Of a stretch of DNA of 64,000 bases, positions 1 through 64,000 are shown one piece after another. This stretch comes from Dehalobacterium formicoaceticum (GTDB taxonomy: Bacteria > Bacillota > Dehalobacteriia > Dehalobacteriales > Dehalobacteriaceae): contig NZ_CP022121.1 in NCBI RefSeq assembly GCF_002224645.1, positions 744,001 through 808,000 of the forward strand, in the 5' to 3' direction. The notes beneath the pieces were generated by a model. That model was not told where the DNA came from. It did no database searches and saw only the letters and a list, made by a program, of their open reading frames with translations. The position numbers and the translations under genes were made by a program. Position 1 is the stretch's first letter. Every line of letters begins with the position of its first letter.

Positions 1-181
1 CAGGAATATCCGGACTAATATTATTGGCCAGGTAACTACCGAAAGTTTGAGCAAGCTGGGTAATTTCATCTTCTGAGATGCCCATATCATTAGCAAATTC
101 CATCGCTTCTCCTAAAGAGTGTTTATACTGCTCCCAGGAAGAAGTATCCAACCTATCTAGCATTTGTTTCATTTCTTGCAA
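1..181 (-). CDS. DUF3243-family small protein (3' end outside window)
   Basis: The first 60 codons of a minus-strand gene that runs off the left edge. The start is taken as TTG (complement of 179-181) because GGGAGG lies nine bases upstream; no ATG has such a site. The residues SWEQYKHSLGEAM followed by GISEDEITQLAQTFGSYLA match the usual pattern of DUF3243 (Bacillus YmfJ-like): a tryptophan-containing helix, then a G(M/I)SE turn and an (A)xxxGxYLA helix. The family is small and cytosolic, with no reaction assigned that I know of. It is transcribed divergently from pepF. The family call is from pattern memory and is moderately secure. Confidence 0.6.
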   Translation of the reverse strand, partial: MQEMKQMLDRLDTSSWEQYKHSLGEAMEFANDMGISEDEITQLAQTFGSYLANNISPDIP

Positions 182-408
182 TTGTACTCGCCTCCCTTTT
201 TTAGCATGTCTATAGTATTTCACGAAAATAGATTTACATGCATTTCGGATTGGGAATTTGGGATTTGGTGCATCAGATCAAAAAAGACAGGGGAAAATGA
301 AAAATGTGAGCGCCCCGAAGAAAGAAAGCTTGCTAAAAAAACCTAAAAAGTCTTTCCAGAAAACGGGGCGTATGTTAAGCTAAAGTATGGAAAGGAGTGG
401 CATGATCT

Positions 409-2208
409 ATGGAAGATAAAAAGCTGAAGCAAAGGGAAGAGATTCCTAAGGAATATAAATGGCGTTTAGAGGAAATTTACGCTGATGATGGGCAGTGGGA
501 AAAGGATTTTGCCAAGATCAAAGAAATTTTGCCCCGCATGGAGGGATTCCGTAACAAATTGGGAGATTCGCCCCAGTCCTTGTTAGGTTGTCTTAGATTA
601 CAGGATGAGATCGGACAGATTTCTGATCAGGTATTTGTTTATGCCAATATGAGGAAAGATGAAAACAATGCCAACTCAAAATACCAGGGAATGAAGGATC
701 GGGCCCAAGGGCTGATGGTGGCTATTGGGGAAGCCTTGTCCTTTATTCAGCCGGAGATTCTGGCCATTGATTCTGAAACTTTGAATGAATATTTAAACCG
801 GGAACCGGGGCTTTCCTTATATCAGTTTTATTTGGAAGAAATTCTGCGCATGAAGGAGCATACCTTATCTCCCCGGGAAGAAGAGATTATTGCCATGTCC
901 GGGGAATTGGGCGCCGGTCCGAAAAATATTTTCAGTATGCTCAATAATGCGGATATTAAGTTTCCAGAAATTACCGATGAAGAAGGAGACCGGGTGGCGA
1001 TCACCCACGGCAACTATATTAAGTTCATGGAAAGTGAGGAGCGACAGGTGCGTATGGATGCCTTTAAAGGCCTGTATGATACCTATGGCAAACAAAAAAA
1101 CACCTTAGGGGCTTTATTAAATGCTAGTGTGAAAAAGGATATTTTCTATGCCCGGGTCCATAAATACGGATCCGCCCTGGAAGCATCCCTCTATGATGAC
1201 AATATACCGGTGCGAGTTTATGACAATCTAATTAAAACAGTGCGCAGCCATTTAGGGCTTTTTTATCGTTATGTCGCCTTGAGAAAAAGGCTGCTTGGGC
1301 TTCCGGAGCTTCACATGTATGATATTTATGCTCCTTTAGTCAAAGAAATGAAAAGCAAAATCCCCTACGAGGAAGCTGTAACCATGGTTGAAAAGGGGCT
1401 GGCACCTTTGGGAGAAATTTATCTGACTGATTTAAAGCAAGGCATCCGTAACGGTTGGGTGGATGTGATGGAGAACGAGGGCAAGACTTCCGGGGCCTAT
1501 TCCTGGGGCGCATACGGCACTCATCCTTATGTACTGATGAACTACCAAAACAATTTGGACAATGTTTTTACCCTGGCCCATGAGCTGGGACATTCTCTGC
1601 ACTCTTATTATTCATGGCAGACCCAGCCCTATATTTATTCTTATTACAAGATTTTTGTGGCCGAGGTGGCTTCTACCGTCAATGAAACTCTGCTCACCAA
1701 ATATTTATTGGCCAATGCGGCTGATGAAAAACAAAAAATGTATCTGATTAATCATTATCTGGAGGAATTCCGGGGAACGGTTTTCCGCCAAACCATGTTT
1801 GCGGAATTTGAAAAGATTATTCATGAAAAGGCTGAGGCCGGTGAACCTTTAACCACCGAAGCTTTCTCAGAAATTTATTATCAATTAAATCAAGACTATT
1901 ACGGTCCGGATATGGCGATGGATCAGGAAATTGCTTTGGAATGGGCGCGCATTCCCCATTTTTATAATGCTTTTTATGTCTATAAATATGCCACCGGTTT
2001 TTCTGCCGCTTCCGCCTTAGCTCAGGGCATCCTGGAGGAGGGTCAGCCGGCGGTGGATCGTTACCTGAAGTTTCTGCAAAGCGGAGGCAGTGATTATCCC
2101 ATTAATCTTTTACAAAAAGCGGGCGTGGATATGAATGAGCCCCATCCCATCGAGCAAGCCTTGAAAGTATTTGAGGAGATGCTGGTGGAAATGGAAAAAA
2201 TGGTTTAA
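409..2208 (+). CDS. pepF: Oligoendopeptidase F (M3 family zinc peptidase)
   Basis: A 599-residue cytosolic metallopeptidase that cleaves short peptides. The zinc site is visible as HELGH at residues 391-395 with the third ligand glutamate at about residue 419 in VAEVAST. The N-terminal PxxYKWRLEEIY and the C-terminal FYNAFYVYKYATG segment are typical of the PepF/M3B group, and the length is that of the family (about 600). The ATG is preceded by AAGGAG about a dozen bases upstream. It stands at the head of a short same-strand run with the FmdE-like gene 24 bases downstream. It is probably involved in peptide recycling, and confidence in the family is high. Confidence 0.93.
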   Translation: MEDKKLKQREEIPKEYKWRLEEIYADDGQWEKDFAKIKEILPRMEGFRNKLGDSPQSLLGCLRLQDEIGQISDQVFVYANMRKDENNANSKYQGMKDRAQGLMVAIGEALSFIQPEILAIDSETLNEYLNREPGLSLYQFYLEEILRMKEHTLSPREEEIIAMSGELGAGPKNIFSMLNNADIKFPEITDEEGDRVAITHGNYIKFMESEERQVRMDAFKGLYDTYGKQKNTLGALLNASVKKDIFYARVHKYGSALEASLYDDNIPVRVYDNLIKTVRSHLGLFYRYVALRKRLLGLPELHMYDIYAPLVKEMKSKIPYEEAVTMVEKGLAPLGEIYLTDLKQGIRNGWVDVMENEGKTSGAYSWGAYGTHPYVLMNYQNNLDNVFTLAHELGHSLHSYYSWQTQPYIYSYYKIFVAEVASTVNETLLTKYLLANAADEKQKMYLINHYLEEFRGTVFRQTMFAEFEKIIHEKAEAGEPLTTEAFSEIYYQLNQDYYGPDMAMDQEIALEWARIPHFYNAFYVYKYATGFSAASALAQGILEEGQPAVDRYLKFLQSGGSDYPINLLQKAGVDMNEPHPIEQALKVFEEMLVEMEKMV

Positions 2209-2232
2209 ATATATTTAGAAAGGGGAGAGACT

Positions 2233-2772
2233 ATGGGTTATGATAAAAAATTATGGCAGGAGGCAGTAGCCTTCCACGGTCACAGCTGCCCCGGGCTGGC
2301 TATCGGTTTTCGGGCGGCGGTGCTTGCCTTGGAGAAGTTGGGCGTAGACCGGGCCGAGGATGAAGAATTGGTAGCCATTGTAGAGACGGATGCCTGCAGC
2401 GTTGATGCCATTCAAGTTATTGCCGGTTGCAGCATCGGCAAAGGAAATTTGCTTTATAAAAATCACGGTAAACAAGCCTTTACCATTGGTAATCGGAAAA
2501 CAGGTCGGGGAGTACGGGTTTATGTTGATCCCTCTCAATTACCTGTAGATCGTGATGATCGGGAAGCGCGGAGGGAGATGATCCTCTCTGCTCCGGCGGA
2601 GGATTTTTGTAAAATAGAAAATGTGAGTTTACCTCTGCCGGAAGAGGCCCGCATCTTTTTATCGGTAGAATGTGAGTCTTGCGGGGAAAAACTGTCCGAA
2701 GCCAGAGCACGCTTGGAAGACGGTAAGATAGTTTGTCTGGCCTGCTTTCATGATTATCAAAGAGGATGGTAA
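2233..2772 (+). CDS. FmdE-family protein with C-terminal zinc ribbon
   Basis: A 179-residue protein beginning with FHGHSCPGLAIG (around residues 14-25), the signature of the FmdE domain (formylmethanofuran dehydrogenase subunit E-like). The C-terminus carries two CxxC pairs (C147/C150 and C168/C171) that form a TraR/DksA-like zinc ribbon. An internal cysteine in ETDACSVDAIQ is also conserved in the family. FmdE-like proteins in non-methanogens have no settled reaction. Some are molybdenum or tungsten enzyme accessories, but nothing nearby supports that here. It follows pepF closely (24 bases) with its own GGGGAGAG site, so the two may be co-transcribed. Confidence 0.8.
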   Translation: MGYDKKLWQEAVAFHGHSCPGLAIGFRAAVLALEKLGVDRAEDEELVAIVETDACSVDAIQVIAGCSIGKGNLLYKNHGKQAFTIGNRKTGRGVRVYVDPSQLPVDRDDREARREMILSAPAEDFCKIENVSLPLPEEARIFLSVECESCGEKLSEARARLEDGKIVCLACFHDYQRGW

Positions 2773-2914
2773 AATAATCTTCGCTTGCTAAGATTGTTCT
2801 TTCGGGAACAAAAAGAGTCTGAAGAGCGTCTAAGATAAAAGATAATTTTGGCATCAACAAGAAAATATTTGACTTCTTGTTAGACAGACGTATGGAAGAA
2901 AGGGAACGTAAGGC

Positions 2915-5089
2915 ATGAAAAAATTTGGTTTTGCAGGGTTGGTTATTTTTTTATGGTGCAGTGTGTTAGGGGGAGGGGTGCTGGCCACTGGGAGTATTGC
3001 GGCATCCATTACCCTGACGGTCAATGACCGTTTGGCTTATTTGGATCAGCGGCCTGCGATGTTGGATGTGCCGGCATTGGTGGATCAAGGAGTTACCCTG
3101 GTACCGATGAGATTTGTGGGGGAAGCCCTGGGCAGTACGGTGCATTGGTCCCCGGAAAATCGCCGGATTACCATGAAGCAGGGAGTGAGCCAAGTTATTC
3201 TCGAGGTGGGAAAAACCACGGCTCAGGTGAATGGAGAGGATCAAGGGTTAATCATACCTCCTAAAATCAAAGATGGGAGAACCTTGGTACCCCTGAGATT
3301 TATTGCCCAGGCCTTTGGCTGTCAGGTAGATTACGAGAATCAAACGAAAAAGATTACCATTTCCCGACCCAATAATCCGCCTCAAAGTAATTTTACCGTG
3401 AACAAAACGGTAGCTGACGTGGGGGAAGAAATTGTTTATCAGGATTTAAGCACAGATCCGGATGGTGATGCCATTGTGGATCGGCTCTGGATGAATCAGA
3501 AAGAATACTTTTACGATCCGGGGATCTATGTGGTTTCGCTAAAAGTAAAGGACAGCCGGGGAACCTGGAGTGAATGGTTTGAGCAAACCATTGAGATTAT
3601 CGGCGAGCCTAATACCAAGCCGGTGGCTCAGTTTAGCACCGACCGCACCAAGGTCTATGTGGATGAACCGATCCTTTACACTGACGAGAGCTTTGACCCG
3701 GACGGAGATGAAATTGTTGAATGGAATTGGCAAAACAAAAAGGATTCCTTTGCCATCCCAGGCACCTATTATGTCAGCCTGGAGGTTAAAGACCGACGGG
3801 GCGGCTGGAGTTCTAAATATTTGCAAGTCATTGAGGTTCTGGAAAAACCCAATGTACCTCCTGTAGCCAAGTTTTCTCTCCAAAGCACCACGATCGATCA
3901 AGGGGTAACCATTGCTTTTACCGATGAAAGCTTTGACCCGGATGGGGATGGGGTCACGGAAGTCCAATGGACGGGGAAACAAAGGGCTTATTTTAAAGCA
4001 GGGAAGGTACCTGTGACCTTAAAGGTGAAGGATGGCCGTGGCAAATGGTCGGAGCCCTTTACCGTAGAATTGAATGTGACCGATAAAGTGGTGATGACGG
4101 AGTTGGAATATAACCTTCATTACCCATTATCCGGGGAAATCGTTAACTTAAACGGGATTAACCCATTGAACTTTCCGGTTGTCAAGCCTGTTGCCAAAAG
4201 CTTCGACGATACGGTGCTCATCATATCCAACAGCCCGGAAACAGTAAAAGAAAGCGGGATCCTATATCAGGATACGGTATGCGGTTCCGTGCGCTTGATT
4301 TATTCACATAAAAATGTTTCCTCCGGCAAGAAGAAAGTTTATATTTTGGCGGAAAATCCAGGCATGAAAAATACTGTGATTACTGTGAATAAGAAGGGAA
4401 CAGGCGGGCCATCCACGGATGATTTAGCCATCGGCAAAAATGGAGTGGCGCGGTTTTTATCATCAAATTTAAAGGATTCCTATACTTTGGCACCGGGACA
4501 GGTTATCGTATTGGACGGATCCGGAGCCGGAGGTATTCTTGCTACAAATCAAAGCATCTATGCTATGATGGATTTAACAACGACGGAGAATGTGAAGTTT
4601 ACCTTTGTTATGGTAGATGCCGGAAGTGATGTTTTAACCACCTGCGCCGGTCTGCCAATTCTGGAGCGGGATGTGCACCAAAGAGGGACTTTTTTTGGGG
4701 CTAACCGAACCTATCAATTGGATGTAACAGGGGATCAACCGGTACGGTTCTCTCTCGCCGACAGCAACTCCGATTATCATCTGGGTGGAATGGATGCGAT
4801 TACCGGACAGCAAGTGATCAATAAGGGGAATTATGGCTTGATGTATAAATTAGTCATCAATGCCGGGTCCAGAATGGGATTATTAACAAATCCCCGGGGT
4901 GGCTTGTTTATGGGTGCAGGAATGCTTCCGGACGGTTCTGTTTATGGACTGCCCAATACCGGCTTTGTTTCCAACGGTACCCAAGCGGTGATGAATCTGG
5001 TTATGAATCAATATGATCAATCAGAGTTCCTTTTCACACCTCCGGTTTCATCTTATATGCCGGTGATGTTCCTATTTGTCCCCTATTAA
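2915..5089 (+). CDS. Secreted copper-amine-oxidase-N-domain protein with three PKD domains
   Basis: A 724-residue exported protein. Residues 1-30 form a signal peptide (MKK, hydrophobic core, then ATGSIAA). Residues about 32-150 form the stalk-like copper amine oxidase N-terminal domain pair, seen twice as VPMRFVGEALG and VPLRFIAQAFG. Residues about 155-390 hold three PKD-like beta-sandwich repeats, each with DPDGD and a following KVKD(S/R/G)RG(T/G/K)W(S) segment. The C-terminal 330 residues are unassigned and predicted extracellular. No catalytic residues are recognisable, so a cell-surface binding or structural role is inferred. A strong terminator follows at once, so the gene looks monocistronic. 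Confidence 0.8.
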   Translation: MKKFGFAGLVIFLWCSVLGGGVLATGSIAASITLTVNDRLAYLDQRPAMLDVPALVDQGVTLVPMRFVGEALGSTVHWSPENRRITMKQGVSQVILEVGKTTAQVNGEDQGLIIPPKIKDGRTLVPLRFIAQAFGCQVDYENQTKKITISRPNNPPQSNFTVNKTVADVGEEIVYQDLSTDPDGDAIVDRLWMNQKEYFYDPGIYVVSLKVKDSRGTWSEWFEQTIEIIGEPNTKPVAQFSTDRTKVYVDEPILYTDESFDPDGDEIVEWNWQNKKDSFAIPGTYYVSLEVKDRRGGWSSKYLQVIEVLEKPNVPPVAKFSLQSTTIDQGVTIAFTDESFDPDGDGVTEVQWTGKQRAYFKAGKVPVTLKVKDGRGKWSEPFTVELNVTDKVVMTELEYNLHYPLSGEIVNLNGINPLNFPVVKPVAKSFDDTVLIISNSPETVKESGILYQDTVCGSVRLIYSHKNVSSGKKKVYILAENPGMKNTVITVNKKGTGGPSTDDLAIGKNGVARFLSSNLKDSYTLAPGQVIVLDGSGAGGILATNQSIYAMMDLTTTENVKFTFVMVDAGSDVLTTCAGLPILERDVHQRGTFFGANRTYQLDVTGDQPVRFSLADSNSDYHLGGMDAITGQQVINKGNYGLMYKLVINAGSRMGLLTNPRGGLFMGAGMLPDGSVYGLPNTGFVSNGTQAVMNLVMNQYDQSEFLFTPPVSSYMPVMFLFVPY

Positions 5090-5111
5090 GCATGACCTTT
5101 CATTGGATCAC

Positions 5112-5150
5112 AAAAAAACACCTCGGCGTGGCACGCCGGGGTGTTTTTTT
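5112..5150 (+). terminator. Rho-independent terminator after the PKD protein
   Basis: An inverted repeat with arms AACACC(T)CGGCG and CGCCG(G)GGTGTT around a short loop is followed by seven T residues. The matching A tract on the 5' side would let it also act on transcripts from the other strand. Confidence 0.85.
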
Positions 5151-5319
5151 GCTCCACGTATAGGGTTTACCACGGGGACGTTTTGTTTGCCGCCATCAAC
5201 CCGGCATAATTTTCAGAATAGATATTATTAAAGATAAAGATGGAACCTATTGCCAAGATAATACGTCAAACTAATAAACAATTCGCTAAGGGAAAAATAA
5301 CTTAAGGAGCGTGCTGATC

Positions 5320-5451
5320 ATGAAAAGAGCCGAAATACGGGTATTGATTGCCTTATTGGCAGGGTTAATGATCCTGGGAGCAGGAGTGCCTCTATCCATG
5401 GCTGCGCTCAAGCCACCTGCCCTCATGGTAGAATCTAATCCACCTTTTTAA
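5320..5451 (+). CDS. Small membrane or secreted peptide, 43 residues
   Basis: An ATG-initiated 43-codon frame with a good AAGGAG site ten bases upstream (around 5304-5309). The product starts MKRAEIRVLIALLAGLMI, a positively charged N-terminus followed by one hydrophobic stretch to about residue 25, and ends in a short proline-containing tail (ESNPPF). This looks like a signal peptide or a single-pass membrane peptide. No family is recognised. It is isolated between the PKD gene terminator and the convergent MoxR gene. The initiation signals favour a real gene, but there is no homology evidence. Confidence 0.45.
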   Translation: MKRAEIRVLIALLAGLMILGAGVPLSMAALKPPALMVESNPPF

Positions 5452-5510
5452 CGGAAACAATCATGGGGGTATGGATTAAAAAGAAAAACCAGGTTAATCG
5501 TTCGCCTGTC

Positions 5511-6350
5511 CTATGACGTTACTAAAGCAATGTCTTCCTGATATTTTAGAATAAAATTGAAGGTGTCTTTAATTCTTTCGTCCTCCAGCGATTCAATATT
5601 TAGAGCTAACAATACCTTTGCCCAGTCCAGGGTTTCGGCGATACTGGGTTTTTTGCGCAGCTTTTGTTTACGCAGTTGCTGAATAAAATCCACAATTTGC
5701 TGGGACAGCTTTTCAGATATTCCCGGCACTTTTGTTTTGATAATTTCTAATTCCCGATCAAAGTCAGGATAATCTATGAAATAATGGACACATCGGCGTT
5801 TCAAGCCGTCGCTGAAATCCCGGGAGCCATTGCTGGTCAAAAACATCATGGGGATGGATTTTGCTTTTACCGTGCCAAATTCGGGAATGGTAACCTGAAA
5901 ATCAGACAGAGCTTCCAAAAGAAAACTTTCAAATTCTTCATCGCTTTTATCGATTTCATCAATCAAAAGCACCACCGGTTTTTCTGAAAGAAAAGCTTTC
6001 AGCAAGGGACGAGCCAGAAGAAAGTCGGGAGAAAAGATATCCTTTTGGGCGGAAGTCCAATTGGAATCATTTTTCGTAGTTGATTGCAAATATAAAAGCT
6101 GCTTTTGGTAATTCCATTCATAAAGGGCCTGATGTTCGTCCAGCCCTTCATAACACTGGAGTCGAATCAATTCCATATCAAAAGCCTGAGCCATGGACTT
6201 GGCCAGTTCTGTTTTTCCAACGCCTGCCGGACCTTCTAACAGAAGGGGTTTTTTTAAGAGAGAAGATAAACTTAAGATCGTGGCCAGGTTATGGTCGCAT
6301 AAATAGTCTTCCCGTTTTAAATTTTCTTTAATTTCCTCAATAGACAGCAT
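5511..6350 (-). CDS. MoxR-type AAA+ ATPase
   Basis: A 279-residue AAA+ ATPase of the MoxR/CoxD group. Walker A is GPAGVGKT at residues 40-47 and Walker B is LLIDEID at 127-133, with a sensor 1 region FLTSNGSRDFSDGLKRRC and the arginine finger in the following segment. These ATPases work as chaperones that load cofactors or remodel partner complexes, usually with a VWA-domain partner. The divergent gene at 6473 encodes just such a VWA protein, which supports a MoxR-VWA pair. Start ATG has a GGAGG site (rc of 6355-6361). The client is unknown because no CO dehydrogenase or other molybdo-hydroxylase genes lie nearby. Confidence 0.85.
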   Translation of the reverse strand: MLSIEEIKENLKREDYLCDHNLATILSLSSLLKKPLLLEGPAGVGKTELAKSMAQAFDMELIRLQCYEGLDEHQALYEWNYQKQLLYLQSTTKNDSNWTSAQKDIFSPDFLLARPLLKAFLSEKPVVLLIDEIDKSDEEFESFLLEALSDFQVTIPEFGTVKAKSIPMMFLTSNGSRDFSDGLKRRCVHYFIDYPDFDRELEIIKTKVPGISEKLSQQIVDFIQQLRKQKLRKKPSIAETLDWAKVLLALNIESLEDERIKDTFNFILKYQEDIALVTS

Positions 6351-6472
6351 TTCAAACCTCCGCTGTATCGTATCATATAAATCAGTATATCATAAAAAAA
6401 AATTGAAATATAGACTGGGGAAAAAAGATCTTTCCTATGGTATGATAAAGATATATATGGAGGAAAATTTCT
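6351..6472. promoter_or_regulatory. Shared divergent promoter region of the MoxR/VWA pair
   Basis: The 122-base AT-rich gap holds GGAGG-type ribosome sites for both genes. Possible -10 hexamers are TATGAT near 6440 for the VWA gene and TATGAT (reverse strand, near 6370) for the MoxR gene. Neither has a convincing -35 at normal spacing, so the promoters are approximate. Confidence 0.35.
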
Positions 6473-7813
6473 ATGGAAAAGAAGCTATTATCATTTGTTC
6501 ATGCTTTACGCCATGGGGGTCTGAAGGTTTCTCCCGGAGAGTTAATGGATGCGCTGACCTCCATTGCCACTTATGGTATTGAAGATCCGGAACAGTTTTA
6601 TATCTTGTTAAAGGCTACACTTGTAAAAAGTGAAACGGATGGCGCGATTTTTGATCTAGCTTTTCGCTTATTTTTCCGGGAAGAGGCGGAGAAGCCTGGA
6701 GATTTGCAGAAGCCGGATTCCAGCACCGGATTTGGTACAAGCACTGATGGCTCCGGTACCGGAAAAGCCGGTATGGGGCGGGCCTCCAGGGCTCTTTATG
6801 AAGCCGTGACAAAGGGGCACTCGGAAGATTTGATTTCCATGGCTGAAAAGATTCTCTCCGGTCTGGACATGGAAGAGGATCGTGTGGATCAGCTCCTGTT
6901 TCAGTTAAAAGTAAAGATGGAATGGTTTATGGTGGAAAATGCCCTGGAGCGTGGGGGGGAAGAAGGTCAGGAAAATCTTCAGCTTTTAAAGGATCTTGAG
7001 CAATACATCCGCTATCGTATCGAAAAAATCCTGGTAGAAAAGAAAGGGGATCAGGGTTTAAAAGATTTACTCACTGAAGAGAACTTAATGGAAAAGGATT
7101 TTGCCGCTTTAAATGAATTTCAGGTAAAGGAAATGGAGAAAAGGGTAGCTCGATTGGCCCATCAATTAGCGTCCCGTTATTCCTACCGCTTTAAAGCCTC
7201 AAAATCAGGACGGGTTGATATGAGACGGGTTTTGAGAAAGGCTGCCCGTCTGGGTCGTACCCCGGAAAAACTGCTGTATCGGGACAAGGTGATGAATAAA
7301 CCCAGCATGATCGTATTGTGTGATATTTCCGGCTCTGTTTCGGTCTACTCTGCTTTTCTCTTGCAGCTGGTATATGCTATGAGCCGCCGTTTTCATGATC
7401 TGAAGGCCTTTTTATTTGTTGATGAAATCGCAGAGATTACTGCGCAAATCAAAACCAATCATATGAGGGAGGGTATTGGTCAAGCCATTACCCAAACCCG
7501 ATGTTCCCGTTTGGGTATTTCCAACTTTGGTCAGGTGTTTGAACTTTTCAATCAGAATTTTGGTCACATTTTAGACAGAAAAACAACAGTGATTATATTA
7601 GGGGACGCTAAAAATAATTGGTATCCCCCCCGCCAGGAAGAATTAAAGTTGATCGCCCAAAAGGCGAAGCAGGTTTATTGGCTGAACCCGGAACCAAAAG
7701 AAAAATGGAATCAGGATGACAGTATTATCGGGCTCTATGGTAAGTATTGCCAAGGCGTCATGGAGTGCCGCAATTTGGACCAGTTGGAACAAGCGGTACG
7801 AAAAATAATGTAA
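6473..7813 (+). CDS. CoxE-like VWA-domain protein
   Basis: A 446-residue protein with a C-terminal von Willebrand factor A domain of the CoxE type. The metal-ion-dependent adhesion site motif DISGS starts at residue 284 and is followed by the second conserved Asp-containing strand VIILGDAKNNW. The N-terminal 240 residues are helical and charged and include HALRHGGLKVSPGELMDAL, as in CoxE/YehP-like proteins. It is divergent from the MoxR ATPase gene, with only 122 bases between the two starts, so both promoters share that gap. The pair likely forms a chaperone complex for a metalloenzyme; the target is not in this window. Confidence 0.85.
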   Translation: MEKKLLSFVHALRHGGLKVSPGELMDALTSIATYGIEDPEQFYILLKATLVKSETDGAIFDLAFRLFFREEAEKPGDLQKPDSSTGFGTSTDGSGTGKAGMGRASRALYEAVTKGHSEDLISMAEKILSGLDMEEDRVDQLLFQLKVKMEWFMVENALERGGEEGQENLQLLKDLEQYIRYRIEKILVEKKGDQGLKDLLTEENLMEKDFAALNEFQVKEMEKRVARLAHQLASRYSYRFKASKSGRVDMRRVLRKAARLGRTPEKLLYRDKVMNKPSMIVLCDISGSVSVYSAFLLQLVYAMSRRFHDLKAFLFVDEIAEITAQIKTNHMREGIGQAITQTRCSRLGISNFGQVFELFNQNFGHILDRKTTVIILGDAKNNWYPPRQEELKLIAQKAKQVYWLNPEPKEKWNQDDSIIGLYGKYCQGVMECRNLDQLEQAVRKIM

Positions 7814-7841
7814 ATTAAAATGGGCAAAAAATGAATATTGC

Positions 7842-7872
7842 TATTCAATACCTGAAGTGATAATATAGAAAT
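7842..7872 (+). promoter_or_regulatory. Possible promoter of ilvBN
   Basis: TTGCTA followed 17 bases later by TAATAT, about 60 bases upstream of the ilvB start. No T-box or leader peptide is visible in the short gap from the VWA gene. This is a consensus match only. Confidence 0.3.
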
Positions 7873-7929
7873 AATATTTATTTTTTCGGATAATTTAATA
7901 TTAAACGAATGATGATGGAGGGGAAAGAT

Positions 7930-9597
7930 TTGTTGATGACTGGTGCTCAGGCAGTCGTCGCCGGCTTAAAAGCAGAAGGGGTGGAACTGGTTTTTGGATA
8001 TCCCGGCGGCGCAGCGTTAAATTTATATGATGCTCTTTATGACTCCGGTATTACCCATATTCTTGCCAGACACGAGCAAGGTGCTGCTCATGCTGCGGAC
8101 GGTTATGCTCGTTCCACAGGCAAGGTGGGGGTTTGCCTGGCCACATCCGGCCCAGGGGCAACCAATTTGGTGACCGGGATTGCCACCGCTAATATGGATT
8201 CGGTTCCCATGGTGTTTATTACCTCCCAGGTAGGTACCTCTTTAATCGGCAAGGACTCCTTCCAGGAGGCGGATATTACCGGAATTACCACGCCCATTAC
8301 GAAACACAATTTTTTGGTGAAACGGCCTCAGGATTTGATGAAAACTGTGAAAGAAGCTTTCTATATTGCTCGGACAGGTCGGCCGGGACCGGTATTAATT
8401 GATATTCCCAAAGATATCACTGGGATGGAAGGGGATTTTACTTATCCTGAAAGCATAAATTTGCGCGGATATCATCCTTTATTTGAAGGGGATCCTTCCA
8501 AGATCGAGGAATTAGCCGCAGCCATTAAAAAGGCTAAAAAACCAATGGTATTTGTTGGCGGCGGACTGAGAATTGCCGGGGCTTGGTCTGAGTTTGCTTC
8601 TTTTATCGAAAAAACAGGGATTCCTGTGGTATCCAGTCTCATGGGTTTAGGCTGTTTTCCTGCCGACCATGAACTATATCTGGGCATGCTGGGCATGCAT
8701 GGCACTTATACGGCCAATCAAAGTGTTACCCAGTGTGACCTTTTAATCGGCATTGGTGTCAGATTTGATGACCGGGTTACCGGTCTGGTTTCCAAGTTTG
8801 CGCCGGAAGCTCTTATTGTGCACATGGATATTGATCCGGCTGAGATTAATAAAAATGTCAGAACCGATATTAAAATCCTTGGGGATTTAAAGTGGTCGCT
8901 GCCTTTACTGAGTCAAATGGCAGAGCCGGGTGATATCGCAGCATGGCAAAAGCAGGTTTTGGCTTGGAAGCAGGAAAGGCCTTTGCGTTTTGAAGAAAAT
9001 GGTGATGTGATCAAACCGCAAAGTGTAGTCAAAGCTATTAGTGATATAACGGAAGGATCCGCCTTTTTGGTGACAGATGTGGGACAGCATCAGATGTGGG
9101 CGGCTCAGTATTATAACTCCAAAAAGCCCCGCAGATTTATCACCTCGGGGGGATTGGGCACCATGGGATATGGATTGCCGGCAGCCATTGGGGCGCAGTT
9201 AGGGAATCCTGATGAGACGGTGTGGGCAATCGCCGGGGATGGCGGTATTATGATGAATATTCAGGAAATCGCAACGGCGGTAGAACATCAACTGCCGATT
9301 AAAGTGGTTGTTATTAATAATCAGGGTTTGGGTATGGTACGCCAGTGGCAGAGAATATTTTATGATCAGCGATATTCTTGTTCCAGATATGGAACGGAAA
9401 CGGATCTGGCCAAGGTTGCGGAGGCTTTTGGTGCTAAAGGAATAAAGGTGCAGGAACCCGGGGAATTGATTCCGGCTCTGCAGGAAGCCAATAATTATTG
9501 CGGTCCTGTGTTTATTGATGTTTTGGTTTGTGATCAGGAGAATGTATTGCCCATGGTACCCGCCGGCGCACCGATTGATCAGATGATAGGAGGTTAA
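7930..9597 (+). CDS. ilvB: Acetolactate synthase large subunit
   Basis: The thiamine-diphosphate enzyme of the first common step in valine, leucine and isoleucine synthesis (two pyruvate to acetolactate). The catalytic N-terminal FGYPGGAALNLYDAL with its following glutamate (ARHEQGAAHAADGYAR), the central FAD-binding domain and the C-terminal GDGGIMMNIQEI-NNQGLGM ThDP motif are all present. The open frame begins at 7909, but the only good Shine-Dalgarno (GGAGGGG, 7917-7923) lies inside it. The TTG at 7930 (or TTG 7933, ATG 7936) is therefore the likely start, giving MLMTGAQAVVAGL as in homologues. ilvN follows three bases downstream. Confidence 0.93.
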   Translation: MLMTGAQAVVAGLKAEGVELVFGYPGGAALNLYDALYDSGITHILARHEQGAAHAADGYARSTGKVGVCLATSGPGATNLVTGIATANMDSVPMVFITSQVGTSLIGKDSFQEADITGITTPITKHNFLVKRPQDLMKTVKEAFYIARTGRPGPVLIDIPKDITGMEGDFTYPESINLRGYHPLFEGDPSKIEELAAAIKKAKKPMVFVGGGLRIAGAWSEFASFIEKTGIPVVSSLMGLGCFPADHELYLGMLGMHGTYTANQSVTQCDLLIGIGVRFDDRVTGLVSKFAPEALIVHMDIDPAEINKNVRTDIKILGDLKWSLPLLSQMAEPGDIAAWQKQVLAWKQERPLRFEENGDVIKPQSVVKAISDITEGSAFLVTDVGQHQMWAAQYYNSKKPRRFITSGGLGTMGYGLPAAIGAQLGNPDETVWAIAGDGGIMMNIQEIATAVEHQLPIKVVVINNQGLGMVRQWQRIFYDQRYSCSRYGTETDLAKVAEAFGAKGIKVQEPGELIPALQEANNYCGPVFIDVLVCDQENVLPMVPAGAPIDQMIGG

Positions 9598-9600
9598 GCT

Positions 9601-10107
9601 GTGAAACATACATTAGCCGTTCTGGTGGAAAACAGACCGGGGGTGTTAACCCATATTTCCGGTCTGATCTCCCGCCGGGCATTTAATATTGAAAGTATTA
9701 CAGCCGGTTCCACCGAAGAATCGGATATGACCAGAATTACCCTGGTGGTGGATGTGGGAAATGATGACGAGCTGGAGCAGATCGTGAATCAATTGGGTAA
9801 ATTAGTAGATGTCATCAAAATCATCAATCTTACCAAAGTGGATTCCATTAATCGGGATCTGGCGATGATCAAGGTTTGGGCGCTGCCTGAGCACCGCTCG
9901 GATATTGTAGACATTGTCGATATTTTTCGTGCCAAAATTGTGGATGTCCATCCGGAGACCATGGTCATCGAGTTAACCGGAGAAGAAGATAAAATTGATG
10001 CCCTCTGTGAAGTTTTGAAAGGTCACGGTATTATTGAAATTGTCCGCACCGGGAAAATTGCTTTAAGCAGAAGTGCTATTGCGGCCAAAGACAGTAAGGA
10101 GTCTTAA
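9601..10107 (+). CDS. ilvN: Acetolactate synthase small regulatory subunit
   Basis: A 168-residue regulatory subunit that binds valine and stimulates IlvB. An N-terminal ACT domain (residues 1-75: VLVENRPGVLTHISGLISRR, then NIESITAG) is followed by the C-terminal ALS_ss domain. The length matches the family. The start is GTG with AGGAGG seven bases upstream, inside the end of ilvB, so the two subunits are translationally linked. The pair ends in a bidirectional terminator; no ilvC or leu genes follow, so the rest of the branched-chain pathway lies elsewhere. Confidence 0.95.
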   Translation: MKHTLAVLVENRPGVLTHISGLISRRAFNIESITAGSTEESDMTRITLVVDVGNDDELEQIVNQLGKLVDVIKIINLTKVDSINRDLAMIKVWALPEHRSDIVDIVDIFRAKIVDVHPETMVIELTGEEDKIDALCEVLKGHGIIEIVRTGKIALSRSAIAAKDSKES

Positions 10108-10127
10108 AAAAATATGATGTTGATAAA

Positions 10128-10165
10128 AATGCCTGAAAAGAACAATTTCTTTTCAGGCATTTTTT
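10128..10165. terminator. Bidirectional terminator between ilvN and the convergent small gene
   Basis: ATGCCTGAAAAG and CTTTTCAGGCAT form a perfect 12-base stem with an 8-base loop. It is followed by T residues on the plus strand and by a T tract on the minus strand (A tract before the stem). Confidence 0.88.
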
Positions 10166-10176
10166 GTGGTTTTTCT

Positions 10177-10440
10177 TTACTCGATGCGTTCGACATAAGC
10201 TTTATCCTCGGATATTTTGGTAATACGATAAACCCTGTTGTTGGAGTCGATGTATTCATCCCCCACACTTAATGAAACCGAGGTATGGGTAAGCGTTTCG
10301 TTGTTTGCCGCATTCACCAGCCAGTAACTGGAGGAGGACTGGGGTGCGTCCTGAGGCGGGGAATTCTTAAATGTTCCCTGAGAGAATAAAAGAACCATCA
10401 CCAGAAAAAGAATAAAAACAGCAGGCCAAAACTTTTTCAC
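10177..10440 (-). CDS. Small exported protein resembling the N-terminal module of SpoIIP-like proteins
   Basis: An 87-residue protein. Residues 1-22 are a hydrophobic signal or anchor (MKKFWPAVFILFLVMVLLF), followed by a Ser/Pro/Gln linker and a compact C-terminal domain containing SVGDEYIDSNNRVYRITKI. The VGDEYI-x(3)-NRxYRI pattern resembles the short domain found ahead of the amidase domain in some clostridial stage II sporulation protein P sequences, as I remember them; here it stands alone. The start is GTG with AAGGA upstream. The function is unknown, and a cell-envelope or sporulation role would be inference. Confidence 0.6.
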   Translation of the reverse strand: MKKFWPAVFILFLVMVLLFSQGTFKNSPPQDAPQSSSSYWLVNAANNETLTHTSVSLSVGDEYIDSNNRVYRITKISEDKAYVERIE

Positions 10441-10523
10441 CGGACATCATCCTTTATTAAGCTTGCATTTCAGGTAGTTTTTCCCGCCATTCAATTCTTA
10501 TGTATGCGTTATTAAATTCCAAG

Positions 10524-10621
10524 ACTCCCACTTCTATAAGTGGGAGTTCCTATTCTTACTTCAGGTGGGGTAGATTCCCCATCTGAAGCCCCGAAGTTCA
10601 GCTTTAGCTGAACGAGTTCAC
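10524..10621. repeat. Cluster of three hairpins resembling an IS200/IS605-type element end
   Basis: There are three consecutive stem-loops: ACTCCCACTT/AAGTGGGAGT (10524-10547, loop CTAT), CTTCAGGTGGGG/CCCCATCTGAAG (10559-10588, one G-T pair) and GTTCAGCT/AGCTGAAC (10596-10613, loop TT). They are followed by GAGTTCAC. The last part recurs at 26188-26203 and 27803-27828. The TGA stop of the adjacent M29 aminopeptidase gene lies inside GAGTTCAC. No transposase is present, so this is a remnant or a non-autonomous element; assignment to IS200/IS605 is by resemblance only. Confidence 0.5.
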
Positions 10622-11733
10622 TTTAGATTTTCCGGATTGAGAGGCTGCAGGCTTTGGGGAACAAATTGACCATTATCTCTGATCAGGACATCGTCAAAAT
10701 AAATCTGTCCCCCACCGTATGCTTCTGTTTGGATGGAGACTAAATCCCAATGGATGGCTGACTTATTCCCGTTGAAAGCATCTTGATAGGAGGAACCGGG
10801 GGTGAAATGGAAACTGCCCATAATCTTTTCGTCAAAAAGGGTATCGTTCATAGGCTTGGTAATGTAAGGGTTTACCCCTAAGGCAAATTCACCGATGAAG
10901 CGGGCACCTTCATCTGTATCAAGGATCTTATTCAGCTTATCCGTTTGATTGCACCGGGCCTTGATGATTTTGCCCTGCTTAAATTCAAAAGAGATATTTT
11001 CGAAGGTACTTCCCTGATAAGAGGTGGCCGTATTATAGGTAATGGTTCCCTCAATGGAATCTCTCACAGGAGCTGTATACACTTCTCCATCGGGAATATT
11101 AAGATGTCCGTCACATTTGATGGCGGGAATGCCCTTGATGGAAAAGCTTAAATCGGTACCGGGTCCGGTAATTTTTACCTGATCCGTTTTGTTTAAAAGC
11201 TCTACCAGGGGGTCCATAGCCTGGGACATTTTACGATAATCCAGATTACAAACATTGAAATAAAAATCACTGAAATCATCAGTACTCATTCCGGCTAACT
11301 GAGCCATGGAATTGTTAGGATATCTTAATACTACCCATTTTGTTTTGGGGACACGAATCCCATGGTGCACCGGATCGACCCAATATTTCATATATAGCTG
11401 CATTTTTTCTTCGGGTACGGCACTCATTTCATAGGAATTATCTCCCGCCCGTATGCCGATATAGGCACTCATTTCCTGCATACGCTGGGATTCCCACCGT
11501 GCAATGTACTCCAGATGCTCCTGAGTGGTATTTTGTAAAAGCACCCGGTTGATTTCAGGACCTTTAATGGAAATGAAAGGCAGACCACCGGCCTGATATA
11601 TTTCCTGAATAAGTTCCTTGGCGAGTTCCGTCTCAAAGCCTGTCACTTCAATAAGCACTTTTTCACCGGGTTGTATTTTCAGGGAATATTTCACAATATT
11701 CTCGGCTAAGGTATTAAATCTAGGATCTTTCAT
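10618..11733 (-). CDS. M29-family aminopeptidase (AmpS/PepS type)
   Basis: A 371-residue cytosolic metallo-aminopeptidase of clan M29. The family N-terminus is clear (NTLAENIVKYSLKIQPGEKV), as are the central glutamate-containing metal region (LNIPDGEVYTAPVRDSIEG), the GEFALGVNP strand and the C-terminal FHFTPGSSYQDAFNGNKSA-IHWD metal-ligand segment. Length fits the shorter members (about 370 against 410). Start ATG has an AGGAGGAT site. The gene's own TGA stop is supplied by the repeat element at its 3' end. It is monocistronic, as the next minus-strand gene lies beyond the hairpin cluster. Confidence 0.9.
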   Translation of the reverse strand: MKDPRFNTLAENIVKYSLKIQPGEKVLIEVTGFETELAKELIQEIYQAGGLPFISIKGPEINRVLLQNTTQEHLEYIARWESQRMQEMSAYIGIRAGDNSYEMSAVPEEKMQLYMKYWVDPVHHGIRVPKTKWVVLRYPNNSMAQLAGMSTDDFSDFYFNVCNLDYRKMSQAMDPLVELLNKTDQVKITGPGTDLSFSIKGIPAIKCDGHLNIPDGEVYTAPVRDSIEGTITYNTATSYQGSTFENISFEFKQGKIIKARCNQTDKLNKILDTDEGARFIGEFALGVNPYITKPMNDTLFDEKIMGSFHFTPGSSYQDAFNGNKSAIHWDLVSIQTEAYGGGQIYFDDVLIRDNGQFVPQSLQPLNPENLK

Positions 11734-11907
11734 GATCAGTATCCTCCTTTAGCGGGAAAACTTCCCAAATCATATAATTCTAACAAATCTATATCAGAAA
11801 AACAATAAGAAACCAACCCCTGCCCCGTTATTATGCCAATAGATGCAAAAATATATAGTTTAATGAGGAATTTTATCATATAATGATTATATAAGAAGGG
11901 AGGTCTT

Positions 11908-12255
11908 GTGATGCAGGGAATGATTGTACGGTGGGTCTTAAATGCCATTGCTTTGTTGATCACGGCGGCTTTGTTTCCGGGAATTCAGATCACAGATTTT
12001 TTTTCCGCCCTGGTGGCAGCGGTAGTATTGGGTGTTGTCAATGCTGTGATTCGACCGATCGTTTTATTTTTAACGCTGCCCCTTAATCTGCTTACCCTGG
12101 GGCTTTTTACCTTTTTTATCAATGGATTTATGTTGAAAATCGTTGATAATGTTGTTGTTGGGGTTTCGATTCAGGGATTTTGGACCTTTGTTTTTGGAGC
12201 CTTGGTATTATCCATTATCAGCGGCATTTTATCTTCCCTGGTAGAAGGCCAGTAA
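11908..12255 (+). CDS. Phage-holin-like four-helix membrane protein (YvlD family)
   Basis: A 115-residue protein made almost wholly of hydrophobic segments (about four helices). The sequence NAVIRPIVLFLTLPLNLLTLGLF is typical of the Phage_holin_4_2/YvlD family, small membrane proteins common in Gram-positive genomes and unrelated to phage lysis in most cases. The start is GTG at 11908 or the ATG next to it; GGGAGG lies just upstream. It is followed by argF 88 bases on. No partner gene is visible. Confidence 0.85.
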   Translation: MMQGMIVRWVLNAIALLITAALFPGIQITDFFSALVAAVVLGVVNAVIRPIVLFLTLPLNLLTLGLFTFFINGFMLKIVDNVVVGVSIQGFWTFVFGALVLSIISGILSSLVEGQ

Positions 12256-12274
12256 AGAAATTTTGATTATCATA

Positions 12275-12303
12275 TTTGTTTTCCCATATAAAACTGATAT
12301 AAT
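12275..12303 (+). promoter_or_regulatory. Probable promoter of argF
   Basis: TTTGTT (12275-12280) and TATAAT (12298-12303) are separated by 17 bases, 40 bases upstream of the argF start. No clear arginine-repressor box was seen. Confidence 0.4.
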
Positions 12304-12343
12304 ATTTTATGCATTTTGATCACAGTTGGAAAGAGGAGATAAA

Positions 12344-13330
12344 ATGGCAGTTAATCTAAAGGGCAGAAGTTTACTTACGCTGATGGATTTTTCCACCAGC
12401 GAGATCAGATATTTGTTGGATTTGGCCAAAGATTTGAAGACGAAAAAGAGAAGCGGGATCTATAATTATCAGCTTAGGGGAAAAAATATTGTTTTGCTGT
12501 TTGAAAAAACGTCAACCCGTACTCGATGTGCTTTTGAGGTCGCAGCTTTGGAAGAAGGAGCCCATGTTACTTTTTTGGATTCCAACAGTTCTCAAATGGG
12601 CAAAAAGGAATCCCTGGAGGATACCGCCCGGGTTTTAGGCCGCTTTTATGACGGGATTGAATATCGGGGATATGAACAATCTGTGGTTGATGAACTGGCA
12701 AGATATTCCGGCGTACCTGTGTGGAATGGTTTAACGGATTTAGATCATCCGACACAAATATTGGCGGACCTGATGACCATTGAAGAACATGTGGCCAAAC
12801 CGCTCAACAAGGTGAAAGTGGTCTATGTGGGGGATACCCGCAACAATATGACCAATGCCTGGATGTTTGGCTGTGCTAAAATGGGTATGCATTTTGTGGC
12901 TGTGGGACCAAAAGAGCTTAGCCCCAGTGAAGAAATCATGGCCAGATCCCAGGCAGTGGCTCAAGAAACCGGGGCCATTTTGGAGTTCGATTCCTCTTTA
13001 ACCGGGGTAGAGGGTGCAGACGTTATTTATACCGATGTTTGGGCCTCCATGGGTGAAGAAGCTCAGATTCCGGAAAGGGTAAAGCTTTTAACACCTTATC
13101 AGGTAAATGCGGCACTATTAGAGAAAGCCGGGAACCCCGACGTCATTTTCATGCATTGCCTGCCTGCCTTCCACGATTTTGAAACGAGGATGGCCAAAGA
13201 ACAGCGGGATAAAGGCTATGATATTCGTGAGGTTACAGATGAGGTTTTTCGCAGCCGTCATTCCGTTGTCTTTGATGAAGCAGAAAACAGAATGCATACC
13301 ATTAAAGCGGTGCTGGTGGCCACCCTTTAG
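12344..13330 (+). CDS. argF: Ornithine carbamoyltransferase
   Basis: A 328-residue enzyme that makes citrulline from ornithine and carbamoyl phosphate (arginine synthesis or, in reverse, arginine catabolism). The carbamoyl-phosphate motif STRTR is in [25 protein letters not shown] is present, and the ornithine signature HCLP is in [10 protein letters not shown]. The frame opens at a TTG at 12326, but GAGGAG (12334-12339) lies inside it and directs initiation at ATG 12344. It stands alone without other arg genes, with its own promoter. The stop codon is TAG. Confidence 0.95.
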
Positions 13331-13373
13331 CTTCAATATCTGGCGCCTTTAATTTCTAAGGAAAGGATATGGC

Positions 13374-14045
13374 ATGGATTATCTGATTGCTTTTTTGGAA
13401 GGAATGATTACCTTTATTTCACCCTGTTTACTGCCCATGCTTCCCGTCTATATTTCCTATTTTGCCGGGCAGGAGGGGGAGGGATCCGGATCGGGGACTT
13501 TGCTCAATGCGATAGGCTTTGTCTTGGGTTTTACTTTGGTTTTTGTTGTCCTGGGGGCCTTTGCGGGGACACTAGGCGGTTTTCTTATGAGATACAATAA
13601 GATCGTAAATCTGGCATTGGGTACGATTGTGATTCTTTTTGGATTAAATTTCATGGGACTGATCAGAATCCCATTTCTAAATACCAATCGCCAACTTACG
13701 TCAAACATTTCTAAAAGCGGCTTCTTATCTACGATGCTTTTTGGGATGGTCTTTTCGGTGGGATGGACGCCGTGTGTTGGTGCTTTTTTAGGTTCGGCTC
13801 TAATGCTGGCAGCTTCCGGAGGCGAAACGATTAAGGGGATATTTATGCTTTTATGTTTTTCATTAGGTCTGGGTATTCCTTTTATGCTCAGTGCCATTTT
13901 AATCAATCAATTAAAATCAACCTTTGACTTGATCAAAAAACATTATCGGGTGATCAATCTTATTTCTGGAGGCTTCCTGGTGCTCGTTGGTGTGATGATG
14001 GCCACAGGTCTTATGGGGAGGCTCCTCTCCCTACTAACATTTTAG
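13374..14045 (+). CDS. ccdA: CcdA-type cytochrome c biogenesis / thiol transfer membrane protein
   Basis: A 223-residue, six-helix membrane protein that passes electrons from cytosolic thioredoxin to extracytoplasmic thiol proteins. The two conserved cysteines are visible: one in helix 1 (FISPCLLPMLPVYISYFAG) and one in helix 4 (VGWTPCVGAFLGSAL). It lies 12 bases upstream of a membrane-anchored TlpA/ResA-like thioredoxin, its usual partner, so the two form a thiol-reducing relay. The stop is TAG and the start has an AAGGAT site. Confidence 0.92.
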   Translation: MDYLIAFLEGMITFISPCLLPMLPVYISYFAGQEGEGSGSGTLLNAIGFVLGFTLVFVVLGAFAGTLGGFLMRYNKIVNLALGTIVILFGLNFMGLIRIPFLNTNRQLTSNISKSGFLSTMLFGMVFSVGWTPCVGAFLGSALMLAASGGETIKGIFMLLCFSLGLGIPFMLSAILINQLKSTFDLIKKHYRVINLISGGFLVLVGVMMATGLMGRLLSLLTF

Positions 14046-14057
14046 GAGCGTGCTCTT

Positions 14058-14639
14058 ATGAATCGTATGAAACCCCTTGTATTCATCATCCTGTTTTCCC
14101 TATTGATCGGTGGGGCTTATCTTGCTTATAACACCTTGACAGACCGGTATCAACCTGATTCCGCTGAGATTGATGCCGTTGATGAGACCCGGGAACAGGC
14201 TAATGATCCGAAGGATAAAAAGCCTTTAGCTCCGGATTTTATCGTCTTTGATGACCGGGGCAATGAGGTGAGGCTTTCCGGCTTCAAGGGAAAACCTGTT
14301 GTTTTGAACTTTTGGGCCTCCTGGTGTCCCCCTTGTCAAAGTGAGATGCCTCATTTCAATCAGGTATATGGTGATCTTAAAGATGATGTGGCGTTTATGA
14401 TGGTAGATTTAGTTGACGGCCAGCGGGAAACCCAAGAAAAGGGTAAACAGTATATTGCCAAAGAGGGATATCAATTTCCCGTCTATTTTGATACGGAAAT
14501 GAGCGGGGCAATGGCCTATGGTATTTCCAGTATACCAACAACATTTTTTATTAATAGGGAGGGATATATTGTTACCTATTACCAGGGACCTCTTGATTCC
14601 GAAACCTTAAAATCTGCCATTGAGTTAATTAAAAGTTAA
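14058..14639 (+). CDS. Membrane-anchored TlpA/ResA-like thioredoxin
   Basis: A 193-residue extracytoplasmic thiol-disulfide oxidoreductase. Residues about 5-24 form the N-terminal membrane anchor. The thioredoxin fold carries the active site WCPPC (C90, C93) in NFWASWCPPCQSEM, and the cis-proline loop is SSIPTTFF. It overlaps functionally with CcdA, encoded just upstream with an AGGAG site between the genes. Candidate substrates are apocytochromes c or spore and envelope proteins, but none is encoded nearby. The operon ends in a terminator. Confidence 0.9.
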   Translation: MNRMKPLVFIILFSLLIGGAYLAYNTLTDRYQPDSAEIDAVDETREQANDPKDKKPLAPDFIVFDDRGNEVRLSGFKGKPVVLNFWASWCPPCQSEMPHFNQVYGDLKDDVAFMMVDLVDGQRETQEKGKQYIAKEGYQFPVYFDTEMSGAMAYGISSIPTTFFINREGYIVTYYQGPLDSETLKSAIELIKS

Positions 14640-14692
14640 GGACAGGATGAAATGATAAATACGGTATTAGTGTTGGTATTAAATATGAAATT

Positions 14693-14726
14693 ACAGCCTG
14701 AAGGATGACTCCTTCAGGCTTTTTTG
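14693..14726 (+). terminator. Terminator of the ccdA operon
   Basis: AGCCTGAAGGA and TCCTTCAGGCT form an 11-base stem with a TGAC loop, followed by a run of T residues. Confidence 0.9.
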
Positions 14727-14833
14727 TACTTTCAGAAAGTATAACTTTTTCCTCATTCCTCTAAATGGTGGCCAGTGCGGGATAGAAATGATCACCGCAT
14801 ACATAATAAAAAAATAATCTGAGCAGGATATAC

Positions 14834-16255
14834 TTGAAAACAATATATCACATCAGACGGGGGATGCTTAAGGTGCGGAAAATCGGAATATTATTAGCGG
14901 TTGCAGTGATCATCGGAGCTTCAGGTTATCTATATCTGAGGAGTGTGCCGCCAGCTCATCAAAGGCAGCTGCCAACACCTTCTCAGAATTTACCTCAAGA
15001 AGACAAGCTGGCCAAATCACAAAAGAGGGCTGTGGAAGAAGATATTAACGGGTACGGTCTTGAAAATGACCTCAAAATCACCCAAAACACACAGGATCAT
15101 AAAAAACATAGGGTCTTAAGTCTCAATCAGGAAGAACAAGTAAGGCTTTTAAAAAATATCAGTCCCAATCAGATGAATGATGTTCTTCAAGTTTACAACA
15201 CCACACTGCCGGAAGGAATTAGTGATCAAGTGCAATATTTTGATTTTAAAATTTCCTTTGATTATTTTTTGATAACAGGGGAGAATGGCGGGGAAATCAG
15301 AGAAAACCCGGCAACCGATGCGCCGGTAATTTGCCGGGTTAATTATTTAGATAAGGTTACACTGCTTCAGCAGGCCCAGGGGCAGGATTTTCAGGGATCT
15401 GATATTTGGTACCGGGTAGCTTGCAGTCATGGGGATAAAACAAAGGAAGGCTATCTCCGCTCATCCACAGGTATTCCCAGGACCTTCCGCTTTGACAAGA
15501 TGCAGGCTGCCGCGCAAGATCTCAGGCAGCAGTTGGCCAAAGGAGCTCTGCACTTTATCAGAAATTATAAAAATCAGTACGGCGCTCCACCTAAAAAAGG
15601 GGAGACTGCAACAGATGAGTTTGGATATCGTTTTTATCATAGTGCCCCAGCTTATGAACAAGCAGATGCGGCCAGCAATTTTCGCTATATCCCGGATGGG
15701 ATGCTGGTGCGGCTGCTCAATGAGACCGGTGACTTTTACCATATCAGCGTGCCTACTTTTGGCGGGGAATACTATGTACCCAAGCAGTATCTGGATCCCT
15801 CTGTTACATTAAGCACCTTGAATCATGTGGTAGTGGTGGACCGGAATCAACAAAACCAGGCAGCCTTTACAGTAAATGAAAAGGGACTGAACCTGGTTTC
15901 CTATACCCTATCTACCACAGGCATTCCGGGGGATTATTCCTTTGAAACCACTTTAGGAAGTTTCAAAGCTATTGAAAAAAAGGATCGTTTTGAATACCTG
16001 CAAAAAGGGACATCAGAAATCGGGGGTTACGCGCCCTTTGCCATTCGTTTTACCGGAGGTGCTTATATTCATGGTGTTCCGGTGGCATATGTGGAACAAG
16101 GGGGCAAAAAGGTAGACCCGGGACCCACAGAATATCTCCATACCATCGGTACATATCCCCGCTCTAATATGTGCGTACGGAATTTTACCAGTCATGCCAG
16201 GTTCCTTTATAATTGGATGGATTACAAAAACGGCGCCGTGATTGTAATTGAATAA
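14834..16255 (+). CDS. Membrane-anchored L,D-transpeptidase (YkuD domain)
   Basis: A 473-residue protein with an N-terminal membrane segment (residues about 15-33), a long middle region that includes an SH3-like part (VICRVNYLDKVTLL), and a C-terminal YkuD catalytic domain. The catalytic histidine is in YIHGVPVAY (about residue 413) and the nucleophilic cysteine is C447 in SNMCVRN. In most family members this reads SHGCVRN, so the His-Gly pair before the cysteine is replaced. The TTG start at 14834 has only a weak AGGA site; an internal ATG in MLKVRKIGILL is an alternative. It probably cross-links or edits peptidoglycan outside the membrane. Confidence 0.8.
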   Translation: MKTIYHIRRGMLKVRKIGILLAVAVIIGASGYLYLRSVPPAHQRQLPTPSQNLPQEDKLAKSQKRAVEEDINGYGLENDLKITQNTQDHKKHRVLSLNQEEQVRLLKNISPNQMNDVLQVYNTTLPEGISDQVQYFDFKISFDYFLITGENGGEIRENPATDAPVICRVNYLDKVTLLQQAQGQDFQGSDIWYRVACSHGDKTKEGYLRSSTGIPRTFRFDKMQAAAQDLRQQLAKGALHFIRNYKNQYGAPPKKGETATDEFGYRFYHSAPAYEQADAASNFRYIPDGMLVRLLNETGDFYHISVPTFGGEYYVPKQYLDPSVTLSTLNHVVVVDRNQQNQAAFTVNEKGLNLVSYTLSTTGIPGDYSFETTLGSFKAIEKKDRFEYLQKGTSEIGGYAPFAIRFTGGAYIHGVPVAYVEQGGKKVDPGPTEYLHTIGTYPRSNMCVRNFTSHARFLYNWMDYKNGAVIVIE

Positions 16256-16272
16256 GATTCAGGGGTTCATGC

Positions 16273-16842
16273 TTAAAGAAAAAAGACCCGGCCTTGCTCC
16301 AGCTTGGCGATGCGTGCCAGGGATTCCACCCGAATGTCTTCTTCCCGTAGGGATTTGCCGCCTTCTTGAAAAGCCTTTTCAATTACGATCCCAACACCGA
16401 TGATGGAAGCTCCGGATTGGCGTACAATTTCGATCATCCCCCGGGCAGCTTCTCCGGTGGCGAGGAAGTCATCGATAATCAATACCCGATCCTCTGGGGA
16501 GAGGAAATTGGCGGAGACCATAATGTCAATATCCTCATCCTTGGTAAAGGAGTGAACATGGCCTAAAAAGGCTTCATCGTTCATGGTGGAGGGTCTCTTT
16601 TTTTTAGCAAAAATTAGGGGTACCTGTAAAGACAGGGCGGTCATAATGGCAATCGCGATCCCTGATGCTTCTAGGGTGAGAACCTTTGTGATTTTATCCC
16701 CGTGAAATCTGCGGGCGAATTCCTGACCCATAGCTTGCATTAGGAGAGGGTCAATCTGGTGGTTTAAAAAAGAATCAACCTTAAGAATTCCTTCCGAAAT
16801 AATTTTTCCTTCCTCTTGAATTTTTCGTTTTAATAATTCCAT
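16273..16842 (-). CDS. xpt: Xanthine phosphoribosyltransferase
   Basis: A 189-residue cytosolic salvage enzyme that joins xanthine and PRPP to form XMP. The PRPP-binding signature VLIIDDFLATGEAARG is clear, and the N-terminus MELLKRKIQEEGKII with LNHQIDPLLMQAMG matches Bacillus Xpt. Length equals the family norm (about 190). It is the last gene of the purine uptake operon: the upstream permease ends 22 bases before its start. In Bacillus xpt is preceded by a guanine riboswitch; none was seen here, and control is probably through the PurR boxes at the operon head. Confidence 0.93.
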   Translation of the reverse strand: MELLKRKIQEEGKIISEGILKVDSFLNHQIDPLLMQAMGQEFARRFHGDKITKVLTLEASGIAIAIMTALSLQVPLIFAKKKRPSTMNDEAFLGHVHSFTKDEDIDIMVSANFLSPEDRVLIIDDFLATGEAARGMIEIVRQSGASIIGVGIVIEKAFQEGGKSLREEDIRVESLARIAKLEQGRVFFL

Positions 16843-16864
16843 GGTTTATCCTTCCTCATTTCCT

Positions 16865-17797
16865 TTATCTTTCCTCCCGGTCATAAGGGATACTTAAAGC
16901 CTTGGGGGATGAGACTCGATGGGTTTTTGTTTCCCGGGATACAAAAATTAACACTATTATCGTAGCGATGTAAGGGAGCATTTGCAGAAAAAAGGGTGAG
17001 ATATCGATTCCCCTCGTCTGAATACGAAAGCCTAGGGCGTCTAAGCCGCCAAAAATATAGGAACCCACCAGGCATTTTACCGGATTCCAGGTGGCAAATA
17101 TCACCAGAGCCACGGCGATCCAACCCCTGCCCGCTGTCATGTTTTCCAGCCAGGAGGGGGCATAAGCCAGGGAAAGATAAGCTCCGCCTAATCCTGCCAG
17201 CATGCCGCCAGCAATGACAGAGAGGTATCGGATGCGGAAAACACTAATACCCACAGCATCGGCGGCGGCAGGGTTTTCTCCCACCGCCCGCAGGGATAAA
17301 CCCCAGCGCGTTTTATATAAAAATAAGGCTAGCACAATGACCAGGAGGTAACTGACATAGACCAAAGCATCCTGCCGAAAAAAAATCGGTCCGATCAAAG
17401 GAAGATCGCCTAAAAGAGGAACGGAAAAAGCTTTAAAGGAAGCCGGAGCCGGGATGCCCACAAAGGACTTACCTAGAAATCCGGATAATCCGGTGCCGAA
17501 AATAGTTAAGGCTAAACCGCATACCACCTGATTCCCCCGGAGGGTGATGGTGAGAAAAGCATGCATCAAAGCCATAAGACCACCGGCGATTAATGCCATT
17601 AATACGCCCAGCCAAGGGTTTTGGGTGGCAACATTGGCCATAAAACCCACGACAGCTCCTACCAGCATCATCCCTTCCACCCCCAGGTTTAATATACCGG
17701 ATTTTTCCGTAATGATTTCGCCTAAGGCAGCAAGAAGAATAGGGGTACCTGCCGTTACGGCAGTGGCAAGCAAGGTTACCATAAAGAGCTGATCCAT
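16865..17797 (-). CDS. nupQ: Nucleoside ABC transporter permease (NupQ-like)
   Basis: A 310-residue inner-membrane permease of the BPD_transp_2 type with about eight to ten helices. The GEIITEKSGILNLGVEGMML stretch is the hallmark of the second permease of BMP-family nucleoside importers (Bacillus NupQ/YufQ). Its ATG overlaps the TAA of nupP by one base, so the two permeases are translationally coupled. It forms the channel with NupP. Confidence 0.9.
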   Translation of the reverse strand: MDQLFMVTLLATAVTAGTPILLAALGEIITEKSGILNLGVEGMMLVGAVVGFMANVATQNPWLGVLMALIAGGLMALMHAFLTITLRGNQVVCGLALTIFGTGLSGFLGKSFVGIPAPASFKAFSVPLLGDLPLIGPIFFRQDALVYVSYLLVIVLALFLYKTRWGLSLRAVGENPAAADAVGISVFRIRYLSVIAGGMLAGLGGAYLSLAYAPSWLENMTAGRGWIAVALVIFATWNPVKCLVGSYIFGGLDALGFRIQTRGIDISPFFLQMLPYIATIIVLIFVSRETKTHRVSSPKALSIPYDREER

Positions 17798-18882
17798 TAT
17801 TCTACCTCCTTTGATGCCGATTTTTTGGGGGAACTGATTATTTTAATATTATAATTGGTGAGCACCTGTCCCCCTAAAACAAAAAACAAAATTAAACCTT
17901 GGAGCATACTGACGGTGGCGGCAGGCATCCCAATCAGTTGAATGGCAAATCCCCCCACCAAAAGTCCCCCAAATAAAAAGGAAACCAAAGCTAAGGTTGC
18001 GGGATGGAGACGCGCCAGCCAGGCCACAATAATGGCCGTATAACCGTACCCGGGGCTTATGCCGTGCTGGAGGCGACCGGCGACACCGGAAACCTCTGCC
18101 ATGCCGGCGATTCCTGCTAAGCCGCCGCTTAAAAACAGCACCAGACAAATATTCTTCTTAATGTTCATACCGGCATAACGGGCGGCAGCAGGACTTTCTC
18201 CGATGACCCGCACTTCATAACCCCACTTGGTATGCTTGATTAAGATATAAATTACGATCGCCGCCCCAATAGCAAAAATTAAGCCCAGATGAATACGGGT
18301 TTCCCCCAGGGTGGGTAAAATGGCGGCAGGTACAAATTTAGGTGTCAAAGGAAAATTGAAGCCCGCCGGATCTTTCCAGGGACCGTAAATCAGATAATCT
18401 GCCCACAAGATCGCGATATAATTCATCAGTAAAGTGGTAATCGTTTCATTTACATTCATATAAGCCCGGGGGATGGCAGGCAGCAATGCCCATAGGGCGC
18501 CGGCCAGGAATCCCATGAAAAGCATGAAAGGAATCATCACCGGAGCGGGAAGCCCGGGAAAAGTAAGGGCAACCCAAGTGGCGGCAACAGCGCCCATATA
18601 GATTTGGCCCTCAGCCCCGATATTCCAAAGCTGCATGCGAAAGGCCAGAGATACGCCCAAACCAGCAAGCATCAGCGGTATTGCCTTAACGATGCTTTCC
18701 GTAATGCCGTAAGAGGAGCCAAAAGCACTTTTAAAAAGCATTCCATAAATTTCGACCGGATTACTACCGTTGATAACCAAAAATACTCCCCCTAATAGAA
18801 GGGCCAGGAATATGGAAAAGACAGGAACAGCAAACAACATCAAAGTTGAGGGAGCCAGTCTTTTTTCCAAAGTGATTTTCAT
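17797..18882 (-). CDS. nupP: Nucleoside ABC transporter permease (NupP-like)
   Basis: A 361-residue permease, the longer of the pair. The segment PLMLAGLGVSLAFRMQLWNI followed by GAEGQIYMGA is typical of NupP/YufP-type subunits. Its start overlaps the nupO stop by four bases (ATGA), and its stop overlaps the nupQ start. Together these show a single operon for uptake of purine nucleosides or related compounds. Confidence 0.9.
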   Translation of the reverse strand: MKITLEKRLAPSTLMLFAVPVFSIFLALLLGGVFLVINGSNPVEIYGMLFKSAFGSSYGITESIVKAIPLMLAGLGVSLAFRMQLWNIGAEGQIYMGAVAATWVALTFPGLPAPVMIPFMLFMGFLAGALWALLPAIPRAYMNVNETITTLLMNYIAILWADYLIYGPWKDPAGFNFPLTPKFVPAAILPTLGETRIHLGLIFAIGAAIVIYILIKHTKWGYEVRVIGESPAAARYAGMNIKKNICLVLFLSGGLAGIAGMAEVSGVAGRLQHGISPGYGYTAIIVAWLARLHPATLALVSFLFGGLLVGGFAIQLIGMPAATVSMLQGLILFFVLGGQVLTNYNIKIISSPKKSASKEVE

Positions 18883-20405
18883 GATATGATGTCCTCCTCA
18901 GGTGTGGGAACGCCTGTCATAAAGTAACCAAGCTTTTCCTTGGTTGTGGTTTCAGGAAACTCCTCCCCCATGATTTTTCCTTCATAGAGGACAATGATCC
19001 GGTCGGACAGGTTGATAATTTCATCCAGGTCTTCGGAAATGAGGAGTATCCCTACCCCCTCATTTCTTTGGGCCAGAAGTAAAGATCTCACTGATTCTGT
19101 GGCTCCGATATCCAGGCCCCTAACGGGGTAAACCGCGATCATCACCCTGGGATTCGTGGAAATTTCCCGCGCCAAAAGAAGCTTTTGCAGATTTCCCCCT
19201 GACATTAGCTTGACGGGGCTGTCCAATGCGGATAGCTTGATATTGAAATCTTCCACCATGGTTTTTGTTTCCCGGCGTACGGGCGCATAATTTAAAAATA
19301 AACCGGTCAGGGATTTATAATATTTTTTCAACATCACATTGTCCACGGCACCTAAATTAGGCACCAAACCCATCCCCAAGCGATCTTCCGGTACATGGGC
19401 AATGCCGGCTTTGATAAAATCACGGGGCAGCTTGCCGGTATAATCTTGTCCATCCAGCATGATTTTCCCTTGATAGATGCTGCGCAGGCCGGTGAGGACT
19501 TCGGCCAGTTCCCTTTGACCATTGCCGGCGACGCCGGCGACGCCGATGATTTCACCGCCGTTGATTTGTAAGGAAATATCTATAAGACCGGGCAGACCTT
19601 TATCATTTAAAGCCCGGATATTTTCCAATTTTATGATGGGAGTCGGCTCATGGCGCACTCTATGATTTCTGTCTTCCGGAATTTCGTGACCTACCATCAA
19701 CTGTGCCAGCTCTTCTTTGTTGGTATTATTTTTTTCCAAGGTGCTGATGGATTTGCCCCCGCGCAGCACTGTGACGCGATCGGCCATATCCATCACCTCT
19801 TGCATTTTATGGGTGATCACAATCACGGCCTTGCCGCCTGCTGTCATTTTTTTCAGGGTGGCAAAGAGATCGCGGGATTCCTGGGGGGTGAGCACCGCTG
19901 TAGGTTCATCGAGAATTAAAATATCTGAACCTCGGAAAAGACTTTTAACGATTTCCACACGTTGTTGTTCCCCTACAGATAATTGCCAAATCTTAGCCTG
20001 GGGATCCAGGGACAGGTTGTATTTTTGTGATATTTCCCGAATCGCCTGGATAATTTTCTTTTTATTTAACCAAAAAGATTTTGTGTCATAACCTAAAATC
20101 ACATTCTCTGCCACCGATAAGGATGCTACAAGACGAAAATGTTGATGAATCATTCCGATCCCAGCATCAATAGCATCTTTGGGAGATTTGAAGTGCATGG
20201 GCCTCCCTTTGATCATAATTTGGCCTGTATCAGCCTTGTAAAGACCTGTTAGAATGTTCATTAGAGTGCTTTTTCCGGCTCCGTTTTCCCCTAAAAGAGC
20301 ATGAATTTCTCCGGCTCTGATCTCCAAATTGACATTTTCGTTGGCGATGACACCGGGAAATTTTTTTGTGATACCTTCCATTTTAACCAGGATCGGGTGT
20401 GCCAT
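18879..20405 (-). CDS. nupO: Nucleoside ABC transporter ATP-binding protein (NupO-like)
   Basis: A 508-residue protein with two tandem ABC domains. Domain 1 (residues about 5-240) has Walker A GENGAGKST, signature LSVGEQQRV and Walker B LILDEPTAVL. Domain 2 (about 260-500) has a degenerate Walker A (GVAGNGQREL) and IAVYPVRGLD in place of a DE Walker B, as is usual for the sugar/nucleoside class. It energises the NupP-NupQ channel. It starts 69 bases after the substrate-binding protein, across a perfect stem-loop that may adjust relative expression. Confidence 0.92.
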   Translation of the reverse strand: MAHPILVKMEGITKKFPGVIANENVNLEIRAGEIHALLGENGAGKSTLMNILTGLYKADTGQIMIKGRPMHFKSPKDAIDAGIGMIHQHFRLVASLSVAENVILGYDTKSFWLNKKKIIQAIREISQKYNLSLDPQAKIWQLSVGEQQRVEIVKSLFRGSDILILDEPTAVLTPQESRDLFATLKKMTAGGKAVIVITHKMQEVMDMADRVTVLRGGKSISTLEKNNTNKEELAQLMVGHEIPEDRNHRVRHEPTPIIKLENIRALNDKGLPGLIDISLQINGGEIIGVAGVAGNGQRELAEVLTGLRSIYQGKIMLDGQDYTGKLPRDFIKAGIAHVPEDRLGMGLVPNLGAVDNVMLKKYYKSLTGLFLNYAPVRRETKTMVEDFNIKLSALDSPVKLMSGGNLQKLLLAREISTNPRVMIAVYPVRGLDIGATESVRSLLLAQRNEGVGILLISEDLDEIINLSDRIIVLYEGKIMGEEFPETTTKEKLGYFMTGVPTPEEDIIS

Positions 20406-20429
20406 GTTTATCCCCCTAAAATAAATTGA

Positions 20430-20454
20430 TGGCTGCCGGTAGCACCGGCAGCCA
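20430..20454 (-). other. Intercistronic stem-loop between bmp and nupO
   Basis: TGGCTGCCGGT and ACCGGCAGCCA pair perfectly over 11 bases around a three-base loop, with no T tract on the minus strand afterwards. Such hairpins commonly protect the upstream message of an abundant binding protein. That role is inferred. Confidence 0.6.
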
Positions 20455-20474
20455 AAAATACCAGATCATCCAGA

Positions 20475-21593
20475 TTATTTCGGGCTGCCTTCAACACCTT
20501 GGACAAACCAATCCATATTTAAGATTTCGTCGTCTGTCATTGTGGTTCCTGCAGGAACTTTATCAGCCCCGGTTTGATCCTTGATCGGTCCGGTAAAAAT
20601 ATTTAATTCCCCGGAAAGAATCCGTCCCTTTTCAGTTTCAATGAGCTGCTTCACATCCTCAGGCACAAAATCGGCAATGGGCGCCAGATCAACAACGCCA
20701 TCGGACATGGGACCCCAGTATTTTTCAGACTTCCAGGTTCCGTCTTGTACAGCTTTGACCGTTTTTACATAATAAGGACCCCAGTTCCATATGGGACCCG
20801 TGATAACTGCTTTAGGTGCAAACTTGGACATATCACTGTTGTAGCTGATGCCATAGGCTCCGCCTTCTTCAGCAGCCTGCATGGGCCCGGGTGTATCCTG
20901 ATGCTGAGCAATGACATCTGCTCCGTCTTGAAGCAAACTCGTTCCGGCATCTTTTTCTTTTGGCGGATCAAACCAGGTGTTGGTCCAAACTACTTTGACC
21001 TTCACATCCGGGTTCACGGACCGAGCGCCCATGGTAAAGGCATTGATCCCACGGATACATTCAGGGATTTGATGGGCGGCAACGTAACCGATAATGTTGG
21101 TTTTGGTCATCTTTCCGGCCGCAATGCCGGAGAGGTAGCGAGGTTGTTCGATTTGTCCAAAATAAGTGCCGACATTTTCTGCTGTTTTATAACCTGAACA
21201 ATGGAGAAAAACCACATCTTTGTTTTCTTCGGCCACTTTAATCACACTATCCATGTAACCAAAGCTGGTGGCGAAAATGATTTTACAGCCTTGATCGATT
21301 AATTGATTCAATACCCGCTCGGTATCGGCAGCATTTTCCGGTACATTTTCCACCTTGATTAATTCAACACTGTCCTCCAACTCTTTTTTCATGAATTCTG
21401 CCCCCAGATCATGGGCATAGGTATAACCGGCATCTCCGATGGGACCGACATAAATGAAGCCGACTTTCATAGGTTCATCACCGCTGGCAGGATCATTAGG
21501 CGTTTTTGCATCTTGATTGCCGCAACCGATGGTTAATGAAACAATTGAGACCAATAGCAAAAGCAAAAGGAAATATTTTTTCATGGATTTCAT
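20475..21593 (-). CDS. BMP-family nucleoside-binding lipoprotein
   Basis: A 372-residue substrate-binding protein. The signal peptide ends in a lipobox (SLTIGC, with the cysteine at about residue 24). The mature part is a Bmp/Med domain: VGFIYVGPIGDAGYTYAHDLG, then FATSFGYMDSVIKVAEE and DVIAQHQDTPGPMQAAEE. BMP proteins bind purine nucleosides and deliver them to the Nup ABC transporter, encoded immediately downstream. It is the first gene of the five-gene operon ending with xpt. The start has an AGGAGG site nine bases upstream. Confidence 0.92.
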   Translation of the reverse strand: MKSMKKYFLLLLLLVSIVSLTIGCGNQDAKTPNDPASGDEPMKVGFIYVGPIGDAGYTYAHDLGAEFMKKELEDSVELIKVENVPENAADTERVLNQLIDQGCKIIFATSFGYMDSVIKVAEENKDVVFLHCSGYKTAENVGTYFGQIEQPRYLSGIAAGKMTKTNIIGYVAAHQIPECIRGINAFTMGARSVNPDVKVKVVWTNTWFDPPKEKDAGTSLLQDGADVIAQHQDTPGPMQAAEEGGAYGISYNSDMSKFAPKAVITGPIWNWGPYYVKTVKAVQDGTWKSEKYWGPMSDGVVDLAPIADFVPEDVKQLIETEKGRILSGELNIFTGPIKDQTGADKVPAGTTMTDDEILNMDWFVQGVEGSPK

Positions 21594-21674
21594 TAATCAT
21601 TACCTCCTAAACAGATATTTTTTGATCTAAATACAGAGCATGCTTCCCTCCTTAACAGTTTATTAACATTTCTT

Positions 21675-21705
21675 ATCATAGGGAAAATTCCATATGCTCT
21701 GTCAA
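21675..21705 (-). promoter_or_regulatory. Probable promoter of the bmp-nup-xpt operon
   Basis: On the minus strand TTGACA (21700-21705) precedes TATGAT (21675-21680) with a 19-base spacer, slightly long. It lies about 80 bases upstream of the lipoprotein start and directly downstream of the PurR box pair. Confidence 0.5.
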
Positions 21706-21713
21706 AATCCTGC

Positions 21714-21758
21714 AAAATACGAATATTTTTTAATAAAAACGGTTAATGTTCGAAAAAC
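21714..21758 (-). promoter_or_regulatory. PurR box pair (PurBoxes)
   Basis: Two inverted 14-base boxes with a CGAA core, AAAATACGAATATT (21714-21727) and, on the opposite strand, GTTTTTCGAACATT (21745-21758), are separated by 17 bases. The Gram-positive PurR operator consists of two inverted A(W)3CCGAACWWT-like boxes 16-17 bases apart, so both sequence and spacing fit. Regulation of purine uptake by PurR and PRPP is inferred from this match. Confidence 0.6.
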
Positions 21759-21855
21759 GAAGGGGGAGATGATTATATTCCGCAAAAATCGACAAATTCA
21801 ATCAAATGGCAAGAAAAATTATATCATATATGAATGGATTTGAAAAATCTTTGTA

Positions 21856-21897
21856 AAAATAAAAAGCTCCTGTTACCAAATGTTTGGCCGGAGCTAT
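21856..21897 (-). terminator. Terminator of the PAP2 gene
   Basis: On the minus strand AGCTCC and GGAGCT flank an inner CCAAA/TTTGG stem, followed by TTTTTATTTTT. It sits 27 bases past the stop of the PAP2 phosphatase gene. Confidence 0.75.
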
Positions 21898-21923
21898 TTG
21901 AGACATAAAGGATAGAAAAAAGA

Positions 21924-22421
21924 TTAAAAGCAGACGATAGCAGCTGAGGCCGATCCCAGAATAGCACCAATCAGGACGTCTGAGGGGTAATGCAATCCTA
22001 AATAAATGCGGGAAATCCCGATTACTAAGGACAAAGGCAGAGCAATTGGTGCAAATACAGGGAAACTAACGGCCAAAACTGTCGTTAAGGAAAAGGTTGC
22101 TGCCGTATGGCCGGAAGGGAATGAATAATCCTTCAAAATCAAATTCTTCCAGATATTTGTCTGGGGAATTGTGAGAAAGGGTCTCGGCCGAGGCAAGAAT
22201 TTTTTTGCTGCCTGCACTACGATTTGACTGCTTCCCATAGCTAAAAGAACCTCTTTCCCCAGGGAATGAAAGGACATGAGTAAGGTGAGACAAATCAAAA
22301 CAGAAGCTTTTAGGCCGCCTAAATGGGTCATTTTGGGCATGATTTTGTCCAGAAACGAGCATTGCCATCTTTTGTTAATATAACAGAAAAGGTGCATATC
22401 CCAATTCAGTATTTTGTGCAT
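21924..22421 (-). CDS. PAP2-superfamily membrane phosphatase (BcrC/undecaprenyl-diphosphatase-like)
   Basis: A 165-residue integral membrane phosphatase. All three PAP2 motifs are present: KKFLPRPRP, PSGHTAATFS and SRIYLGLHYPSDVLIG, with catalytic histidines in the last two. The small size and helix layout fit BcrC-like undecaprenyl-diphosphate phosphatases that recycle the lipid carrier of cell-wall synthesis, but other lipid phosphates are possible substrates. It is monocistronic, with its own terminator. Confidence 0.85.
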   Translation of the reverse strand: MHKILNWDMHLFCYINKRWQCSFLDKIMPKMTHLGGLKASVLICLTLLMSFHSLGKEVLLAMGSSQIVVQAAKKFLPRPRPFLTIPQTNIWKNLILKDYSFPSGHTAATFSLTTVLAVSFPVFAPIALPLSLVIGISRIYLGLHYPSDVLIGAILGSASAAIVCF

Positions 22422-22578
22422 TTGCCACCATCCTTATCATAGATGGTATCATCATATCATAAACCATGCCCCGCGTGAAGTATTAAAAAAGGAAATTTTG
22501 AAACTGCAGAAAAGTTCGGTATGAGAAATATTAAACCATGGTATAATTTAGCGGTATTGAAAAAGGAGGTTGGAATCC

Positions 22579-23664
22579 ATGGCAGATCAGGAATTACGGA
22601 AAATAATAAGAGAACAAGGGACCCTCACTTTTGCATCTTTTATGGAGTTGGTGCTCTATCATCCAGAATATGGCTATTATAATTCGGAAAAACCCATCCT
22701 GGGTAAAGAAGGAGATTTCTATACCAGCGTTCATGTCAGTTCTCTCTTTGGGGAAATGATCGCGGAACAATTGGCGGAAATGGCGGTACTTCTGGAAGGA
22801 CCGGTTTTTTCATTGGCAGAGTTTGGAGCCGGTAAAGGATTTTTAGCCTATGATATTTTAAAAACATTGCAGATAAAATACCCAACGCTCTTTGCCCGGA
22901 CCGTTTATTATATCGTTGAAGCAAGCAGTAGTTTAAAAAAGGAACAATACAGAAGACTTACGGATTTCCAGCCGCAAGTGCGCTGGGTGGATGGCCTGGA
23001 CGAGGTGGAGAAGCCTTTCCGGGGCTGTGTCCTTTCCAATGAATTGGTGGATGCTTTTCCCGTGCACCGGGTAAAATATTTGGAGGATCAATTGAAAGAA
23101 ATTTATGTGCGGGAGGAAGAGGGCATCTTAATAGAAGTGGCAGATGTGCCCTCGACACCTTTATTAGAAGCTTATTTTGATGATTTGAACATCACTCTAT
23201 CAGAAGGTCAAGTGGGTGAGGTAAATCTGGCTGCCCGGGATTGGCTCCAAAGTATCGGCAATAATCTGGATCAGGGGTTTGTTCTCACCATTGATTATGG
23301 TTATGAGGCTTCTCTTTTATACCATTCCTGCCGCAGGGATGGTACCCTTATGTGTTATTACCGGCATCAGACGGAAGAAAATCCATATCTGCGCTTGGGG
23401 GAGCAGGATATGACCGCTCATGTAAATTTTTCTGCTTTGAAAAAGTGGGGTGAGGAAAATGGCCTTTTGACAACGGGTTTTACCAATCAAATGCATTTTC
23501 TCTTTAATTTAGGTCTGGCAGAGGCATTGTCAAAAGAACCTCAAAAAGCTTATGCTGCTCAACAGTTAGTGAATCCGGAAGGTATGGGAGGAATCTTTAA
23601 GGTGCTGATTCAACATAAAAACCTGGTTGATCCCCAGTTGAAAGGGTTGAAAGAAAACAGGTAA
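22579..23664 (+). CDS. MidA/NDUFAF7-family SAM-dependent methyltransferase
   Basis: A 361-residue protein of the COG1565 (DUF185) family, relatives of mitochondrial NDUFAF7 that methylate an arginine of complex I. The N-terminal FASFMELVLYHPEYGYY and GDFYTSVHVSSLFGEM motifs and the SAM site SLAEFGAGKGFLAYDIL are clear, as is SNELVDAFPVHRV. A TTG nine bases earlier overlaps the AAAGGAGGT site, so ATG 22579 is the start. The bacterial substrate is unknown, and no NADH dehydrogenase genes are nearby. Confidence 0.88.
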   Translation: MADQELRKIIREQGTLTFASFMELVLYHPEYGYYNSEKPILGKEGDFYTSVHVSSLFGEMIAEQLAEMAVLLEGPVFSLAEFGAGKGFLAYDILKTLQIKYPTLFARTVYYIVEASSSLKKEQYRRLTDFQPQVRWVDGLDEVEKPFRGCVLSNELVDAFPVHRVKYLEDQLKEIYVREEEGILIEVADVPSTPLLEAYFDDLNITLSEGQVGEVNLAARDWLQSIGNNLDQGFVLTIDYGYEASLLYHSCRRDGTLMCYYRHQTEENPYLRLGEQDMTAHVNFSALKKWGEENGLLTTGFTNQMHFLFNLGLAEALSKEPQKAYAAQQLVNPEGMGGIFKVLIQHKNLVDPQLKGLKENR

Positions 23665-23742
23665 GCTTTGATATTACCATAAAATACAACTTCTAAAATA
23701 CGCCGTGCCGACTAAAAATAGTATGGGGAAGGAGGGTTCTTA

Positions 23743-25233
23743 ATGCCCCATACCATAAAATGGTTGTCATGGTGTGCAGATACTTTTGAGCGGGCGGGCG
23801 GCCTTAATCAACCAATTTTAATGTATTTAACTGCTCCTTGGTGCCATTGGTGCAGCATTATGGAAACAACCACTTTTCAGGATGATCAGGTACAGCAATG
23901 GCTGAAGCATAAATTTGTTTGCATGAGGGTAAATGTAGATCAATATCCCCATGTGGCTGATCGGTATCATTTCGGAGGATATCCCAGTGTGATCATATTG
24001 ACAGCTGAAGGTGAGATTCTCCAGGGGGAGAACTATTTATCCGGCAGGGAAATGATCAGTTTCCTGGAAGAGAGTTTCAGGAAACATGGGAAACATGCCT
24101 GCCATAACAGCAGCCGATTTCATGCTCAAGCAAACGCCCTTCAAGATAAACATCAAGGAAGGGACGAAGCAGATAGAACATTAGCCATACAACCGTCTCT
24201 CTCCTTAAGAAAAATTAATCAAATCCTTGATCGTTCTTATGACCAGGAATTTGGGGGCTTTTTTATTGATGATGGGGAAATCAAATTTCCGCTGCCGGAA
24301 ATATATGACTATTTGTTGTCTTTTGGGATGGGATATTCCAATGCTCAGGAAGTAATGATGGTGCGGAAAACCTTGGATCAGATGTTAGCGGGGGAGCTTT
24401 ACGACCGGGAAAATGGGGGCTTCTTTCGCTTTTGTGAACGTAAAGACTGGACCCATGCCCATCAGGAAAAATTATTGGAGAGCAATGCCGGCCTGTTAAG
24501 CTGTTATTTGAAAGCTATAGATATTTATGGATGGGAATCATATAAAGGAGCTGTTTTTCAGACACTCAATTATTTGATGACAGATTTTTGGGATGAGGAA
24601 ACAGGGTTATTCGGTGGGAGCCGAAGGGAAAATCATCTGGATAGAATTCCCTATACCAATTGGAATAGTCTTATGGCATCTGTTTTGATTCGTGCCGGCC
24701 GAATCTTTAATTATCCCCGTTATTTAAAGCTGGGACTTCAGGTATTGGATTTACTATGGACGAGATGCTATCGTTTTGGTCAGGGCATGAGTCATTTTTG
24801 TGCACCGGAAACCTCTGCCCCAGCCTTACTCACTGATCAAACCCAATATATGCTTGCTCTGCTGGATGCCTATCAATATACAGGAGAAAAGACGTATCTT
24901 AAACGGGCCGGATTATTAATGGGACAGATGGAGGAAAACTACCGGATGCCGGCGGGTAATTATGGGGACATTCCCATTATTGATTCCAAGCCGGGGTATT
25001 TAAAGATTCCCTTGATCCCTTTTATGGAAAATATGGATGTGGTATTGCTCTTTATGCGCTTGGCTCATTTGACTGAAATTGACTTGTATAAGGTTAGGGG
25101 CGAAAACTTACTGCACATTCTAGGACCAATGCATCATGACAATCCCATTTTTGTCGCCAAATATGGATTAGGGCTTTTAGAATTGGGGAGATTTAATGCA
25201 GATCAAAATCTAATTGATGTTTGTGAGCATTAA
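23743..25233 (+). CDS. Thioredoxin-fold protein of the YyaL/SSP411 (DUF255) type, short form
   Basis: A 496-residue protein. Residues 20-120 form a thioredoxin-like domain with WCHWC (C34, C37), the DUF255-type active site (CHWC). The remaining 370 residues resemble the alpha-helical (six-hairpin) C-terminal region of YyaL-type proteins (for example YDQEFGGFFIDDGEIKFPLP). It is about 180 residues shorter than typical YyaL and lacks the family's usual N-terminal SPYLLQHA motif, so it is a divergent member. AGGAGG precedes the ATG. The function is unassigned; a redox or sugar-related role has been suggested for the family but is not proven. Confidence 0.75.
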   Translation: MPHTIKWLSWCADTFERAGGLNQPILMYLTAPWCHWCSIMETTTFQDDQVQQWLKHKFVCMRVNVDQYPHVADRYHFGGYPSVIILTAEGEILQGENYLSGREMISFLEESFRKHGKHACHNSSRFHAQANALQDKHQGRDEADRTLAIQPSLSLRKINQILDRSYDQEFGGFFIDDGEIKFPLPEIYDYLLSFGMGYSNAQEVMMVRKTLDQMLAGELYDRENGGFFRFCERKDWTHAHQEKLLESNAGLLSCYLKAIDIYGWESYKGAVFQTLNYLMTDFWDEETGLFGGSRRENHLDRIPYTNWNSLMASVLIRAGRIFNYPRYLKLGLQVLDLLWTRCYRFGQGMSHFCAPETSAPALLTDQTQYMLALLDAYQYTGEKTYLKRAGLLMGQMEENYRMPAGNYGDIPIIDSKPGYLKIPLIPFMENMDVVLLFMRLAHLTEIDLYKVRGENLLHILGPMHHDNPIFVAKYGLGLLELGRFNADQNLIDVCEH

Positions 25234-25258
25234 GATATCAAGAAAGGGGTGAAGGGAT

Positions 25259-26185
25259 ATTCGAAAACAATTATGTTTACTCATGCTTTTCTGCTGTATT
25301 TTTTTTCAAGGTTCCCTACCTTCCGTAGCCTGCACGGACAATTTATCTTGTCCGGAACTGAAGCACACGGAACCGGTTCAGTCCGGCGCACATATTTTGG
25401 AGCTGCAGGATTTGCTCCAAAAGGCGGGGTTCTATTCAGGAAAGATAGATGGGAGCTATGGTCCCCGTACAGAAGAAGGCGTGCGCCATTTTCAAGAACA
25501 GCAGGGATTAGACGCCAACGGCGTAGTAGGTCACAATACATGGGATGCATTGGCTTTATTGTATGAGCAAGTCATCGCAACAAAAAAAGAAAAGGAAGGT
25601 CCCAAAGGTGTGGTGACGATTAAGGTGGATCTGAATACCCATCAACTCCACATCTTAGATGACGGACAGGTCTTTAAAACTTATCCTATTGCCATCGGCA
25701 AGTCAAAAACACCCAGCCCGGTGGGGGAATACAAAATCATCCATAAAGCCCTCAATTGGGGAACAGGATTTGGTACCAGATGGATGGGGCTTAATGTACC
25801 CTGGGGGATTTACGGCATCCACGGGACCAATAAACCGGGGTCTATTGGACAGGCTGCTTCCCATGGCTGCTTTCGCATGTTTAATCGGGATGTGGAAGAG
25901 ATTTATCCCTGGATTCCTATGGGGACAAGAGTGATCGTGACCGGCTACACTCCTGATTTTCGGGGCTTTAAGCGCCCATTGAAAGTCAAATCAACAGGTC
26001 AGGATGTAGCCATACTTCAATATCGTTTGCAGGAACTGGGGTTTCAGATGGATTATGCTGACGGACGGTACGGTAACGCTACGGAATTAGCCGTCAAGCT
26101 TTTTGAAGCTTATCATATGATGCAGGTGGACGGGGAGGCCGATATGGAGATGTTGGGGCGATTGAATCGCTATTTCCCTGAATAA
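25259..26185 (+). CDS. Secreted L,D-transpeptidase with two peptidoglycan-binding domains
   Basis: An exported cell-wall enzyme. Order: signal peptide, peptidoglycan-binding domain (LQDLLQKAGFYSGKIDGSYG), YkuD domain with H and C in YGIHGTNKP and ASHGCFRM, and a second binding-type repeat (AILQYRLQELGFQMDYADG). The first ATG in frame (25283) has no ribosome site and would give a signal peptide without basic residues. An ATT at 25259 has GGGG/AAGGG just upstream and adds RKQLCLLM, a proper basic signal start, so ATT initiation is proposed. With 25283 the protein is 300 residues, with 25259 it is 308. Confidence 0.85.
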   Translation: MRKQLCLLMLFCCIFFQGSLPSVACTDNLSCPELKHTEPVQSGAHILELQDLLQKAGFYSGKIDGSYGPRTEEGVRHFQEQQGLDANGVVGHNTWDALALLYEQVIATKKEKEGPKGVVTIKVDLNTHQLHILDDGQVFKTYPIAIGKSKTPSPVGEYKIIHKALNWGTGFGTRWMGLNVPWGIYGIHGTNKPGSIGQAASHGCFRMFNRDVEEIYPWIPMGTRVIVTGYTPDFRGFKRPLKVKSTGQDVAILQYRLQELGFQMDYADGRYGNATELAVKLFEAYHMMQVDGEADMEMLGRLNRYFPE

Positions 26186-26187
26186 TT

Positions 26188-26203
26188 GTGAATTCGTTCA
26201 GCT
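26188..26203 (+). repeat. Dispersed end motif GTGAATTCGTTCAGCT
   Basis: The 16-base sequence is the reverse complement of the end of the three-hairpin element at 10524-10621 (one mismatch). It lies two bases after the stop of the L,D-transpeptidase gene, again in the gene's sense direction. Confidence 0.5.
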
Positions 26204-26205
26204 AA

Positions 26206-26252
26206 TAAAAAAGCACCTGATTTTCACTCTCCGGGAAAAAAAGGTGCTTTTT
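26206..26252. terminator. Bidirectional terminator between the L,D-transpeptidase and the CBS-ACT gene
   Basis: AAAAAGCACCT and AGGTGCTTTTT form an 11-base stem with a long loop, giving a T tract on either strand between two convergent genes. Confidence 0.8.
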
Positions 26253-26275
26253 AACTGGCTTTTATTAATTGATAA

Positions 26276-26929
26276 TTATTGGTAATCGTTATAGCTTTTG
26301 TAAGCAACAACCTTATAACCGCTTTCTTCCAGAGTTTTAATAATCGGTTCTCCATAAAAAGTGGTGAGTCGAATGACAAGAAAGGTTTTACCCTCTTCGC
26401 GGAAAACAGCCACCCGGGAAATGTTCGCACCGCTTTTTTGGATGAGCTGGGTAACATTAGCCAATACTCCAGGGTGATCTTCCACTTCAATATCGATGCG
26501 GGAGCCTTGTTCTCTCACCCCTAAAAGGTCAATAAAAGCGTCGAAAATATTTGTTTCTGTGATGATACCTACTAATTTATCCTGTTCCACAACGGGCAAG
26601 GCACCGATTTTATGTTCCCGCATTTTAATGGCTGCTTCTTCTACATAAGCATCAGGCTCAATGGTAATGACTTTTTGTTTTTTGGGGAGAGCATCTTTAA
26701 TTTTCATTTTTGCCAATAAATAATTGATTTCAAAAACACTGAGGGAGGTAGCGGGCGATGGGGATACCTCGCTTAAATCCCGATCCGTCACGATGCCAAC
26801 TAATTTATCATTCTCCAGTACAGGCAAACGACGGATATTATGTTTGCGCATTAATTCCAATGCATCGGCAATCGTTGTTTGTTTAGTGATTGTTACCGGT
26901 TCCTTGGTCATCTTTGAACGAACATGCAT
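26276..26929 (-). CDS. CBS-pair plus ACT domain protein (AcuB-like)
   Basis: A 217-residue cytosolic protein. Two CBS motifs come first (ALELMRKHNIRRLPVLENDK with GIVTDRDL, and AAIKMREHKIGALPVVEQDK with GIITETNIF), forming a Bateman module that usually binds adenine nucleotides. An ACT domain follows (IDIEVEDHPGVLANVTQLIQ). This order is that of Bacillus AcuB, linked to acetoin use, but no acetoin genes are present here. A ligand-sensing role is certain in kind and uncertain in target. AGGAGAGGG precedes the ATG. Confidence 0.85.
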   Translation of the reverse strand: MHVRSKMTKEPVTITKQTTIADALELMRKHNIRRLPVLENDKLVGIVTDRDLSEVSPSPATSLSVFEINYLLAKMKIKDALPKKQKVITIEPDAYVEEAAIKMREHKIGALPVVEQDKLVGIITETNIFDAFIDLLGVREQGSRIDIEVEDHPGVLANVTQLIQKSGANISRVAVFREEGKTFLVIRLTTFYGEPIIKTLEESGYKVVAYKSYNDYQ

Positions 26930-27137
26930 AATTCCCTCTCCTCACTTATTAAGTCTATTTTTGCTTTTTCGCTCTCTTTAATACCAAATTCTACTTTCGA
27001 GGGCTCAACTCCTGCCATTAACAAATTTTTTCATTAAAAATATCTCCTTCATCTGTGATATCAGGAAGAGGTTTTTTCCATTTCCCAGAGAAATACTGAC
27101 CTAAGTAAAAATTACAAATGAAAAAGGAGGGCTCTTA

Positions 27138-27776
27138 ATGAGCATTCAACAATGGCATCGGGACACATTGGGGCAACAAGTTACCAAGGCTTTAATTAAA
27201 AACGAATTTGATGCAGTATACGTTGCCACCCGGGACGAGGCCGTAAAGGAAGTGCTAAAATATATTACCCCGGAAAGCACAGTTGGTGTGGGTGGGTCAG
27301 TAACGATCTCAGATCTGGAGATCCCTCAAAAAGCTGCAGCTATGGGGGCTCAAGTGCTGAATCATAATGTGCCTGGTTTATCTGATGAAGAAAAGATGAA
27401 GATCCGCAGAGGACAGCTTTTAAGTGATGTATTTTTATGCAGCAGTAATGCGATAACCCTGGATGGCCGCTTGGTGAATCTGGATGGAGCAGGAAATCGG
27501 GTGGCAGCGATGACTTTTGGACCGAAAAAGATTGTTATTGTGGCTGGAATCAACAAAATTTGTGTTAATGAAAAGGCCGCTTATGAAAGGATTGAAATGA
27601 TTGCCGCGCCGATGAACAATAAAAGGTTGAATATGGCAAATCCTTGCAAAGAGCAGGGGATCTGCAGTGATTGCCAGACCAAAAGCAGAGCCTGCCGCAT
27701 TTATTCTGTTCTCAGGAAGAAGCCCTTGCTTAGTGATATTACAGTAATTCTGGTAGGTGAAGATTTAGGTTATTAA
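27138..27776 (+). CDS. LUD-domain protein (lactate utilisation LutC-like)
   Basis: A 212-residue protein of the LUD (DUF162) family. VGVGGSVTISDLE and NAITLDGRLVNLDGAGNRVAA are diagnostic, and a cysteine-rich C-terminal segment (NPCKEQGICSDC, then SRACRI) resembles that of stand-alone LUD proteins. In LutABC the LUD subunit helps oxidise lactate, but no lutA or lutB lies nearby, so its substrate is open. AAAGGAGGG precedes the ATG. It ends in a bidirectional terminator facing the convergent signal peptidase gene. Confidence 0.85.
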   Translation: MSIQQWHRDTLGQQVTKALIKNEFDAVYVATRDEAVKEVLKYITPESTVGVGGSVTISDLEIPQKAAAMGAQVLNHNVPGLSDEEKMKIRRGQLLSDVFLCSSNAITLDGRLVNLDGAGNRVAAMTFGPKKIVIVAGINKICVNEKAAYERIEMIAAPMNNKRLNMANPCKEQGICSDCQTKSRACRIYSVLRKKPLLSDITVILVGEDLGY

Positions 27777-27803
27777 AAAAACGCCTTAGAGGCGTTTTTT
27801 TTG
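27774..27803. terminator. Bidirectional terminator after the LUD gene
   Basis: AAAACGCCT and AGGCGTTTT with loop TAG, followed by eight T residues on the plus strand and preceded by seven A residues. Confidence 0.88.
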
Positions 27804-27828
27804 TGCAGCTTTAACTGAACGAGCTCAC
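27803..27828. repeat. Dispersed hairpin-end motif, second full copy
   Basis: A 26-base sequence (G-T-G-CAGCTTTAACTGAAC-GAGCTCAC) closely matching the last hairpin and tail at 10596-10621. The TGA stop of the signal peptidase gene (minus strand, 27825-27827) falls inside its GAGCTCAC end, just as for the aminopeptidase gene at 10618. Confidence 0.5.
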
Positions 27829-28349
27829 TCTACTTTTCCCAGATTGTCAAATGGCCAAATGCGGAACACGGCCTTTCCTTCAATATCGTCCACAGGAATA
27901 AAAGAAACATCGGAACTGCGGCTGTCATGACTGTTCCCTCTGTTATCTCCCATAACAAAAACCGTTCCCGGCGGCACCACAGTATCAATTTCTCCGTCCG
28001 TGAAAGATCCGTTGATATAAGATTCTTTTTGCTCCTTGCCGTTCACATAAACCTTGCCGTTTTCAATGCGCAGTTTATCTCCGCCTAAGGCGATGGCTCT
28101 TTTTACATAAAAAGTACCCGGCCTGTCCGGTGCATTTAAAATAACGATATCACCCCGATTGGGCATACCTAAGGTGTAGCCAATACGATTGGTAAATAAA
28201 CGGTCATGGTCATGGAGGGTAGGATACATGGATTGGCCGTAAACTTCCGTGATTTGAAACAAATAGGTACGGATGATTAAGGCTATGAGCACCGCTAATA
28301 ATAAACTTTTCCCATACTCCCAGATGGTACTGCTTAGAGATTTTTTCAA
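27825..28349 (-). CDS. lepB: Signal peptidase I
   Basis: A 174-residue membrane serine protease that removes signal peptides from exported proteins. One N-terminal membrane helix (residues about 15-33) is followed by the catalytic serine S40 in YGQSMYPTL and the catalytic lysine K83 in FYVKRAIALGGD. Conserved GDNRGNSHDSR closes the active domain. It is the short Gram-positive SipS type. The start is TTG, with AAGGGGTG eight bases upstream. Many exported proteins in this window would be its substrates. Confidence 0.93.
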   Translation of the reverse strand: MKKSLSSTIWEYGKSLLLAVLIALIIRTYLFQITEVYGQSMYPTLHDHDRLFTNRIGYTLGMPNRGDIVILNAPDRPGTFYVKRAIALGGDKLRIENGKVYVNGKEQKESYINGSFTDGEIDTVVPPGTVFVMGDNRGNSHDSRSSDVSFIPVDDIEGKAVFRIWPFDNLGKVE

Positions 28350-28458
28350 ATTATTTCACCCCTTAATTTTTATTATACCATAACTTGCAAGAATCATAAA
28401 TTTTTTTTCGCGTATAGGGAAAAAAACATGACAAATAATAAAAGTCAGGAGGTGTGTC

Positions 28459-29274
28459 ATGAAAAAAATCTTTTGGGTCATTATAGGGATAGGGGTGATT
28501 TTCCACCCTTTAATGGCGGGGGCGGAGCCAAAGGTGCGTGCAGAAACAGCAGTTTTGATAGATGGTCATACCGGAGAAATCTTATGGGAGAAGGATGCTC
28601 ATAAACTTAGACACCCGGCTAGTACAATCAAAATGCTCACTTGTTTAATCGCTTTGGAGCAAGGCAATCTAAGTGATTTGGTTGAAGTAGGAGAAAAAGC
28701 TCATCAAACATATGTGGGACAGACCATTGAGCTTATCAAAGGAGACTGGATTTCTCTGGATCATTTAGTGGAATCCGCTCTTTTATGGTCGGCCAATGAT
28801 GCAGCTGTGGCCATCGCAGAGCATTTGGCCGGAGATCCCCAGCTATTCTCTGTGCTTATGTATCACAAAGCATGGGCTCTTGGGGCTTACAATTCCAGTT
28901 TTCGCAATCCTAACGGTTATTCCGTACCCGGTCAATATTCTACGGCCTATGATTTGGCGTTGATTGCTCGTACGGCCATGGGCAACCCTTTTTTTGCTGA
29001 GACGGTACAGAAGCGTGAGGTGGACATTGTTTGGCAGGATCATACAAAAAAAGAAACTAAAAAGAAAACATTGCGTAATGTTAATAAAATTTTAGATTAT
29101 TACCCTTTAGCCAATGGGATTAAAACCGGTACCACCAATGCGGCGGGGGGATGTTTGGTTGCTTCCGCAGTTAAAGGAGATCGATGGTTAATTGCTACCG
29201 TACTGGGAAGTTCAAGACGGTATGCGGATGCCACCGCGCTCTTTGAATATGGCTTTGAAAATTTCCCTCAGTAA
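28459..29274 (+). CDS. D-alanyl-D-alanine carboxypeptidase (DacF/PBP5-like, short)
   Basis: A 271-residue exported penicillin-binding protein that trims the terminal D-Ala of peptidoglycan stems. A signal peptide (residues 1-22) is followed by the three active-site motifs: STIK (S55-K58), SAN (111-113) and KTG in GIKTGTTNAAGG. The C-terminal beta domain and membrane anchor seen in PBP5 are absent, so the protein ends with the catalytic domain. AGGAGG precedes the ATG. It is transcribed divergently from the signal peptidase gene. Confidence 0.9.
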   Translation: MKKIFWVIIGIGVIFHPLMAGAEPKVRAETAVLIDGHTGEILWEKDAHKLRHPASTIKMLTCLIALEQGNLSDLVEVGEKAHQTYVGQTIELIKGDWISLDHLVESALLWSANDAAVAIAEHLAGDPQLFSVLMYHKAWALGAYNSSFRNPNGYSVPGQYSTAYDLALIARTAMGNPFFAETVQKREVDIVWQDHTKKETKKKTLRNVNKILDYYPLANGIKTGTTNAAGGCLVASAVKGDRWLIATVLGSSRRYADATALFEYGFENFPQ

Positions 29275-29335
29275 GGACACAGAGGAGGGGAAATCAGGTA
29301 TAATAAATGGGAAAACAGATCAAGGAGATCCCGAT

Positions 29336-29773
29336 ATGAAAGAAGTGACGATTTATACCGACGGAGCCTGTTCTAAAAATCCGGGACCGGGAGGATGGGG
29401 TGCTGTTCTAATTTACGGAGGGCACCAAAAAGAAATCTCCGGTTTTACTCCTCTGACTACCAATCAGCGTATGGAATTAACGGCAGCCATTGAAGCCTGT
29501 AAATCCTTAAAGGAGCCCTGCCGGGTAAAGCTTCATAGTGACAGTGCTTATTTAATCAATGCTTTTAATCAACACTGGCTGGAGAATTGGCAACGAAACG
29601 GTTGGAAAAATTCCAAAAAAGAGCCGGTGGAAAATCAAGATTTATGGAAAGAACTTTTGACGCTGGCTGAAAAGCATCAAATCACTTGGATTAAGGTGAA
29701 AGGACATGCTGATAATATTTATAATAATCGGTGTGATGAATTAGCACGCTTGGAAATTACCCGAAATCGTTAG
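29336..29773 (+). CDS. rnhA: Ribonuclease HI
   Basis: A 145-residue nuclease that cuts RNA in RNA-DNA hybrids. The four acidic active-site residues can be seen: D9 in YTDGACSKNPG, E47 in QRMELTAAIEA, D69 in LHSDSAY and D134 in CDELARLE. The frame is open from 29192, overlapping the previous gene, but AAGGAG at 29322-29327 sets the start at ATG 29336, which also matches homologues. The stop is TAG, seven bases before a 90-base palindrome. Confidence 0.94.
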   Translation: MKEVTIYTDGACSKNPGPGGWGAVLIYGGHQKEISGFTPLTTNQRMELTAAIEACKSLKEPCRVKLHSDSAYLINAFNQHWLENWQRNGWKNSKKEPVENQDLWKELLTLAEKHQITWIKVKGHADNIYNNRCDELARLEITRNR

Positions 29774-29779
29774 AAATGT

Positions 29780-29868
29780 GGTAAACAGGGGGTCTAAACA
29801 GGGGACGGTTCTTTGTTTGAACATATGTTCAAACAAAGAACCGTCCCCTGTTTACCTCCCTGTTTACC
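29780..29868. repeat. 90-base palindromic repeat, copy 1
   Basis: A two-level inverted repeat. The inner arms are 30 bases each, perfectly paired and centred on CATATG (29795-29854, containing CAGGGGACGGTTCTTTG). The outer arms are GGTAAACAGGG and CCCTGTTTACC. The GGGGACGGTTCTTTG/CAAAGAACCGTCCCC core is, from memory, a dispersed REP-like sequence in several clostridial genomes. A near-identical copy lies at 30911-31000, so the pair brackets the LysR gene. Confidence 0.85.
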
Positions 29869-30022
29869 TGTTGTTGGTCATAAAGAAATTTTATTCCGAT
29901 AATAATTATTTTTTATTCCAGGCAGGAATGGATCATTAATGCGCGAATAATATATATGATTTTCCATGAAGAAAAGTCTGTTAAAACCTAAAAAAACACT
30001 ATGAAAGTACGGGAGAAGTAAA

Positions 30023-30916
30023 ATGTCAAGTATCAGGCAGATAAAGGCTTTTATTGCTGTAGCTGATTTAAAAAGCTTTACCCAGGCGGCAGAAGCAATG
30101 TTTATGACTCAGCCGGCCATAAGCGCTCAGATTAAATCATTAGAGGAACATCTGGGGGTTCCATTAATTGTCCGTAATGATAAGCGAGTGCGGCTGACGG
30201 ATGCCGGTCAAATTTTTTACCGGGAAGCCAGGGAATTGTTGACTGTATATGAACGGGCACTAGAAAGCATGAATGAATTAAAATCATTGAAAAAAGGCAA
30301 CTTGGCTCTGGGAGCCAGTACGATTCCAGGTGAATACATCATGCCAAATTTTATTGGGGGATTTCGGAAGCTTTATCCGGGGATAAATATTTCTTTAACT
30401 ATCACCGATACCGGTCAAGTGGTGGATCTTCTATATGATCGAAAAATTGATTTGGGTGTAGTAGGAGCCAAGGTGGAAACAAATCATGCGGAGTATTTTC
30501 CTATCCTCCAGGATGAGCTGGTGCTGATCGCAGGGACGGAGTATCCGATTCAGGAGGAGCTATCCAGTCAGGATCTGTCTTCCCTGGATTGGGTTTCCCG
30601 GGAGGCGGGATCCGGCACCCGTAATGTGATAAAGGATTGTTTATCAATAAAGGGGATTAAGGAATCGGATTTAAAAATTGTCATGGAATTGGGTAGTACC
30701 CAAGCGGTGATCACCGGTGTGATTAATAATTTAGGGGTAGGCTTTGTATCTCATTGGGCAGCGGATGTATTTATTAAAGCCGGCGTGGTAAAACAAGTGA
30801 TGCTACCAGATCTTGATTTAAAGCGTAATATCTACGCCGTAATCTCCAAAAATACTGCTGCCACCAGGGCACGGGACGTTTTCTTAGATTATTTGCTGCA
30901 TCAAAATAAAGGATAA
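30023..30916 (+). CDS. LysR-family regulator, selenium-metabolism type
   Basis: A 297-residue transcription regulator. Residues 1-60 form the winged helix-turn-helix (FTQAAEAMFMTQPAISAQIK), followed by a periplasmic-binding-protein-like effector domain beginning LALGASTIPGEYIMPNFIGG. The GASTIPGEY wording is typical of the LysR group annotated as selenium metabolism-associated, close to CysL/CysB. This fits the selD and yedF-like genes at the other end of the window but does not prove control. The stop codon TAA is part of the palindrome copy 2. GGGAGAAG precedes the ATG. Confidence 0.85.
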   Translation: MSSIRQIKAFIAVADLKSFTQAAEAMFMTQPAISAQIKSLEEHLGVPLIVRNDKRVRLTDAGQIFYREARELLTVYERALESMNELKSLKKGNLALGASTIPGEYIMPNFIGGFRKLYPGINISLTITDTGQVVDLLYDRKIDLGVVGAKVETNHAEYFPILQDELVLIAGTEYPIQEELSSQDLSSLDWVSREAGSGTRNVIKDCLSIKGIKESDLKIVMELGSTQAVITGVINNLGVGFVSHWAADVFIKAGVVKQVMLPDLDLKRNIYAVISKNTAATRARDVFLDYLLHQNKG

Positions 30917-31000
30917 ACAGGGGGTAAAACAGGGGACGGTTCTTCGTTTTGAACATATGTTCAAAACAAAGAACCGTCCCCTGTTTTACCCTGTTTATCC
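30911..31000. repeat. 90-base palindromic repeat, copy 2
   Basis: The inner arms are 32 bases with one mismatch, centred on CATATG (30925-30988). The outer arms are GGATAAACAGGG and CCCTGTTTATCC. Copy 1 and copy 2 differ most in the outer arms, and the differences are matched on both sides (GGTAAAC with GTTTACC; GGATAAAC with GTTTATCC). It lies exactly between the convergent LysR and ychF genes and contributes the LysR stop. Confidence 0.85.
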
Positions 31001-32095
31001 TTAAACGTTAAAACGGAAATTAATAATATCTCCGTCCTGTACCAGGTATTCTTTTCCTTCCAAGCGGAAAAGGCCTTTTTCTCTGGCCTTAGCCATCGAT
31101 CCTGCCTCATGTAAATCCTGATAAGCGACAATTTCCGCTCTGATAAAGCCTCTTTCAATGTCGGAATGAATTTTTCCTGCCGCTTTTTTGGCAGGGAGAT
31201 TTTTGGGGATGGTCCAGGCACGTACCTCATCTTCCCCGGCAGTAAGAAAAGAGATTAAGCCTAAAAGGTCATAGATTGCCCGAGCCAGGCGGTCAATGCC
31301 CGGCTCCCTGATGCCCAGGTCCTCCATGAAAACAGCCTTATCTTCTGCCTCCAGTTGACTGATCTCCGCCTCAACCTGAGCGCAGATCTCTAAAACCATC
31401 ATCTGATGTTCCTTTCCGTAATCATGGACTACTTCTTTTTGGGGATAGGAAGCGGCGGTAAATTGTTTCTCATCCAGGTTCACCACAATCAACATGGGCT
31501 TGTCTGTTAAAAAGGTGATATGTTTAATAGCTTCCCTTTCTTCCTCAGAAAAGGAAAGAGTGCTCACAGGCTGTTCATTTTCCAAGGCTTCCTGGATTTT
31601 TAATAACAGATCCTCTTCTAAGGGATGCTCCATTTTTTTCTTTTTAGTGCTGTTAATACGTTCCAGACGAGTTTCCACCAATTGCAGGTCCGCAAAAAGT
31701 AATTCCATATTGACGGTCTCCAGATCCCGAATGATGTCCAAAGAATCGTCCACATGAAGCACCTGATCATTTTTGAAAGCGCGTACAATATGAACCAAAG
31801 CATCCGCATCCCGCACCGCTGATAAAAACTCATTGCCTGTTCCCTGGCCTTGACTGGAGCCGCGCACCAAACCGGGGACATCAATGACTTCAATTTGAGC
31901 GTAGGTGGTTTTTTTGGGATGAAACATTTGGGTTAAGAAATCAATCCGCTCATCGGGAACCGATGCTGTGCTGATATTTGTTGCCGTTTTTCCAGAATAA
32001 AATGCGCTGGTTTCAATGTTTGCGTTGGTCAATAAATTAAAAAAAGTGGTCTTTCCCACTGTGGGAAGTCCAACGATACCGCAAGAAAGAGCCAT
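31001..32095 (-). CDS. ychF: YchF/OLA1-family nucleotide-binding protein
   Basis: A 364-residue Obg-related P-loop protein that hydrolyses ATP rather than GTP and associates with ribosomes. Walker A is GLPTVGKTTFFN at the N-terminus, with the switch II region DVPGLVRGSSQGQGTG, and the C-terminal TGS-like domain ends EYLVQDGDIINFRFNV. Length equals the family norm. GGAGGTG precedes the ATG. It is universal in bacteria and used as a stress-response modulator. Confidence 0.95.
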   Translation of the reverse strand: MALSCGIVGLPTVGKTTFFNLLTNANIETSAFYSGKTATNISTASVPDERIDFLTQMFHPKKTTYAQIEVIDVPGLVRGSSQGQGTGNEFLSAVRDADALVHIVRAFKNDQVLHVDDSLDIIRDLETVNMELLFADLQLVETRLERINSTKKKKMEHPLEEDLLLKIQEALENEQPVSTLSFSEEEREAIKHITFLTDKPMLIVVNLDEKQFTAASYPQKEVVHDYGKEHQMMVLEICAQVEAEISQLEAEDKAVFMEDLGIREPGIDRLARAIYDLLGLISFLTAGEDEVRAWTIPKNLPAKKAAGKIHSDIERGFIRAEIVAYQDLHEAGSMAKAREKGLFRLEGKEYLVQDGDIINFRFNV

Positions 32096-32170
32096 AAAAA
32101 CACCTCCAATGGGATTATTATACTTGATAGCCTCATCAGGGACAAGTGATCAGAAAGATAAAAATTTAGG

Positions 32171-32199
32171 TTGACAAAACAAATAGATTGGCTTATACT
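32171..32199 (+). promoter_or_regulatory. Sigma-A promoter of the cobalamin-controlled transporter
   Basis: TTGACA (32171-32176) and TATACT (32194-32199) with a spacer of exactly 17 bases, about 25 bases before the riboswitch begins. This is the best promoter match in the window. Confidence 0.8.
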
Positions 32200-32221
32200 G
32201 GGCTCAATTGAAAACCAGATA

Positions 32222-32376
32222 TTTTTTAGGTGCCCGAAAGGGATAATAGGGAACCAGGTTATAAATCCTGGACGGTCCCGCCACTGTAATTAGACGTTAA
32301 AATATGTGCATTTGCCACTGGGTTCACTGGGAAGGCGTACATATTAGTCTATAAGTCAGGAGACCTGCCTGAAAAA
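32222..32376 (+). ncRNA. Cobalamin riboswitch 1
   Basis: The conserved blocks of the adenosylcobalamin aptamer are in order: AGGTGCC, AAAGGGATAATAGGGAA, the CCAGG-TATAAAT-CCTGG stem, CGGTCCCGCCACTGTAA, a second GCCACTG, GGGAAGGC and finally AGTCAGGAGACCTGCC (the B12 box). It is followed by an intrinsic terminator at 32396-32436, ahead of an ECF transporter, so binding of a corrinoid is expected to shut the transporter off. Confidence 0.95.
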
Positions 32377-32395
32377 TTTTCGAGATGAACAATGG

Positions 32396-32436
32396 TAAAG
32401 TTCTAGCTTATTACAAGCTGGAACTTTTTTTATTTT
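32396..32436 (+). terminator. Expression-platform terminator of riboswitch 1
   Basis: AAAGTTCTAGCTT and AAGCTGGAACTTT pair over 13 positions (one G-T) with loop ATTAC, followed by TTTTTTTATTTT. It stands 41 bases before the ATPase start and is the likely off switch. Confidence 0.88.
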
Positions 32437-32476
32437 CTAATATTTTTTCCATTATGCATATATAGGAGCTGTCGCC

Positions 32477-34021
32477 ATGGAAACCATCGCTCAGATCAAA
32501 ATTGAAAAGCTTTTCTTCCCCCAAACAGCCAATACTGCCCTGAAGAACATTGATTTTAAGATTAATAAAGGGGATTTTATTGTCATTACCGGTGGTGTGG
32601 CATCAGGAAAATCCGTTCTTCTCCACACGATCACAGGGGCAATTCCCCATTACCATCAAGGGGAGCTGGAGGGAAAAGTGACCCTGATGGGTCAGGATAT
32701 TAAAGACGTAAGTCTTAATCAAATGTCCCGGTATGTGGGGTATATGATGCAGGAACCTCAGAATCAACTGATTAGTTTGGATGTTTACGATGATGTTTCT
32801 TTTGGACTGGGCAACATGGAATTACCGATGGAACAAATCGATGAGATTGTGAAAGATACCTTGGAATTTGTGGGGCTTCGAGGCTTTGAAAACAGACAGA
32901 CCGCGTCTCTTTCAGGAGGGCAGGCTCAACGGGTAGTTTTGGCAGGTGTTTTGGCCCTCCGTGCCCCGATGCTGATTCTTGATCAGCCTACGGCCGAATT
33001 GGATCCCCGCGGCCGCTATGAGCTTTATCAAAGATTGGGACACTTAAATAAAACCCGAGATCTGACCATTGTTTTGGTGATGGATCGCATCGAAGAAGTT
33101 ATTACCTATGCCAACAGAGTTTTCTATATGGAAGAAGGGGAAATCGTCAGGGAATATTTCCCTGAGGAATATTTGAAAGAACGAAATGAGGAACTAAAAA
33201 AACGATTTCAAAATAAGAGCGTTGTGCGGGGCAAAAATCATCAACACCGTCAGGAAAAGGAGGTTGTTGTCAATATCAAAAATGCATCTTACCGGTATCC
33301 AAACAATTACACAGGCTGTGAGGATGTCAATTTAAAGATTTATCAGGGGGATTTTTTAGCGGTGATCGGTTTAAACGGTTCCGGAAAATCAACATTAGCA
33401 AAAATGATCGTTGGTTTATTACTGCCCACTAAAGGTACCATTGATGTTTTTCATGAATCCTTAATCAAGGAAAATCTAAATAAGATCCGTTCCCGGATCG
33501 GATTTTTATTTCAAAACCCTGACTATCAGATTTTTGCCAGTTCCTTGCGGGAAGAGGTTGGGTTTTCCTTGAAACTGAGGGGCGAAAAAAAGGAGGTGAT
33601 GGACAGAAAAATTGATGAGAGTCTAGAATTCGTGGGTCTTTTAAAATATAAGGATTTGCATCCTCAACGTTTAAGCCGCGGTCAGCGTCAGCTCTTAGCC
33701 TTGGCATCTGTTCTGGTCAGCGATCCGGAACTGATTATCGCTGATGAACCGACCTCGGGTCTTGACGAAAATCAAGGATATATGATTATGGATAAACTAG
33801 CTGATTTATCGAGGCTGGGAAAGACAGTCCTGCTCATTACCCATGATTTGACCATGGCCCAAAACTACTCCAACCGCATCGTGGCCATGTATAACCATCG
33901 GCTTCAACTGGATATCTCAACGAGTAAACTGAAGGAACATCTTAAACCTTTAATCGACATTGATTTGGATTTTGGAAATATTATTTCATTTAACAACCGG
34001 GACGAAGAGCGAGGAGGTTAA
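32477..34021 (+). CDS. ECF transporter ATPase, two fused ABC domains
   Basis: A 514-residue cytosolic subunit equivalent to EcfA and EcfA' in one chain. Domain 1 (residues 1-235): Walker A GGVASGKS, signature LSGGQAQRV, Walker B LILDQPTAELD, where the catalytic Glu is Gln (Q170). Domain 2 (about 260-490): Walker A GLNGSGKST, signature LSRGQRQL, Walker B LIIADEPTSGLD with the normal Glu. So one of the two ATP sites appears impaired. It leads a three-gene unit (ATPase, T, S) downstream of a cobalamin riboswitch, so the cargo is probably a corrinoid, its precursor or lower-ligand base. Confidence 0.92.
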   Translation: METIAQIKIEKLFFPQTANTALKNIDFKINKGDFIVITGGVASGKSVLLHTITGAIPHYHQGELEGKVTLMGQDIKDVSLNQMSRYVGYMMQEPQNQLISLDVYDDVSFGLGNMELPMEQIDEIVKDTLEFVGLRGFENRQTASLSGGQAQRVVLAGVLALRAPMLILDQPTAELDPRGRYELYQRLGHLNKTRDLTIVLVMDRIEEVITYANRVFYMEEGEIVREYFPEEYLKERNEELKKRFQNKSVVRGKNHQHRQEKEVVVNIKNASYRYPNNYTGCEDVNLKIYQGDFLAVIGLNGSGKSTLAKMIVGLLLPTKGTIDVFHESLIKENLNKIRSRIGFLFQNPDYQIFASSLREEVGFSLKLRGEKKEVMDRKIDESLEFVGLLKYKDLHPQRLSRGQRQLLALASVLVSDPELIIADEPTSGLDENQGYMIMDKLADLSRLGKTVLLITHDLTMAQNYSNRIVAMYNHRLQLDISTSKLKEHLKPLIDIDLDFGNIISFNNRDEERGG

Positions 34022-34024
34022 AAA

Positions 34025-34813
34025 ATGGAGATATCGTCTGTTGCTTATGAATCAATGGAAAAAACGAAACAAAAACTGAACGATAAATTGGATCCCCGCA
34101 CAAAGTTAGCCTGGTACGGGCTGATGATTCTTTTCGCTTTAATCTGTGAAACACCCTTTCAACTTATCGTTGTTTTATGTGTGGGCATGACTGTTTCCTT
34201 GATCTTAAAGGGTTCATTGAAACAATATCGGGTGATGATTGCAATCATGTTGCTTTTAGGACTGCAGATGCTGATTCTTCAGCTGCTATTCTGCCGGGAA
34301 GGTATGCTCCTTTATCAATGGGGTATGATTAAGATCTACAGTGAAGCCATCCCCCTCACAGTTCTTGGTATGTTGAGAACAACTGTAATTGTTTTTGCCA
34401 GCATGCAGTTTTTAACTTCTGCTTCACCGACGGAATTCACCTTGATGCTGATGAAGTTTAAAGTCCCTTATCGGTTTGCCATGCTGGTGGGACTGGGTGT
34501 TCGTTTCTTACCTTTGATGAAGGCTGAATATCTGTCGATTATTGAAAGCCAGAGTATCAGAGGTCTAAAAATGGAAAAGGTCTGGGACAAAATCAAGGCA
34601 ATAATTCCCACATTTCTGCCTTTTTTATACCGAGCGGTGAGGCGTTCCACAGAAATCGCCCTGGCCATGGACTTACGGGGTTACGGACAGAGTAAAACCC
34701 GTACATTTGCCTCAAATATTGAGATAAAAACATATGACCGGGTTTTAATCAGCGGCATATTTTTAATCATGATCCTTAGTTCTTTATACAAAATGGCACC
34801 ATTTGCAAGCTAA
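34025..34813 (+). CDS. ECF transporter T component (EcfT)
   Basis: A 262-residue membrane coupling protein with about five helices. The early LDPRTKLAWYGL and the C-terminal coupling-helix region with ALAMDLRGYG are family marks. The latter contains the (A/S)R(G) type motif that contacts the ATPases. It starts three bases after the ATPase stop, with GAGGAGG spanning the junction. It links the S component to the fused ATPase. Confidence 0.9.
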   Translation: MEISSVAYESMEKTKQKLNDKLDPRTKLAWYGLMILFALICETPFQLIVVLCVGMTVSLILKGSLKQYRVMIAIMLLLGLQMLILQLLFCREGMLLYQWGMIKIYSEAIPLTVLGMLRTTVIVFASMQFLTSASPTEFTLMLMKFKVPYRFAMLVGLGVRFLPLMKAEYLSIIESQSIRGLKMEKVWDKIKAIIPTFLPFLYRAVRRSTEIALAMDLRGYGQSKTRTFASNIEIKTYDRVLISGIFLIMILSSLYKMAPFAS

Positions 34814-34840
34814 AATACATCTATGCAGGGAGAGGATCAC

Positions 34841-35371
34841 ATGAAAGAAAGTTTATTTAGAACAGACACCAAAGCTTTAGTGGGCAGTGTCATTGTAGGA
34901 ATTGTATTTTTAATCATGATGCAAGTGACAGGGCGTATCGACGGTATTTTAGATCCTACTTTATTACTGTTTAATGGAACATGTTGGTCATTTTTTACCG
35001 GTCTCATTGTTTTAATGTACAAACAACCTGCCGGGATTATTGCCGGATTATTAGAAGCAATCATCGCCATGGCTACTGCCTACTCACCCTTGGCATTTTT
35101 CTTCCTGTTTGCCAATACCATTGGATCCATTATGTATTCATTGGTTGCCAGGGAGTTATCAATGGAGAAATTAAGCCATCATTATTTGGCAATGATCGCC
35201 TGTAATGTAACCGGTAACTTTTGTGTCATGCTGGGTTTGATTTTCGTTGTTAATTTAGACTGGAAGGTAGCCTTAGTTTCTTCCTCTATTACCACTTTGG
35301 TGGCGACCATTGTGGCAGGATTTCTTACTAAACGCGTTTATGGTGCTTTACAAAAATCGTCTTTGCTCTAA
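34841..35371 (+). CDS. ECF transporter S component, cobalamin-regulated
   Basis: A 176-residue protein of five to six hydrophobic helices that should bind the transported compound. The open frame begins 18 bases earlier, but GGGAGAGG lies inside that stretch, so ATG 34841 is the start. The helices ITEM-like pattern of MptD/CblT-type S components is seen in general layout only; the specific substrate cannot be read from sequence. Position between two cobalamin riboswitches and next to the lower-ligand pathway points to cobalamin, cobinamide, alpha-ribazole or a benzimidazole. Confidence 0.8.
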   Translation: MKESLFRTDTKALVGSVIVGIVFLIMMQVTGRIDGILDPTLLLFNGTCWSFFTGLIVLMYKQPAGIIAGLLEAIIAMATAYSPLAFFFLFANTIGSIMYSLVARELSMEKLSHHYLAMIACNVTGNFCVMLGLIFVVNLDWKVALVSSSITTLVATIVAGFLTKRVYGALQKSSLL

Positions 35372-35399
35372 GGGTTTATAAATAAAAATAATATAAGCT

Positions 35400-35568
35400 A
35401 TTTTCAGGTGCCCAGAAGGGAGAATAGGGAACCGGGTGCAAGTCCCGGGCGGTCCCGCCACTGTAACCGGTAGTCCGGCTCATAACCACCGTTTGTTGCC
35501 TAAAAGGTAAAGCAGGCGGGAAGGGAGCTGTGGATGGTAATCCGGAAGCCAGGAGACCTGCCTGAAAG
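35400..35568 (+). ncRNA. Cobalamin riboswitch 2
   Basis: A second full aptamer: CAGGTGCCCAGAAGGGAGAA, TAGGGAACCGGGTGCAAG, TCCCGGGCGGTCCCGCCACT, a variable P-stem region and AGCCAGGAGACCTGCC. It is closer to consensus than copy 1. It precedes the bza-cob operon and shuts it off when corrinoid is plentiful. An intrinsic terminator follows at 35616-35650. Confidence 0.96.
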
Positions 35569-35615
35569 ATGTGCTCTTCGTCTTAAAAGAGATGGAGCGT
35601 GGGAATGATGGAAAA

Positions 35616-35650
35616 TTCACACCGATCAGGTTGTGGATTTTTTCTTTTTA
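35616..35650 (+). terminator. Expression-platform terminator of riboswitch 2
   Basis: ATTCACACC and GGTTGTGGAT (G-T pairs and one mismatch) flank GATCA and run straight into TTTTTTCTTTTT. The next 110 bases up to bzaA hold no other hairpin of note. Confidence 0.65.
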
Positions 35651-35770
35651 ACCTGACTGAAAAGATACGACAAGATCTGATTTCGAAGGGAGGGAAGAGC
35701 AAGTCCGGGTAATTTAATTAAAGAGATTAGTTCTAAATAAATGAACTGACTAAGGTAGAGGAGGATAAAA

Positions 35771-37069
35771 ATGACTTTATTAACAAGTGCTTTGAATGGA
35801 ACAATTACTTCGGAAATGGAGCAGGTAGCAGTCCGGGAAGGGGTGACTCCGGAATTTATCAGGCAGGGAATGGCAGAAGGCAATATCGTGATTCCCTCTA
35901 ATATCAACCGTAAAAATATCACTCCTTTAGGCATCGGCAAAGGCCTTCGGACGAAAGTGAGTGCCAGTATCGGCCTCCACGGAAAGGACACTTCTCACAG
36001 CAAGGAAAAAGAGAAAATCGAAACTGCTTTAAAAGCCGGAACAGATGCCATTATGGATTTAAGTGCCGGTGGTGATATGGATGGTATGAGAAAAGAAACA
36101 CTTTCCTCAGCTTCTGTGCCGGTGGGGACACTCCCCATTTATCAGGCCATGGTTGAGGCGAGCCAAAAGTACGGTTCCTCGGTGAAAATGGATGTTGAGG
36201 AAATGTTTGAGGTGATTGAACGACATGCCGCGGATGGCGTTGATTTCTTAGCGATGCATTGCGGGACCACCATGGATATTGTGGAACGGGCAAAAAGTGA
36301 GGGACGGGTAGATCCCCTGGTAAGTTATGGAGGCTCCCACCTTATCGGCTGGATGATCGCTAACCAACGGGAAAACCCTTTATATGAGCAATATGATCGG
36401 GTGCTGGAAATTGCAAAAAAATATGATGTCACCCTTAGCTTGGCGGATGGGATGCGGCCTGGATGTTTGGCAGATTCCCTGGATGGCGCTCAGGTTCAGG
36501 AACTGGTAGTTCTGGGGGAATTAGTGCGCCGCGCCCGCGCGGCAGGGGTGCAAATTATGATCAAAGGACCGGGACATATGCCCTTAGATCATGTCAAAGC
36601 AACAGTTACCTTACAGAAAAGCCTGTGTAAAGGCGCTCCTTATTTTGTTTTTGGACCGCTGCTTACGGATATCGGAGTGGGCTATGATCACATAAACGCT
36701 GCCATCGGGGGGGCGATCAGTACTTGGGCCGGCGCAGAATTTCTCTGCTATGTCACACCGGCGGAGCATATTGGGTTACCTGACGCACAACAGGTTCATG
36801 AAGGTGTGATTGCCGCCCGTATTGCTGCCCATGCCGGGGATTTGGCAAAAGGAAGAAAAGAGGACTATCAATGGGATTTGGACATGTCCATGGCGCGGAA
36901 AAGTTTAGACTGGAAGAAGCAATTGGAATTATCAATTGATCCTGTAAGAGCTGCGGAAATCAGAAAAACCCGGAATAGCGGCGAATCCACAGGATGTGCC
37001 ATGTGCGGCAAATATTGCGCCATGGAAATTATCGCTAAGTATTTGAAGATAGAAAAACATAGCTGTTAA
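35771..37069 (+). CDS. bzaA: 5-hydroxybenzimidazole synthase component BzaA (ThiC paralogue)
   Basis: A 432-residue radical-SAM-type enzyme related to ThiC. With BzaB it converts 5-aminoimidazole ribotide to 5-hydroxybenzimidazole, the first step of anaerobic lower-ligand synthesis. The ThiC fold is shown by AGTDAIMDLSAGGDMDGMR, MHCGTTMDIV and GPGHMPLDHV. The C-terminal iron-sulfur motif reads CAMCGKYC (CX2CX3C), where ThiC has CX2CX4C. A cobalamin riboswitch, tandem paralogue and cobS-cobT downstream rule against a thiamin role. AGAGGAGG precedes the ATG. Confidence 0.92.
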   Translation: MTLLTSALNGTITSEMEQVAVREGVTPEFIRQGMAEGNIVIPSNINRKNITPLGIGKGLRTKVSASIGLHGKDTSHSKEKEKIETALKAGTDAIMDLSAGGDMDGMRKETLSSASVPVGTLPIYQAMVEASQKYGSSVKMDVEEMFEVIERHAADGVDFLAMHCGTTMDIVERAKSEGRVDPLVSYGGSHLIGWMIANQRENPLYEQYDRVLEIAKKYDVTLSLADGMRPGCLADSLDGAQVQELVVLGELVRRARAAGVQIMIKGPGHMPLDHVKATVTLQKSLCKGAPYFVFGPLLTDIGVGYDHINAAIGGAISTWAGAEFLCYVTPAEHIGLPDAQQVHEGVIAARIAAHAGDLAKGRKEDYQWDLDMSMARKSLDWKKQLELSIDPVRAAEIRKTRNSGESTGCAMCGKYCAMEIIAKYLKIEKHSC

Positions 37070-37088
37070 AAAAGAAGGGGTGGATAAA

Positions 37089-38384
37089 ATGACTCAGGTT
37101 TTAAAAGCACGTGCCGGAATTATTACCGAGGAAATGGAAAAAGTAGCTCTTGATGAGGGAGTAACCCCAGAATTTGTAAGGCAGGGAGTTGCCGGGGGAA
37201 CAATTGTTATTCCTAAGAATAAAAAACGGAAAGAATTTAAAGTATGCGGCATTGGTGAGGGCATGAGCATTAAGGTCAATGCTTTAATCGGTACATCCAG
37301 CGACTGTGATGACATGGAGCTGGAAGCGAAAAAACTGGCTGCGGCAGAAGAAGCAGGATGTAACAGTTTTATGGATTTAAGTACAGGAAGCGATATTGAC
37401 GGGATGCGGCATCAGACCCTTTCTTTAGCCCATGTTGCCGTGGGCTGCACTACCATTTATCAGGCAGGGATTGAAGCCATCGAAAAGTACGGCAGTGTGG
37501 TCGATATGAAAGAAGATGAAATTTTTGAAGTCATTGAAAGACAGGCAGCGGATGGTATGGATTTTATGGCTATTCATTGTGCCCTTAATTTTGATGTGAT
37601 CAAGAGAATGCAGACTACCGGCAGAGTGACTCAGGTAGTAAGCAGAGGGGGTTCCTTCCTCACCGGTTGGATGCTGCACAACCAAAAAGAAAATCCTCTA
37701 TATGCCCAATATGACCGGGTACTGGAGATTATGAAGGCTTATGATGTGACATTAAGCCTGGGAGATGCCATCCGTCCGGGATGCATTGCCGATTCCCTGG
37801 ATGGAGCCCAATTGGAAGGAATGATCATTCAGGGCCAACTGGTGCAACGAGCTCAGGAGGCCGGTGTGCAGGTCATGGTGGAAGGACCAGGCCACGTTCC
37901 TCTCAATCATGTGGATGCGACGATGAGAGTACAAAAAAGCCTGTGTAACAATGCTCCTTATTATATTTTAGGTACCCTTGCTACTGATATTGCCCCTGGT
38001 TACGACCATATTACCGGAGCTATTGGAGGAGCTTTGATCGGATCTTGCGGGGCAGACTTTTTATGTTACTTAACCCCGGCGGAACACCTGGGACTGCCCA
38101 TTGAAGAAGATGTGCGAACCGGTGTCATCGCCACGAGAATGGGCGCACACATTGCGGATATTTCCCGAGGTAATAAAAAGGCCTGGCAAAGAGATCTGGC
38201 AATGGCCAAGGCCCGAGTCAATCGTGATTTAGACCGGCAAATTGAGTTGGCTTTGTATCCGGATAAGATCAAGGCTGCAGCTCAGGATGCGGATTTTGAC
38301 CAAATATGCGGGGTATGCGGGTCAGAATGTGCCGCTCAGGTTGCGGCAGAATATTTTGGGCTGGGATCCAATCATTCTCTTTAA
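37089..38384 (+). CDS. bzaB: 5-hydroxybenzimidazole synthase component BzaB (ThiC paralogue)
   Basis: A 431-residue partner of BzaA, colinear with it along the full length (CNSFMDLSTGSDIDGMRHQT; MAIHCALNFDVI; EGPGHVPLNHV). The C-terminal cluster motif is CGVCGSEC, again CX2CX3C. The frame opens at a GTG at 37080, but AAGGGGTGG sits there, so ATG 37089 is the start. It lies 19 bases after bzaA. Which of the two is called A or B is by order in known operons. Confidence 0.92.
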   Translation: MTQVLKARAGIITEEMEKVALDEGVTPEFVRQGVAGGTIVIPKNKKRKEFKVCGIGEGMSIKVNALIGTSSDCDDMELEAKKLAAAEEAGCNSFMDLSTGSDIDGMRHQTLSLAHVAVGCTTIYQAGIEAIEKYGSVVDMKEDEIFEVIERQAADGMDFMAIHCALNFDVIKRMQTTGRVTQVVSRGGSFLTGWMLHNQKENPLYAQYDRVLEIMKAYDVTLSLGDAIRPGCIADSLDGAQLEGMIIQGQLVQRAQEAGVQVMVEGPGHVPLNHVDATMRVQKSLCNNAPYYILGTLATDIAPGYDHITGAIGGALIGSCGADFLCYLTPAEHLGLPIEEDVRTGVIATRMGAHIADISRGNKKAWQRDLAMAKARVNRDLDRQIELALYPDKIKAAAQDADFDQICGVCGSECAAQVAAEYFGLGSNHSL

Positions 38385-38415
38385 CATTAACGTTTTTGTT
38401 CAGGGATTTGGCTGG

Positions 38416-38446
38416 CGGGGACATTCCTTGTAGACCCATGTCCCCG
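38416..38446 (+). other. Stem-loop in the bzaB-cobS gap
   Basis: CGGGGACAT and ATGTCCCCG pair perfectly over nine bases with a 13-base loop, in the 147-base gap between bzaB and cobS. No T tract follows, so an intrinsic terminator is unlikely; mRNA processing or partial attenuation is possible. Confidence 0.5.
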
Positions 38447-38531
38447 GCGGCCTGTTTCAATGGTGCTGCCTGGTTAGGATTTGTTTAAAGTGTGGCAAGT
38501 AAATCAAGAAGGTAATTGCAGGTGAATTGGT

Positions 38532-39281
38532 GTGATTGGTGTGAAATTTTTGGTTGCACTTCAGTTTCTGACAGGAATTCCCGTAAAGATTCACACCCAG
38601 TTCGATGAAAAATTGGTAGCCCAGTCTATGGCCTTCTTTTCCCTTATTGGACTGATTTTGGGAGGCTGTGCCGTAGGTGTACATTTTTTGCTGGCTCATA
38701 TTTTTTCCCTTCCTGTGAGTAATTTCTTTGCGGTGGTTTTTCTCATTATTTTAACAGGAAATCTCCATGGGGACGGATTAATGGATACAGCTGATGGGGT
38801 TTTCAGCGGCAGACCCCGGGAGCGGATCCTGGAAATTATGAAAGACAGCAGGGTAGGATCCCACGGTGTGATGGCGGCTATGATTTTTTTTCTGGGTCGG
38901 TTGATGTTATTGGGGGAAATGCCCCAGGAGATGCAGGAGTGGACCCTGGTGCTGGCAACCGTTTTCGGCCGTTGGTCCCAGGTATTGGGCGCAGCTTGGT
39001 ATCCTTATGCGCGAAAAGATGGAGGAACCGCTTCCTTTACAAATTATGTTGGGTACCGGGAAGTCTTAATCAGCTTGTTTTTTCCGGTGGTTCTTAGTGT
39101 TTATTTATTAAAATTTCAGGCTGTGCTGCTTTTGGGATTTGTGGTGTTATCGATCTTGGTCCTGAATAATTATTTTCTAAAAAAGATCGGCGGGGTTACC
39201 GGAGATACATTAGGTGCGGTAAACGAATGTGTTGAGGTGCTTCTGCTCTTGATGCTGGTGATCTTTGATAAATTTTCATAA
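38532..39281 (+). CDS. cobS: Adenosylcobinamide-GDP ribazoletransferase
   Basis: A 249-residue polytopic membrane enzyme that joins the activated lower ligand (alpha-ribazole) to adenosylcobinamide-GDP in the last step of B12 assembly. The early FLTGIPVK and the conserved acidic motif GNLHGDGLMDTADGVFSG are typical. A second signature, GGVTGDTLGAVNE, is near the C-terminus. The start is GTG at 38532 (or GTG 38541), with a GCAGGTG site. Its place between bzaB and cobT ties lower-ligand synthesis to attachment. Confidence 0.93.
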   Translation: MIGVKFLVALQFLTGIPVKIHTQFDEKLVAQSMAFFSLIGLILGGCAVGVHFLLAHIFSLPVSNFFAVVFLIILTGNLHGDGLMDTADGVFSGRPRERILEIMKDSRVGSHGVMAAMIFFLGRLMLLGEMPQEMQEWTLVLATVFGRWSQVLGAAWYPYARKDGGTASFTNYVGYREVLISLFFPVVLSVYLLKFQAVLLLGFVVLSILVLNNYFLKKIGGVTGDTLGAVNECVEVLLLLMLVIFDKFS

Positions 39282-39312
39282 TATATTTTTAAATGATGGG
39301 GGAGGGGAAAAC

Positions 39313-40383
39313 ATGGGTGTAAAGCTTCAGGAAGCAATAGCAAATATTAAACCCGTTGATAAAATATGGCGGGAAAAAGCCAGAAGGCATATTGACCAAT
39401 TGGCTATTCCCCTGGGGAGCTTGGGGGATTTGCTGGATCTGGCGGAACAGCTGTCCGGAATTCAGGAAACATTAAAACCTTCTGTGAGGAAGAAAATGGT
39501 GGTTACCATGGCGGGAGATCACGGAGTGGTCGAGGAAGGAATCAGCTTGTGTTCTCAGGAGGTAACACCTCAAATGATCAATAATTTTGTCATGGGCGGA
39601 GCCTCTGTTAATGTCTTGGCGGAAGTTGCCGAGGCCGGGGTTACCGTGGTTGATATGGGTGTAGCAGCGGATTTAAGCTTCTTGGTGCAGGATGGAAAAA
39701 TTCAATCTTATAAGATCGCCCCCGGGACCCGTAATATTGCCAGGGAAGCAGCGATGACCCGGGAGCAGGCAATCCGGGCTCTGGAAACCGGTATTGAGAT
39801 TGCGGGCAATCTGGCGGCAGACGAGGTGGAACTGCTGGCTACCGGTGATATGGGGATCGGTAACACGACACCCAGCAGTGCGGTATTGGCATCATTGACC
39901 GGGCGTCCGGCAGCTCAGGTAACAGGCAGAGGTACCGGACTAAGTGATGAGGCGCTGGCCCACAAAGTCCGGGTGATTGAAAAGGCTCTTACCGTGAACC
40001 AACCTGACGGGAAGGATGCCATTGATGTTTTGTCCAAGGTTGGGGGCTTTGAAATCGGAGGCATCGCCGGGTTGATTCTGGGCGCGGCCTATTACCGGAT
40101 ACCCATATTGATTGATGGATTTATTTCTTCCGCCGGAGCACTTCTCGCTAAGGACATCGCCCCTGATGCTGTTGATTACATGATTGCCGCCCATCAATCC
40201 ATGGAGTATGGGCACCGGTTTATGCTGGAGGAGCTGGGACTGAAGCCGATTCTGAACATGAACCTGCGTTTGGGAGAAGGAAGCGGGGCAGCATTAGCGA
40301 TGAATATTGTGGAATCAGCCGCCCAGGCCATGTGCAAGATGCTGACTTATCAAGATTCCGGCGTGGCCAGTCCGGTACAGTAA
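39313..40383 (+). CDS. cobT: Nicotinate-nucleotide--dimethylbenzimidazole phosphoribosyltransferase
   Basis: A 356-residue cytosolic enzyme that makes alpha-ribazole phosphate from nicotinate mononucleotide and a benzimidazole base. PLGSLGDLLDLAEQL, TMAGDHGVVEEGISL, ATGDMGIGNTTPSSA and the catalytic Glu in MNLRLGEGSGAALAM are all present. The frame is open from 39265, but GGGGGAGGGG directs initiation at ATG 39313. It is the activating enzyme for the base made by BzaA-E. Confidence 0.95.
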   Translation: MGVKLQEAIANIKPVDKIWREKARRHIDQLAIPLGSLGDLLDLAEQLSGIQETLKPSVRKKMVVTMAGDHGVVEEGISLCSQEVTPQMINNFVMGGASVNVLAEVAEAGVTVVDMGVAADLSFLVQDGKIQSYKIAPGTRNIAREAAMTREQAIRALETGIEIAGNLAADEVELLATGDMGIGNTTPSSAVLASLTGRPAAQVTGRGTGLSDEALAHKVRVIEKALTVNQPDGKDAIDVLSKVGGFEIGGIAGLILGAAYYRIPILIDGFISSAGALLAKDIAPDAVDYMIAAHQSMEYGHRFMLEELGLKPILNMNLRLGEGSGAALAMNIVESAAQAMCKMLTYQDSGVASPVQ

Positions 40384-40399
40384 AGAAGGTGAATAAAAG

Positions 40400-41950
40400 A
40401 TGAAAAAGCTGGATTTTATGAAACATGATCCCCAGGAGAACAATCCTCAATATCTTGAGGATCTGGCTACCGGTTACTGGTTTTCAGAAGTTCTTTTTAC
40501 GGCTGTGGAAATGGACATTTTTTCATCCTTGGAACCGGTGGGGAAGACACTGGAAGAATTAGTTCAGGGCACGGAATTAAATGAGTCAGGATTAAAACGA
40601 TTTATGAAGGCTTTATGTGCCCTGGGCTTAGTTTCAGCGAATGGTTCAACTTATTATAACGGTCAAATGGCAGCTAAGTATCTGGTCAGGGGCAGGGAGG
40701 ACTACCAGGGTGATTCCATCCTGTGGCGCAAACATATTTTTGATAATTGGCGCAGTCTGAAAGACTGTCTTCTGGAAGGGACGAGAGTAGTATACTCCCC
40801 CGTCGAAGATGATCTGACGGAACTGGAGGAAAGGAACCGTTGGTACAGTTCTGCCATGGGCTCTGTTGCCCGTAATAAGGCCGAGGAAATTTTACCATTT
40901 TTCCGGGATCTGTCTCTCACAGGTAATATTTTAGATGTTGGCGCGGGCACAGGGTCTATTGCTGCCGCCTTTCTGGAAACATATCCAGAATCCCAGGCGA
41001 CACTTTTGGACCTGGATGCTGTTTTGGTTTATGCCCAGGAACAATTATCAGGTAAGTTTGGGGAGCGGATCAAATACTTTCCGGCCAATATTTTGGAGTC
41101 CTGGCCGGTTGAGGAGGGTCAATTTGATTTAGTGATCCTTTCAAATATTGTGCATGCTTATGGGGAAGAGGAAATTTCTCTGATATTAAAGAGGGCGGCA
41201 GCTTGTCTGAAACCGGAGGGGTATTTGCTCATTCATGATTTCTTTTTTGAGCACGGTCATGAAAAAGCGGCTCTTTTTGATCTTAATATGTTTGTTAATA
41301 CCTTTAATGGAAAGGTGTTTAGCATTCATTGGATCAGAGAACAACTACAGGAACTGGGGCTTGCTGTGACGGAGATGGTGCCCTTGTCATCGGATACCTC
41401 ATTGATATTTGGCGCTAAAAATGAAGATCGATTAAAAGCCCTGTCTTTGAACAAAAAGGGCCAACTGGCAGCTAAAATAGAGCACCTGGGTTTTCGCAAA
41501 GCTTCGGTGGTCTCCACTGAAATCATTCATATACCCAATTGGGTGAATTGGCACTGCAATTACGGTTGCAGTAATTTCGGTGCGCCCCACTGTCCTCCCA
41601 ACAGCCCATCTCCCCAACAAACAAGAGAGATGCTTCAAGATTATACCACCTGTATTTTGATTGAAGGTGAACCACCCACCGGAGACTTTCAGCGCCAGGT
41701 ACTAAAGGCGGAGAAAGCAGCTTTTTATGATGGGTATTATCGAGCTTTCGCTCTTTGGGCAGGCCCCTGCTCCATCTGTGCAGAATGCGGCGGTACAGAA
41801 GGATGTAAGAATACTCAAAGTGCCCGGCCTTCCATGGAAGCATCCGGGATTGATGTCTATGAGACGGTAAAGAGAGCGGGGATCTCTTTAAAACCCTTGT
41901 CGCCTGATGATTACTATGTAAAATATTTTGCAATTTTATTATTGGAGTGA
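40400..41950 (+). CDS. bzaC: BzaC-type O-methyltransferase fused to a DUF2284 metal-binding domain
   Basis: A 516-residue two-part protein. Residues 1-345 form a dimerising SAM O-methyltransferase (N-terminal helix-turn-helix-like part, then ILDVGAGTGSIAAAFLE and LVILSNIVHAYGEE); in the bza pathway this step turns 5-hydroxy- into 5-methoxybenzimidazole. Residues about 355-516 form a DUF2284-like domain: CNYGCSNFGAPHCPPNSP, then GPCSICAECGGTEGC, with at least seven cysteines that could bind a metal or Fe-S cluster. The linker has no stop or frameshift, so the fusion is real in this sequence. It starts 16 bases after cobT. Confidence 0.88.
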   Translation: MKKLDFMKHDPQENNPQYLEDLATGYWFSEVLFTAVEMDIFSSLEPVGKTLEELVQGTELNESGLKRFMKALCALGLVSANGSTYYNGQMAAKYLVRGREDYQGDSILWRKHIFDNWRSLKDCLLEGTRVVYSPVEDDLTELEERNRWYSSAMGSVARNKAEEILPFFRDLSLTGNILDVGAGTGSIAAAFLETYPESQATLLDLDAVLVYAQEQLSGKFGERIKYFPANILESWPVEEGQFDLVILSNIVHAYGEEEISLILKRAAACLKPEGYLLIHDFFFEHGHEKAALFDLNMFVNTFNGKVFSIHWIREQLQELGLAVTEMVPLSSDTSLIFGAKNEDRLKALSLNKKGQLAAKIEHLGFRKASVVSTEIIHIPNWVNWHCNYGCSNFGAPHCPPNSPSPQQTREMLQDYTTCILIEGEPPTGDFQRQVLKAEKAAFYDGYYRAFALWAGPCSICAECGGTEGCKNTQSARPSMEASGIDVYETVKRAGISLKPLSPDDYYVKYFAILLLE

Positions 41951-41955
41951 GCAGG

Positions 41956-43284
41956 ATGCGAATATTATTGGTACAAACCCCCTCTGTGGAGAGTGTGACC
42001 CAAGAAAGAGTTTATCCTATCGGCATTGTGAGCCTGGCGACTTACCTTAAAAAAGCCGGCTATGATGTGGGACTTCTGGATATGAATTTAGAGGCGGATC
42101 AATTTGGAGCTTTGAAGGAACGGCTCTTAGACTTTCAGCCGGATCTGGTAGGTTTATCACTAAGAAACATCGACCCTTTAGCCAACAAAACCAGTTCCCT
42201 GATCCCTCCTTTTATCGTAACCGTGCGTTTGGTATCAGCTCTTTTACCAAAGGCTCGGCTTGTGGTTGGGGGGACCGGTTTTTCTCTCTTTCCGGAACGG
42301 ATCATGGCAGAGCTGCCGGAGATTGATTACGGAATTGTCGGCGAGGGAGAAAAATCCTATCTGGCATTGCTCCGTTCATTGGACAATCCCCCTATGATTC
42401 CCGGATTGTGCTATCGCAAAGGGGAGAAAATCGAAAGGATTCCTGCTATTGCCGACTTTGATATGAGGGAATATCTGGTTCCGGACCGAAGTCTCCTCGC
42501 CCCCGAATTATATACCGGGATCAATCAGTATGCTCCTTCCATGGGCATTGAAACTTCCCGGGGCTGCCCATTCCAGTGTACTTATTGTGTGTATGGGCGG
42601 CTGCAAGGGGAAAAGCTTCGCTGTCGGGAACCGCGGCAAGTAGTCGACGAATTAGAATTTTTGTACAAGGAACACAGCGTCCAAAATTTTCATTTTAACG
42701 CCCCTGTGGTTAATCTTCCCAGTGAGCATTTGGATGAGATTTGCCGGGAAATCCTGGGACGCAGGCTCCAGATTACATGGAGCGGTTTTTTTAGAGAAGA
42801 TTTATTAAATGAAGAAAATGTTTTTCTTTATGAAGCGGCCGGCTGTAATTGCTTTTCTTTGTCGCCTGACGGTCTTAGCCAGCAAGCCCTTGATGTACTG
42901 GGTAAAAACATGAAGATAGAAGATGTGATTCGGGCAGGTGAGTTAACCGCCCAAACAGATGTCTGTACCATGTATCATTTTTTGGTGAATGTTCCCGGCG
43001 AAAACTCTGAAACCATAAAAAGCGGCATGGAGCTATTGGATCGTCTTTATGAGCTCCACGCAAAAAAAAGAAACCTGGGAACGGTGGTCTTAAATAACAT
43101 TCGCATTTTTCCGGGGACGCCCATAGAAAAAATTGCTCTGGCCCAGGGAGTAATATCACCCCATACCGATTTGATCTATCCGGTATATTACAATCCTCAG
43201 CCCTATGAAATGCTTCGGTATCAATTGGAAACCTATCACTTATGTAAAAATGTTTTTATGTGGCAGGAAGTGAGGTTATCATAA
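41956..43284 (+). CDS. bzaD: Cobalamin-type radical SAM methyltransferase BzaD
   Basis: A 442-residue enzyme with an N-terminal B12-binding-like domain (residues 1-150) and a radical SAM core whose cluster motif is GCPFQCTYC (CX3CX2C). In the published pathway BzaD puts a methyl on C6 of 5-methoxybenzimidazole. The frame opens at GTG 41947, overlapping bzaC, but GGAG at 41944-41947 is placed for ATG 41956. Its stop shares one base with the bzaE start. The assignment rests on operon order as well as family. Confidence 0.85.
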   Translation: MRILLVQTPSVESVTQERVYPIGIVSLATYLKKAGYDVGLLDMNLEADQFGALKERLLDFQPDLVGLSLRNIDPLANKTSSLIPPFIVTVRLVSALLPKARLVVGGTGFSLFPERIMAELPEIDYGIVGEGEKSYLALLRSLDNPPMIPGLCYRKGEKIERIPAIADFDMREYLVPDRSLLAPELYTGINQYAPSMGIETSRGCPFQCTYCVYGRLQGEKLRCREPRQVVDELEFLYKEHSVQNFHFNAPVVNLPSEHLDEICREILGRRLQITWSGFFREDLLNEENVFLYEAAGCNCFSLSPDGLSQQALDVLGKNMKIEDVIRAGELTAQTDVCTMYHFLVNVPGENSETIKSGMELLDRLYELHAKKRNLGTVVLNNIRIFPGTPIEKIALAQGVISPHTDLIYPVYYNPQPYEMLRYQLETYHLCKNVFMWQEVRLS

Positions 43285-44786
43285 TGAAGGTTCTGCTCTT
43301 AGAGCATCCCCGGTATATTGCCCGGGAAAGATGTAATGATATTGCCAATACACCCCTGTCCTCCAGTTTGATTAGCGGCTATGTTGCCGGTATGTTGTCC
43401 GACAGGGGACATGAAGTAAAAATAATTGAAGGATATTTGGAAAAGATGTCCTATGATGAGATCTTCGATGAGGTTCGGGACTTCTCCCCGGATCTGATGG
43501 CGGTACACCTGGTGTACAGCTGGGGGAATAATCAGAACTTATTTGCTTTGATCAACAAATTAAAATCGGATGGTAGCGCGAAGTTTGTCCTGGTGTACGG
43601 ATTTTATCCCACTTTTGCCTATGAAGAAATCCTCCGATCATGTCCGGCTCTTGACGGAGCCGTAATCAGTGAACCTGAACTTACCCTTGCAGAATTGACG
43701 GAAAGGTTTGACGGTACTGGTGTTCCCAAAAGTATCTCCGGCATGGCTTGGCGGAATGAAGACGGTTCTCTTGAGGTAAAGAGACGGGACCCTGTTGAAA
43801 ATCTGGATGATCTGCCTTATCCGTTGCGTACTCCGGTGATGATGAAGATGTATGAAGTTAATCTGGAAGGCAGCAGGGGCTGTTACGGTGGATGTACCTT
43901 TTGCTATATTAATCCTTACTATGGACGAGAGCATGCTTGCTGGCGGGGTCGTACGCCGGAACATATCATGAGTGAAATAGATCAGATTATAGCTAAGTGG
44001 GGGAAAAAAGAGTTCTATTTTACCGATCCCAACTTTTTCGGCCCTGGGAAAAGAGGGCAGGAAAGGGCTCTGAAATTGGCGCAGATGATAAAAGAGAGAA
44101 AGATTCATTTTGGCATTGAGGCGCGAGTCAATGATATTCATGAAGAAACCATTTCCGCTTTGGTGGAGGCAGGCTTGAGGGATATCCTGATCGGACTGGA
44201 AAGCGGCAAGGATGATTCCCTGAAACGTCTCAATAAAATGACTACCGTCGCCCAAAATGAAAGAGCCCTGAAAATCCTTCGGAAGTATGGCATTGAGCCC
44301 AATGTGGGGTTTATTATGTTTGAGCCGGATTCTTCATTGGCCGATATCAGAACCAACCTTGAATTTCTTTTGAGAAACGATTTATTAAAAAACTTAGCGA
44401 TTACGGCCAATGTACTTTATCATCCCCAGATTATTCTTCAGGGCACCAAGGCTTACCAAGAATTAAAAAAGGCGGGCCGGCTGGTGCTTGGTGCCACTAC
44501 CTATGAAGGGGCAGCTGATTTTGCTGATCCCCAAGTAAAGACTCTAGCCGAGGCCATGAGCCAAATTACCAATCATCTTTTTGTGAAAATGAATGATATT
44601 TGGAGCGGCAGGGTGCCAGAGCCGGAAGACGCAGAAGGAAGATATCAAAAATTAAACCAACTGCTGGTCCAAAGTTTTAGCCATGGCTTGGAGCAGCTGG
44701 AATCAGGTGTGGTATTTTCTAATGAGGAGATTAGTCAAATCGTAGCTTTCCAAAAGCAGAAAATGAATGAATATTTACCCCTGTAA
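43284..44786 (+). CDS. bzaE: Cobalamin-type radical SAM enzyme BzaE
   Basis: A 500-residue enzyme of the same class as BzaD. It has an N-terminal B12-binding-like Rossmann domain (LISGYVAGMLSDRGHEVKII) and a radical SAM core with GCYGGCTFC (CX3CX2C) and the TIM-barrel strand YFTDPNFFGPGKR. BzaE completes 5,6-dimethylbenzimidazole from 5-methoxy-6-methylbenzimidazole. The frame is open from GTG 43260, but AGTGAGG inside it directs ATG 43284, which overlaps the bzaD stop (TAATG). It is the last gene of the operon; a partial copy of its 3' end lies at 46072. Confidence 0.85.
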   Translation: MKVLLLEHPRYIARERCNDIANTPLSSSLISGYVAGMLSDRGHEVKIIEGYLEKMSYDEIFDEVRDFSPDLMAVHLVYSWGNNQNLFALINKLKSDGSAKFVLVYGFYPTFAYEEILRSCPALDGAVISEPELTLAELTERFDGTGVPKSISGMAWRNEDGSLEVKRRDPVENLDDLPYPLRTPVMMKMYEVNLEGSRGCYGGCTFCYINPYYGREHACWRGRTPEHIMSEIDQIIAKWGKKEFYFTDPNFFGPGKRGQERALKLAQMIKERKIHFGIEARVNDIHEETISALVEAGLRDILIGLESGKDDSLKRLNKMTTVAQNERALKILRKYGIEPNVGFIMFEPDSSLADIRTNLEFLLRNDLLKNLAITANVLYHPQIILQGTKAYQELKKAGRLVLGATTYEGAADFADPQVKTLAEAMSQITNHLFVKMNDIWSGRVPEPEDAEGRYQKLNQLLVQSFSHGLEQLESGVVFSNEEISQIVAFQKQKMNEYLPL

Positions 44787-44789
44787 GAG

Positions 44790-44838
44790 AAGATGCCCGT
44801 CTGAAGAATTTGGCCAAATTCTTCAGACGGGCATCTTT
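44790..44838. terminator. Terminator of the bza-cob operon
   Basis: A 20-base near-perfect stem (GATGCCCGTCTGAAGAATTT and its complement) with a short loop, ending in GCATCTTTGG. The T tract is short but the stem is very stable. A diverged copy of the same hairpin is at 46137-46183. Confidence 0.75.
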
Positions 44839-45143
44839 GGTTCTGCTTTCAGAAAGCATAAATTTTTAAAGGTTGAAAGTATTAATTTTCTTTATTTTTT
44901 TGATCACTTCTGGTATTAGCCAAAGATGCTGCGCAGCCAGCTCATGATCGAGTCTAAAAGATGATTGCTCTAAAGCCTTGCTATATCTACATTTTAAGAT
45001 TTTTTACACTAAACTTGGATTATAACAAATAATTTGCATAAAATCATCTTCAAAAAAGAAGGAAATTGGTAAAAGATGCCTAATATAACACAATATTTGG
45101 CAATATGACAAAATATATTAATTATGTAAAGGGAGAGATATTT
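44839..45143. repeat. Gene-free stretch with a remnant of the DUF1002 gene 3' end
   Basis: No gene is seen. Bases 44905-44965 repeat the 3' end of the DUF1002 gene (46203-46258), including the run GATGCTGCGCAGCCAGCTCA, then diverge. Together with the duplicated terminator and the bzaE tail at 46072, this shows that the bzaE/DUF1002 junction is present twice as a direct repeat about 1.3 kb apart. Confidence 0.7.
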
Positions 45144-45686
45144 TTGAGGAAATTTGTCAATTACACACTTGTTTGTATGCTGTTCCTAATGTTGTGCCTG
45201 ATAGTTCTGCCAGGCACGTCCAAGGTGTGGGCGGAAGGAGAGACTTCCCTTCTTGAGCAAAAAACCCCTGATCAAATGTTAAAGGAAATGACAACAGGGT
45301 TAGATCCTAAGCTAAGGGAGGACTACCTGCCGGAGGAAGCCTGGACGGATAGAATGCTGGTACAATATGCTGCCGGAAAAAAAGAAACCGGTCGCAAAGA
45401 AATCATTACTGCTCTGAAAGGATCCTTTAAAGAATTTGGTACACTTAGTTTAGATGGGTGGGATCTGATCCATCTTACAGCAAAGCAGAATCCCTTGAAA
45501 GTGATCAAAGAATTGGAAGGCAAGGAAGGAATAATACATATTCAGCCGGATGAATTACTGTATCTGGCAGGAGCGGATCCGAATCTAAAACAGCAATGGA
45601 GTCTGGGTTTGGATGTGACTTTGGAACGTGTCTCCCTCAATCAGGATCAAGGATCTTCTCAGGTTATAGAAGGGAAAGAAGAATGA
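45144..45686 (+). CDS. Truncated subtilase (S8): signal peptide and propeptide only
   Basis: A 180-residue product from TTG 45144 (GGGAGAG upstream; the frame is open from ATG 45105). Residues 1-32 form a signal peptide (MRKFVNYTLVCMLFLMLC, then VWAEGE). The rest resembles an I9-type propeptide and ends at DPNLKQQWSLGLD, the point where the catalytic domain of secreted subtilases begins. The Asp and His parts of the triad are missing. After about 45682 the DNA becomes YD-repeat sequence. A matching C-terminal subtilase part with its serine lies at 47224, so this is probably the severed front of that gene. Confidence 0.6.
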   Translation: MRKFVNYTLVCMLFLMLCLIVLPGTSKVWAEGETSLLEQKTPDQMLKEMTTGLDPKLREDYLPEEAWTDRMLVQYAAGKKETGRKEIITALKGSFKEFGTLSLDGWDLIHLTAKQNPLKVIKELEGKEGIIHIQPDELLYLAGADPNLKQQWSLGLDVTLERVSLNQDQGSSQVIEGKEE

Positions 45687-46044
45687 ACGGGGAGCTTTAC
45701 TCTCACAAACCAGGCCTATGGGAGAGACCCGGACCTATGTTAATAACGCCGCCGGATTGCCTGTTCTAATGACGGATGCCACAGGCAAAAGCACCGCCTA
45801 TGCCTATGACTATGTGAATAGGCTCAAAGAAAAGAGAGCCAATTATGACGGAATCACCATCACCTATCACCCCACGGGTCAACCGGATCAATATGCGGTC
45901 TGGAAGGATACCGGGGGAAACAAGGTGTACGGAGATGCCCTGACCTACAGTTATTTTGGAGACGGGGTTACCCGGGAAAGAAAGGTGGGGAATTACAGCA
46001 CCACTTTCCAATATGATCCGGTTTTAAACCGGACATCTGTGCAA
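45682..46044 (+). pseudogene. YD-repeat (RHS) gene fragment
   Basis: About 360 bases homologous to 53985-54345 and 59324-59684 of the two RHS genes (TATGTTAATAACGCCG, then TATCACCCC and GGGGTTACCCGGGAAAG). The frame 45718-46062 gives 114 residues with YD-type wording (TYVNNAAGLPVLMTDATGKS; TFQYDPVLNRTSVQ) and then runs into unrelated bases. Both ends are abrupt, inside the repeat region of the parent. It has no signal peptide or ribosome site. Confidence 0.8.
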
Positions 46045-46071
46045 GTGTTTGTTGTAAAATAAAAATACCGG

Positions 46072-46183
46072 AAAATGCAGAAGGAAGATATCAAAAATTA
46101 AGCCAACTGCTGGTCCAAGGTTTCCCCCCTGTAAAAGAAGATGCCCGCTGAAGAATTTGGCAAAATCACTCAGCGGGCATCAA
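46072..46183. repeat. Remnant copy of the bzaE 3' end plus its terminator
   Basis: Bases 46072-46120 match bzaE 44631-44685 (GCAGAAGGAAGATATCAAAA, then CAACTGCTGGTCCAA). After an internal deletion the match resumes at CCCCTGTAA and continues into a diverged version of the bza terminator (GATGCCCGCTGA... with complement, 46141-46182). That hairpin now ends the DUF1002 gene on the minus strand, followed there by TTCTTTT. Confidence 0.75.
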
Positions 46184-46211
46184 ATTCTGGTTTTTTTGAT
46201 CAATCCTAGTT

Positions 46212-47081
46212 TTAGCCGAAGATGCTGCGCAGCCAGCTCATGATCGAGTCTAAAAGATTTTGGAAAAAGCCCTTGTTTTCATTTAGCGTATCCTTGACGA
46301 TATCAAGATTCCGGCTAATACTGTCCAATTGTTTGGTGATGGTATCAACATTCAAATCCAGCTTGCTGATTTTTTCCATTAGGTTGAGAATTTGATTGAC
46401 CTGCTCTTCGGAAAGATTGATCCCTAATTCCTGAGCAATATTTAAAATCACCTGTCGCATATCTTCCGGTGTTTTGATATTTTGCTGGGTAATCTCTTTT
46501 TTTACGTTTTGGATCAGTTTCACGGCTTCGTCTTTACCAATGTCCTGGCTGATATCTTCCGTGACGAAAAGCTCTTCATTGGCCGTTTCTTTGGCATCAG
46601 TGGATAGTTTTTCCCCAGTAGCTTCTTCAAAGGCCAGCATAATACCGGTGAGAGCCGTTGTTCCCGTGACATCAAAAGGAGCCGCTATCTGCACCTCCGC
46701 GTCTTTGACTCCTGCTGTGACCAAGGCGTTGGCATACATTTCCTTGGTTACCCAGGTAATATTATGGGTGCTGACGCCCAGACCCTCCCCTCTGGGCAAT
46801 AATTTGACATGAGAGGAAGAAATCGCTTTCGTACCGATCTTCTCCTTGGTGGCAATTCCTTTGAGATGCTCCTCCACATCTTGAATGGATACTTCGATAA
46901 TATCCACATCTCTTTCAGAGACACCGAATTCCTCCAGCATTTGGGTTCTTTGGGCAGCGGTTAAATCTGCGCCCAGGCTTACCGCTTCTGTTTTTCCAGC
47001 GAGAACAGCCAAGGGTGCAAGCATGAGCAACATGGTAATGACGCCGAGCATCATAAGGATTTTTCTGTTTTTAATGGACAT
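46212..47081 (-). CDS. DUF1002-family exported protein (YpuA-like)
   Basis: A 289-residue secreted protein. The start is ATG at 47081 with AGGAGTG upstream; the frame extends 20 codons further without a site. Residues 1-28 form a signal peptide (MSIKNRKILMMLGVITMLLM). The body has the DUF1002 pattern: SLGADLTAAQRTQMLEEFGV, then ITWVTKEMYANALVTAGVKD and PFDVTGTTALTGIM, and a helical C-terminal part. Function is unknown for the family, which is common in Firmicutes. It is convergent with the bza operon and is intact despite the duplications around it. Confidence 0.88.
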   Translation of the reverse strand: MSIKNRKILMMLGVITMLLMLAPLAVLAGKTEAVSLGADLTAAQRTQMLEEFGVSERDVDIIEVSIQDVEEHLKGIATKEKIGTKAISSSHVKLLPRGEGLGVSTHNITWVTKEMYANALVTAGVKDAEVQIAAPFDVTGTTALTGIMLAFEEATGEKLSTDAKETANEELFVTEDISQDIGKDEAVKLIQNVKKEITQQNIKTPEDMRQVILNIAQELGINLSEEQVNQILNLMEKISKLDLNVDTITKQLDSISRNLDIVKDTLNENKGFFQNLLDSIMSWLRSIFG

Positions 47082-47223
47082 AGCTTCACTCCTATTCAAA
47101 AATTTAGTTTTTCCCTTCCAGATATTATAGACTGTCTCCAACCTAAAAATGTTTCCTAAATTTTAAATTTTTATCTTCAGGGAAGTAGTCTTAAAATAAT
47201 CTAAGTACTATGGAAAATCATCC

Positions 47224-49773
47224 GTGGACATGGCAGCTCCCGGGGAAGTTATTCTAAGTACCTCCCCCGGAGGAAAATATGAATCCCGGCAAGGTACCTC
47301 CTTCTCCGCCGCTTTGGCGGCGGCTGCGGCCGCCCTGCTCCTTGAACAAAATCCGGATATGCAGCCCGCTGAGATAAAAAAGGCCCTGATGGAAACGGGA
47401 GATTTGTTGTCAACCCTAATAGAGAGAACCCAAACCGGCAGAAAAGTGAATGCAGGGAATGCCCTTGAAAAAATCAGACCGGATCAAATAACGGATATTG
47501 AAGGCAGTGTTATACCGGTGGATAGGGATATGCAGGTAAGGGAAAGTATTGATATGACAGTCCTCCGTCAGGGTGACGGCGGTAAGCCGGGCACGGTTAC
47601 AGGGGGATTTGGTTACCATATGATGATTGTGGACGGAACCGTCTGGGCCTGGGGCAGAAATTGGACAGGTCAATTGGGCGACGGGACAAATATAAATCGC
47701 GCCATGCCGGGGCCTGTGCGTAATTTATTTCAGGTAACTGCTGTGGACGGCGGTTTTGAACACAGCATCGCCTTAAAAAGTGACGGCACGGTCTGGACCT
47801 GGGGTAACAATAGCTATGGTAAATTAGGTGACGGAACAACTACCTCACGCTACGCACCGGTGCAGACAGCCGGATTATCCGATGTTACTGCCATTTCAGC
47901 CGGGTATGATTTTAATATTGCCCTAAAAAGCGACGGCACAGTATGGGCTTGGGGCAGAAACCGGTATGGCCAATTGGGTGACGGCACCACTGTGTCCAGC
48001 TCTTTACCGGTGCAGGTCAGCGGTTTGCGGAACATCATCGCTATCAGTGCCGGTTGTGAACATGCCTTGGCCATAAAAAGTGACGGTACCGTTTGGGCTT
48101 GGGGCAAAAATGGAAAAGGCCAGCTGGGTGACGGGACAAACACCGCGCGTAATACGCCGGTGCAGGTGACGGGCTTGAATTCAATTACTGCCATCTCCTG
48201 CGGAGTGGATCATACCCTGGCTGTTAAAGAGGACGGCACCGTCTGGGCCTGGGGAGATAATTCTTATGGCGCGTTAGGAGACGGCAGTTTGGTGGGTCGT
48301 AATATACCGGTCCAGGTCGATGGTTTACTCAATGCCCAAAAGGTCATTGCAGGATATTATTACAGTCATGTGCTGAAAGATGACGGTACCCTGTGGTCGG
48401 CAGGCTTCAATAATAGCGGAAGCCTGGGTGACGGAACATCAACAGACAGCAGTATCTTCAAAATGAATCCGTATCTCACTCAGGTAACAGAGGTAGGGGA
48501 GCATAACGGAAGGAATACCATGATCTTAAAAGCAGATGGTTCGTGCTTTTTGTGGGGGCCGAACAATTATGGTCAACTGGGGCCCGGCACCAACGCCTAT
48601 TATGAGAGTGTGCCGTTGAAGCTGGGCCTCCAGACCTCCATCGTTAAAGGAGCGGCCGGCAGCTATCACTCCATGGTCGTGGAAAAGGGTGAAGTCCTGG
48701 CCTGGGGATATAATGGAAGCGGCATCTTGGGAGACGGAACAACAACGAATCGCAATACACCGGCAAAGGTGCTGCAGCTGCAACAGGTGATGGGCATTTC
48801 CGGCAAGAATTTGCACAGTCGGGCCTTACTGAGTGACGGGACTGTTAAAGCCTGGGGTAATAACAGCCAGGGACAGTTAGGTGATAATACAAGAACAGGC
48901 AGACTCACCCCGGTGTCGGTGTTAAACCTAAACCATATCGTAGGAATCGGTGCCGGTTACTATCACAGTGCGGGCCTGAAAAGCGACGGAACCGTTTGGA
49001 CCTGGGGGATGAACAGTTCCGGCCAGCTGGGAACCGGAGATTATTACTTTTATCTGGCTCCGGTGCAGGTGAGCAGCTTGAGCGGCGTCAAAGCCATTTC
49101 CGTGGGCAGGCAGCATAATCTGGCTCTGAAAAGCGATGGCACTGTCTGGGCTTGGGGAGAAAACGCATATGGTCAGCTGGGTGATAATACGACGACGGGG
49201 CGGGTAGTTCCGGTGCAGGTCCTCGCCCTAAGCGATATCGTTGCTGTATCAGCCGGCGATAGAAATTCATTGGCCTTGAAAAGCGACGGTACGGTCTGGT
49301 CCTGGGGAGGCAGTACGACTCCTTATCTCCCGACGCAAATATCCACCTTAAGCAATGTAACAGGAATATCCGCAGGGGGTGTGCACAACCTGGTCTTAAA
49401 AAGCGATGGCACAGCCTATGCCTGGGGGCAAAACTACTACGGTCAGTTGGGGGATGGTACTAATACTACCCGGGGAGTACCTGTAAAGGTGCAGCGTTTC
49501 GAAAGCGGCGTCCTGGTATCGGCCGGATATGATTTTTCTTTAGGTCTAAGCAGTGATCATAATATCTGGACCTGGGGACAGAACACATATGGACAGTTGG
49601 GCGATGGTACCTTTAGATCCAATGTGTGGCCCAAGCCCAATATTTCTACGGGTCCCAGTTTCTATTATCAATATGATCATAACAATCGTTTAATCATGAG
49701 GCAAGGCAATACGACCTGGCAGTTTATATATGATCAGAACGGGAATCTGCTGTCCAAAGAACCGTTAAATTAA
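47224..49773 (+). CDS. Subtilase C-terminal fragment fused to 14 RCC1 repeats and a YD tail
   Basis: An 849-residue frame. Residues 1-82 are the last part of an S8 catalytic domain: VDMAAPGEVILST and the serine motif GTSFSAALAAAA. Residues about 125-825 hold 14 RCC1-like units with the core LKSDGTVWAWGxNxxGQLGDGT. The end (YYQYDHNNRLIMRQG; FIYDQNGNLLSKE) is YD-like and cut short. There is no signal peptide and no ribosome site; homology continues a few codons upstream (YGKSS) until a TAA at 47195-47200, so the gene is 5'-truncated. It was probably once joined to the propeptide at 45144. Expression is doubtful. Confidence 0.7.
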   Translation: MDMAAPGEVILSTSPGGKYESRQGTSFSAALAAAAAALLLEQNPDMQPAEIKKALMETGDLLSTLIERTQTGRKVNAGNALEKIRPDQITDIEGSVIPVDRDMQVRESIDMTVLRQGDGGKPGTVTGGFGYHMMIVDGTVWAWGRNWTGQLGDGTNINRAMPGPVRNLFQVTAVDGGFEHSIALKSDGTVWTWGNNSYGKLGDGTTTSRYAPVQTAGLSDVTAISAGYDFNIALKSDGTVWAWGRNRYGQLGDGTTVSSSLPVQVSGLRNIIAISAGCEHALAIKSDGTVWAWGKNGKGQLGDGTNTARNTPVQVTGLNSITAISCGVDHTLAVKEDGTVWAWGDNSYGALGDGSLVGRNIPVQVDGLLNAQKVIAGYYYSHVLKDDGTLWSAGFNNSGSLGDGTSTDSSIFKMNPYLTQVTEVGEHNGRNTMILKADGSCFLWGPNNYGQLGPGTNAYYESVPLKLGLQTSIVKGAAGSYHSMVVEKGEVLAWGYNGSGILGDGTTTNRNTPAKVLQLQQVMGISGKNLHSRALLSDGTVKAWGNNSQGQLGDNTRTGRLTPVSVLNLNHIVGIGAGYYHSAGLKSDGTVWTWGMNSSGQLGTGDYYFYLAPVQVSSLSGVKAISVGRQHNLALKSDGTVWAWGENAYGQLGDNTTTGRVVPVQVLALSDIVAVSAGDRNSLALKSDGTVWSWGGSTTPYLPTQISTLSNVTGISAGGVHNLVLKSDGTAYAWGQNYYGQLGDGTNTTRGVPVKVQRFESGVLVSAGYDFSLGLSSDHNIWTWGQNTYGQLGDGTFRSNVWPKPNISTGPSFYYQYDHNNRLIMRQGNTTWQFIYDQNGNLLSKEPLN

Positions 49774-49796
49774 TATTTGAAGGATAGAAGGGCGGG

Positions 49797-50306
49797 TTGG
49801 CATTGAAAAAAATTATTGCGTGGATATTATTGGTGACATTTTTATTCGGCAGTATCCCGGTACCATCCTTGGCGGCTGCTTCATTCAAGGACTTAGATAT
49901 CGAAGAGATCTTTAAGGAAGATGACACAACCACCGCAGAGCCAAAATCTATTATTAATCACCAATATGTGGGCCTGGGTGATGAAGAAGAGGATAATTTT
50001 ATTGATTTGTCTCTGCCCGAAGGCACTGTCCGTGTAAATGCACTGAGTGTGTTGGTAAAAAGTATCTTAGAAGAAAATAACAGCTGGGACCGTTTGCGGA
50101 ATTATCTTTTTGAAGGAACAGGTTTTTTACTCCCTCCCAAAGCTGAGGTTCCTTCTCCGGAAAAACCGGTTTTAGAGCCGCAGCTGATTGAAGAAGAGGT
50201 AGGTGAAGAACCTGTCTCTGATCCCGTTATTGATATGAATGAAGATATTATCTCTGACCCGGCTGACGAGATGGTTGACGATATAAATGAAGAAACAGTC
50301 ACATAG
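49797..50306 (+). CDS. N-terminal part of a secreted RHS protein, cut by an amber codon
   Basis: A 169-residue frame starting at TTG 49797 or 49803. Residues 1-28 form a signal peptide (KKIIAWILLVTFLFGSIPVP); the rest is strongly acidic and low in complexity (EEEVGEEPVSDPVIDMNEDI). It ends at TAG 50304-50306. Reading on in the same frame gives 80 more acidic, Pro/Glu-rich codons without a stop and then the large RHS frame at 50547. The two are therefore one gene of about 2068 codons with a single in-frame amber codon. Confidence 0.7.
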   Translation: MALKKIIAWILLVTFLFGSIPVPSLAAASFKDLDIEEIFKEDDTTTAEPKSIINHQYVGLGDEEEDNFIDLSLPEGTVRVNALSVLVKSILEENNSWDRLRNYLFEGTGFLLPPKAEVPSPEKPVLEPQLIEEEVGEEPVSDPVIDMNEDIISDPADEMVDDINEETVT

Positions 50307-50546
50307 CCGGTTGAATCAGACAGCAGTCAAAGTACCGAAAAAGATGCACCGGCTGAAGAAAGGGGAGCTGCCCCCGATACATCCGACCAAACCCTTAACG
50401 ATGAAGATATTGTAACGGAAGAATCCCTCCCGGAAACTGTAATCGAAGAGGGATACGAACCGGAGCAGGATCAGGCTGATGAAACCGAACCCGAAGGGGC
50501 ACCGGCAGGGGATGAGTCTGCCGGTGCTGATTCCTCCGGCCCGGAG

Positions 50547-53500
50547 ATGGATAAATCAAATGAGGAAATACTTGAAGGCATACCGGATAACACACTTGAC
50601 CCTGCATTAGAGTCGGAACTAGAGGCAATCATGCAGCAGGTAAACGAAGAAGAGAGCTGGTTCAACAGCCTGGTGGGCCCATCCATTGCCAATAATGTCC
50701 ATAACAATAAATATGCTGCCTGGGACGATACCAGTGAAATTGTATCACCCCAAACAGGTGAATTAACCCTGCGCTTCGATGACATTCAGTTGCCGGGGAG
50801 AAACGGTCTGGATCTAACGATCGGCAGAATTTATCAAAGCAGTCAGGCGCGGACGGGGAAATGGGATATCTCCCCTTTCGAAGATCAGCAAAACAGTTTT
50901 TCTTCATATTTTCAGGAGCGTTATAATTTAGGTACCGGCTGGTCCTTCGCCTTTCCTTCCGTTCAGGTAGAACAAGACAGCGATCAAGATATTGAAAGCC
51001 GAGAGTTATATTATCATACCGGTAACGGTGAGGTATACCTGGTTAAAATGACTTCACAAACCGGGGATAGCAATCTGGAGAATTATTATCGCAAAGATTG
51101 TGAATTCAGGGGAGATACCACCTATGTGTATATGGACGGTACGGAAGGAGACGGTTTGGAAAGTATCCGCTCCCAGTATGTTTTTGAGACGGCGGATAAG
51201 ACAAAGCAATATTTTGCGGCGGATGGCCGTCTGATGGCGATAATTGACCGGTTTGGCAACAAAATTGAGTTTAAGCATAAATTGTTTCCCGTAACCAACC
51301 GGGTGGTAAATTACGATTTTGACGACAGCAACCAGATGGATAGCGGTGTACCCTGGACCTTTAATGAAGCTTACCTTAAAATAGCAACTGATAAGGGATA
51401 CCAGGATAATACTTCCTTGTGGTTTGAGCACCCTTCTTCCACCAGGACCACCCAATCTGCTTTTTCCAAGCCGATTAAAGTGACACCCAACCGCAAGCAT
51501 CGTATCAGCGGTTATTTGGCGGATGCCTTGGATGCGGGGGTTGCCTCTGTGCGCATTCACCAATATTCAAAATGGCGCGGCATCCATTATAATGCATATT
51601 TGGGCGGCTGGGTGTCCGGATATTTCCTGGAAAAAGTGCCGAACAGTTCAATTGAAATTGCCAGCTCCAGTTACGGGGATTGGAATTGGCGCGGTTTTGA
51701 GGAATATTTCACCGTCGACGATGATACCGATTATATCCAGATTGAATTCTTAGCCAAGAGTGCTAAGGGAGATGCCTGGTTGGATAAGGTATGTTTGGAT
51801 CAAGTGTATCCTTTGATCACAGAAATCACGGATAGTATCGGCAGGAAGATCAATTTTCAATATACGGATAATTTTTATGAAGAGGATGGCGAGGATGATA
51901 ACAACAATCCCATCACCGTAACCATAAAGGATCCCAGCCTGAGTCAAACCAAAACCCTTACTTATCAGCGCGGGGTCATTAATACTCAATCTTATGATTA
52001 TTTATTTCAAGGAGTTCTTTTAAGTTATAAAAACGGTGAATTGGATATGGATGATTACCAGGTCTATCCGGGGGAGGACTATTCCGGTCAAAGAAGATAT
52101 CCCAGTCTGGGAAGCTACCATGACGGGGAAGATTTATACGAATATAAATACAGTCTAAAAATGAACCTTTTCTCTTTTGTCAATAAGAAATCTTCAGGAG
52201 GCTATGCAACTATTGGTGAGGTGTTGCTAAGTCACATTTCACTACGCAACAGCAGGATCAATTATAATTTTTATGAGACGAAACCCAAGCATTTGGGAAA
52301 AAGAGGCTTTTATGAACAATCATATCTGACAGACCGGGAAGAAGATTATCGGGTTAATAACAAATGGGACCGCGGAGAACATAACAAAAGAACCTACAGC
52401 TATGGAGGTACTTATCAGGGAAATCCCTATGATAATGAAACCGGCTACTCGGAGACCTTTTACAGTAATCATGATTTACCTAAAAATACAGGGTTCCAGT
52501 GGATCTGCAGCGTAGAGCAGGAGGACGGATTAAAAACTGATTACGTCTTCAAGGGAAGCAGCGCCATGGGGCTCCGTGAAGACCGGAGGGTCACCTACCA
52601 TTCCGGGGGTGAAAAGGAAACTCTGTACTATGAAGAGTATGACGGGACATACCATAACCAGCCCCTCCGCATCAAAAGTGTGCAGGAAAACAGCGGCGGT
52701 ACCTATCCCCTCTATCAGGGCTATACCTATAATACCTGGGGCGGCGTAGCAAAGGAAACGAAACCATTGACCCCGGCCCAATGGGAAGACAGCACCCAAA
52801 AGGAACTGAATACTGTGAGCTATACCTATCATCCCACGTATAAGTTTCCTGCATCCACAAGCTATTATCAAAAAGAGGGTGTATTATTAACGGAAAATAC
52901 CGAATATACATCCTCCGGTGCGATTCAGTCCACAACTAATGCCAAGGGGGAAACCACCTATTTTGAATATGCGGACGGGGCCCATCCCGGGAACTGCAGC
53001 AAAACCTGGCGGGCGCTCCCGAATGGTCAGCAGGAGATTACAGAGTATCAGTATGATGCTAATTATGCTGCCTATCCCACCCGGATTATGCAAAAGTATA
53101 CGGAAGACGGAGTACCTAAAACCAGTATCACCACTCGTCAATATGATTTTCTATGGGGCCATCTGATCAGTGAAGATGATGCCTTGGGTAATGAAACCAC
53201 CTATCAATATGATACTCAGGGACGGTTGATGTCTGAATGGTCTCCCTGGGATCTGGAAGATAAGAGTGGTACTTATATCGCAATTCGGTATTTTACATAT
53301 GACAAAGTGCTGTTGACGGACTATGGCTATAACGGCCGGGGGGCTTTTCGGGTACAGACGTCGACCATCCATTTTCGCAGTATCATCGACCGGCCGATTA
53401 TCAATCGCACCTACGATTATTATGATGATTACGGCAATCTTCTGGTGAAAGAGGAATGGGAGCATGTGCAGGGTCTTACCCGTGCAACCCAATTCCACTA

Positions 53501-56003
53501 TGGCGACTACGGCCGGTTGGTTTCATCAAAAGATCCCCTCCAACGAGAAACTGTCTACAGCATCGATGAATGGGATCGTTTGAAATCCGTCACCGATGTC
53601 CAGGGGAATAAACAATTCTATGAGTATGATATTGTACAGCAAAGTAAGGATACCTATTTCCAGCCGGCAGGGGGCAGCAGTGAAAACCACTACCGGGAGT
53701 GCTTCGATGAAAGAGGCCGGATCATTGAGCGCAGGGCCTATCCCGTAAGCGGCGGCCCCGGGGTATCGGAAAGCTACACCTACGACCTTTTGGATAATCT
53801 GATCCGTCTTACAGACGGGAAAGAAAACCAAACTGATTTTCACTATGACGCTTTGGGGAATGTAAGCAGTGTCACCAACGCCTTAGGAGAAAACACAGAT
53901 TACGCTTACAACCATCTGAATCAAATCAGTGAAATCAAGCAATATGAAAATAGCCAGAGCATCATTAACAGCAAAGCCTATGATGAAAGGGGAGCTTTAC
54001 TCTCACAAACCAGACCCATGGGTGAAACTCGCACCTATGTTAATAACGCCGTCGGATTGCCTGTTCTGATGACCGATGCCACGGGTAAGAGCACCGCCTA
54101 CTCCTATGATTATCTGAATCGGCTTAAAGAGAAGAGGGCCAATGAGGATGGGATCACCCTCACCTATCACCCCATGGGTCAGCCGGATCAATATGCAGTC
54201 TGGAAGGATACCGGGGGCAGCAAGGTGTACGGGGATGCCCTGACCTATGAATATTTTGGCGATGGAGTCACCCGGGAAAGAATGTTGGGAAACTACAGCA
54301 CCGCTTTCCAATACGATCCGGTTTTAAACCGGACATCTGTGCAGGATCCCTTTAACCTGACGGTGCAGTACAGCTATGACAGTCTGAACCATCCGGATCA
54401 GGTAACCGTGGAAGGGCAGGTCTTCGATTACGAATTCTACGGGGACGGGATGCTGAAATCGGTGCAGTACCCTGCGGTCGGAGGAAAGATTCCCCTCAGC
54501 ACCTATACTTATGATAATATGAACCGCCTGACTTTCTTGGTGAATAAAGTGGGCACTCAGATTATCTCCCAATACAGCTACCGGTATGATGATAACAGCA
54601 ATATCATCGAGCAGGTGGAAAACGGGAGCGTGACCCGTTATACTTATGATGTATTGAACCGACTGATTGAAACTACCTTGCCGGACGGGACAAAGAAAAC
54701 TTATGGGTATGATACCCGGGGCAACCGTACCCAGATGAGGGGTACCGCAGAGGATGAACTGACCGGTATACCCGGTACCTTTACCTATAACAATTGGGAC
54801 CAGTTGGACGAGTTTAGCAGCCAAGGGGAGGTAACCCAGTATCAATATGACGGGGAAGGTCTGCGTACCGCAAAGACCAATGACGGGGATACCCTGCGCT
54901 ATCATTTGGATGATCAGGGGAGAGTCCTGGCCGAATCCAACGGAGCGGGTCAGGTAACAGCCCAAAACATCTGGGGCCACCGAATGCTGGCCCGCAAGAT
55001 CAGCGGCAGCTACTATTATTATTTCTACAATGGTCATGGCGATGTGGTGCAGATCGTGAACAGCAGCGGTACTGTGGTTAACCGCTACACCTACGATGAA
55101 TGGGGGAATGTGCTGAGTCAGACGGAAGGGATTGATAATCCCATCCTCTATGCGGGAGAGTATTATGATGAAGAGAGCGGGCTGTACTATTTAAGGGCCA
55201 GGTATTACGATCCCTCAGTGGGCAGGTTTATATCGGAGGATCCTGCTAGGCACGGCTTGAACTGGTACACATATTGCTTTAATAATCCGGTGAATTTTAT
55301 TGATCCTAGTGGATTAGCATATGTCCAACTCCGGCCAACGATTCAAAATTTAGGTGGCAGCATCAGTTGGAATTCCAATACGAATGTAGGAACTGTTTAT
55401 TTGGATGGAAGCTCTGTCACAGTATATGACCGTGATGGCAATGGTAACTTCATTCAAGGTGGTTTAATGTATTCCAATGATACATGGCTTTTTGCAGCAT
55501 TAGCAGTAAAATTTGATCTAGGAAATGGTTGGACTGGCAGAATAGAACGTGATGCATCGGGTGCTAGATCAGATAAGCATGCGCACGTGTATAAAGGAGA
55601 CTCAAAATATGCACAAAATGAAGATGGATCGCCGCATGATGGTTCTAAAGGAGGTCCTCCCGGTAGCGTAAAAAATAATTTGAAAAAGAAAAAGGGATGG
55701 GATTGGGACGCAAAAGAAAAAGATTGGGCGAATAAGATTTATATAGGTGTAGATGATGGTGGTACCCATTATATAAAATATCCTAATGGTAGAGCGGTTA
55801 AGGTTGCGCCGTATAGACCGATGGGATATACGGCGCCGTATTGGCCAAATAGAAATGAATTAATTGAGTATTATACTGGGCCTACTTATATAAATAATAA
55901 TGCTGGAAACAGCAATAACGGAAAAGGAATGATTGTCCCAATGCCAAATTCCATGCCCATACCTATGCCGTCACCAGCCCCCATGCCAATACCTATTTTT
56001 TGA
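50547..56003 (+). CDS. RHS/YD-repeat polymorphic toxin, main part
   Basis: An 1818-residue frame, continuous with 49797-50306 apart from one TAG. The first ATG (50547) has no good ribosome site. In order: RHS-type N-terminal region (PQTGELTLRFDDIQLPGRNG), a carbohydrate-binding-like beta domain (residues about 255-413), some 25 YD repeats, the RHS core (LYYLRARYYDPSVGRFISED, about residue 1550) and the NFIDPSGL boundary (about 1586). After this comes a 230-residue variable tip with HAHVYKGDSKYAQNEDGSPH and a Pro/Met-rich tail. The architecture is that of contact-dependent or secreted polymorphic toxins. Tip activity is unknown; its His/Asp-rich stretch would suit a nuclease. Confidence 0.82.
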   Translation: MDKSNEEILEGIPDNTLDPALESELEAIMQQVNEEESWFNSLVGPSIANNVHNNKYAAWDDTSEIVSPQTGELTLRFDDIQLPGRNGLDLTIGRIYQSSQARTGKWDISPFEDQQNSFSSYFQERYNLGTGWSFAFPSVQVEQDSDQDIESRELYYHTGNGEVYLVKMTSQTGDSNLENYYRKDCEFRGDTTYVYMDGTEGDGLESIRSQYVFETADKTKQYFAADGRLMAIIDRFGNKIEFKHKLFPVTNRVVNYDFDDSNQMDSGVPWTFNEAYLKIATDKGYQDNTSLWFEHPSSTRTTQSAFSKPIKVTPNRKHRISGYLADALDAGVASVRIHQYSKWRGIHYNAYLGGWVSGYFLEKVPNSSIEIASSSYGDWNWRGFEEYFTVDDDTDYIQIEFLAKSAKGDAWLDKVCLDQVYPLITEITDSIGRKINFQYTDNFYEEDGEDDNNNPITVTIKDPSLSQTKTLTYQRGVINTQSYDYLFQGVLLSYKNGELDMDDYQVYPGEDYSGQRRYPSLGSYHDGEDLYEYKYSLKMNLFSFVNKKSSGGYATIGEVLLSHISLRNSRINYNFYETKPKHLGKRGFYEQSYLTDREEDYRVNNKWDRGEHNKRTYSYGGTYQGNPYDNETGYSETFYSNHDLPKNTGFQWICSVEQEDGLKTDYVFKGSSAMGLREDRRVTYHSGGEKETLYYEEYDGTYHNQPLRIKSVQENSGGTYPLYQGYTYNTWGGVAKETKPLTPAQWEDSTQKELNTVSYTYHPTYKFPASTSYYQKEGVLLTENTEYTSSGAIQSTTNAKGETTYFEYADGAHPGNCSKTWRALPNGQQEITEYQYDANYAAYPTRIMQKYTEDGVPKTSITTRQYDFLWGHLISEDDALGNETTYQYDTQGRLMSEWSPWDLEDKSGTYIAIRYFTYDKVLLTDYGYNGRGAFRVQTSTIHFRSIIDRPIINRTYDYYDDYGNLLVKEEWEHVQGLTRATQFHYGDYGRLVSSKDPLQRETVYSIDEWDRLKSVTDVQGNKQFYEYDIVQQSKDTYFQPAGGSSENHYRECFDERGRIIERRAYPVSGGPGVSESYTYDLLDNLIRLTDGKENQTDFHYDALGNVSSVTNALGENTDYAYNHLNQISEIKQYENSQSIINSKAYDERGALLSQTRPMGETRTYVNNAVGLPVLMTDATGKSTAYSYDYLNRLKEKRANEDGITLTYHPMGQPDQYAVWKDTGGSKVYGDALTYEYFGDGVTRERMLGNYSTAFQYDPVLNRTSVQDPFNLTVQYSYDSLNHPDQVTVEGQVFDYEFYGDGMLKSVQYPAVGGKIPLSTYTYDNMNRLTFLVNKVGTQIISQYSYRYDDNSNIIEQVENGSVTRYTYDVLNRLIETTLPDGTKKTYGYDTRGNRTQMRGTAEDELTGIPGTFTYNNWDQLDEFSSQGEVTQYQYDGEGLRTAKTNDGDTLRYHLDDQGRVLAESNGAGQVTAQNIWGHRMLARKISGSYYYYFYNGHGDVVQIVNSSGTVVNRYTYDEWGNVLSQTEGIDNPILYAGEYYDEESGLYYLRARYYDPSVGRFISEDPARHGLNWYTYCFNNPVNFIDPSGLAYVQLRPTIQNLGGSISWNSNTNVGTVYLDGSSVTVYDRDGNGNFIQGGLMYSNDTWLFAALAVKFDLGNGWTGRIERDASGARSDKHAHVYKGDSKYAQNEDGSPHDGSKGGPPGSVKNNLKKKKGWDWDAKEKDWANKIYIGVDDGGTHYIKYPNGRAVKVAPYRPMGYTAPYWPNRNELIEYYTGPTYINNNAGNSNNGKGMIVPMPNSMPIPMPSPAPMPIPIF

Positions 56004-56021
56004 GATAGGAGGACGGAGAAA

Positions 56022-56744
56022 ATGAGTCAAAAAAGAACAAAGATTTATATTAATGCAAATGCTAAAGATCGTGAATTTATTTATACAGGCATAGAATTTT
56101 ATGAATTTGTACATTATTTGCGGAATCCAATAGAGCATATTCTTCTTTTAAAGTCAAACTATATGGGAAATGGTTTTGCAAACAACTTTGAATTGGTAGA
56201 AGGATTAGATGAGGTTGGATTATTAGCAAAAGAAGATGTTAACAGTTATGGGGACTTCTGCTTTGTGGATTATAAGCAAGCGGACATGGTTAATCAATTA
56301 ACAGATGAACAGATAGCAGAGTTGCTATATTTGGGGCATATGTATAAACCATTAACAACACCTTTTTTTGAGAAGTTAGACAACCAATTCGCTTATCTGG
56401 CGCATGATGATGGGTTTTTCTGTAAACTATATTGTCGACATATTGAAGATTTTGCTACATTATTGGCTAAAAAAATTCAATCATGTATTGAGGGCAAAAC
56501 AAAATATAGCATAAGCGAACCAGATAAGCTAATCAGCTGTTGCTTGTTGGAATTAGCGGAAAATGGTTTGCTAATTGATTTCGATGAATTAACGGCTGAT
56601 GATGACCACATTTTCGTAAATTATTTTTTAGTGGGCAAATACACCGACATGGATAGAATATTAAACGAAAATGAACGTCTTAAAGAAAAGGCCATAATTC
56701 AAAACCGTCTTGCTTACACACAATGCAAGTGGAAGTTTGATTAA
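56022..56744 (+). CDS. Candidate immunity protein for the RHS toxin tip
   Basis: A 240-residue, cytosolic-looking protein (no signal peptide or membrane helix) starting 18 bases after the toxin gene with an AGGAGG site. I do not recognise the family. It is acidic, rich in Phe, Tyr and Leu, and clearly more AT-rich than the RHS core, like the toxin tip. Position, size and base composition are those of immunity genes that accompany RHS tips. Function is inferred from context only. Confidence 0.6.
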   Translation: MSQKRTKIYINANAKDREFIYTGIEFYEFVHYLRNPIEHILLLKSNYMGNGFANNFELVEGLDEVGLLAKEDVNSYGDFCFVDYKQADMVNQLTDEQIAELLYLGHMYKPLTTPFFEKLDNQFAYLAHDDGFFCKLYCRHIEDFATLLAKKIQSCIEGKTKYSISEPDKLISCCLLELAENGLLIDFDELTADDDHIFVNYFLVGKYTDMDRILNENERLKEKAIIQNRLAYTQCKWKFD

Positions 56745-56749
56745 GTGTA

Positions 56750-56816
56750 GGGGTTGCGGGGTTATTGGCATGTTACAGGGGGGTGTGCTGAAATCGTCTC
56801 AATACCCGCAACCTCC
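56750..56816. repeat. RHS-border stem-loop element A
   Basis: GGGTTGCGGGGTTATTGGCAT is followed about 40 bases on by CAATACCCGCAACC. The arms GGTTGCGGG and CCCGCAACC pair. It shares the cores GGGTTATTGGCAT, GGGGGTGT and CAATACCC with elements B and C, though the arm sequences differ. It lies right after the immunity gene stop. Confidence 0.6.
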
Positions 56817-56888
56817 TAGTCTCAAAGCCATTATTATTAGAACATGGGACGATCCTTGAAGGGTTCATTTCGGAAGCTTTGCTGTAAT

Positions 56889-56933
56889 AACAGCTCAACA
56901 GTCAGATAAACACTGATTGTTGAGCTGTTTTCT
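56889..56933 (+). terminator. Terminator downstream of the toxin-immunity pair
   Basis: AACAGCTCAACAGTCAG and CTGATTGTTGAGCTGTT pair over 16 of 17 positions with a seven-base loop, followed by TTTTCTT. Confidence 0.75.
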
Positions 56934-56980
56934 TGACCATCTTAGATGTTCAGCAAAATTTTTTTGAGGTTCTGAACATC

Positions 56981-57016
56981 AGGTCAACGGACACTAAAGT
57001 CTATTGACCTTTTTTA
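56981..57016 (+). terminator. Second terminator downstream of the toxin-immunity pair
   Basis: AGGTCAA and TTGACCT, with an inner GAC/GTC pairing, followed by TTTTTTA. It abuts the inverted repeat GATGTTCAG/CTGAACATC at 56945-56980. Confidence 0.7.
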
Positions 57017-57332
57017 TTTGAAAAGAAGGTGTCAATAGGACATCAAGTGATTCTCGCGGTCGGATACCGCGTAAAATCTCCGCGCAGCACACGGTTCCGA
57101 CAGTGGATAAAACTTTTTTGCATGGGTATCTGCAAAAGGGCTTCACGATGAACGACGATTTTTTGAGCTTTTCAGGAATGTCAGGAAACCGTTAATGCTG
57201 CTTTAGTTGCCAGATGACAGAAATATCGTTCAATACCAGGTAATGGGTGTTAGAGATCAGAAACAGATACCGGCTTTCTAGTGATATTGTTCTAAAACTA
57301 TGAACCAGGGGATTCGACTTGATCAGCCAAAC

Positions 57333-57408
57333 GGGATGTCAGGGGGACTGGGTTGTTGGCATTCTAATTCTTTAGAAGTGTTAGCAATGTATGTCAACAC
57401 CTCTATCC
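57333..57408. repeat. RHS-border stem-loop element B
   Basis: GGATGTCAGGGGGACTGGGT, then TGTTGGCATTCTAA, and after about 20 bases GTTAGCAATGTATGTCAACA. The arms GGTTGTTGGCATT and AATGTATGTCAACACC pair imperfectly. It ends exactly where homology to the first RHS gene begins (CTCTATCCGGGGGA, compare 52061). Confidence 0.6.
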
Positions 57409-57559
57409 GGGGGAAGAATATTCCGGCCAAAGAAGATATCCCAGCCTGGTAAGCTACCATGACGGGGAAGATTTATATGAATATAGATACAGACTAAGAA
57501 CGGACTTTTTCTCTTTTGTCAACAAGGAATATTCAGGTGGCTATGCAACGATTGGTGAG

Positions 57560-60500
57560 GTGTTATTAAGAAGCATCTCACTGCGTAACAGCCGGATTAA
57601 TTATGATTTTAATGAGACGAACCCCAAGCATTTGGGGAGAAGAGGCTTTTATGAACAATCCTATCTGACCTCCCGGGAAGAACAATACTTAGTTAATAAC
57701 AAATGGGACGGCGGAGGACATAACAAAAGAACCTACAGTTACGGTGGTACCTACCAGGGAAATCCCTATTACAATGAAACCGGCTACTCGGAGACCTTTT
57801 ACAGTAATCATGATTTACCTAAAAATACAGGGTTCCAGTGGATCTGCAGCGTAGAGCAGGAGGACGGATTAAAAACTGATTACGTCTTCAAAGGAAGCAG
57901 CGCCATGGGCCTTCGTGAAGATCAAAGGGTCACCTACCATTCCGGGGGTGAAAAGGAAACTCTGTACTATGAAGAGTATGACGGGACATACCATAACCAG
58001 CCCCTCCGCATCAAAAGTGTGCAGGAAAACAGCGGCGGTACCTATCCCCTCTATCAGGGCTATACCTATAATACCTGGGGCGGCGTAGCAAAGGAAACGA
58101 AACCATTGACCCCGGCCCAATGGGAAGACAGCACCCAAAAGGAACTGAATACTGTGAGCTATACCTATCATCCCACGTATAAGTTTCCTGCATCCACAAG
58201 CTATTATCAAAAAGAGGGTGTATTATTAACGGAAAATACCGAATATACATCCTCCGGTGCGATTCAGTCCACAACTAATGCCAAGGGGGAAACCACCTAT
58301 TTTGAATATGCGGACGGGGCCCATCCCGGGAACTGCAGCAAAACCTGGCGGGCGCTCCCGAATGGTCAGCAGGAGATTACAGAGTATCAGTATGATGCTA
58401 ATTATGCTGCCTATCCCACCCGGATTATGCAAAAGTATACGGAAGACGGAGTACCTAAAACCAGTATCACCACTCGTCAATATGATTTTCTATGGGGCCA
58501 TCTGATCAGTGAAGATGATGCCTTGGGTAATGAAACCACCTATCAATATGATACTCAGGGACGGTTGATGTCTGAATGGTCTCCCTGGGATCTGGAAGAT
58601 AAGAGTGGTACTTATATCGCAATTCGGTATTTTACATATGACAAAGTGCTGTTGACGGACTATGGCTATAACGGCCGGGGGGCTTTTCGGGTACAGACGT
58701 CGACCATCCATTTTCGCAGTATCATCGACCGGCCGATTATCAATCGCACCTACGATTATTATGATGATTACGGCAATCTTCTGGTGAAAGAGGAATGGGA
58801 GCATGTGCAGGGTCTTACCCGTGCAACCCAATTCCACTATGGCGACTACGGCCGGTTGGTTTCATCAAAAGATCCCCTCCAACGAGAAACTGTCTACAGC
58901 ATCGATGAATGGGATCGTTTGAAATCCGTCACCGATGTCCAGGGGAATAAACAATTCTATGAGTATGATATTGTACAGCAAAGTAAGGATACCTATTTCC
59001 AGCCGGCAGGGGGCAGCAGTGAAAACCACTACCGGGAGTGCTTCGATGAAAGAGGCCGGATCATTGAGCGCAGGGCCTATCCCGTAAGCGGCGGCTCTGG
59101 GGTACAGGAAAGCTATACCTATGACCTTTTGGATAATTTGATCCGTCTTACAGATGGGAGAGGAAACCAAACAGATTTTCACTATGACCCTTTGGGTAAT
59201 GTAACCGGCGTCACCAACGCCTTAGGAGAAAACACGGATTACGCTTACAACCATCTGAATCAAATCAGTGAAATCAAGCAATATGAAAACAGCCAGAGCA
59301 TCATTAACAGCAAAGCTTATGATGAGCGTGGAGCTTTGCTCTCACAAACCAGGCCCATGGGGGAAACTCGCACCTATGTTAATAACGCCGCCGGATTGCC
59401 TGTTTTGATGACGGATGCCACAGGCAAAAGCACCGCCTATTCTTATGACTATCTGAATCGGCCCAAAGAAAAGAGGGCCAATGATGACGGCATCACCATC
59501 ACCTATCACCCCATGGGCCAGCCCGATCAATATGAGGTCTGGAAGGATACCGGGGGCAGCAAGGTGTACGGGGATACCCTGACCTATGAATATTTTGGCG
59601 ACGGAGTCACCCGGGAAAGAAAGTTGGGTAATTACAGCACTGTTTTTCAATACGACCAGGTTTTAAACCGGACGTCCGTGCAGGATCCCTTTAACTTGAC
59701 GGTTCAGTACAGCTATGACAGTCTGAACAATCCGGATCAGGTAACCGTGGAAGGGCAGGTCTTCGATTACGAATTCTACGGGGACGGGATGCTGAAATCG
59801 GTGCAGTATCCTGCGGTCGGAGGAAAGATTCCCCTCAGCACCTATACTTATGATAATATGAACCGCCTGACTTTCTTGGTGAATAAAGTGGGCACTCAGA
59901 TTATCTCCCAATATAGCTACCGGTATGATGATAACAGCAATATTATTGAGCAGGTGGAAAACGGGAGCGTGACCCGTTATACTTATGATGTATTGAACCG
60001 ACTGATTGAAACTACCTTGCCGGACGGGACAAAGAAAACTTATGGGTATGATACCCGGGGCAACCGTACCCAGATGAGGGGTACCGCAGAGGATGAACTG
60101 ACCGGTATACCCAGTACCTTTACCTATAACAATTGGGATCAATTGGCCCAGTTTAGCAGCCAAGGGGAGGTAACCCAGTATCAATATGACGGGGAAGGTC
60201 TGCGCACCGCGAAGATCCAGGGCACGGATACCCTGCGCTATCATTTGGATGATCAGGGGAGAGTCCTGGCTGAATCCAACGGATCTGGTCAGTTAACAGC
60301 CCAAAACATCTGGGGCCACCGAATGCTGGCCCGCAAGATCAGCGGCAGCTACTATTATTATTTTTACAATGGCCATGGTGATGTGGTGCAGATCGTGAAC
60401 AGCAGCGGTGCTGTAGTCAACCGCTACACCTATGACGAATGGGGGAATGTGCTTAGTCAGACGGAAGGGATTGATAATCCTATCCTCTATGCGGGAGAGT

Positions 60501-60784
60501 ACTATGATGAGGAGAGTGGGCTGTACTATTTAAGGGCCAGGTATTACGATCCCTCTGTGGGCAGGTTTATTTCGGAGGACAGTAATGAGGGGCAGGTCAC
60601 CAATCCGCTAAGTTTGAATCTGTATCAATATTGTTATAATAACCCGGTACTAGGATGTCGGAGGGACGGGGTTATTGGCATTCTAAGTTGGTCATTGGGG
60701 GTGTCAGCAATGTCAATACCCCCGTCTCCCGGACAACTATTATGGGTGCTTACGCCCGGATCCTCCCTTGCTCCCGGGAAGTAG
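57560..60784 (+). CDS. 5'-truncated second RHS/YD-repeat gene
   Basis: A 1074-residue frame homologous to 52221-55246 of the first RHS gene at a constant offset of 5339 bases with no indel seen. Homology and open frame reach back to about 57401, but there is no signal peptide, ribosome site or proper start, so the gene is a headless copy. The RHS core LYYLRARYYDPSVGRFISED is intact. The tip then differs: YQYCYNNPVLGCRRDGVIG followed by about 35 residues encoded mainly by stem-loop element C. It lacks a toxin tip and an immunity gene. It may serve as a silent donor for recombination with the first gene. Confidence 0.75.
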   Translation: MLLRSISLRNSRINYDFNETNPKHLGRRGFYEQSYLTSREEQYLVNNKWDGGGHNKRTYSYGGTYQGNPYYNETGYSETFYSNHDLPKNTGFQWICSVEQEDGLKTDYVFKGSSAMGLREDQRVTYHSGGEKETLYYEEYDGTYHNQPLRIKSVQENSGGTYPLYQGYTYNTWGGVAKETKPLTPAQWEDSTQKELNTVSYTYHPTYKFPASTSYYQKEGVLLTENTEYTSSGAIQSTTNAKGETTYFEYADGAHPGNCSKTWRALPNGQQEITEYQYDANYAAYPTRIMQKYTEDGVPKTSITTRQYDFLWGHLISEDDALGNETTYQYDTQGRLMSEWSPWDLEDKSGTYIAIRYFTYDKVLLTDYGYNGRGAFRVQTSTIHFRSIIDRPIINRTYDYYDDYGNLLVKEEWEHVQGLTRATQFHYGDYGRLVSSKDPLQRETVYSIDEWDRLKSVTDVQGNKQFYEYDIVQQSKDTYFQPAGGSSENHYRECFDERGRIIERRAYPVSGGSGVQESYTYDLLDNLIRLTDGRGNQTDFHYDPLGNVTGVTNALGENTDYAYNHLNQISEIKQYENSQSIINSKAYDERGALLSQTRPMGETRTYVNNAAGLPVLMTDATGKSTAYSYDYLNRPKEKRANDDGITITYHPMGQPDQYEVWKDTGGSKVYGDTLTYEYFGDGVTRERKLGNYSTVFQYDQVLNRTSVQDPFNLTVQYSYDSLNNPDQVTVEGQVFDYEFYGDGMLKSVQYPAVGGKIPLSTYTYDNMNRLTFLVNKVGTQIISQYSYRYDDNSNIIEQVENGSVTRYTYDVLNRLIETTLPDGTKKTYGYDTRGNRTQMRGTAEDELTGIPSTFTYNNWDQLAQFSSQGEVTQYQYDGEGLRTAKIQGTDTLRYHLDDQGRVLAESNGSGQLTAQNIWGHRMLARKISGSYYYYFYNGHGDVVQIVNSSGAVVNRYTYDEWGNVLSQTEGIDNPILYAGEYYDEESGLYYLRARYYDPSVGRFISEDSNEGQVTNPLSLNLYQYCYNNPVLGCRRDGVIGILSWSLGVSAMSIPPSPGQLLWVLTPGSSLAPGK
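60653..60733. repeat. RHS-border stem-loop element C
   Basis: GGATGTCGGAGGGACGGGGT, TATTGGCATTCTAA, then GGGGGTGTCAGCAATGTCAA and TACCCCCGTCTCC. The arms GAGGGACGGGG(T)TATTG(G)CATT and AATGTCAATACCCCCGTCTC pair. It follows directly on the NNPV codons where the second RHS copy leaves its core. Confidence 0.65.
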
Positions 60785-60786
60785 TC

Positions 60787-61740
60787 TTAATTATAACGTA
60801 TCATTATATATTCAATAAATTGATATACATGCAAATAAATACGCTTCAAAAACGGTTTTATTTTTTGCGTCACCGGAATTGGAGCAGGAGTTGTCTCAGC
60901 TGATCCGTCTACCAAAGAAAGTAATTTTTCCACTGAATAGTCACCAAAAACATTAAACCTTTTCAATTGAAAAGGATCGGTTTTAAGAGAATTAAAACCC
61001 TCCTTGGTGATAAAGCCAAGTTGGAAGCCACTGTCTTTAGTAAGGTATCTGACTGCTTTACTGTGGGCACCGTATGGATAAGCAATGGCTACAGCTTCAG
61101 TTCCGATATTTTTTTCGATCAGCTGCTTAGATTGAAGCAGATCCTCGCGAATCCGCTTTTCATATTGATCCAGGCTTTCCCTCTTATCTTCTAGAAACAA
61201 ACGGTTGGTGAGAGCGGGTTTTTCCAGCCACTCTCCTGTTTCCTCATTTTGGACGAGAAAATTGTAATGACTTTCATGACTGTGGCTTTGAATATCAATG
61301 ACACCGGAATCCGCCATTTCCTTGCCTTGGGCCCAGGTGAAGTGGGGAAGATTTCCTGGAGTTTTACCCATCTCGCCGGTTACAACAAAGATCGTTCCTT
61401 TCAGTCCCATCTCCCTAAGGATGGGATAAGCATAGGTGTAGTTGCTGAGGTAACCGTCATCAAAGGTAACGAGTAGGGGCTTGGGGGGCGGTATCTCATT
61501 TTTGTTGATGATGTCTGACAGCTCACTGGCAGTAAGAAAGGTATAGCCAGCCTCCTTTAATGCGGCCATTTGCTTTTTAAAATCAGCGGTCAGAAGGGTC
61601 ACACTATTTCTGTTTTTTTCATCTAAATGATGATAGGTCAGAACGGTGATCTCTGTTTTTGACCCATTGTTTCTATATAACCCCACACTTGCGAAACAGA
61701 TAATGCTGATCAGGATGAGGATCAATATAAGTTTTTTCAT
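60787..61740 (-). CDS. Exported polysaccharide deacetylase (NodB-type)
   Basis: A 317-residue exported or membrane-anchored enzyme. The start is ATG 61740 (MKKLILILILISIICF signal/anchor), with GGGAG upstream; an in-frame ATG two codons earlier is too close to that site. NodB motifs: TVLTYHHLDE, the metal motif TFDDGYLSNYTYAYPIL and DIQSHSHESH. The order and the YPYGAHSKAV motif fit PgaB/IcaB-like or peptidoglycan N-deacetylases. Substrate is an N-acetylglucosamine polymer by family; which one is open. The gene ends three bases past the convergent RHS frame. Confidence 0.88.
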   Translation of the reverse strand: MKKLILILILISIICFASVGLYRNNGSKTEITVLTYHHLDEKNRNSVTLLTADFKKQMAALKEAGYTFLTASELSDIINKNEIPPPKPLLVTFDDGYLSNYTYAYPILREMGLKGTIFVVTGEMGKTPGNLPHFTWAQGKEMADSGVIDIQSHSHESHYNFLVQNEETGEWLEKPALTNRLFLEDKRESLDQYEKRIREDLLQSKQLIEKNIGTEAVAIAYPYGAHSKAVRYLTKDSGFQLGFITKEGFNSLKTDPFQLKRFNVFGDYSVEKLLSLVDGSAETTPAPIPVTQKIKPFLKRIYLHVYQFIEYIMIRYN

Positions 61741-61952
61741 AAGCATTTTCTCCCAGCATGTAATCAATAAGTGGATGATCCCGGATCATTCCCTCATAGT
61801 AGACGTTTCATCAGGCCAATTTGTTTCATGAAATGACAAAATACGCAAAACATTTATTCAAGGATAACAACTATGCTCCCGAAAGTCAAAAGAAGGGAAA
61901 GAGGCAGAAATGCAAATGATAATTTTTTCAGATATAGAATCATGAAAAGTGA

Positions 61953-61958
61953 TATAAT
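61953..61958 (+). promoter_or_regulatory. Possible -10 box of the queG-like/selD unit
   Basis: GATATAATATG contains a TATAAT about 31 bases before the TTG start; no clear -35 is seen at normal spacing. Confidence 0.3.
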
Positions 61959-61988
61959 ATGCTAAAGCAGCTTTTTGGAGGAGGATCA

Positions 61989-62684
61989 TTGACGGTGCTG
62001 ACACTTAAAAATGAATTGGAACAAATGGTTTTCCACTTGGGGGGAGACCTTTTTGGAGTGGCATCTCTGGATGATGTTGCCCGTGAGATTGCCGGGGAAT
62101 ATGGAGATACGTACCAGGGATTGGAGCGGGCAATTTCTGTGGCGGTGTTTTTCCCCAAGGAGGTTTTAAATGAATTGGCGGAAGGCCCAACCCATACTTA
62201 TTTATATTATTATGATGTGATCAATGCCCGATTAAATGATATAGCATTGAGAATCAGTAATTTACTGCAGAAGAAAGGCTTCCGTACCTTCCCCATACCC
62301 GCTTCCCAACGGGTGAATGAATCGAAACTCGCAGGAATCTTCAGTCATCGTTTGGCGGCAAGCCGGGCTGGTTTAGGCTGGATCGGGAAAAGCTGTTGCC
62401 TGGTCAATCCTCAGGTAGGTCCCCGCCTGCGCCTGGTCACGATTTTAACCAATGCTCCTTTGGAGAGTGATCAGCCCTTGGAGGAAGGGTGCTGCGGTTC
62501 CTGTACCGCTTGTCAGGATGCCTGCCCCCCTCAGGCCATTAAAGGGCAAGAATTTCACCTGGGGGATCCTTTATCATTGCGCCTGGATGCCCAGGCTTGC
62601 CATGATTATTTAGCCAACGTGCGTCATAGTTTTGGCAAAAGAGTGTGCGGACGCTGTTTAGCCGCATGTCCTTGGGGCAAATAA
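61989..62684 (+). CDS. QueG-like double [4Fe-4S] cluster protein
   Basis: A 231-residue iron-sulfur protein. The frame opens at ATG 61959, but GGAGGAGG (61977-61984) lies within it and directs TTG 61989. The C-terminal part has two ferredoxin-type cysteine sets: CCGSCTACQDACPP, then CHDYL, and VCGRCLAACPWG. ASRAGLGWIGKSCCLVNP resembles the cobalamin-site region of epoxyqueuosine reductase (QueG), but the protein is about 150 residues shorter. It is therefore a QueG-related Fe-S oxidoreductase of unknown substrate. It lies 60 bases before selD and may be co-transcribed. Confidence 0.75.
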   Translation: MTVLTLKNELEQMVFHLGGDLFGVASLDDVAREIAGEYGDTYQGLERAISVAVFFPKEVLNELAEGPTHTYLYYYDVINARLNDIALRISNLLQKKGFRTFPIPASQRVNESKLAGIFSHRLAASRAGLGWIGKSCCLVNPQVGPRLRLVTILTNAPLESDQPLEEGCCGSCTACQDACPPQAIKGQEFHLGDPLSLRLDAQACHDYLANVRHSFGKRVCGRCLAACPWGK

Positions 62685-62744
62685 AGGAATTTGATGATAG
62701 CAAAGGGGCATTTAAAAAATATTCGGCACAAGAGGTGAGCAAAT

Positions 62745-63818
62745 ATGTCTGATCAAAAAGTGCGTTTGACTCAGATGGTAACAGCTGCCGGGTGAGCGGC
62801 AAAAATAGGTCCGGGGACCTTAACGAAAATTTTAGAAAGACTTCCCAAGTTTCACCATGAAAACCTGCTGGTAGGCTCAGACAATTATGATGACGCCGGG
62901 GTTTATCAGCTGCGGGATGATTTAGCCTTAATTCAAACGGTGGATTTTTTTACGCCCATGGTTGATGATCCCTATGCTTTTGGTCAGATTGCGGCGGCTA
63001 ACGCCCTGAGCGATATTTATGCTATGGGCGGAGAGCCTTTGACGGCCATGAATATTACTGCTTTTCCCAAATGCGGTGACCTGGAGCTATTAGGGGAAAT
63101 TCTCCTGGGGGGAGCAGATAAGGTCAAGGAAGCAGGCGCTCTCTTGATTGGGGGTCATACCATTGATGACCAGGAACCGAAGTTTGGTTTAGCTGTCACC
63201 GGAACTGCCCGGCCGGAAGATATTCTGCCTAACAGCAATGGGCAAGCAGGTGATGTTCTGGTTTTAACCAAATCCTTGGGCAATGGGATTTTAGCCACCG
63301 CCGTAAAAGCAGATTTGCTGGACCAAAAGACAGTTGGCCGGATGATCGCTGAGATGGCATCCTTGAACAAGGATGCTGCCTATTGTATGAAGGAGGCAGG
63401 GGTTCATTGCGCCACGGATATTACCGGATTTGGTTTTTTAGGCCATCTGGGGGAAGTAACGGCGGCCAGCCGTGTCACAGCGGAAATTTGGGCAGATCAG
63501 ATCCCTGTCTGGCCGGAAACGGTTGAGTTTGCAAAAATGGGACTGATTCCGGCAGGTAGTTATGCCAATCAGGAACATATGAAAGAGCGTGCTCAATTCG
63601 CCTCAGATGTGCCCGTCTTTATGCGGGATATATTATTTGACCCGCAAACCAGCGGTGGACTTTTGATGACGGTACCGGAAAAAAGGCTTGATATCTTAAC
63701 TGATGCCTTGAGAAAGAGGGGGGTCGGTTATGCTGTCGTAGGAAGATTATTGCAGGGTGCTGGGGAGGTCTATACTCCAGGGAAAATTCATATAAAGGGG
63801 AATGGAAAATGGTCGTAA
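62745..63818 (+). CDS. selD: Selenide, water dikinase, a selenoprotein (UGA = Sec17)
   Basis: A 357-residue enzyme that makes selenophosphate from selenide and ATP, the selenium donor for selenocysteine and selenouridine. ATG 62745 has AGAGGTGAG upstream. Codon 17 is TGA (62793-62795) in the context TAAG-U-AAKIGPG, exactly the catalytic Cys/Sec position next to the conserved lysine. Beyond it the frame is open: LVGSDNYDDAGVYQL, then DIYAMGGEPLTAMNI, ITGFGFLGHLGE and DPQTSGGLL. A hairpin AGGTC-CGGG-GACCT (62807-62820) starts 11 bases after the TGA, suitable for a bacterial SECIS. Plain gene finders would start it wrongly at about 62940. Confidence 0.93.
62796..62825 (+). promoter_or_regulatory. 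Candidate SECIS element in selD
   Basis: The stem AGGTC (62807-62811) pairs with GACCT (62816-62820), leaving loop CGGG about 17 bases after the UGA. The G residues in the apical loop and the distance match the bacterial SECIS rule for SelB binding. Confidence 0.6.
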
Positions 63819-64000
63819 AAAAAACCGATGAACAAAAATGCGGCGAAATGGGCTCCTTTATTCATGAAAGGCCGATTACGGATTTGTCGGCCCGTTTGGT
63901 GGCGGAGCGGGCAAGCATGGCAATTCTCGTTACAGGAGATACCCTGGGACGGGGTAGTCAGGAATGGGGTGAGTCCCTGATAAAGAATTTCTTTCAAACC
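63809..64000 (+). CDS. yedF: YedF-like selenium metabolism protein (3' end outside window)
   Basis: The first 64 codons of a gene that overlaps the selD end by ten bases, with AAGGGG eight bases before the ATG (63809). The segment AILVTGDTLGRGSQEWGESL matches the start of the DsrE-like domain of YedF (ILxxxDTLGRGxxELG). The 37 residues ahead of it are not a normal TusA-like domain (no CPxP motif), so the N-terminus is atypical. YedF is a conserved companion of SelD in clostridia, and the overlap supports a common role in selenium handling. Confidence 0.75.
   Translation, partial: MVVKKTDEQKCGEMGSFIHERPITDLSARLVAERASMAILVTGDTLGRGSQEWGESLIKNFFQT

Follow-up and report, generated by a model that had tools for sequence, protein, structure and literature searches.

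Which lower ligand of vitamin B12 does Dehalobacterium formicoaceticum build at a locus that joins two ThiC-like proteins to two B12-binding radical SAM enzymes, and what might the second domain of its O-methyltransferase contribute? Within the 64,000-nucleotide stretch of DNA analysed here (the window), we confirmed at positions 32171-44838 an ECF transporter and a bzaA-bzaB-cobS-cobT-bzaC-bzaD-bzaE operon, each preceded by a cobalamin riboswitch. We consider it a well-grounded reading that this is an anaerobic 5,6-dimethylbenzimidazole (DMB) operon switched by cobalamin, in which the DUF2284 half of BzaC most likely serves the BzaE step.

Layout and cobalamin control of the locus

Every gene lies on the + strand, and the bza and cob genes are spaced by at most 147 bases. 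Two hits to RF00174, both on the + strand and spanning model positions 1-189, were the sole Rfam matches at gathering level in the whole window. Riboswitch 1 (32211..32386, +; 103.7 bits), 5' of the ECF transporter, is preceded by a promoter-like site, TTGACA-17-TATACT (32171..32199, +; 11/12 match), and followed directly by a terminator-like hairpin with a T run (32397..32427, +), which is likely its expression platform. Riboswitch 2 (35389..35579, +; 110 bits) lies 5' of bzaA; the 216 bases from 35575, on its 3' side, fold somewhat better than shuffled sequences (z -2.1), and no clear terminator was found in them. A 20-pair inverted repeat 3' of bzaE (44792..44835, +) is a likely terminator. 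Promoter-like sites are no commoner in the region than in shuffled sequence (22 vs 23.8), and the number of inverted repeats is close to that of shuffled sequence (18 vs 14.5). Cobalamin riboswitches were also found at L017, L019 and L020 and in seven of eight further bza loci scanned (L025, L028, L030, L042, L045, L048 and L052), the eighth, L049, starting 208 bases 5' of its bzaA, so that its leader is cut. When cobalamin is plentiful, both riboswitches would probably shut off the transporter and the synthesis genes. The preliminary description had placed the bza set behind a cobalamin riboswitch and given the transporter a riboswitch of its own; the RF00174 scores and the gene identities agree with it on both counts.

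The transporter comprises an ATPase with two fused ABC domains (32477..34021, +; TIGR04520, 394.6 vs cut-off 315 bits), a CbiQ-like T component (34025..34813, +; PF02361, 97.2 bits) and a small membrane protein (34823..35371, +) that matched no family model in Pfam or NCBIfam and likely represents an unnamed family of ECF substrate (S) components. A search of 298 other genomes of the phylum found relatives of this small subunit in 16, one being a weak match, and two of the 16 loci have a cobalamin riboswitch inside the stretch examined. Several of these loci adjoin UbiD-like or aldehyde ferredoxin oxidoreductase genes (one of each checked).

The benzimidazole pathway and its expected product

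BzaB (37080..38384, +) was identified by TIGR04386 (771.3 vs cut-off 700 bits) and by its tree clade, and BzaA (35771..37069, +), which at 613 bits is below that cut-off, by its clade and by relatives in homologous operons. In a 102-row tree the two proteins cluster with other BzaA (37 rows, 98*) and other BzaB (41 rows, 95*), respectively, while ThiC from 13 same-class relatives forms a separate clade (99*) with one Desulfosporosinus protein. These 13 come from the relatives' 14 ThiC loci (L165-L178, with L167 absent from the tree), and five of them have a TPP riboswitch no more than 1.5 kb away. The preliminary description, which thought a thiamin role for the paralogues unlikely, had proposed such a phylogeny as the means of refuting its assignment; the tree instead sets both apart from thiamin ThiC. 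Both ThiC-family proteins of the genome sit in the window, a whole-genome search at E 0.001 revealing no third, and this would favour the view that one of them doubles as the thiamin-synthesis enzyme. We regard this dual use as hardly credible, given that both fall inside Bza clades, that they are controlled by a cobalamin rather than a TPP riboswitch (the Rfam scan of the window found no TPP riboswitch), and that the thiamin genes found suit salvage. The latter, ThiW, ThiM, ThiE, TenA and ThiD, are encoded at the genome's three TPP-riboswitch loci, ThiG having been outside the search, and look like salvage or joining steps. On the evidence of the tree and the salvage-type genes we reject a thiamin role of the window paralogues.

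The remaining enzymes are CobS, adenosylcobinamide-GDP ribazoletransferase (38532..39281, +; TIGR00317, 156.5 vs cut-off 110 bits), CobT, the base phosphoribosyltransferase (39265..40383, +, counted from the first TTG, so that the true start may be further downstream; TIGR03160, 433.8 vs cut-off 319.3 bits), BzaC, and the B12-binding radical SAM proteins BzaD (41947..43284, +; motif CPFQCTYC; TIGR04385, 674 vs cut-off 450 bits) and BzaE (43260..44786, +; motif CYGGCTFC). BzaE has no curated model in the library and was assigned through relatives in homologous operons, to whose BzaE it is 35-67% identical (mostly 53-67%, with 51% for L074 and 35-40% for three Desulfobacteraceae). A plasmid search for relatives returned a single distant radical SAM protein, and two scans of viral contigs returned no relative.

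Hazra et al. 2015 reportedly described the bzaABCDE pathway known from Eubacterium limosum and Acetobacterium woodii. The window has the gene set of these two organisms, and their gene order too, except that cobS stands between bzaB and cobT, as it does at L017, L036, L059 and L070; it is a further instance of an already known anaerobic bza type. The DUF2284 domain of BzaC is a feature of the window protein, the likeness to E. limosum being drawn from gene set and order. ABCDE is the set that passages of PMC8123684 give for the cobalamin makers E. limosum and A. woodii. We predict from gene content that DMB is the product expected of the strain. Following the published pathway, and judging from gene identity, BzaA and BzaB would convert aminoimidazole ribotide to 5-hydroxybenzimidazole, CobT would activate the base, the O-methyltransferase half of BzaC would form the 5-methoxy compound, BzaD would add the 6-methyl group, BzaE would turn methoxy into methyl, and CobS would attach the product to the corrinoid. 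That the pathway ends at 5-methoxy-6-methylbenzimidazole in this strain, the so-called bzaE having some other role, could be argued from an assignment that leans on relatives in place of a curated model, but is very unlikely given that the protein is 53-67% identical to BzaE of most homologous operons and retains both the radical SAM motif and the B12-binding domain.

BzaC is a two-domain protein

BzaC (40400..41950, +) was identified by Methyltransf_2 and by operon relatives; no BzaC model matched. Residues 12-325 (40433..41374, +) form the dimerisation and methyltransferase domains of the O-methyltransferase part, and residues 370-515 (41507..41944, +) a DUF2284 domain (PF10050, 116.6 vs gathering 25 bits). 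Its earlier designation as an O-methyltransferase thus holds for the N-terminal part and is incomplete for the rest, where the DUF2284 domain was missed. Seven cysteines (386, 390, 398, 457, 460, 463 and 469) are invariant over 44 aligned BzaC DUF2284 domains. The notion that the fusion is an oddity of this genome was rejected, as the BzaC relatives found are more often fused than not. Arsenite methyltransferase/DUF2284 selenoproteins (NF041536) and MbdU (NF045648) likewise fuse a methyltransferase to DUF2284, and residues 351-516 of BzaC score 113.8 bits against NF041536, but the window protein is far under the cut-offs of these models (575 and 600 bits) and bzaC lacks an in-frame TGA.

Among 67 BzaC rows, from which L072 was excluded, 57 combine DUF2284 with BzaE and seven have neither, leaving two with the domain only and one with BzaE only. 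The fusion state changed at least six times, all of these changes being forced by starred branches. Of six independent pairs, a mean of 5.0 show BzaE going with the fusion and 0.2 show it going against (sign test, median p 0.0625, range 0.0625-0.219, so that 0.05 was not reached); for BzaD in the same pairs the figures are 3.0 and 0.2 (median p 0.25). In the seven genomes whose BzaC is unfused and whose locus lacks bzaE (G055, G425-G430), a whole-genome search at 1e-60 found no BzaE elsewhere either. Across the 45 genomes of the G427 family, all 14 full fused BzaC occur with BzaE (identity at least 52%) and all five unfused BzaC without it. BzaD was found in 21 of 398 genomes of the phylum (cut-off 1e-100), and 20 of these 21 have fused BzaC and BzaE.

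BzaD dissociates from this pair in particular lineages. Two Desulfosporosinus loci (L045, L048) keep bzaD (TIGR04385, 733 and 729 bits) and lack BzaE, and a 28-residue relic of DUF2284 persists there, after the stop codon of the O-methyltransferase gene and before bzaD. Moorella G432 (L052) has fused BzaC and BzaE, yet BzaD is absent at 1e-80; A, B, C and E with no D is the set of Moorella DSM 21394. Counter-examples to the association with BzaE are a single Cryptoclostridium genome (L020/L074), with BzaD, BzaE and unfused BzaC, and Formimonas (G003) and L076, with fused BzaC and no BzaE. The Cryptoclostridium genome encodes other DUF2284 proteins, such as L021, yet G010, a relative, has a protein of this kind without BzaE. 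In G474 a partial BzaE was found and BzaC was absent at 1e-40, possibly a draft gap, many of the surveyed genomes being drafts.

A proposed role for DUF2284 in the BzaE step

No solved structure matched the window domain by sequence at E 1. The best matches of two predicted DUF2284 models were QueG, reductive dehalogenases and MMACHC, all weak: the window model reached Z 6.9 (RdhA) and 6.8 (QueG), a stand-alone DUF2284 model Z 8.4, and Foldseek gave E values of 0.068 and 0.055, none better. The predicted fold aligns over most of the domain with QueG, reductive dehalogenases, MMACHC (CblC), BluB and nitroreductases. Any likeness to QueG would be one of fold, no sequence relation being detectable (comparison of the sequence profiles gave no alignment, hhalign probability 1.3). 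QueG and reductive dehalogenases work with 4Fe-4S clusters and B12.

On the strength of the co-occurrence with its exceptions, the joint state changes, the relic, the seven invariant cysteines and the weak fold likeness, we propose that the second half of BzaC probably serves the BzaE step, in which methoxy is replaced by methyl. O-methylation would not need this half. DUF2284 would act there as an iron-sulphur redox module with a nitroreductase/B12-reductase-like fold, whose task would be either to reduce the cobalamin of BzaE or to make the aryl methoxy group ready to leave. In its fullest form the proposal makes BzaC bifunctional, the first half adding the methoxy group and the DUF2284 half helping BzaE to remove it as an iron-sulphur reductase, perhaps corrinoid- or flavin-binding, that is fold kin of QueG, reductive dehalogenases, CblC and BluB, the aerobic DMB synthase; this we advance tentatively, as plausible rather than probable.

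Alternatively, DUF2284 could be a passenger between the O-methyltransferase part and bzaD-bzaE with no part in the BzaE step, since deletions taking D and E would, from its position before them, tend to remove it too. Passages of PMC8123684 link the Moorella bzaA-bzaB-cobT-bzaC operon to a 5-methoxybenzimidazolyl cobamide. L019, an operon of this type, shares A, B, CobT, the O-methyltransferase and a cobalamin riboswitch with the window, and lacks D, E and the BzaC DUF2284. In operons that have lost D together with E, a single contiguous deletion can account for the loss of DUF2284 too: in L019, whose DNA is 96% identical to that of L052, the missing DUF2284 and bzaE correspond to one contiguous L052 stretch, and in Desulfosporosinus lacus bzaC(1-95) is fused to bzaD(286-313). 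In L045 and L048, however, DUF2284 and bzaE were lost on either side of an intact bzaD, which requires two deletions; G432 kept DUF2284 and BzaE though BzaD is absent, and seven invariant cysteines are not what a passenger would lead one to expect. We therefore hold this explanation to be rather unlikely. The same loci bear on whether DUF2284 serves both BzaD and BzaE, for example as a common reductase for two B12 radical SAM enzymes: DUF2284 and BzaD do occur together in 56 of the 67 rows, but BzaD persists without the domain in L045 and L048 and the domain without BzaD in G432, making this distinctly unlikely. The bza genes of E. limosum are reported to yield DMB in E. coli, in which a control search found no DUF2284; if the E. 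limosum BzaC is unfused, DMB synthesis in that host would mean that the domain is dispensable there.

The operon accounts for how a dichloromethane-fermenting anaerobe reliant on corrinoid proteins may itself make complete vitamin B12. How BzaE converts an aryl methoxy into a methyl group is, to our knowledge, not a settled matter, and a domain whose presence tracks that of BzaE offers a concrete second component for this step. D. formicoaceticum is marked with cobalamin biosynthesis in Table 1 of PMC6778437, and passages of PMC10344839 state that nearly all upper- and lower-pathway genes are present, the word bza not being used in them. In the open-licence literature, the passages mentioning DUF2284 do not concern bza, and no paper was found whose title or opening of the abstract links the bza search topics. 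The length of BzaC (~515 vs ~350 residues) may help to predict the B12 base of a genome. If BzaC is indeed bifunctional, DUF2284 would gain a function, none being given in those passages, and anaerobic DMB synthesis would need an activity that has so far gone uncounted.

The bza operon and its ThiC paralogues

The genome of Dehalobacterium formicoaceticum is a single contig of 3,766,545 bases. Cobalamin biosynthesis has been marked as present for this organism (CP022121.1; PMC6778437, Table 1), and PMC10344839, the main text of which does not contain the term bza, reports a nearly complete set of genes for the upper and lower cobalamin pathways. At window positions 32171–44838, one cobalamin riboswitch (32211–32386) heads an ECF transporter, composed of an ATPase with two ABC domains, a CbiQ-like T protein and a small membrane protein, and another (35389–35579) heads a run of seven genes, bzaA, bzaB, cobS, cobT, bzaC, bzaD and bzaE, which overlap or are separated by at most 147 bases. 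Every part of this layout agrees with the preliminary description and, as an operon, the locus is a further example of an already known type. A terminator-like hairpin directly 3' of the first riboswitch (32397–32427) and a 20-pair inverted repeat 3' of bzaE are both of a kind found at similar frequency in shuffled sequence.

The small membrane protein (34823–35371) matches no Pfam or NCBIfam model and possibly represents an unnamed family of corrinoid or precursor transporters. Relatives were found in 16 of the 298 other genomes searched, one of them weak (loci L193–L208); a cobalamin riboswitch occurs at two of these 16 loci, and several others adjoin UbiD-like or aldehyde ferredoxin oxidoreductase genes. 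On the 3' side of the operon, positions 47224–60784 hold an 849-residue RCC1-repeat protein with a short subtilase-like stretch at its start, together with two RHS-repeat proteins of 1818 and 1074 residues.

In a 102-row tree, the window BzaA and BzaB grouped with their namesakes from other operons in well-supported clades (37 rows, branch value 98, and 41 rows, branch value 95, respectively), apart from a separate clade (99) comprising ThiC of 13 relatives, five of them near a TPP (thiamin) riboswitch, and one Desulfosporosinus protein. A fourth clade (100) contained single ThiC-like proteins from eight Nitrospirota and one Desulfobacteraceae, which may be BzaF; this probable BzaF adjoins a fused bzaC-bzaD-bzaE set in the Nitrospirota loci L046, L051, L053, L060, L061, L064, L067 and L073. 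No ThiC-family protein beyond BzaA and BzaB was found in the D. formicoaceticum genome, and its TPP riboswitches are found at three loci, with ThiW-ThiM-ThiE at one, TenA plus an ABC transporter at another and ThiD at the third. The strain therefore appears to salvage thiamin precursors, and the role of BzaA and BzaB is best read as B12, in keeping with the doubt already raised about a thiamin function.

Co-occurrence of the DUF2284 half of BzaC with BzaE

The BzaC of the window, described earlier as an O-methyltransferase, is a protein of 516 residues in which the methyltransferase part (12–325) is indeed present and is followed by a DUF2284 domain (370–515) that had been overlooked. Contigs of 84,980 species were scanned with patterns drawn solely from the O-methyltransferase part, and hence without bias towards DUF2284, and the resulting 64 loci and further genome stretches were scored for DUF2284, bzaD and bzaE. 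After identical sequences and matches shorter than about 250 residues had been dropped, the BzaC tree held 68 rows. One of them, L072, whose contig ends within bzaC and whose genome was searched for BzaD only, with no match, was left out of the count. Among the remaining 67 rows, many from draft genomes in which genes may be hidden, DUF2284 and BzaE were both found in 57 and neither in seven; DUF2284 occurred without BzaE in two (Formimonas and L076) and BzaE without DUF2284 in one (Cryptoclostridium, L074). Locus L068, where the contig also ends, was scored as BzaE-positive because BzaD is placed in its genome (G439) as in G368, where BzaE follows. Without L068 (66 rows, 56 with both), the raw Fisher p was 4e-7, which is not a fair probability since the rows are related.

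The fusion state of BzaC changed at least six times on a careful tree, all changes being forced by well-supported branches, one of them (Cryptoclostridium) contrary to the rule; the tree alone cannot separate loss from gain. Across six independent pairs, BzaE differed in the same direction as the fusion in 5.0 on average and in the opposite direction in 0.2 (median p 0.0625, range 0.0625–0.219, where 0.0625 is the best value reachable with five informative pairs); the same test for BzaD gave 3.0 and 0.2 (median p 0.25). Whole-genome searches at 1e-60 found no BzaE in any of the seven other genomes with unfused BzaC (G055, G425–G430); a radical SAM protein of 31% identity, seen in G425 at a looser cut-off, was not accepted as BzaE. 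In the family of G427, whose 45 genomes overlap with those of the contig scan, a full fused BzaC was present in 14, all with BzaE at 52% identity or more (split in two pieces in G442 and carrying one in-frame stop in G469), and unfused BzaC in five, none with BzaE. Elsewhere in this family, bzaC is decayed and BzaE missing in G457; in G474 a partial BzaE is present but BzaC gave no match at 1e-40, perhaps because of a gap in the draft.

Loci in which the genes part

Because DUF2284 adjoins bzaD and bzaE, one deletion can take all three together, as the comparison of L019 with the Moorella locus L052 (96% identical DNA) suggests. In two Desulfosporosinus loci (L045 and L048), bzaD is intact, BzaE is missing from the genome, and the last 28 residues or so of DUF2284, 64–75% identical to fused Desulfosporosinus relatives, survive as a 28-residue relic between the O-methyltransferase stop codon and bzaD. 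Here the fused BzaC is ancestral, and DUF2284 and bzaE, which flanked bzaD, were lost separately. The opposite case is Moorella thermoacetica DSM 21394 (G432; L052 5889–13212), which carries bzaA-bzaB-cobT-bzaC(fused)-bzaE, with no BzaD in its genome at 1e-80. Thus, DUF2284 follows BzaE, not BzaD. The base made by this strain is hard to predict, and is perhaps 5-methylbenzimidazole.

Some cases weigh against this link. In Cryptoclostridium, BzaE is accompanied by a BzaC that is unfused and evolves fast (end branch 1.87). The bza operon of E. limosum reportedly makes DMB in E. coli, in which a control search found no DUF2284; if the E. limosum BzaC is of the Cryptoclostridium type, DUF2284 is therefore not strictly required. 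Candidatus Formimonas warabiya (G003; L038 9950–11554), also among the dichloromethane fermenters tabulated in PMC6778437 (Table 1), has a lone fused BzaC, perhaps a remnant, and gave no match to a ThiC-family protein, BzaD or BzaE.

Several other operons vary in layout. In Desulfosporosinus lacus (L085 10001–10363), an internal deletion joins the start of bzaC to the middle of bzaD, bzaA and bzaB are full-length and no BzaE was found; its pathway may end at 5-hydroxybenzimidazole. Two Desulfosporosinus operons have, by eye from sequence, a PurE-like gene between bzaB and bzaC (at L226 995–1495 in the L045 locus), and the putative PurE substrate pool adjoins that of BzaA and BzaB. L025 (6138–14600), like L026 and L031, has cobS-cobT-bzaC-bzaD-bzaE with no bzaA or bzaB within the stretch covered; in L025 the gene under the cobalamin riboswitch is instead a cytosine/purine-type permease (PF02133), which would fit the import of a benzimidazole precursor. 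Candidatus Dichloromethanomonas elyunquensis (L082 6545–14600) has the order cobT-bzaC-bzaD-bzaE-bzaA-bzaB; marked as lacking cobalamin biosynthesis (PMC6778437, Table 1), it may equip scavenged corrinoids with a base of its own making.

Predicted fold and possible role of DUF2284

Seven cysteines are invariant across 44 BzaC DUF2284 domains, arranged in the window protein in two groups, CX3CX7C and CX2CX2CX5C, whose final spacers differ in length in some relatives; such patterns would fit iron-sulfur clusters. The AlphaFold model of the window domain is confident (pLDDT 87) and best matches the reductive dehalogenase NpRdhA (Z 6.9) and epoxyqueuosine reductase (6.8), then nitroreductases, MMACHC (6.5) and BluB (5.9), with permuted ribosomal protein S6 at 5.7; none of 220 chains reached Z 8. 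A second model, of the stand-alone DUF2284 from L064 (pLDDT 78.5; 25 sequences, most common to the first model), matched epoxyqueuosine reductase at 8.4 and reductive dehalogenases at 8.1, with seven of 332 chains at Z 8 or above and the best 50 all, in our reading, in a wide nitroreductase-like group. These Z-scores are near the level reached by unrelated models, Foldseek E-values were 0.055 or worse, and profile alignment with QueG failed. As a lead, the models point to a possible iron-sulfur redox domain of B12-reductase or nitroreductase fold. A second DUF2284 in the D. formicoaceticum genome (G000:C1:3089587–3090054) is part of a 457-residue frame that contains a single in-frame TGA, resembling the arsenite methyltransferase/DUF2284 selenoproteins.

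Operons of the bzaA-bzaB-cobT-bzaC type are reported to yield the 5-methoxy base in Moorella (PMC8123684); L019 is such an operon and its BzaC lacks DUF2284; O-methylation therefore appears possible without the domain. The BzaE step requires an aryl methoxy group to give way to methyl. Fused to the methyltransferase that adds this methoxy group, a reductase domain could either reduce the cobalamin of BzaE or make the group ready to leave. Both the partner and the chemistry of DUF2284 are inferred here. What had gone unremarked in this operon, and deserves to be followed, is this second half of BzaC together with its link to BzaE.

What the first reader, a model, noticed from the sequence alone, without database searches (positions are those of the whole stretch)
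55240..56744. Uncharacterised RHS toxin tip with an unrecognised immunity partner
After the DPSGL boundary the gene carries a 230-residue AT-rich tip with HAHVYKGDSKYAQNEDGSPH and a lysine-rich KNNLKKKKGWDWD stretch, then a tail of Met-Pro repeats. The next gene, 18 bases on, is 240 codons, AT-rich and of no family I recognise. Together they look like a newly acquired toxin-immunity cassette in a Gram-positive host that exports the protein by a signal peptide.
Basis: partly seen in the sequence, partly recalled or inferred. Interest (0 to 1): 0.65.

Follow-up and report, generated by a model that had tools for sequence, protein, structure and literature searches.

The report
RHS toxin tip with histidine-motif domain
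A bacterium that lives on dichloromethane carries a modular toxin-type surface gene whose end piece resembles small secreted, bacteriocin-like proteins of Bacillus plasmids; the next gene could be its antidote, but it belongs to a wider bacterial family that is usually found away from toxins.

Summary
An RHS protein (50547-56003, Dehalobacterium formicoaceticum) has a foreign tip after DPSGL, and 18 bp on lies a 240-codon gene. A tandem RHS copy is 95% identical up to 55240, where the match stops. Tip and partner share third-position GC (0.294/0.295; core 0.523), so they look like one acquired cassette.

The tip has relatives. Its centre (55506-55712) carries an invariant HxH[VI]-x-G-x-H motif, shared with one other RHS tip (which also bears Pfam Tox-WTIP) and with secreted proteins of small Bacillus, Priestia and Clostridioides plasmids, most with a hydrophobic tail and each followed by a short partner gene. 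No library searched names the domain.

The partner is not an orphan. It belongs to an unnamed Bacillota family, mostly chromosomal genes near ddl, mgtE, rodA or glmU; its own branch includes a plasmid copy and a decayed copy beside an Imm1 gene. Immunity is plausible, not shown.

Correction: the signal-peptide ORF is cut from the RHS body by an in-frame TAG (50304-50306). The genome encodes pyrrolysine machinery, so TAG may be read through; otherwise the gene is a relic.

Best reading: a new variant of RHS toxin. Toxicity and pairing are untested.

The parts
49797..50306 (+). Signal-peptide and acidic-linker ORF (169 aa), in the same frame as the RHS ORF, ending in TAG
50304..50306 (+). In-frame TAG separating the signal-peptide part from the RHS body; the paralogue L048 has GAC at the aligned codon and stays open through to the RHS region at this place
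50547..56003 (+). RHS/YD-repeat protein ORF (1818 aa from the first ATG), core plus tip
   Evidence: RHS_repeat, TIGR03696, TIGR01643
55240..55240 (+). Point where homology with the tandem RHS copy (57402-60579) ends: tip-exchange boundary
55302..55316 (+). DPSGL motif, the usual RHS core/tip boundary
   Evidence: read directly
55317..55505 (+). Linker that resembles the Cu_amine_oxidN1-type stalk (weak)
   Evidence: PF07833 E 0.073, below cut-off; stalk-type proteins also hit; a similar segment seen by eye after DPSG in paralogue L046
55506..55712 (+). Central tip domain ('HVH domain') with lysine-rich helix
   Evidence: alignments A1, A2; hhalign against plasmid proteins Prob 97.1, E 6.5e-11
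55578..55637 (+). HAHV...GSPH: the HxH[VI]-x-G-x-H motif, invariant in 12 relatives
55713..56000 (+). C-terminal tail, Tyr/Pro-rich then Met-Pro repeats, no hydrophobic helix
   Evidence: maximum 19-residue hydropathy 0.43 against 1.5-2.8 in most plasmid relatives
56022..56744 (+). Partner gene P0001 (240 aa), candidate immunity protein, member of an unnamed Bacillota family
57402..60784 (+). Tandem, 5'- and 3'-truncated RHS copy; 95.2% identical to 52063-55240, with about 1 kb at 100%
47224..49773 (+). Upstream subtilase C-terminus plus RCC1 repeats; its front part lies at 45105-45686, interrupted

Best explanation
This is an RHS-type polymorphic toxin gene of Dehalobacterium formicoaceticum that received a new tip and its downstream gene as one cassette by recombination at the core/tip boundary. 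The RHS shell would carry the tip and release it after DPSGL. The likely active part is a small domain with an invariant HxH...G-x-H histidine motif, also used in secreted, bacteriocin-like proteins of small Gram-positive plasmids; I expect it to harm a competing Gram-positive cell. Whether the histidines are catalytic or bind metal is inferred. The 240-aa partner is most likely the cognate immunity protein, recruited from a wider, mostly chromosomal Bacillota family. Export needs read-through of one in-frame TAG (possible in this pyrrolysine-coding genome); without it the gene is silent. Shown: anatomy, boundary, shared composition, domain relationship, TAG, Pyl genes. Inferred: toxicity, immunity, export, mechanism.
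For: RHS core families over cut-off; homology to the tandem copy stops at 55240; tip and partner share GC3 0.29 against 0.52 for the core; core copies under purifying selection, pN/pS 0.14 over 1006 codons; central domain related to plasmid secreted proteins, hhalign Prob 97.1 and E 6.5e-11, with the motif in 12 of 12 sequences; each plasmid relative is followed within about 10-35 bp by a 134-157 aa gene, as in toxin-immunity pairs; the related RHS tip L012 carries Tox-WTIP, a predicted toxin; the partner occurs once in this genome and in none of three same-family genomes; its nearest branch holds a plasmid gene and a decayed copy overlapping an Imm1 gene; an intact paralogous RHS gene in the same genome has its own tip and a small downstream gene with a sub-threshold Imm32 hit.
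Against: No toxin family matches the tip and its structure model is poor outside the central domain (mean pLDDT 49). The three kinds of gene next to this domain (window, L012, plasmids) are unrelated in sequence. Most partner relatives are not beside a toxin. The TAG separates signal peptide and body. The neighbouring RHS and protease genes are broken.
Confidence: 0.45

Rival explanations
1. The locus is a decaying RHS element: the TAG is a plain nonsense mutation, the protein is not made or not exported, and tip and partner are leftovers.
For: In-frame TAG at 50304-50306 where the paralogue L048 has GAC; no well-spaced ribosome site at the next ATG, 50547. The upstream subtilase is interrupted, the tandem RHS copy is truncated at both ends, and L048 is itself interrupted by an in-frame TAG and a transposase.
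Against: The tip (228 codons) and partner (240 codons) are open and the partner keeps its family's conserved positions; core copies show purifying selection; the genome has pylS and tRNA-Pyl(CUA), so TAG need not stop translation.
Confidence: 0.35
2. The partner is not an immunity protein but an independent mobile member of a Bacillota housekeeping-type family that happens to follow the tip.
For: At least ten relatives lie near ddl, mgtE, rodA, glmU or other ordinary genes without a toxin; the closest relative (L003, 42-47% identity) follows glmU.
Against: Placed 18 bp behind the tip with a ribosome site and the same unusual GC3, between two RHS copies; absent from three same-family genomes; nearest branch contains a plasmid copy and an Imm1-adjacent copy.
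Confidence: 0.3
3. The tip acts as a membrane-active, pore-forming toxin like Tox-WTIP.
For: The related RHS tip L012 carries Tox-WTIP (PF15654, E 5.6e-18), listed as pore-forming with two membrane helices (PMC3482391); most plasmid relatives end in a hydrophobic helix.
Against: The window tip gives no PF15654 match and has no hydrophobic helix.
Confidence: 0.1

Closest known systems
RHS/YD-repeat polymorphic toxins of Gram-positive bacteria (WapA type)
   Same: YD repeats, Rhs_assc_core, DPSGL boundary, exchangeable tip, small gene behind the tip, signal peptide encoded upstream in frame
   Different: Tip domain and partner are in none of the family libraries searched; an in-frame TAG lies between signal peptide and body
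Secreted HVH-domain proteins of small plasmids (B. pumilus pPL10 NC_001858 and pPL7065 NC_004932, B. altitudinis pGR8, Priestia flexa, Clostridioides sp.)
   Same: Central domain with HxH[VI]-x-G-x-H and lysine-rich helix; followed at once by a partner gene
   Different: They are 125-198 aa proteins, most with their own signal peptide and a hydrophobic tail; their partner genes are unrelated to P0001. From memory only, pPL10 was described in the 1970s as carrying a killing activity; I found no open text for this
Tox-WTIP (PF15654)
   Same: Found on the RHS tip L012 that shares the HVH domain
   Different: The window tip lacks the profile match and the membrane helices
Unnamed Bacillota family of P0001 (Listeria gene between the Lmo0850 gene and ddl; Lysinibacillus WP_069482832.1)
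   Same: Conserved block G-D-F-C-W-V-D-F...ELLYLGH...PF..KL.N..YL..DD...K.Y.R over about 240 aa
   Different: Relatives are mostly stand-alone chromosomal genes, not behind toxins

Membership tests
RHS polymorphic toxin | RHS/YD repeats and RHS-associated core domain | tested here: met
   PF05593 E 1.8e-46, TIGR03696 92.6 bits against 32.5
RHS polymorphic toxin | Exchangeable C-terminal tip behind a conserved boundary | tested here: met
   95% identity to the tandem copy ends at 55240; paralogues L046 and L047 carry other tips
RHS polymorphic toxin | Toxic tip | not testable with these tools
   needs expression; no toxin family matched
RHS polymorphic toxin | Cognate immunity gene next to the tip | tested here: inconclusive
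   gene present 18 bp on with the same GC3, but its relatives are mostly toxin-free
RHS polymorphic toxin (Gram-positive, exported) | Signal peptide on the same reading frame without interruption | tested here: not met
   in-frame TAG at 50304-50306; may be decoded
Tox-WTIP (PF15654) | Profile match | tested here: not met
   no match at E 1 or E 0.5
Tox-WTIP (PF15654) | Two membrane-spanning helices and Wx[ST]IP | tested here: not met
   maximum hydropathy 0.43; no WxTIP
Plasmid HVH-domain secreted proteins | HVH domain with HxH[VI]-x-G-x-H | tested here: met
Plasmid HVH-domain secreted proteins | Hydrophobic C-terminal helix | tested here: not met
Known immunity families in Pfam (Imm numbers, SUKH) | Profile match of the partner or its relatives | tested here: not met
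HicA toxin (PF07927) | Profile relationship with the HVH domain | tested here: not met
   hhalign Prob 0.1-1.3 against a positive control of 96.8
Cu_amine_oxidN1 stalk | Profile match of 55317-55505 | tested here: inconclusive
   E 0.073, 13.5 bits against a cut-off of 24.2

The most novel reading that the evidence does not exclude
The TAG is decoded as pyrrolysine, so that a secreted RHS toxin is made in full only when the amber-decoding machinery is active: a pyrrolysine-containing polymorphic toxin whose export is gated by the genetic code, with a previously undescribed histidine-motif toxin domain at its tip.
Probability: 0.1. Interest if true: 0.75.

Novelty: new variant of a known kind. 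Interest (0 to 1): 0.42.

Why it matters
If the tip is toxic, it defines an undescribed toxin domain that links RHS proteins with secreted proteins of classic Bacillus pumilus plasmids. The partner would show how an immunity role can arise within, or be confused with, a common chromosomal family of unknown function. The TAG offers a direct test of whether pyrrolysine decoding in bacteria reaches beyond methylamine methyltransferases.

Tried and rejected
Family scans of tip and partner against Pfam, NCBIfam, PHROGs, PADLOC and PDB sequences: nothing significant for the window proteins; the partner's 4wn4 hit (E 3e-4) covers only about 30 residues at its C-terminus, does not reappear in the profile search, and was set aside. 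Viral-contig scans with the tip, with A1, A3 and with the pPL7065 protein: no relatives. Phage records: none for the tip; for the partner, five phage-labelled Listeria/Enterococcus records of which four give partial matches. The genome-contig scan with A1 returned only the L012 locus. Fold search of the partner model (pTM 0.81) and of the poor tip model (pTM 0.37): no significant PDB match. HicA as the fold of the HVH domain: rejected. A histidine-triad (HINT) resemblance, E 0.37 at best: treated as chance. Homology between P0001 and the plasmid partner genes or the gene behind L012: rejected. No Rfam match and no terminator-like site near the pair. Literature on pPL10 killing: not in the library.

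Full report
Host and setting. The window is G000:C1:744001-808000 of a closed 3,766,545-base genome. That size equals the one listed for Dehalobacterium formicoaceticum DMC, CP022121.1, in PMC6778437, which also lists pyrrolysine biosynthesis for it. I take this as the host.

What is there. The ORF 50547-56003 (1818 aa) has RHS repeats and the RHS-associated core. DPSGL lies at 55302-55316 and is followed by 228 codons. The next gene, 56022-56744, starts 18 bases after the stop behind an aggagg ribosome site.

It is a swapped cassette. A second RHS copy (57402-60784) is 95.2% identical to 52063-55240, with about 1 kb at 100%, and the match stops at 55240. The core has GC3 0.523, the tip 0.294 and the partner 0.295; the partner is the lowest of 47 window ORFs. 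The partner occurs once in this genome and in none of three other genomes of the family. Core copies differ with pN/pS 0.14, so the core has been under purifying selection. Other RHS loci of the genome carry different tips; the intact one (L047) has a small downstream gene with a sub-threshold Imm32 match.

The tip. Whole-tip searches gave no named family. Three parts can be told apart. First, a linker resembling the Cu_amine_oxidN1 stalk, weakly. Second, a central domain at 55506-55712. Third, a Tyr/Pro and Met-Pro tail. The central domain is 41% identical over the aligned part to an RHS tip of a Bacillota MAG, L012/L031. A weak tblastn hit (E 0.03) led to B. pumilus plasmid proteins, and from there to a family on small Bacillus, Priestia and Clostridioides plasmids and in Bacillus genomes. 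Profile comparison supports the link: Prob 97.1, E 6.5e-11 for the window sequence alone and Prob 95.8 for the two RHS tips. H-x-H-[VI] and a later G-x(1-4)-H occur in all 12 sequences. The plasmid proteins have a signal peptide, this domain and, in most, a hydrophobic tail, and each is followed at once by a 134-157 aa gene. That layout is what one expects of a secreted bacteriocin with immunity; it is an inference. From memory only, pPL10 was described as a killing plasmid; no open text was found.

L012 also carries Tox-WTIP, which the source paper lists as pore-forming (PMC3482391). The window tip does not match that profile and has no hydrophobic helix, so I do not file it there. What the tips share is the histidine-motif domain, while what follows it varies. 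HicA-like folding was tested and rejected with a working positive control. The structure model is usable only for the central domain (block pLDDT 70-81, short strands then helices) and gave no PDB match.

The partner. No library names it, but tblastn and genome searches found a family across Bacillota. Seven of 388 genomes of the phylum had it. Contexts: glmU (L003), mgtE (L023, L057), rodA/ftsW (L058), rodA with ddl (L008, L026), ddl (L024, L010), the Lmo0850 gene with sugR and ddl (L006/L009), and others. None of these shows a toxin beside it. A maximum-likelihood tree puts the window protein with L003, then with a C. difficile plasmid gene and a decayed copy in G193 (96/94 support). That decayed copy overlaps an Imm1 gene (PF14430 over its cut-off). 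So the branch that holds the window protein has a mobile, immunity-type side, while the family as a whole does not. The model has pTM 0.81 and no PDB relative. The genes behind the three kinds of HVH carrier are unrelated, which weakens, but does not exclude, a recognition role.

The signal peptide. The ORF 49797-50306 starts with a clear signal peptide and is in the RHS frame, but ends in TAG at 50304-50306. The paralogue L048 has GAC there and stays open, and the 80 codons after the TAG still align. The genome has pylS (365 bits against a cut-off of 178), tRNA-Pyl(CUA) and an MttB-like gene split at TAG. TAG is also an ordinary stop here, about 9 of 80 ORFs. The sister RHS L048 has a different in-frame TAG and is otherwise broken. 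Decoding and decay both fit; I favour neither strongly.

Verdict. An RHS polymorphic-toxin gene with a cassette not seen before in the sources searched: a new variant of a known kind. Toxicity, immunity and export remain to be shown.

Noticed in passing
window 50304-50306; G000:C1:3663573-3664295; L055:9469-9540: In-frame TAG in the RHS gene of a genome with pylS and tRNA-Pyl; the sister RHS L048 has another in-frame TAG (TGG position in the window copy).
   Followed up: partly
window 45105-49773: A subtilase-RCC1 gene upstream of the RHS gene is interrupted by an RHS fragment (45683-45982) and a DUF1002 gene on the minus strand (46212-47141); L047 has the same subtilase-RCC1-RHS order.
   Followed up: partly
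window 44895-44962 and 46191-46258: A 68-bp direct repeat (93%) that overlaps the 3' end of the DUF1002 gene, flanking the inserted piece.
   Followed up: no
window 52663-53712 against 58002-59051: About 1 kb at 100% identity inside otherwise 83-97% identical RHS copies, which suggests recent gene conversion.
   Followed up: no
L036 (pPL10) 3648-4571; L035 (pPL7065) 4013-4939: Two-gene HVH cassette on classic B. pumilus plasmids, annotated as hypothetical proteins; candidate for a killing and immunity pair.
   Followed up: partly
L007 (CP065518.1) 4926-5702 against L008 3926-4702: A record labelled Stenotrophomonas rhizophila plasmid carries a nearly identical Lysinibacillus gene; probably contamination or a mislabelled assembly.
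   Followed up: no
L065 8631-9463 (G193): Imm1 gene followed by an overlapping decayed relative of the partner, next to an integrase-like gene and transposases.
   Followed up: partly
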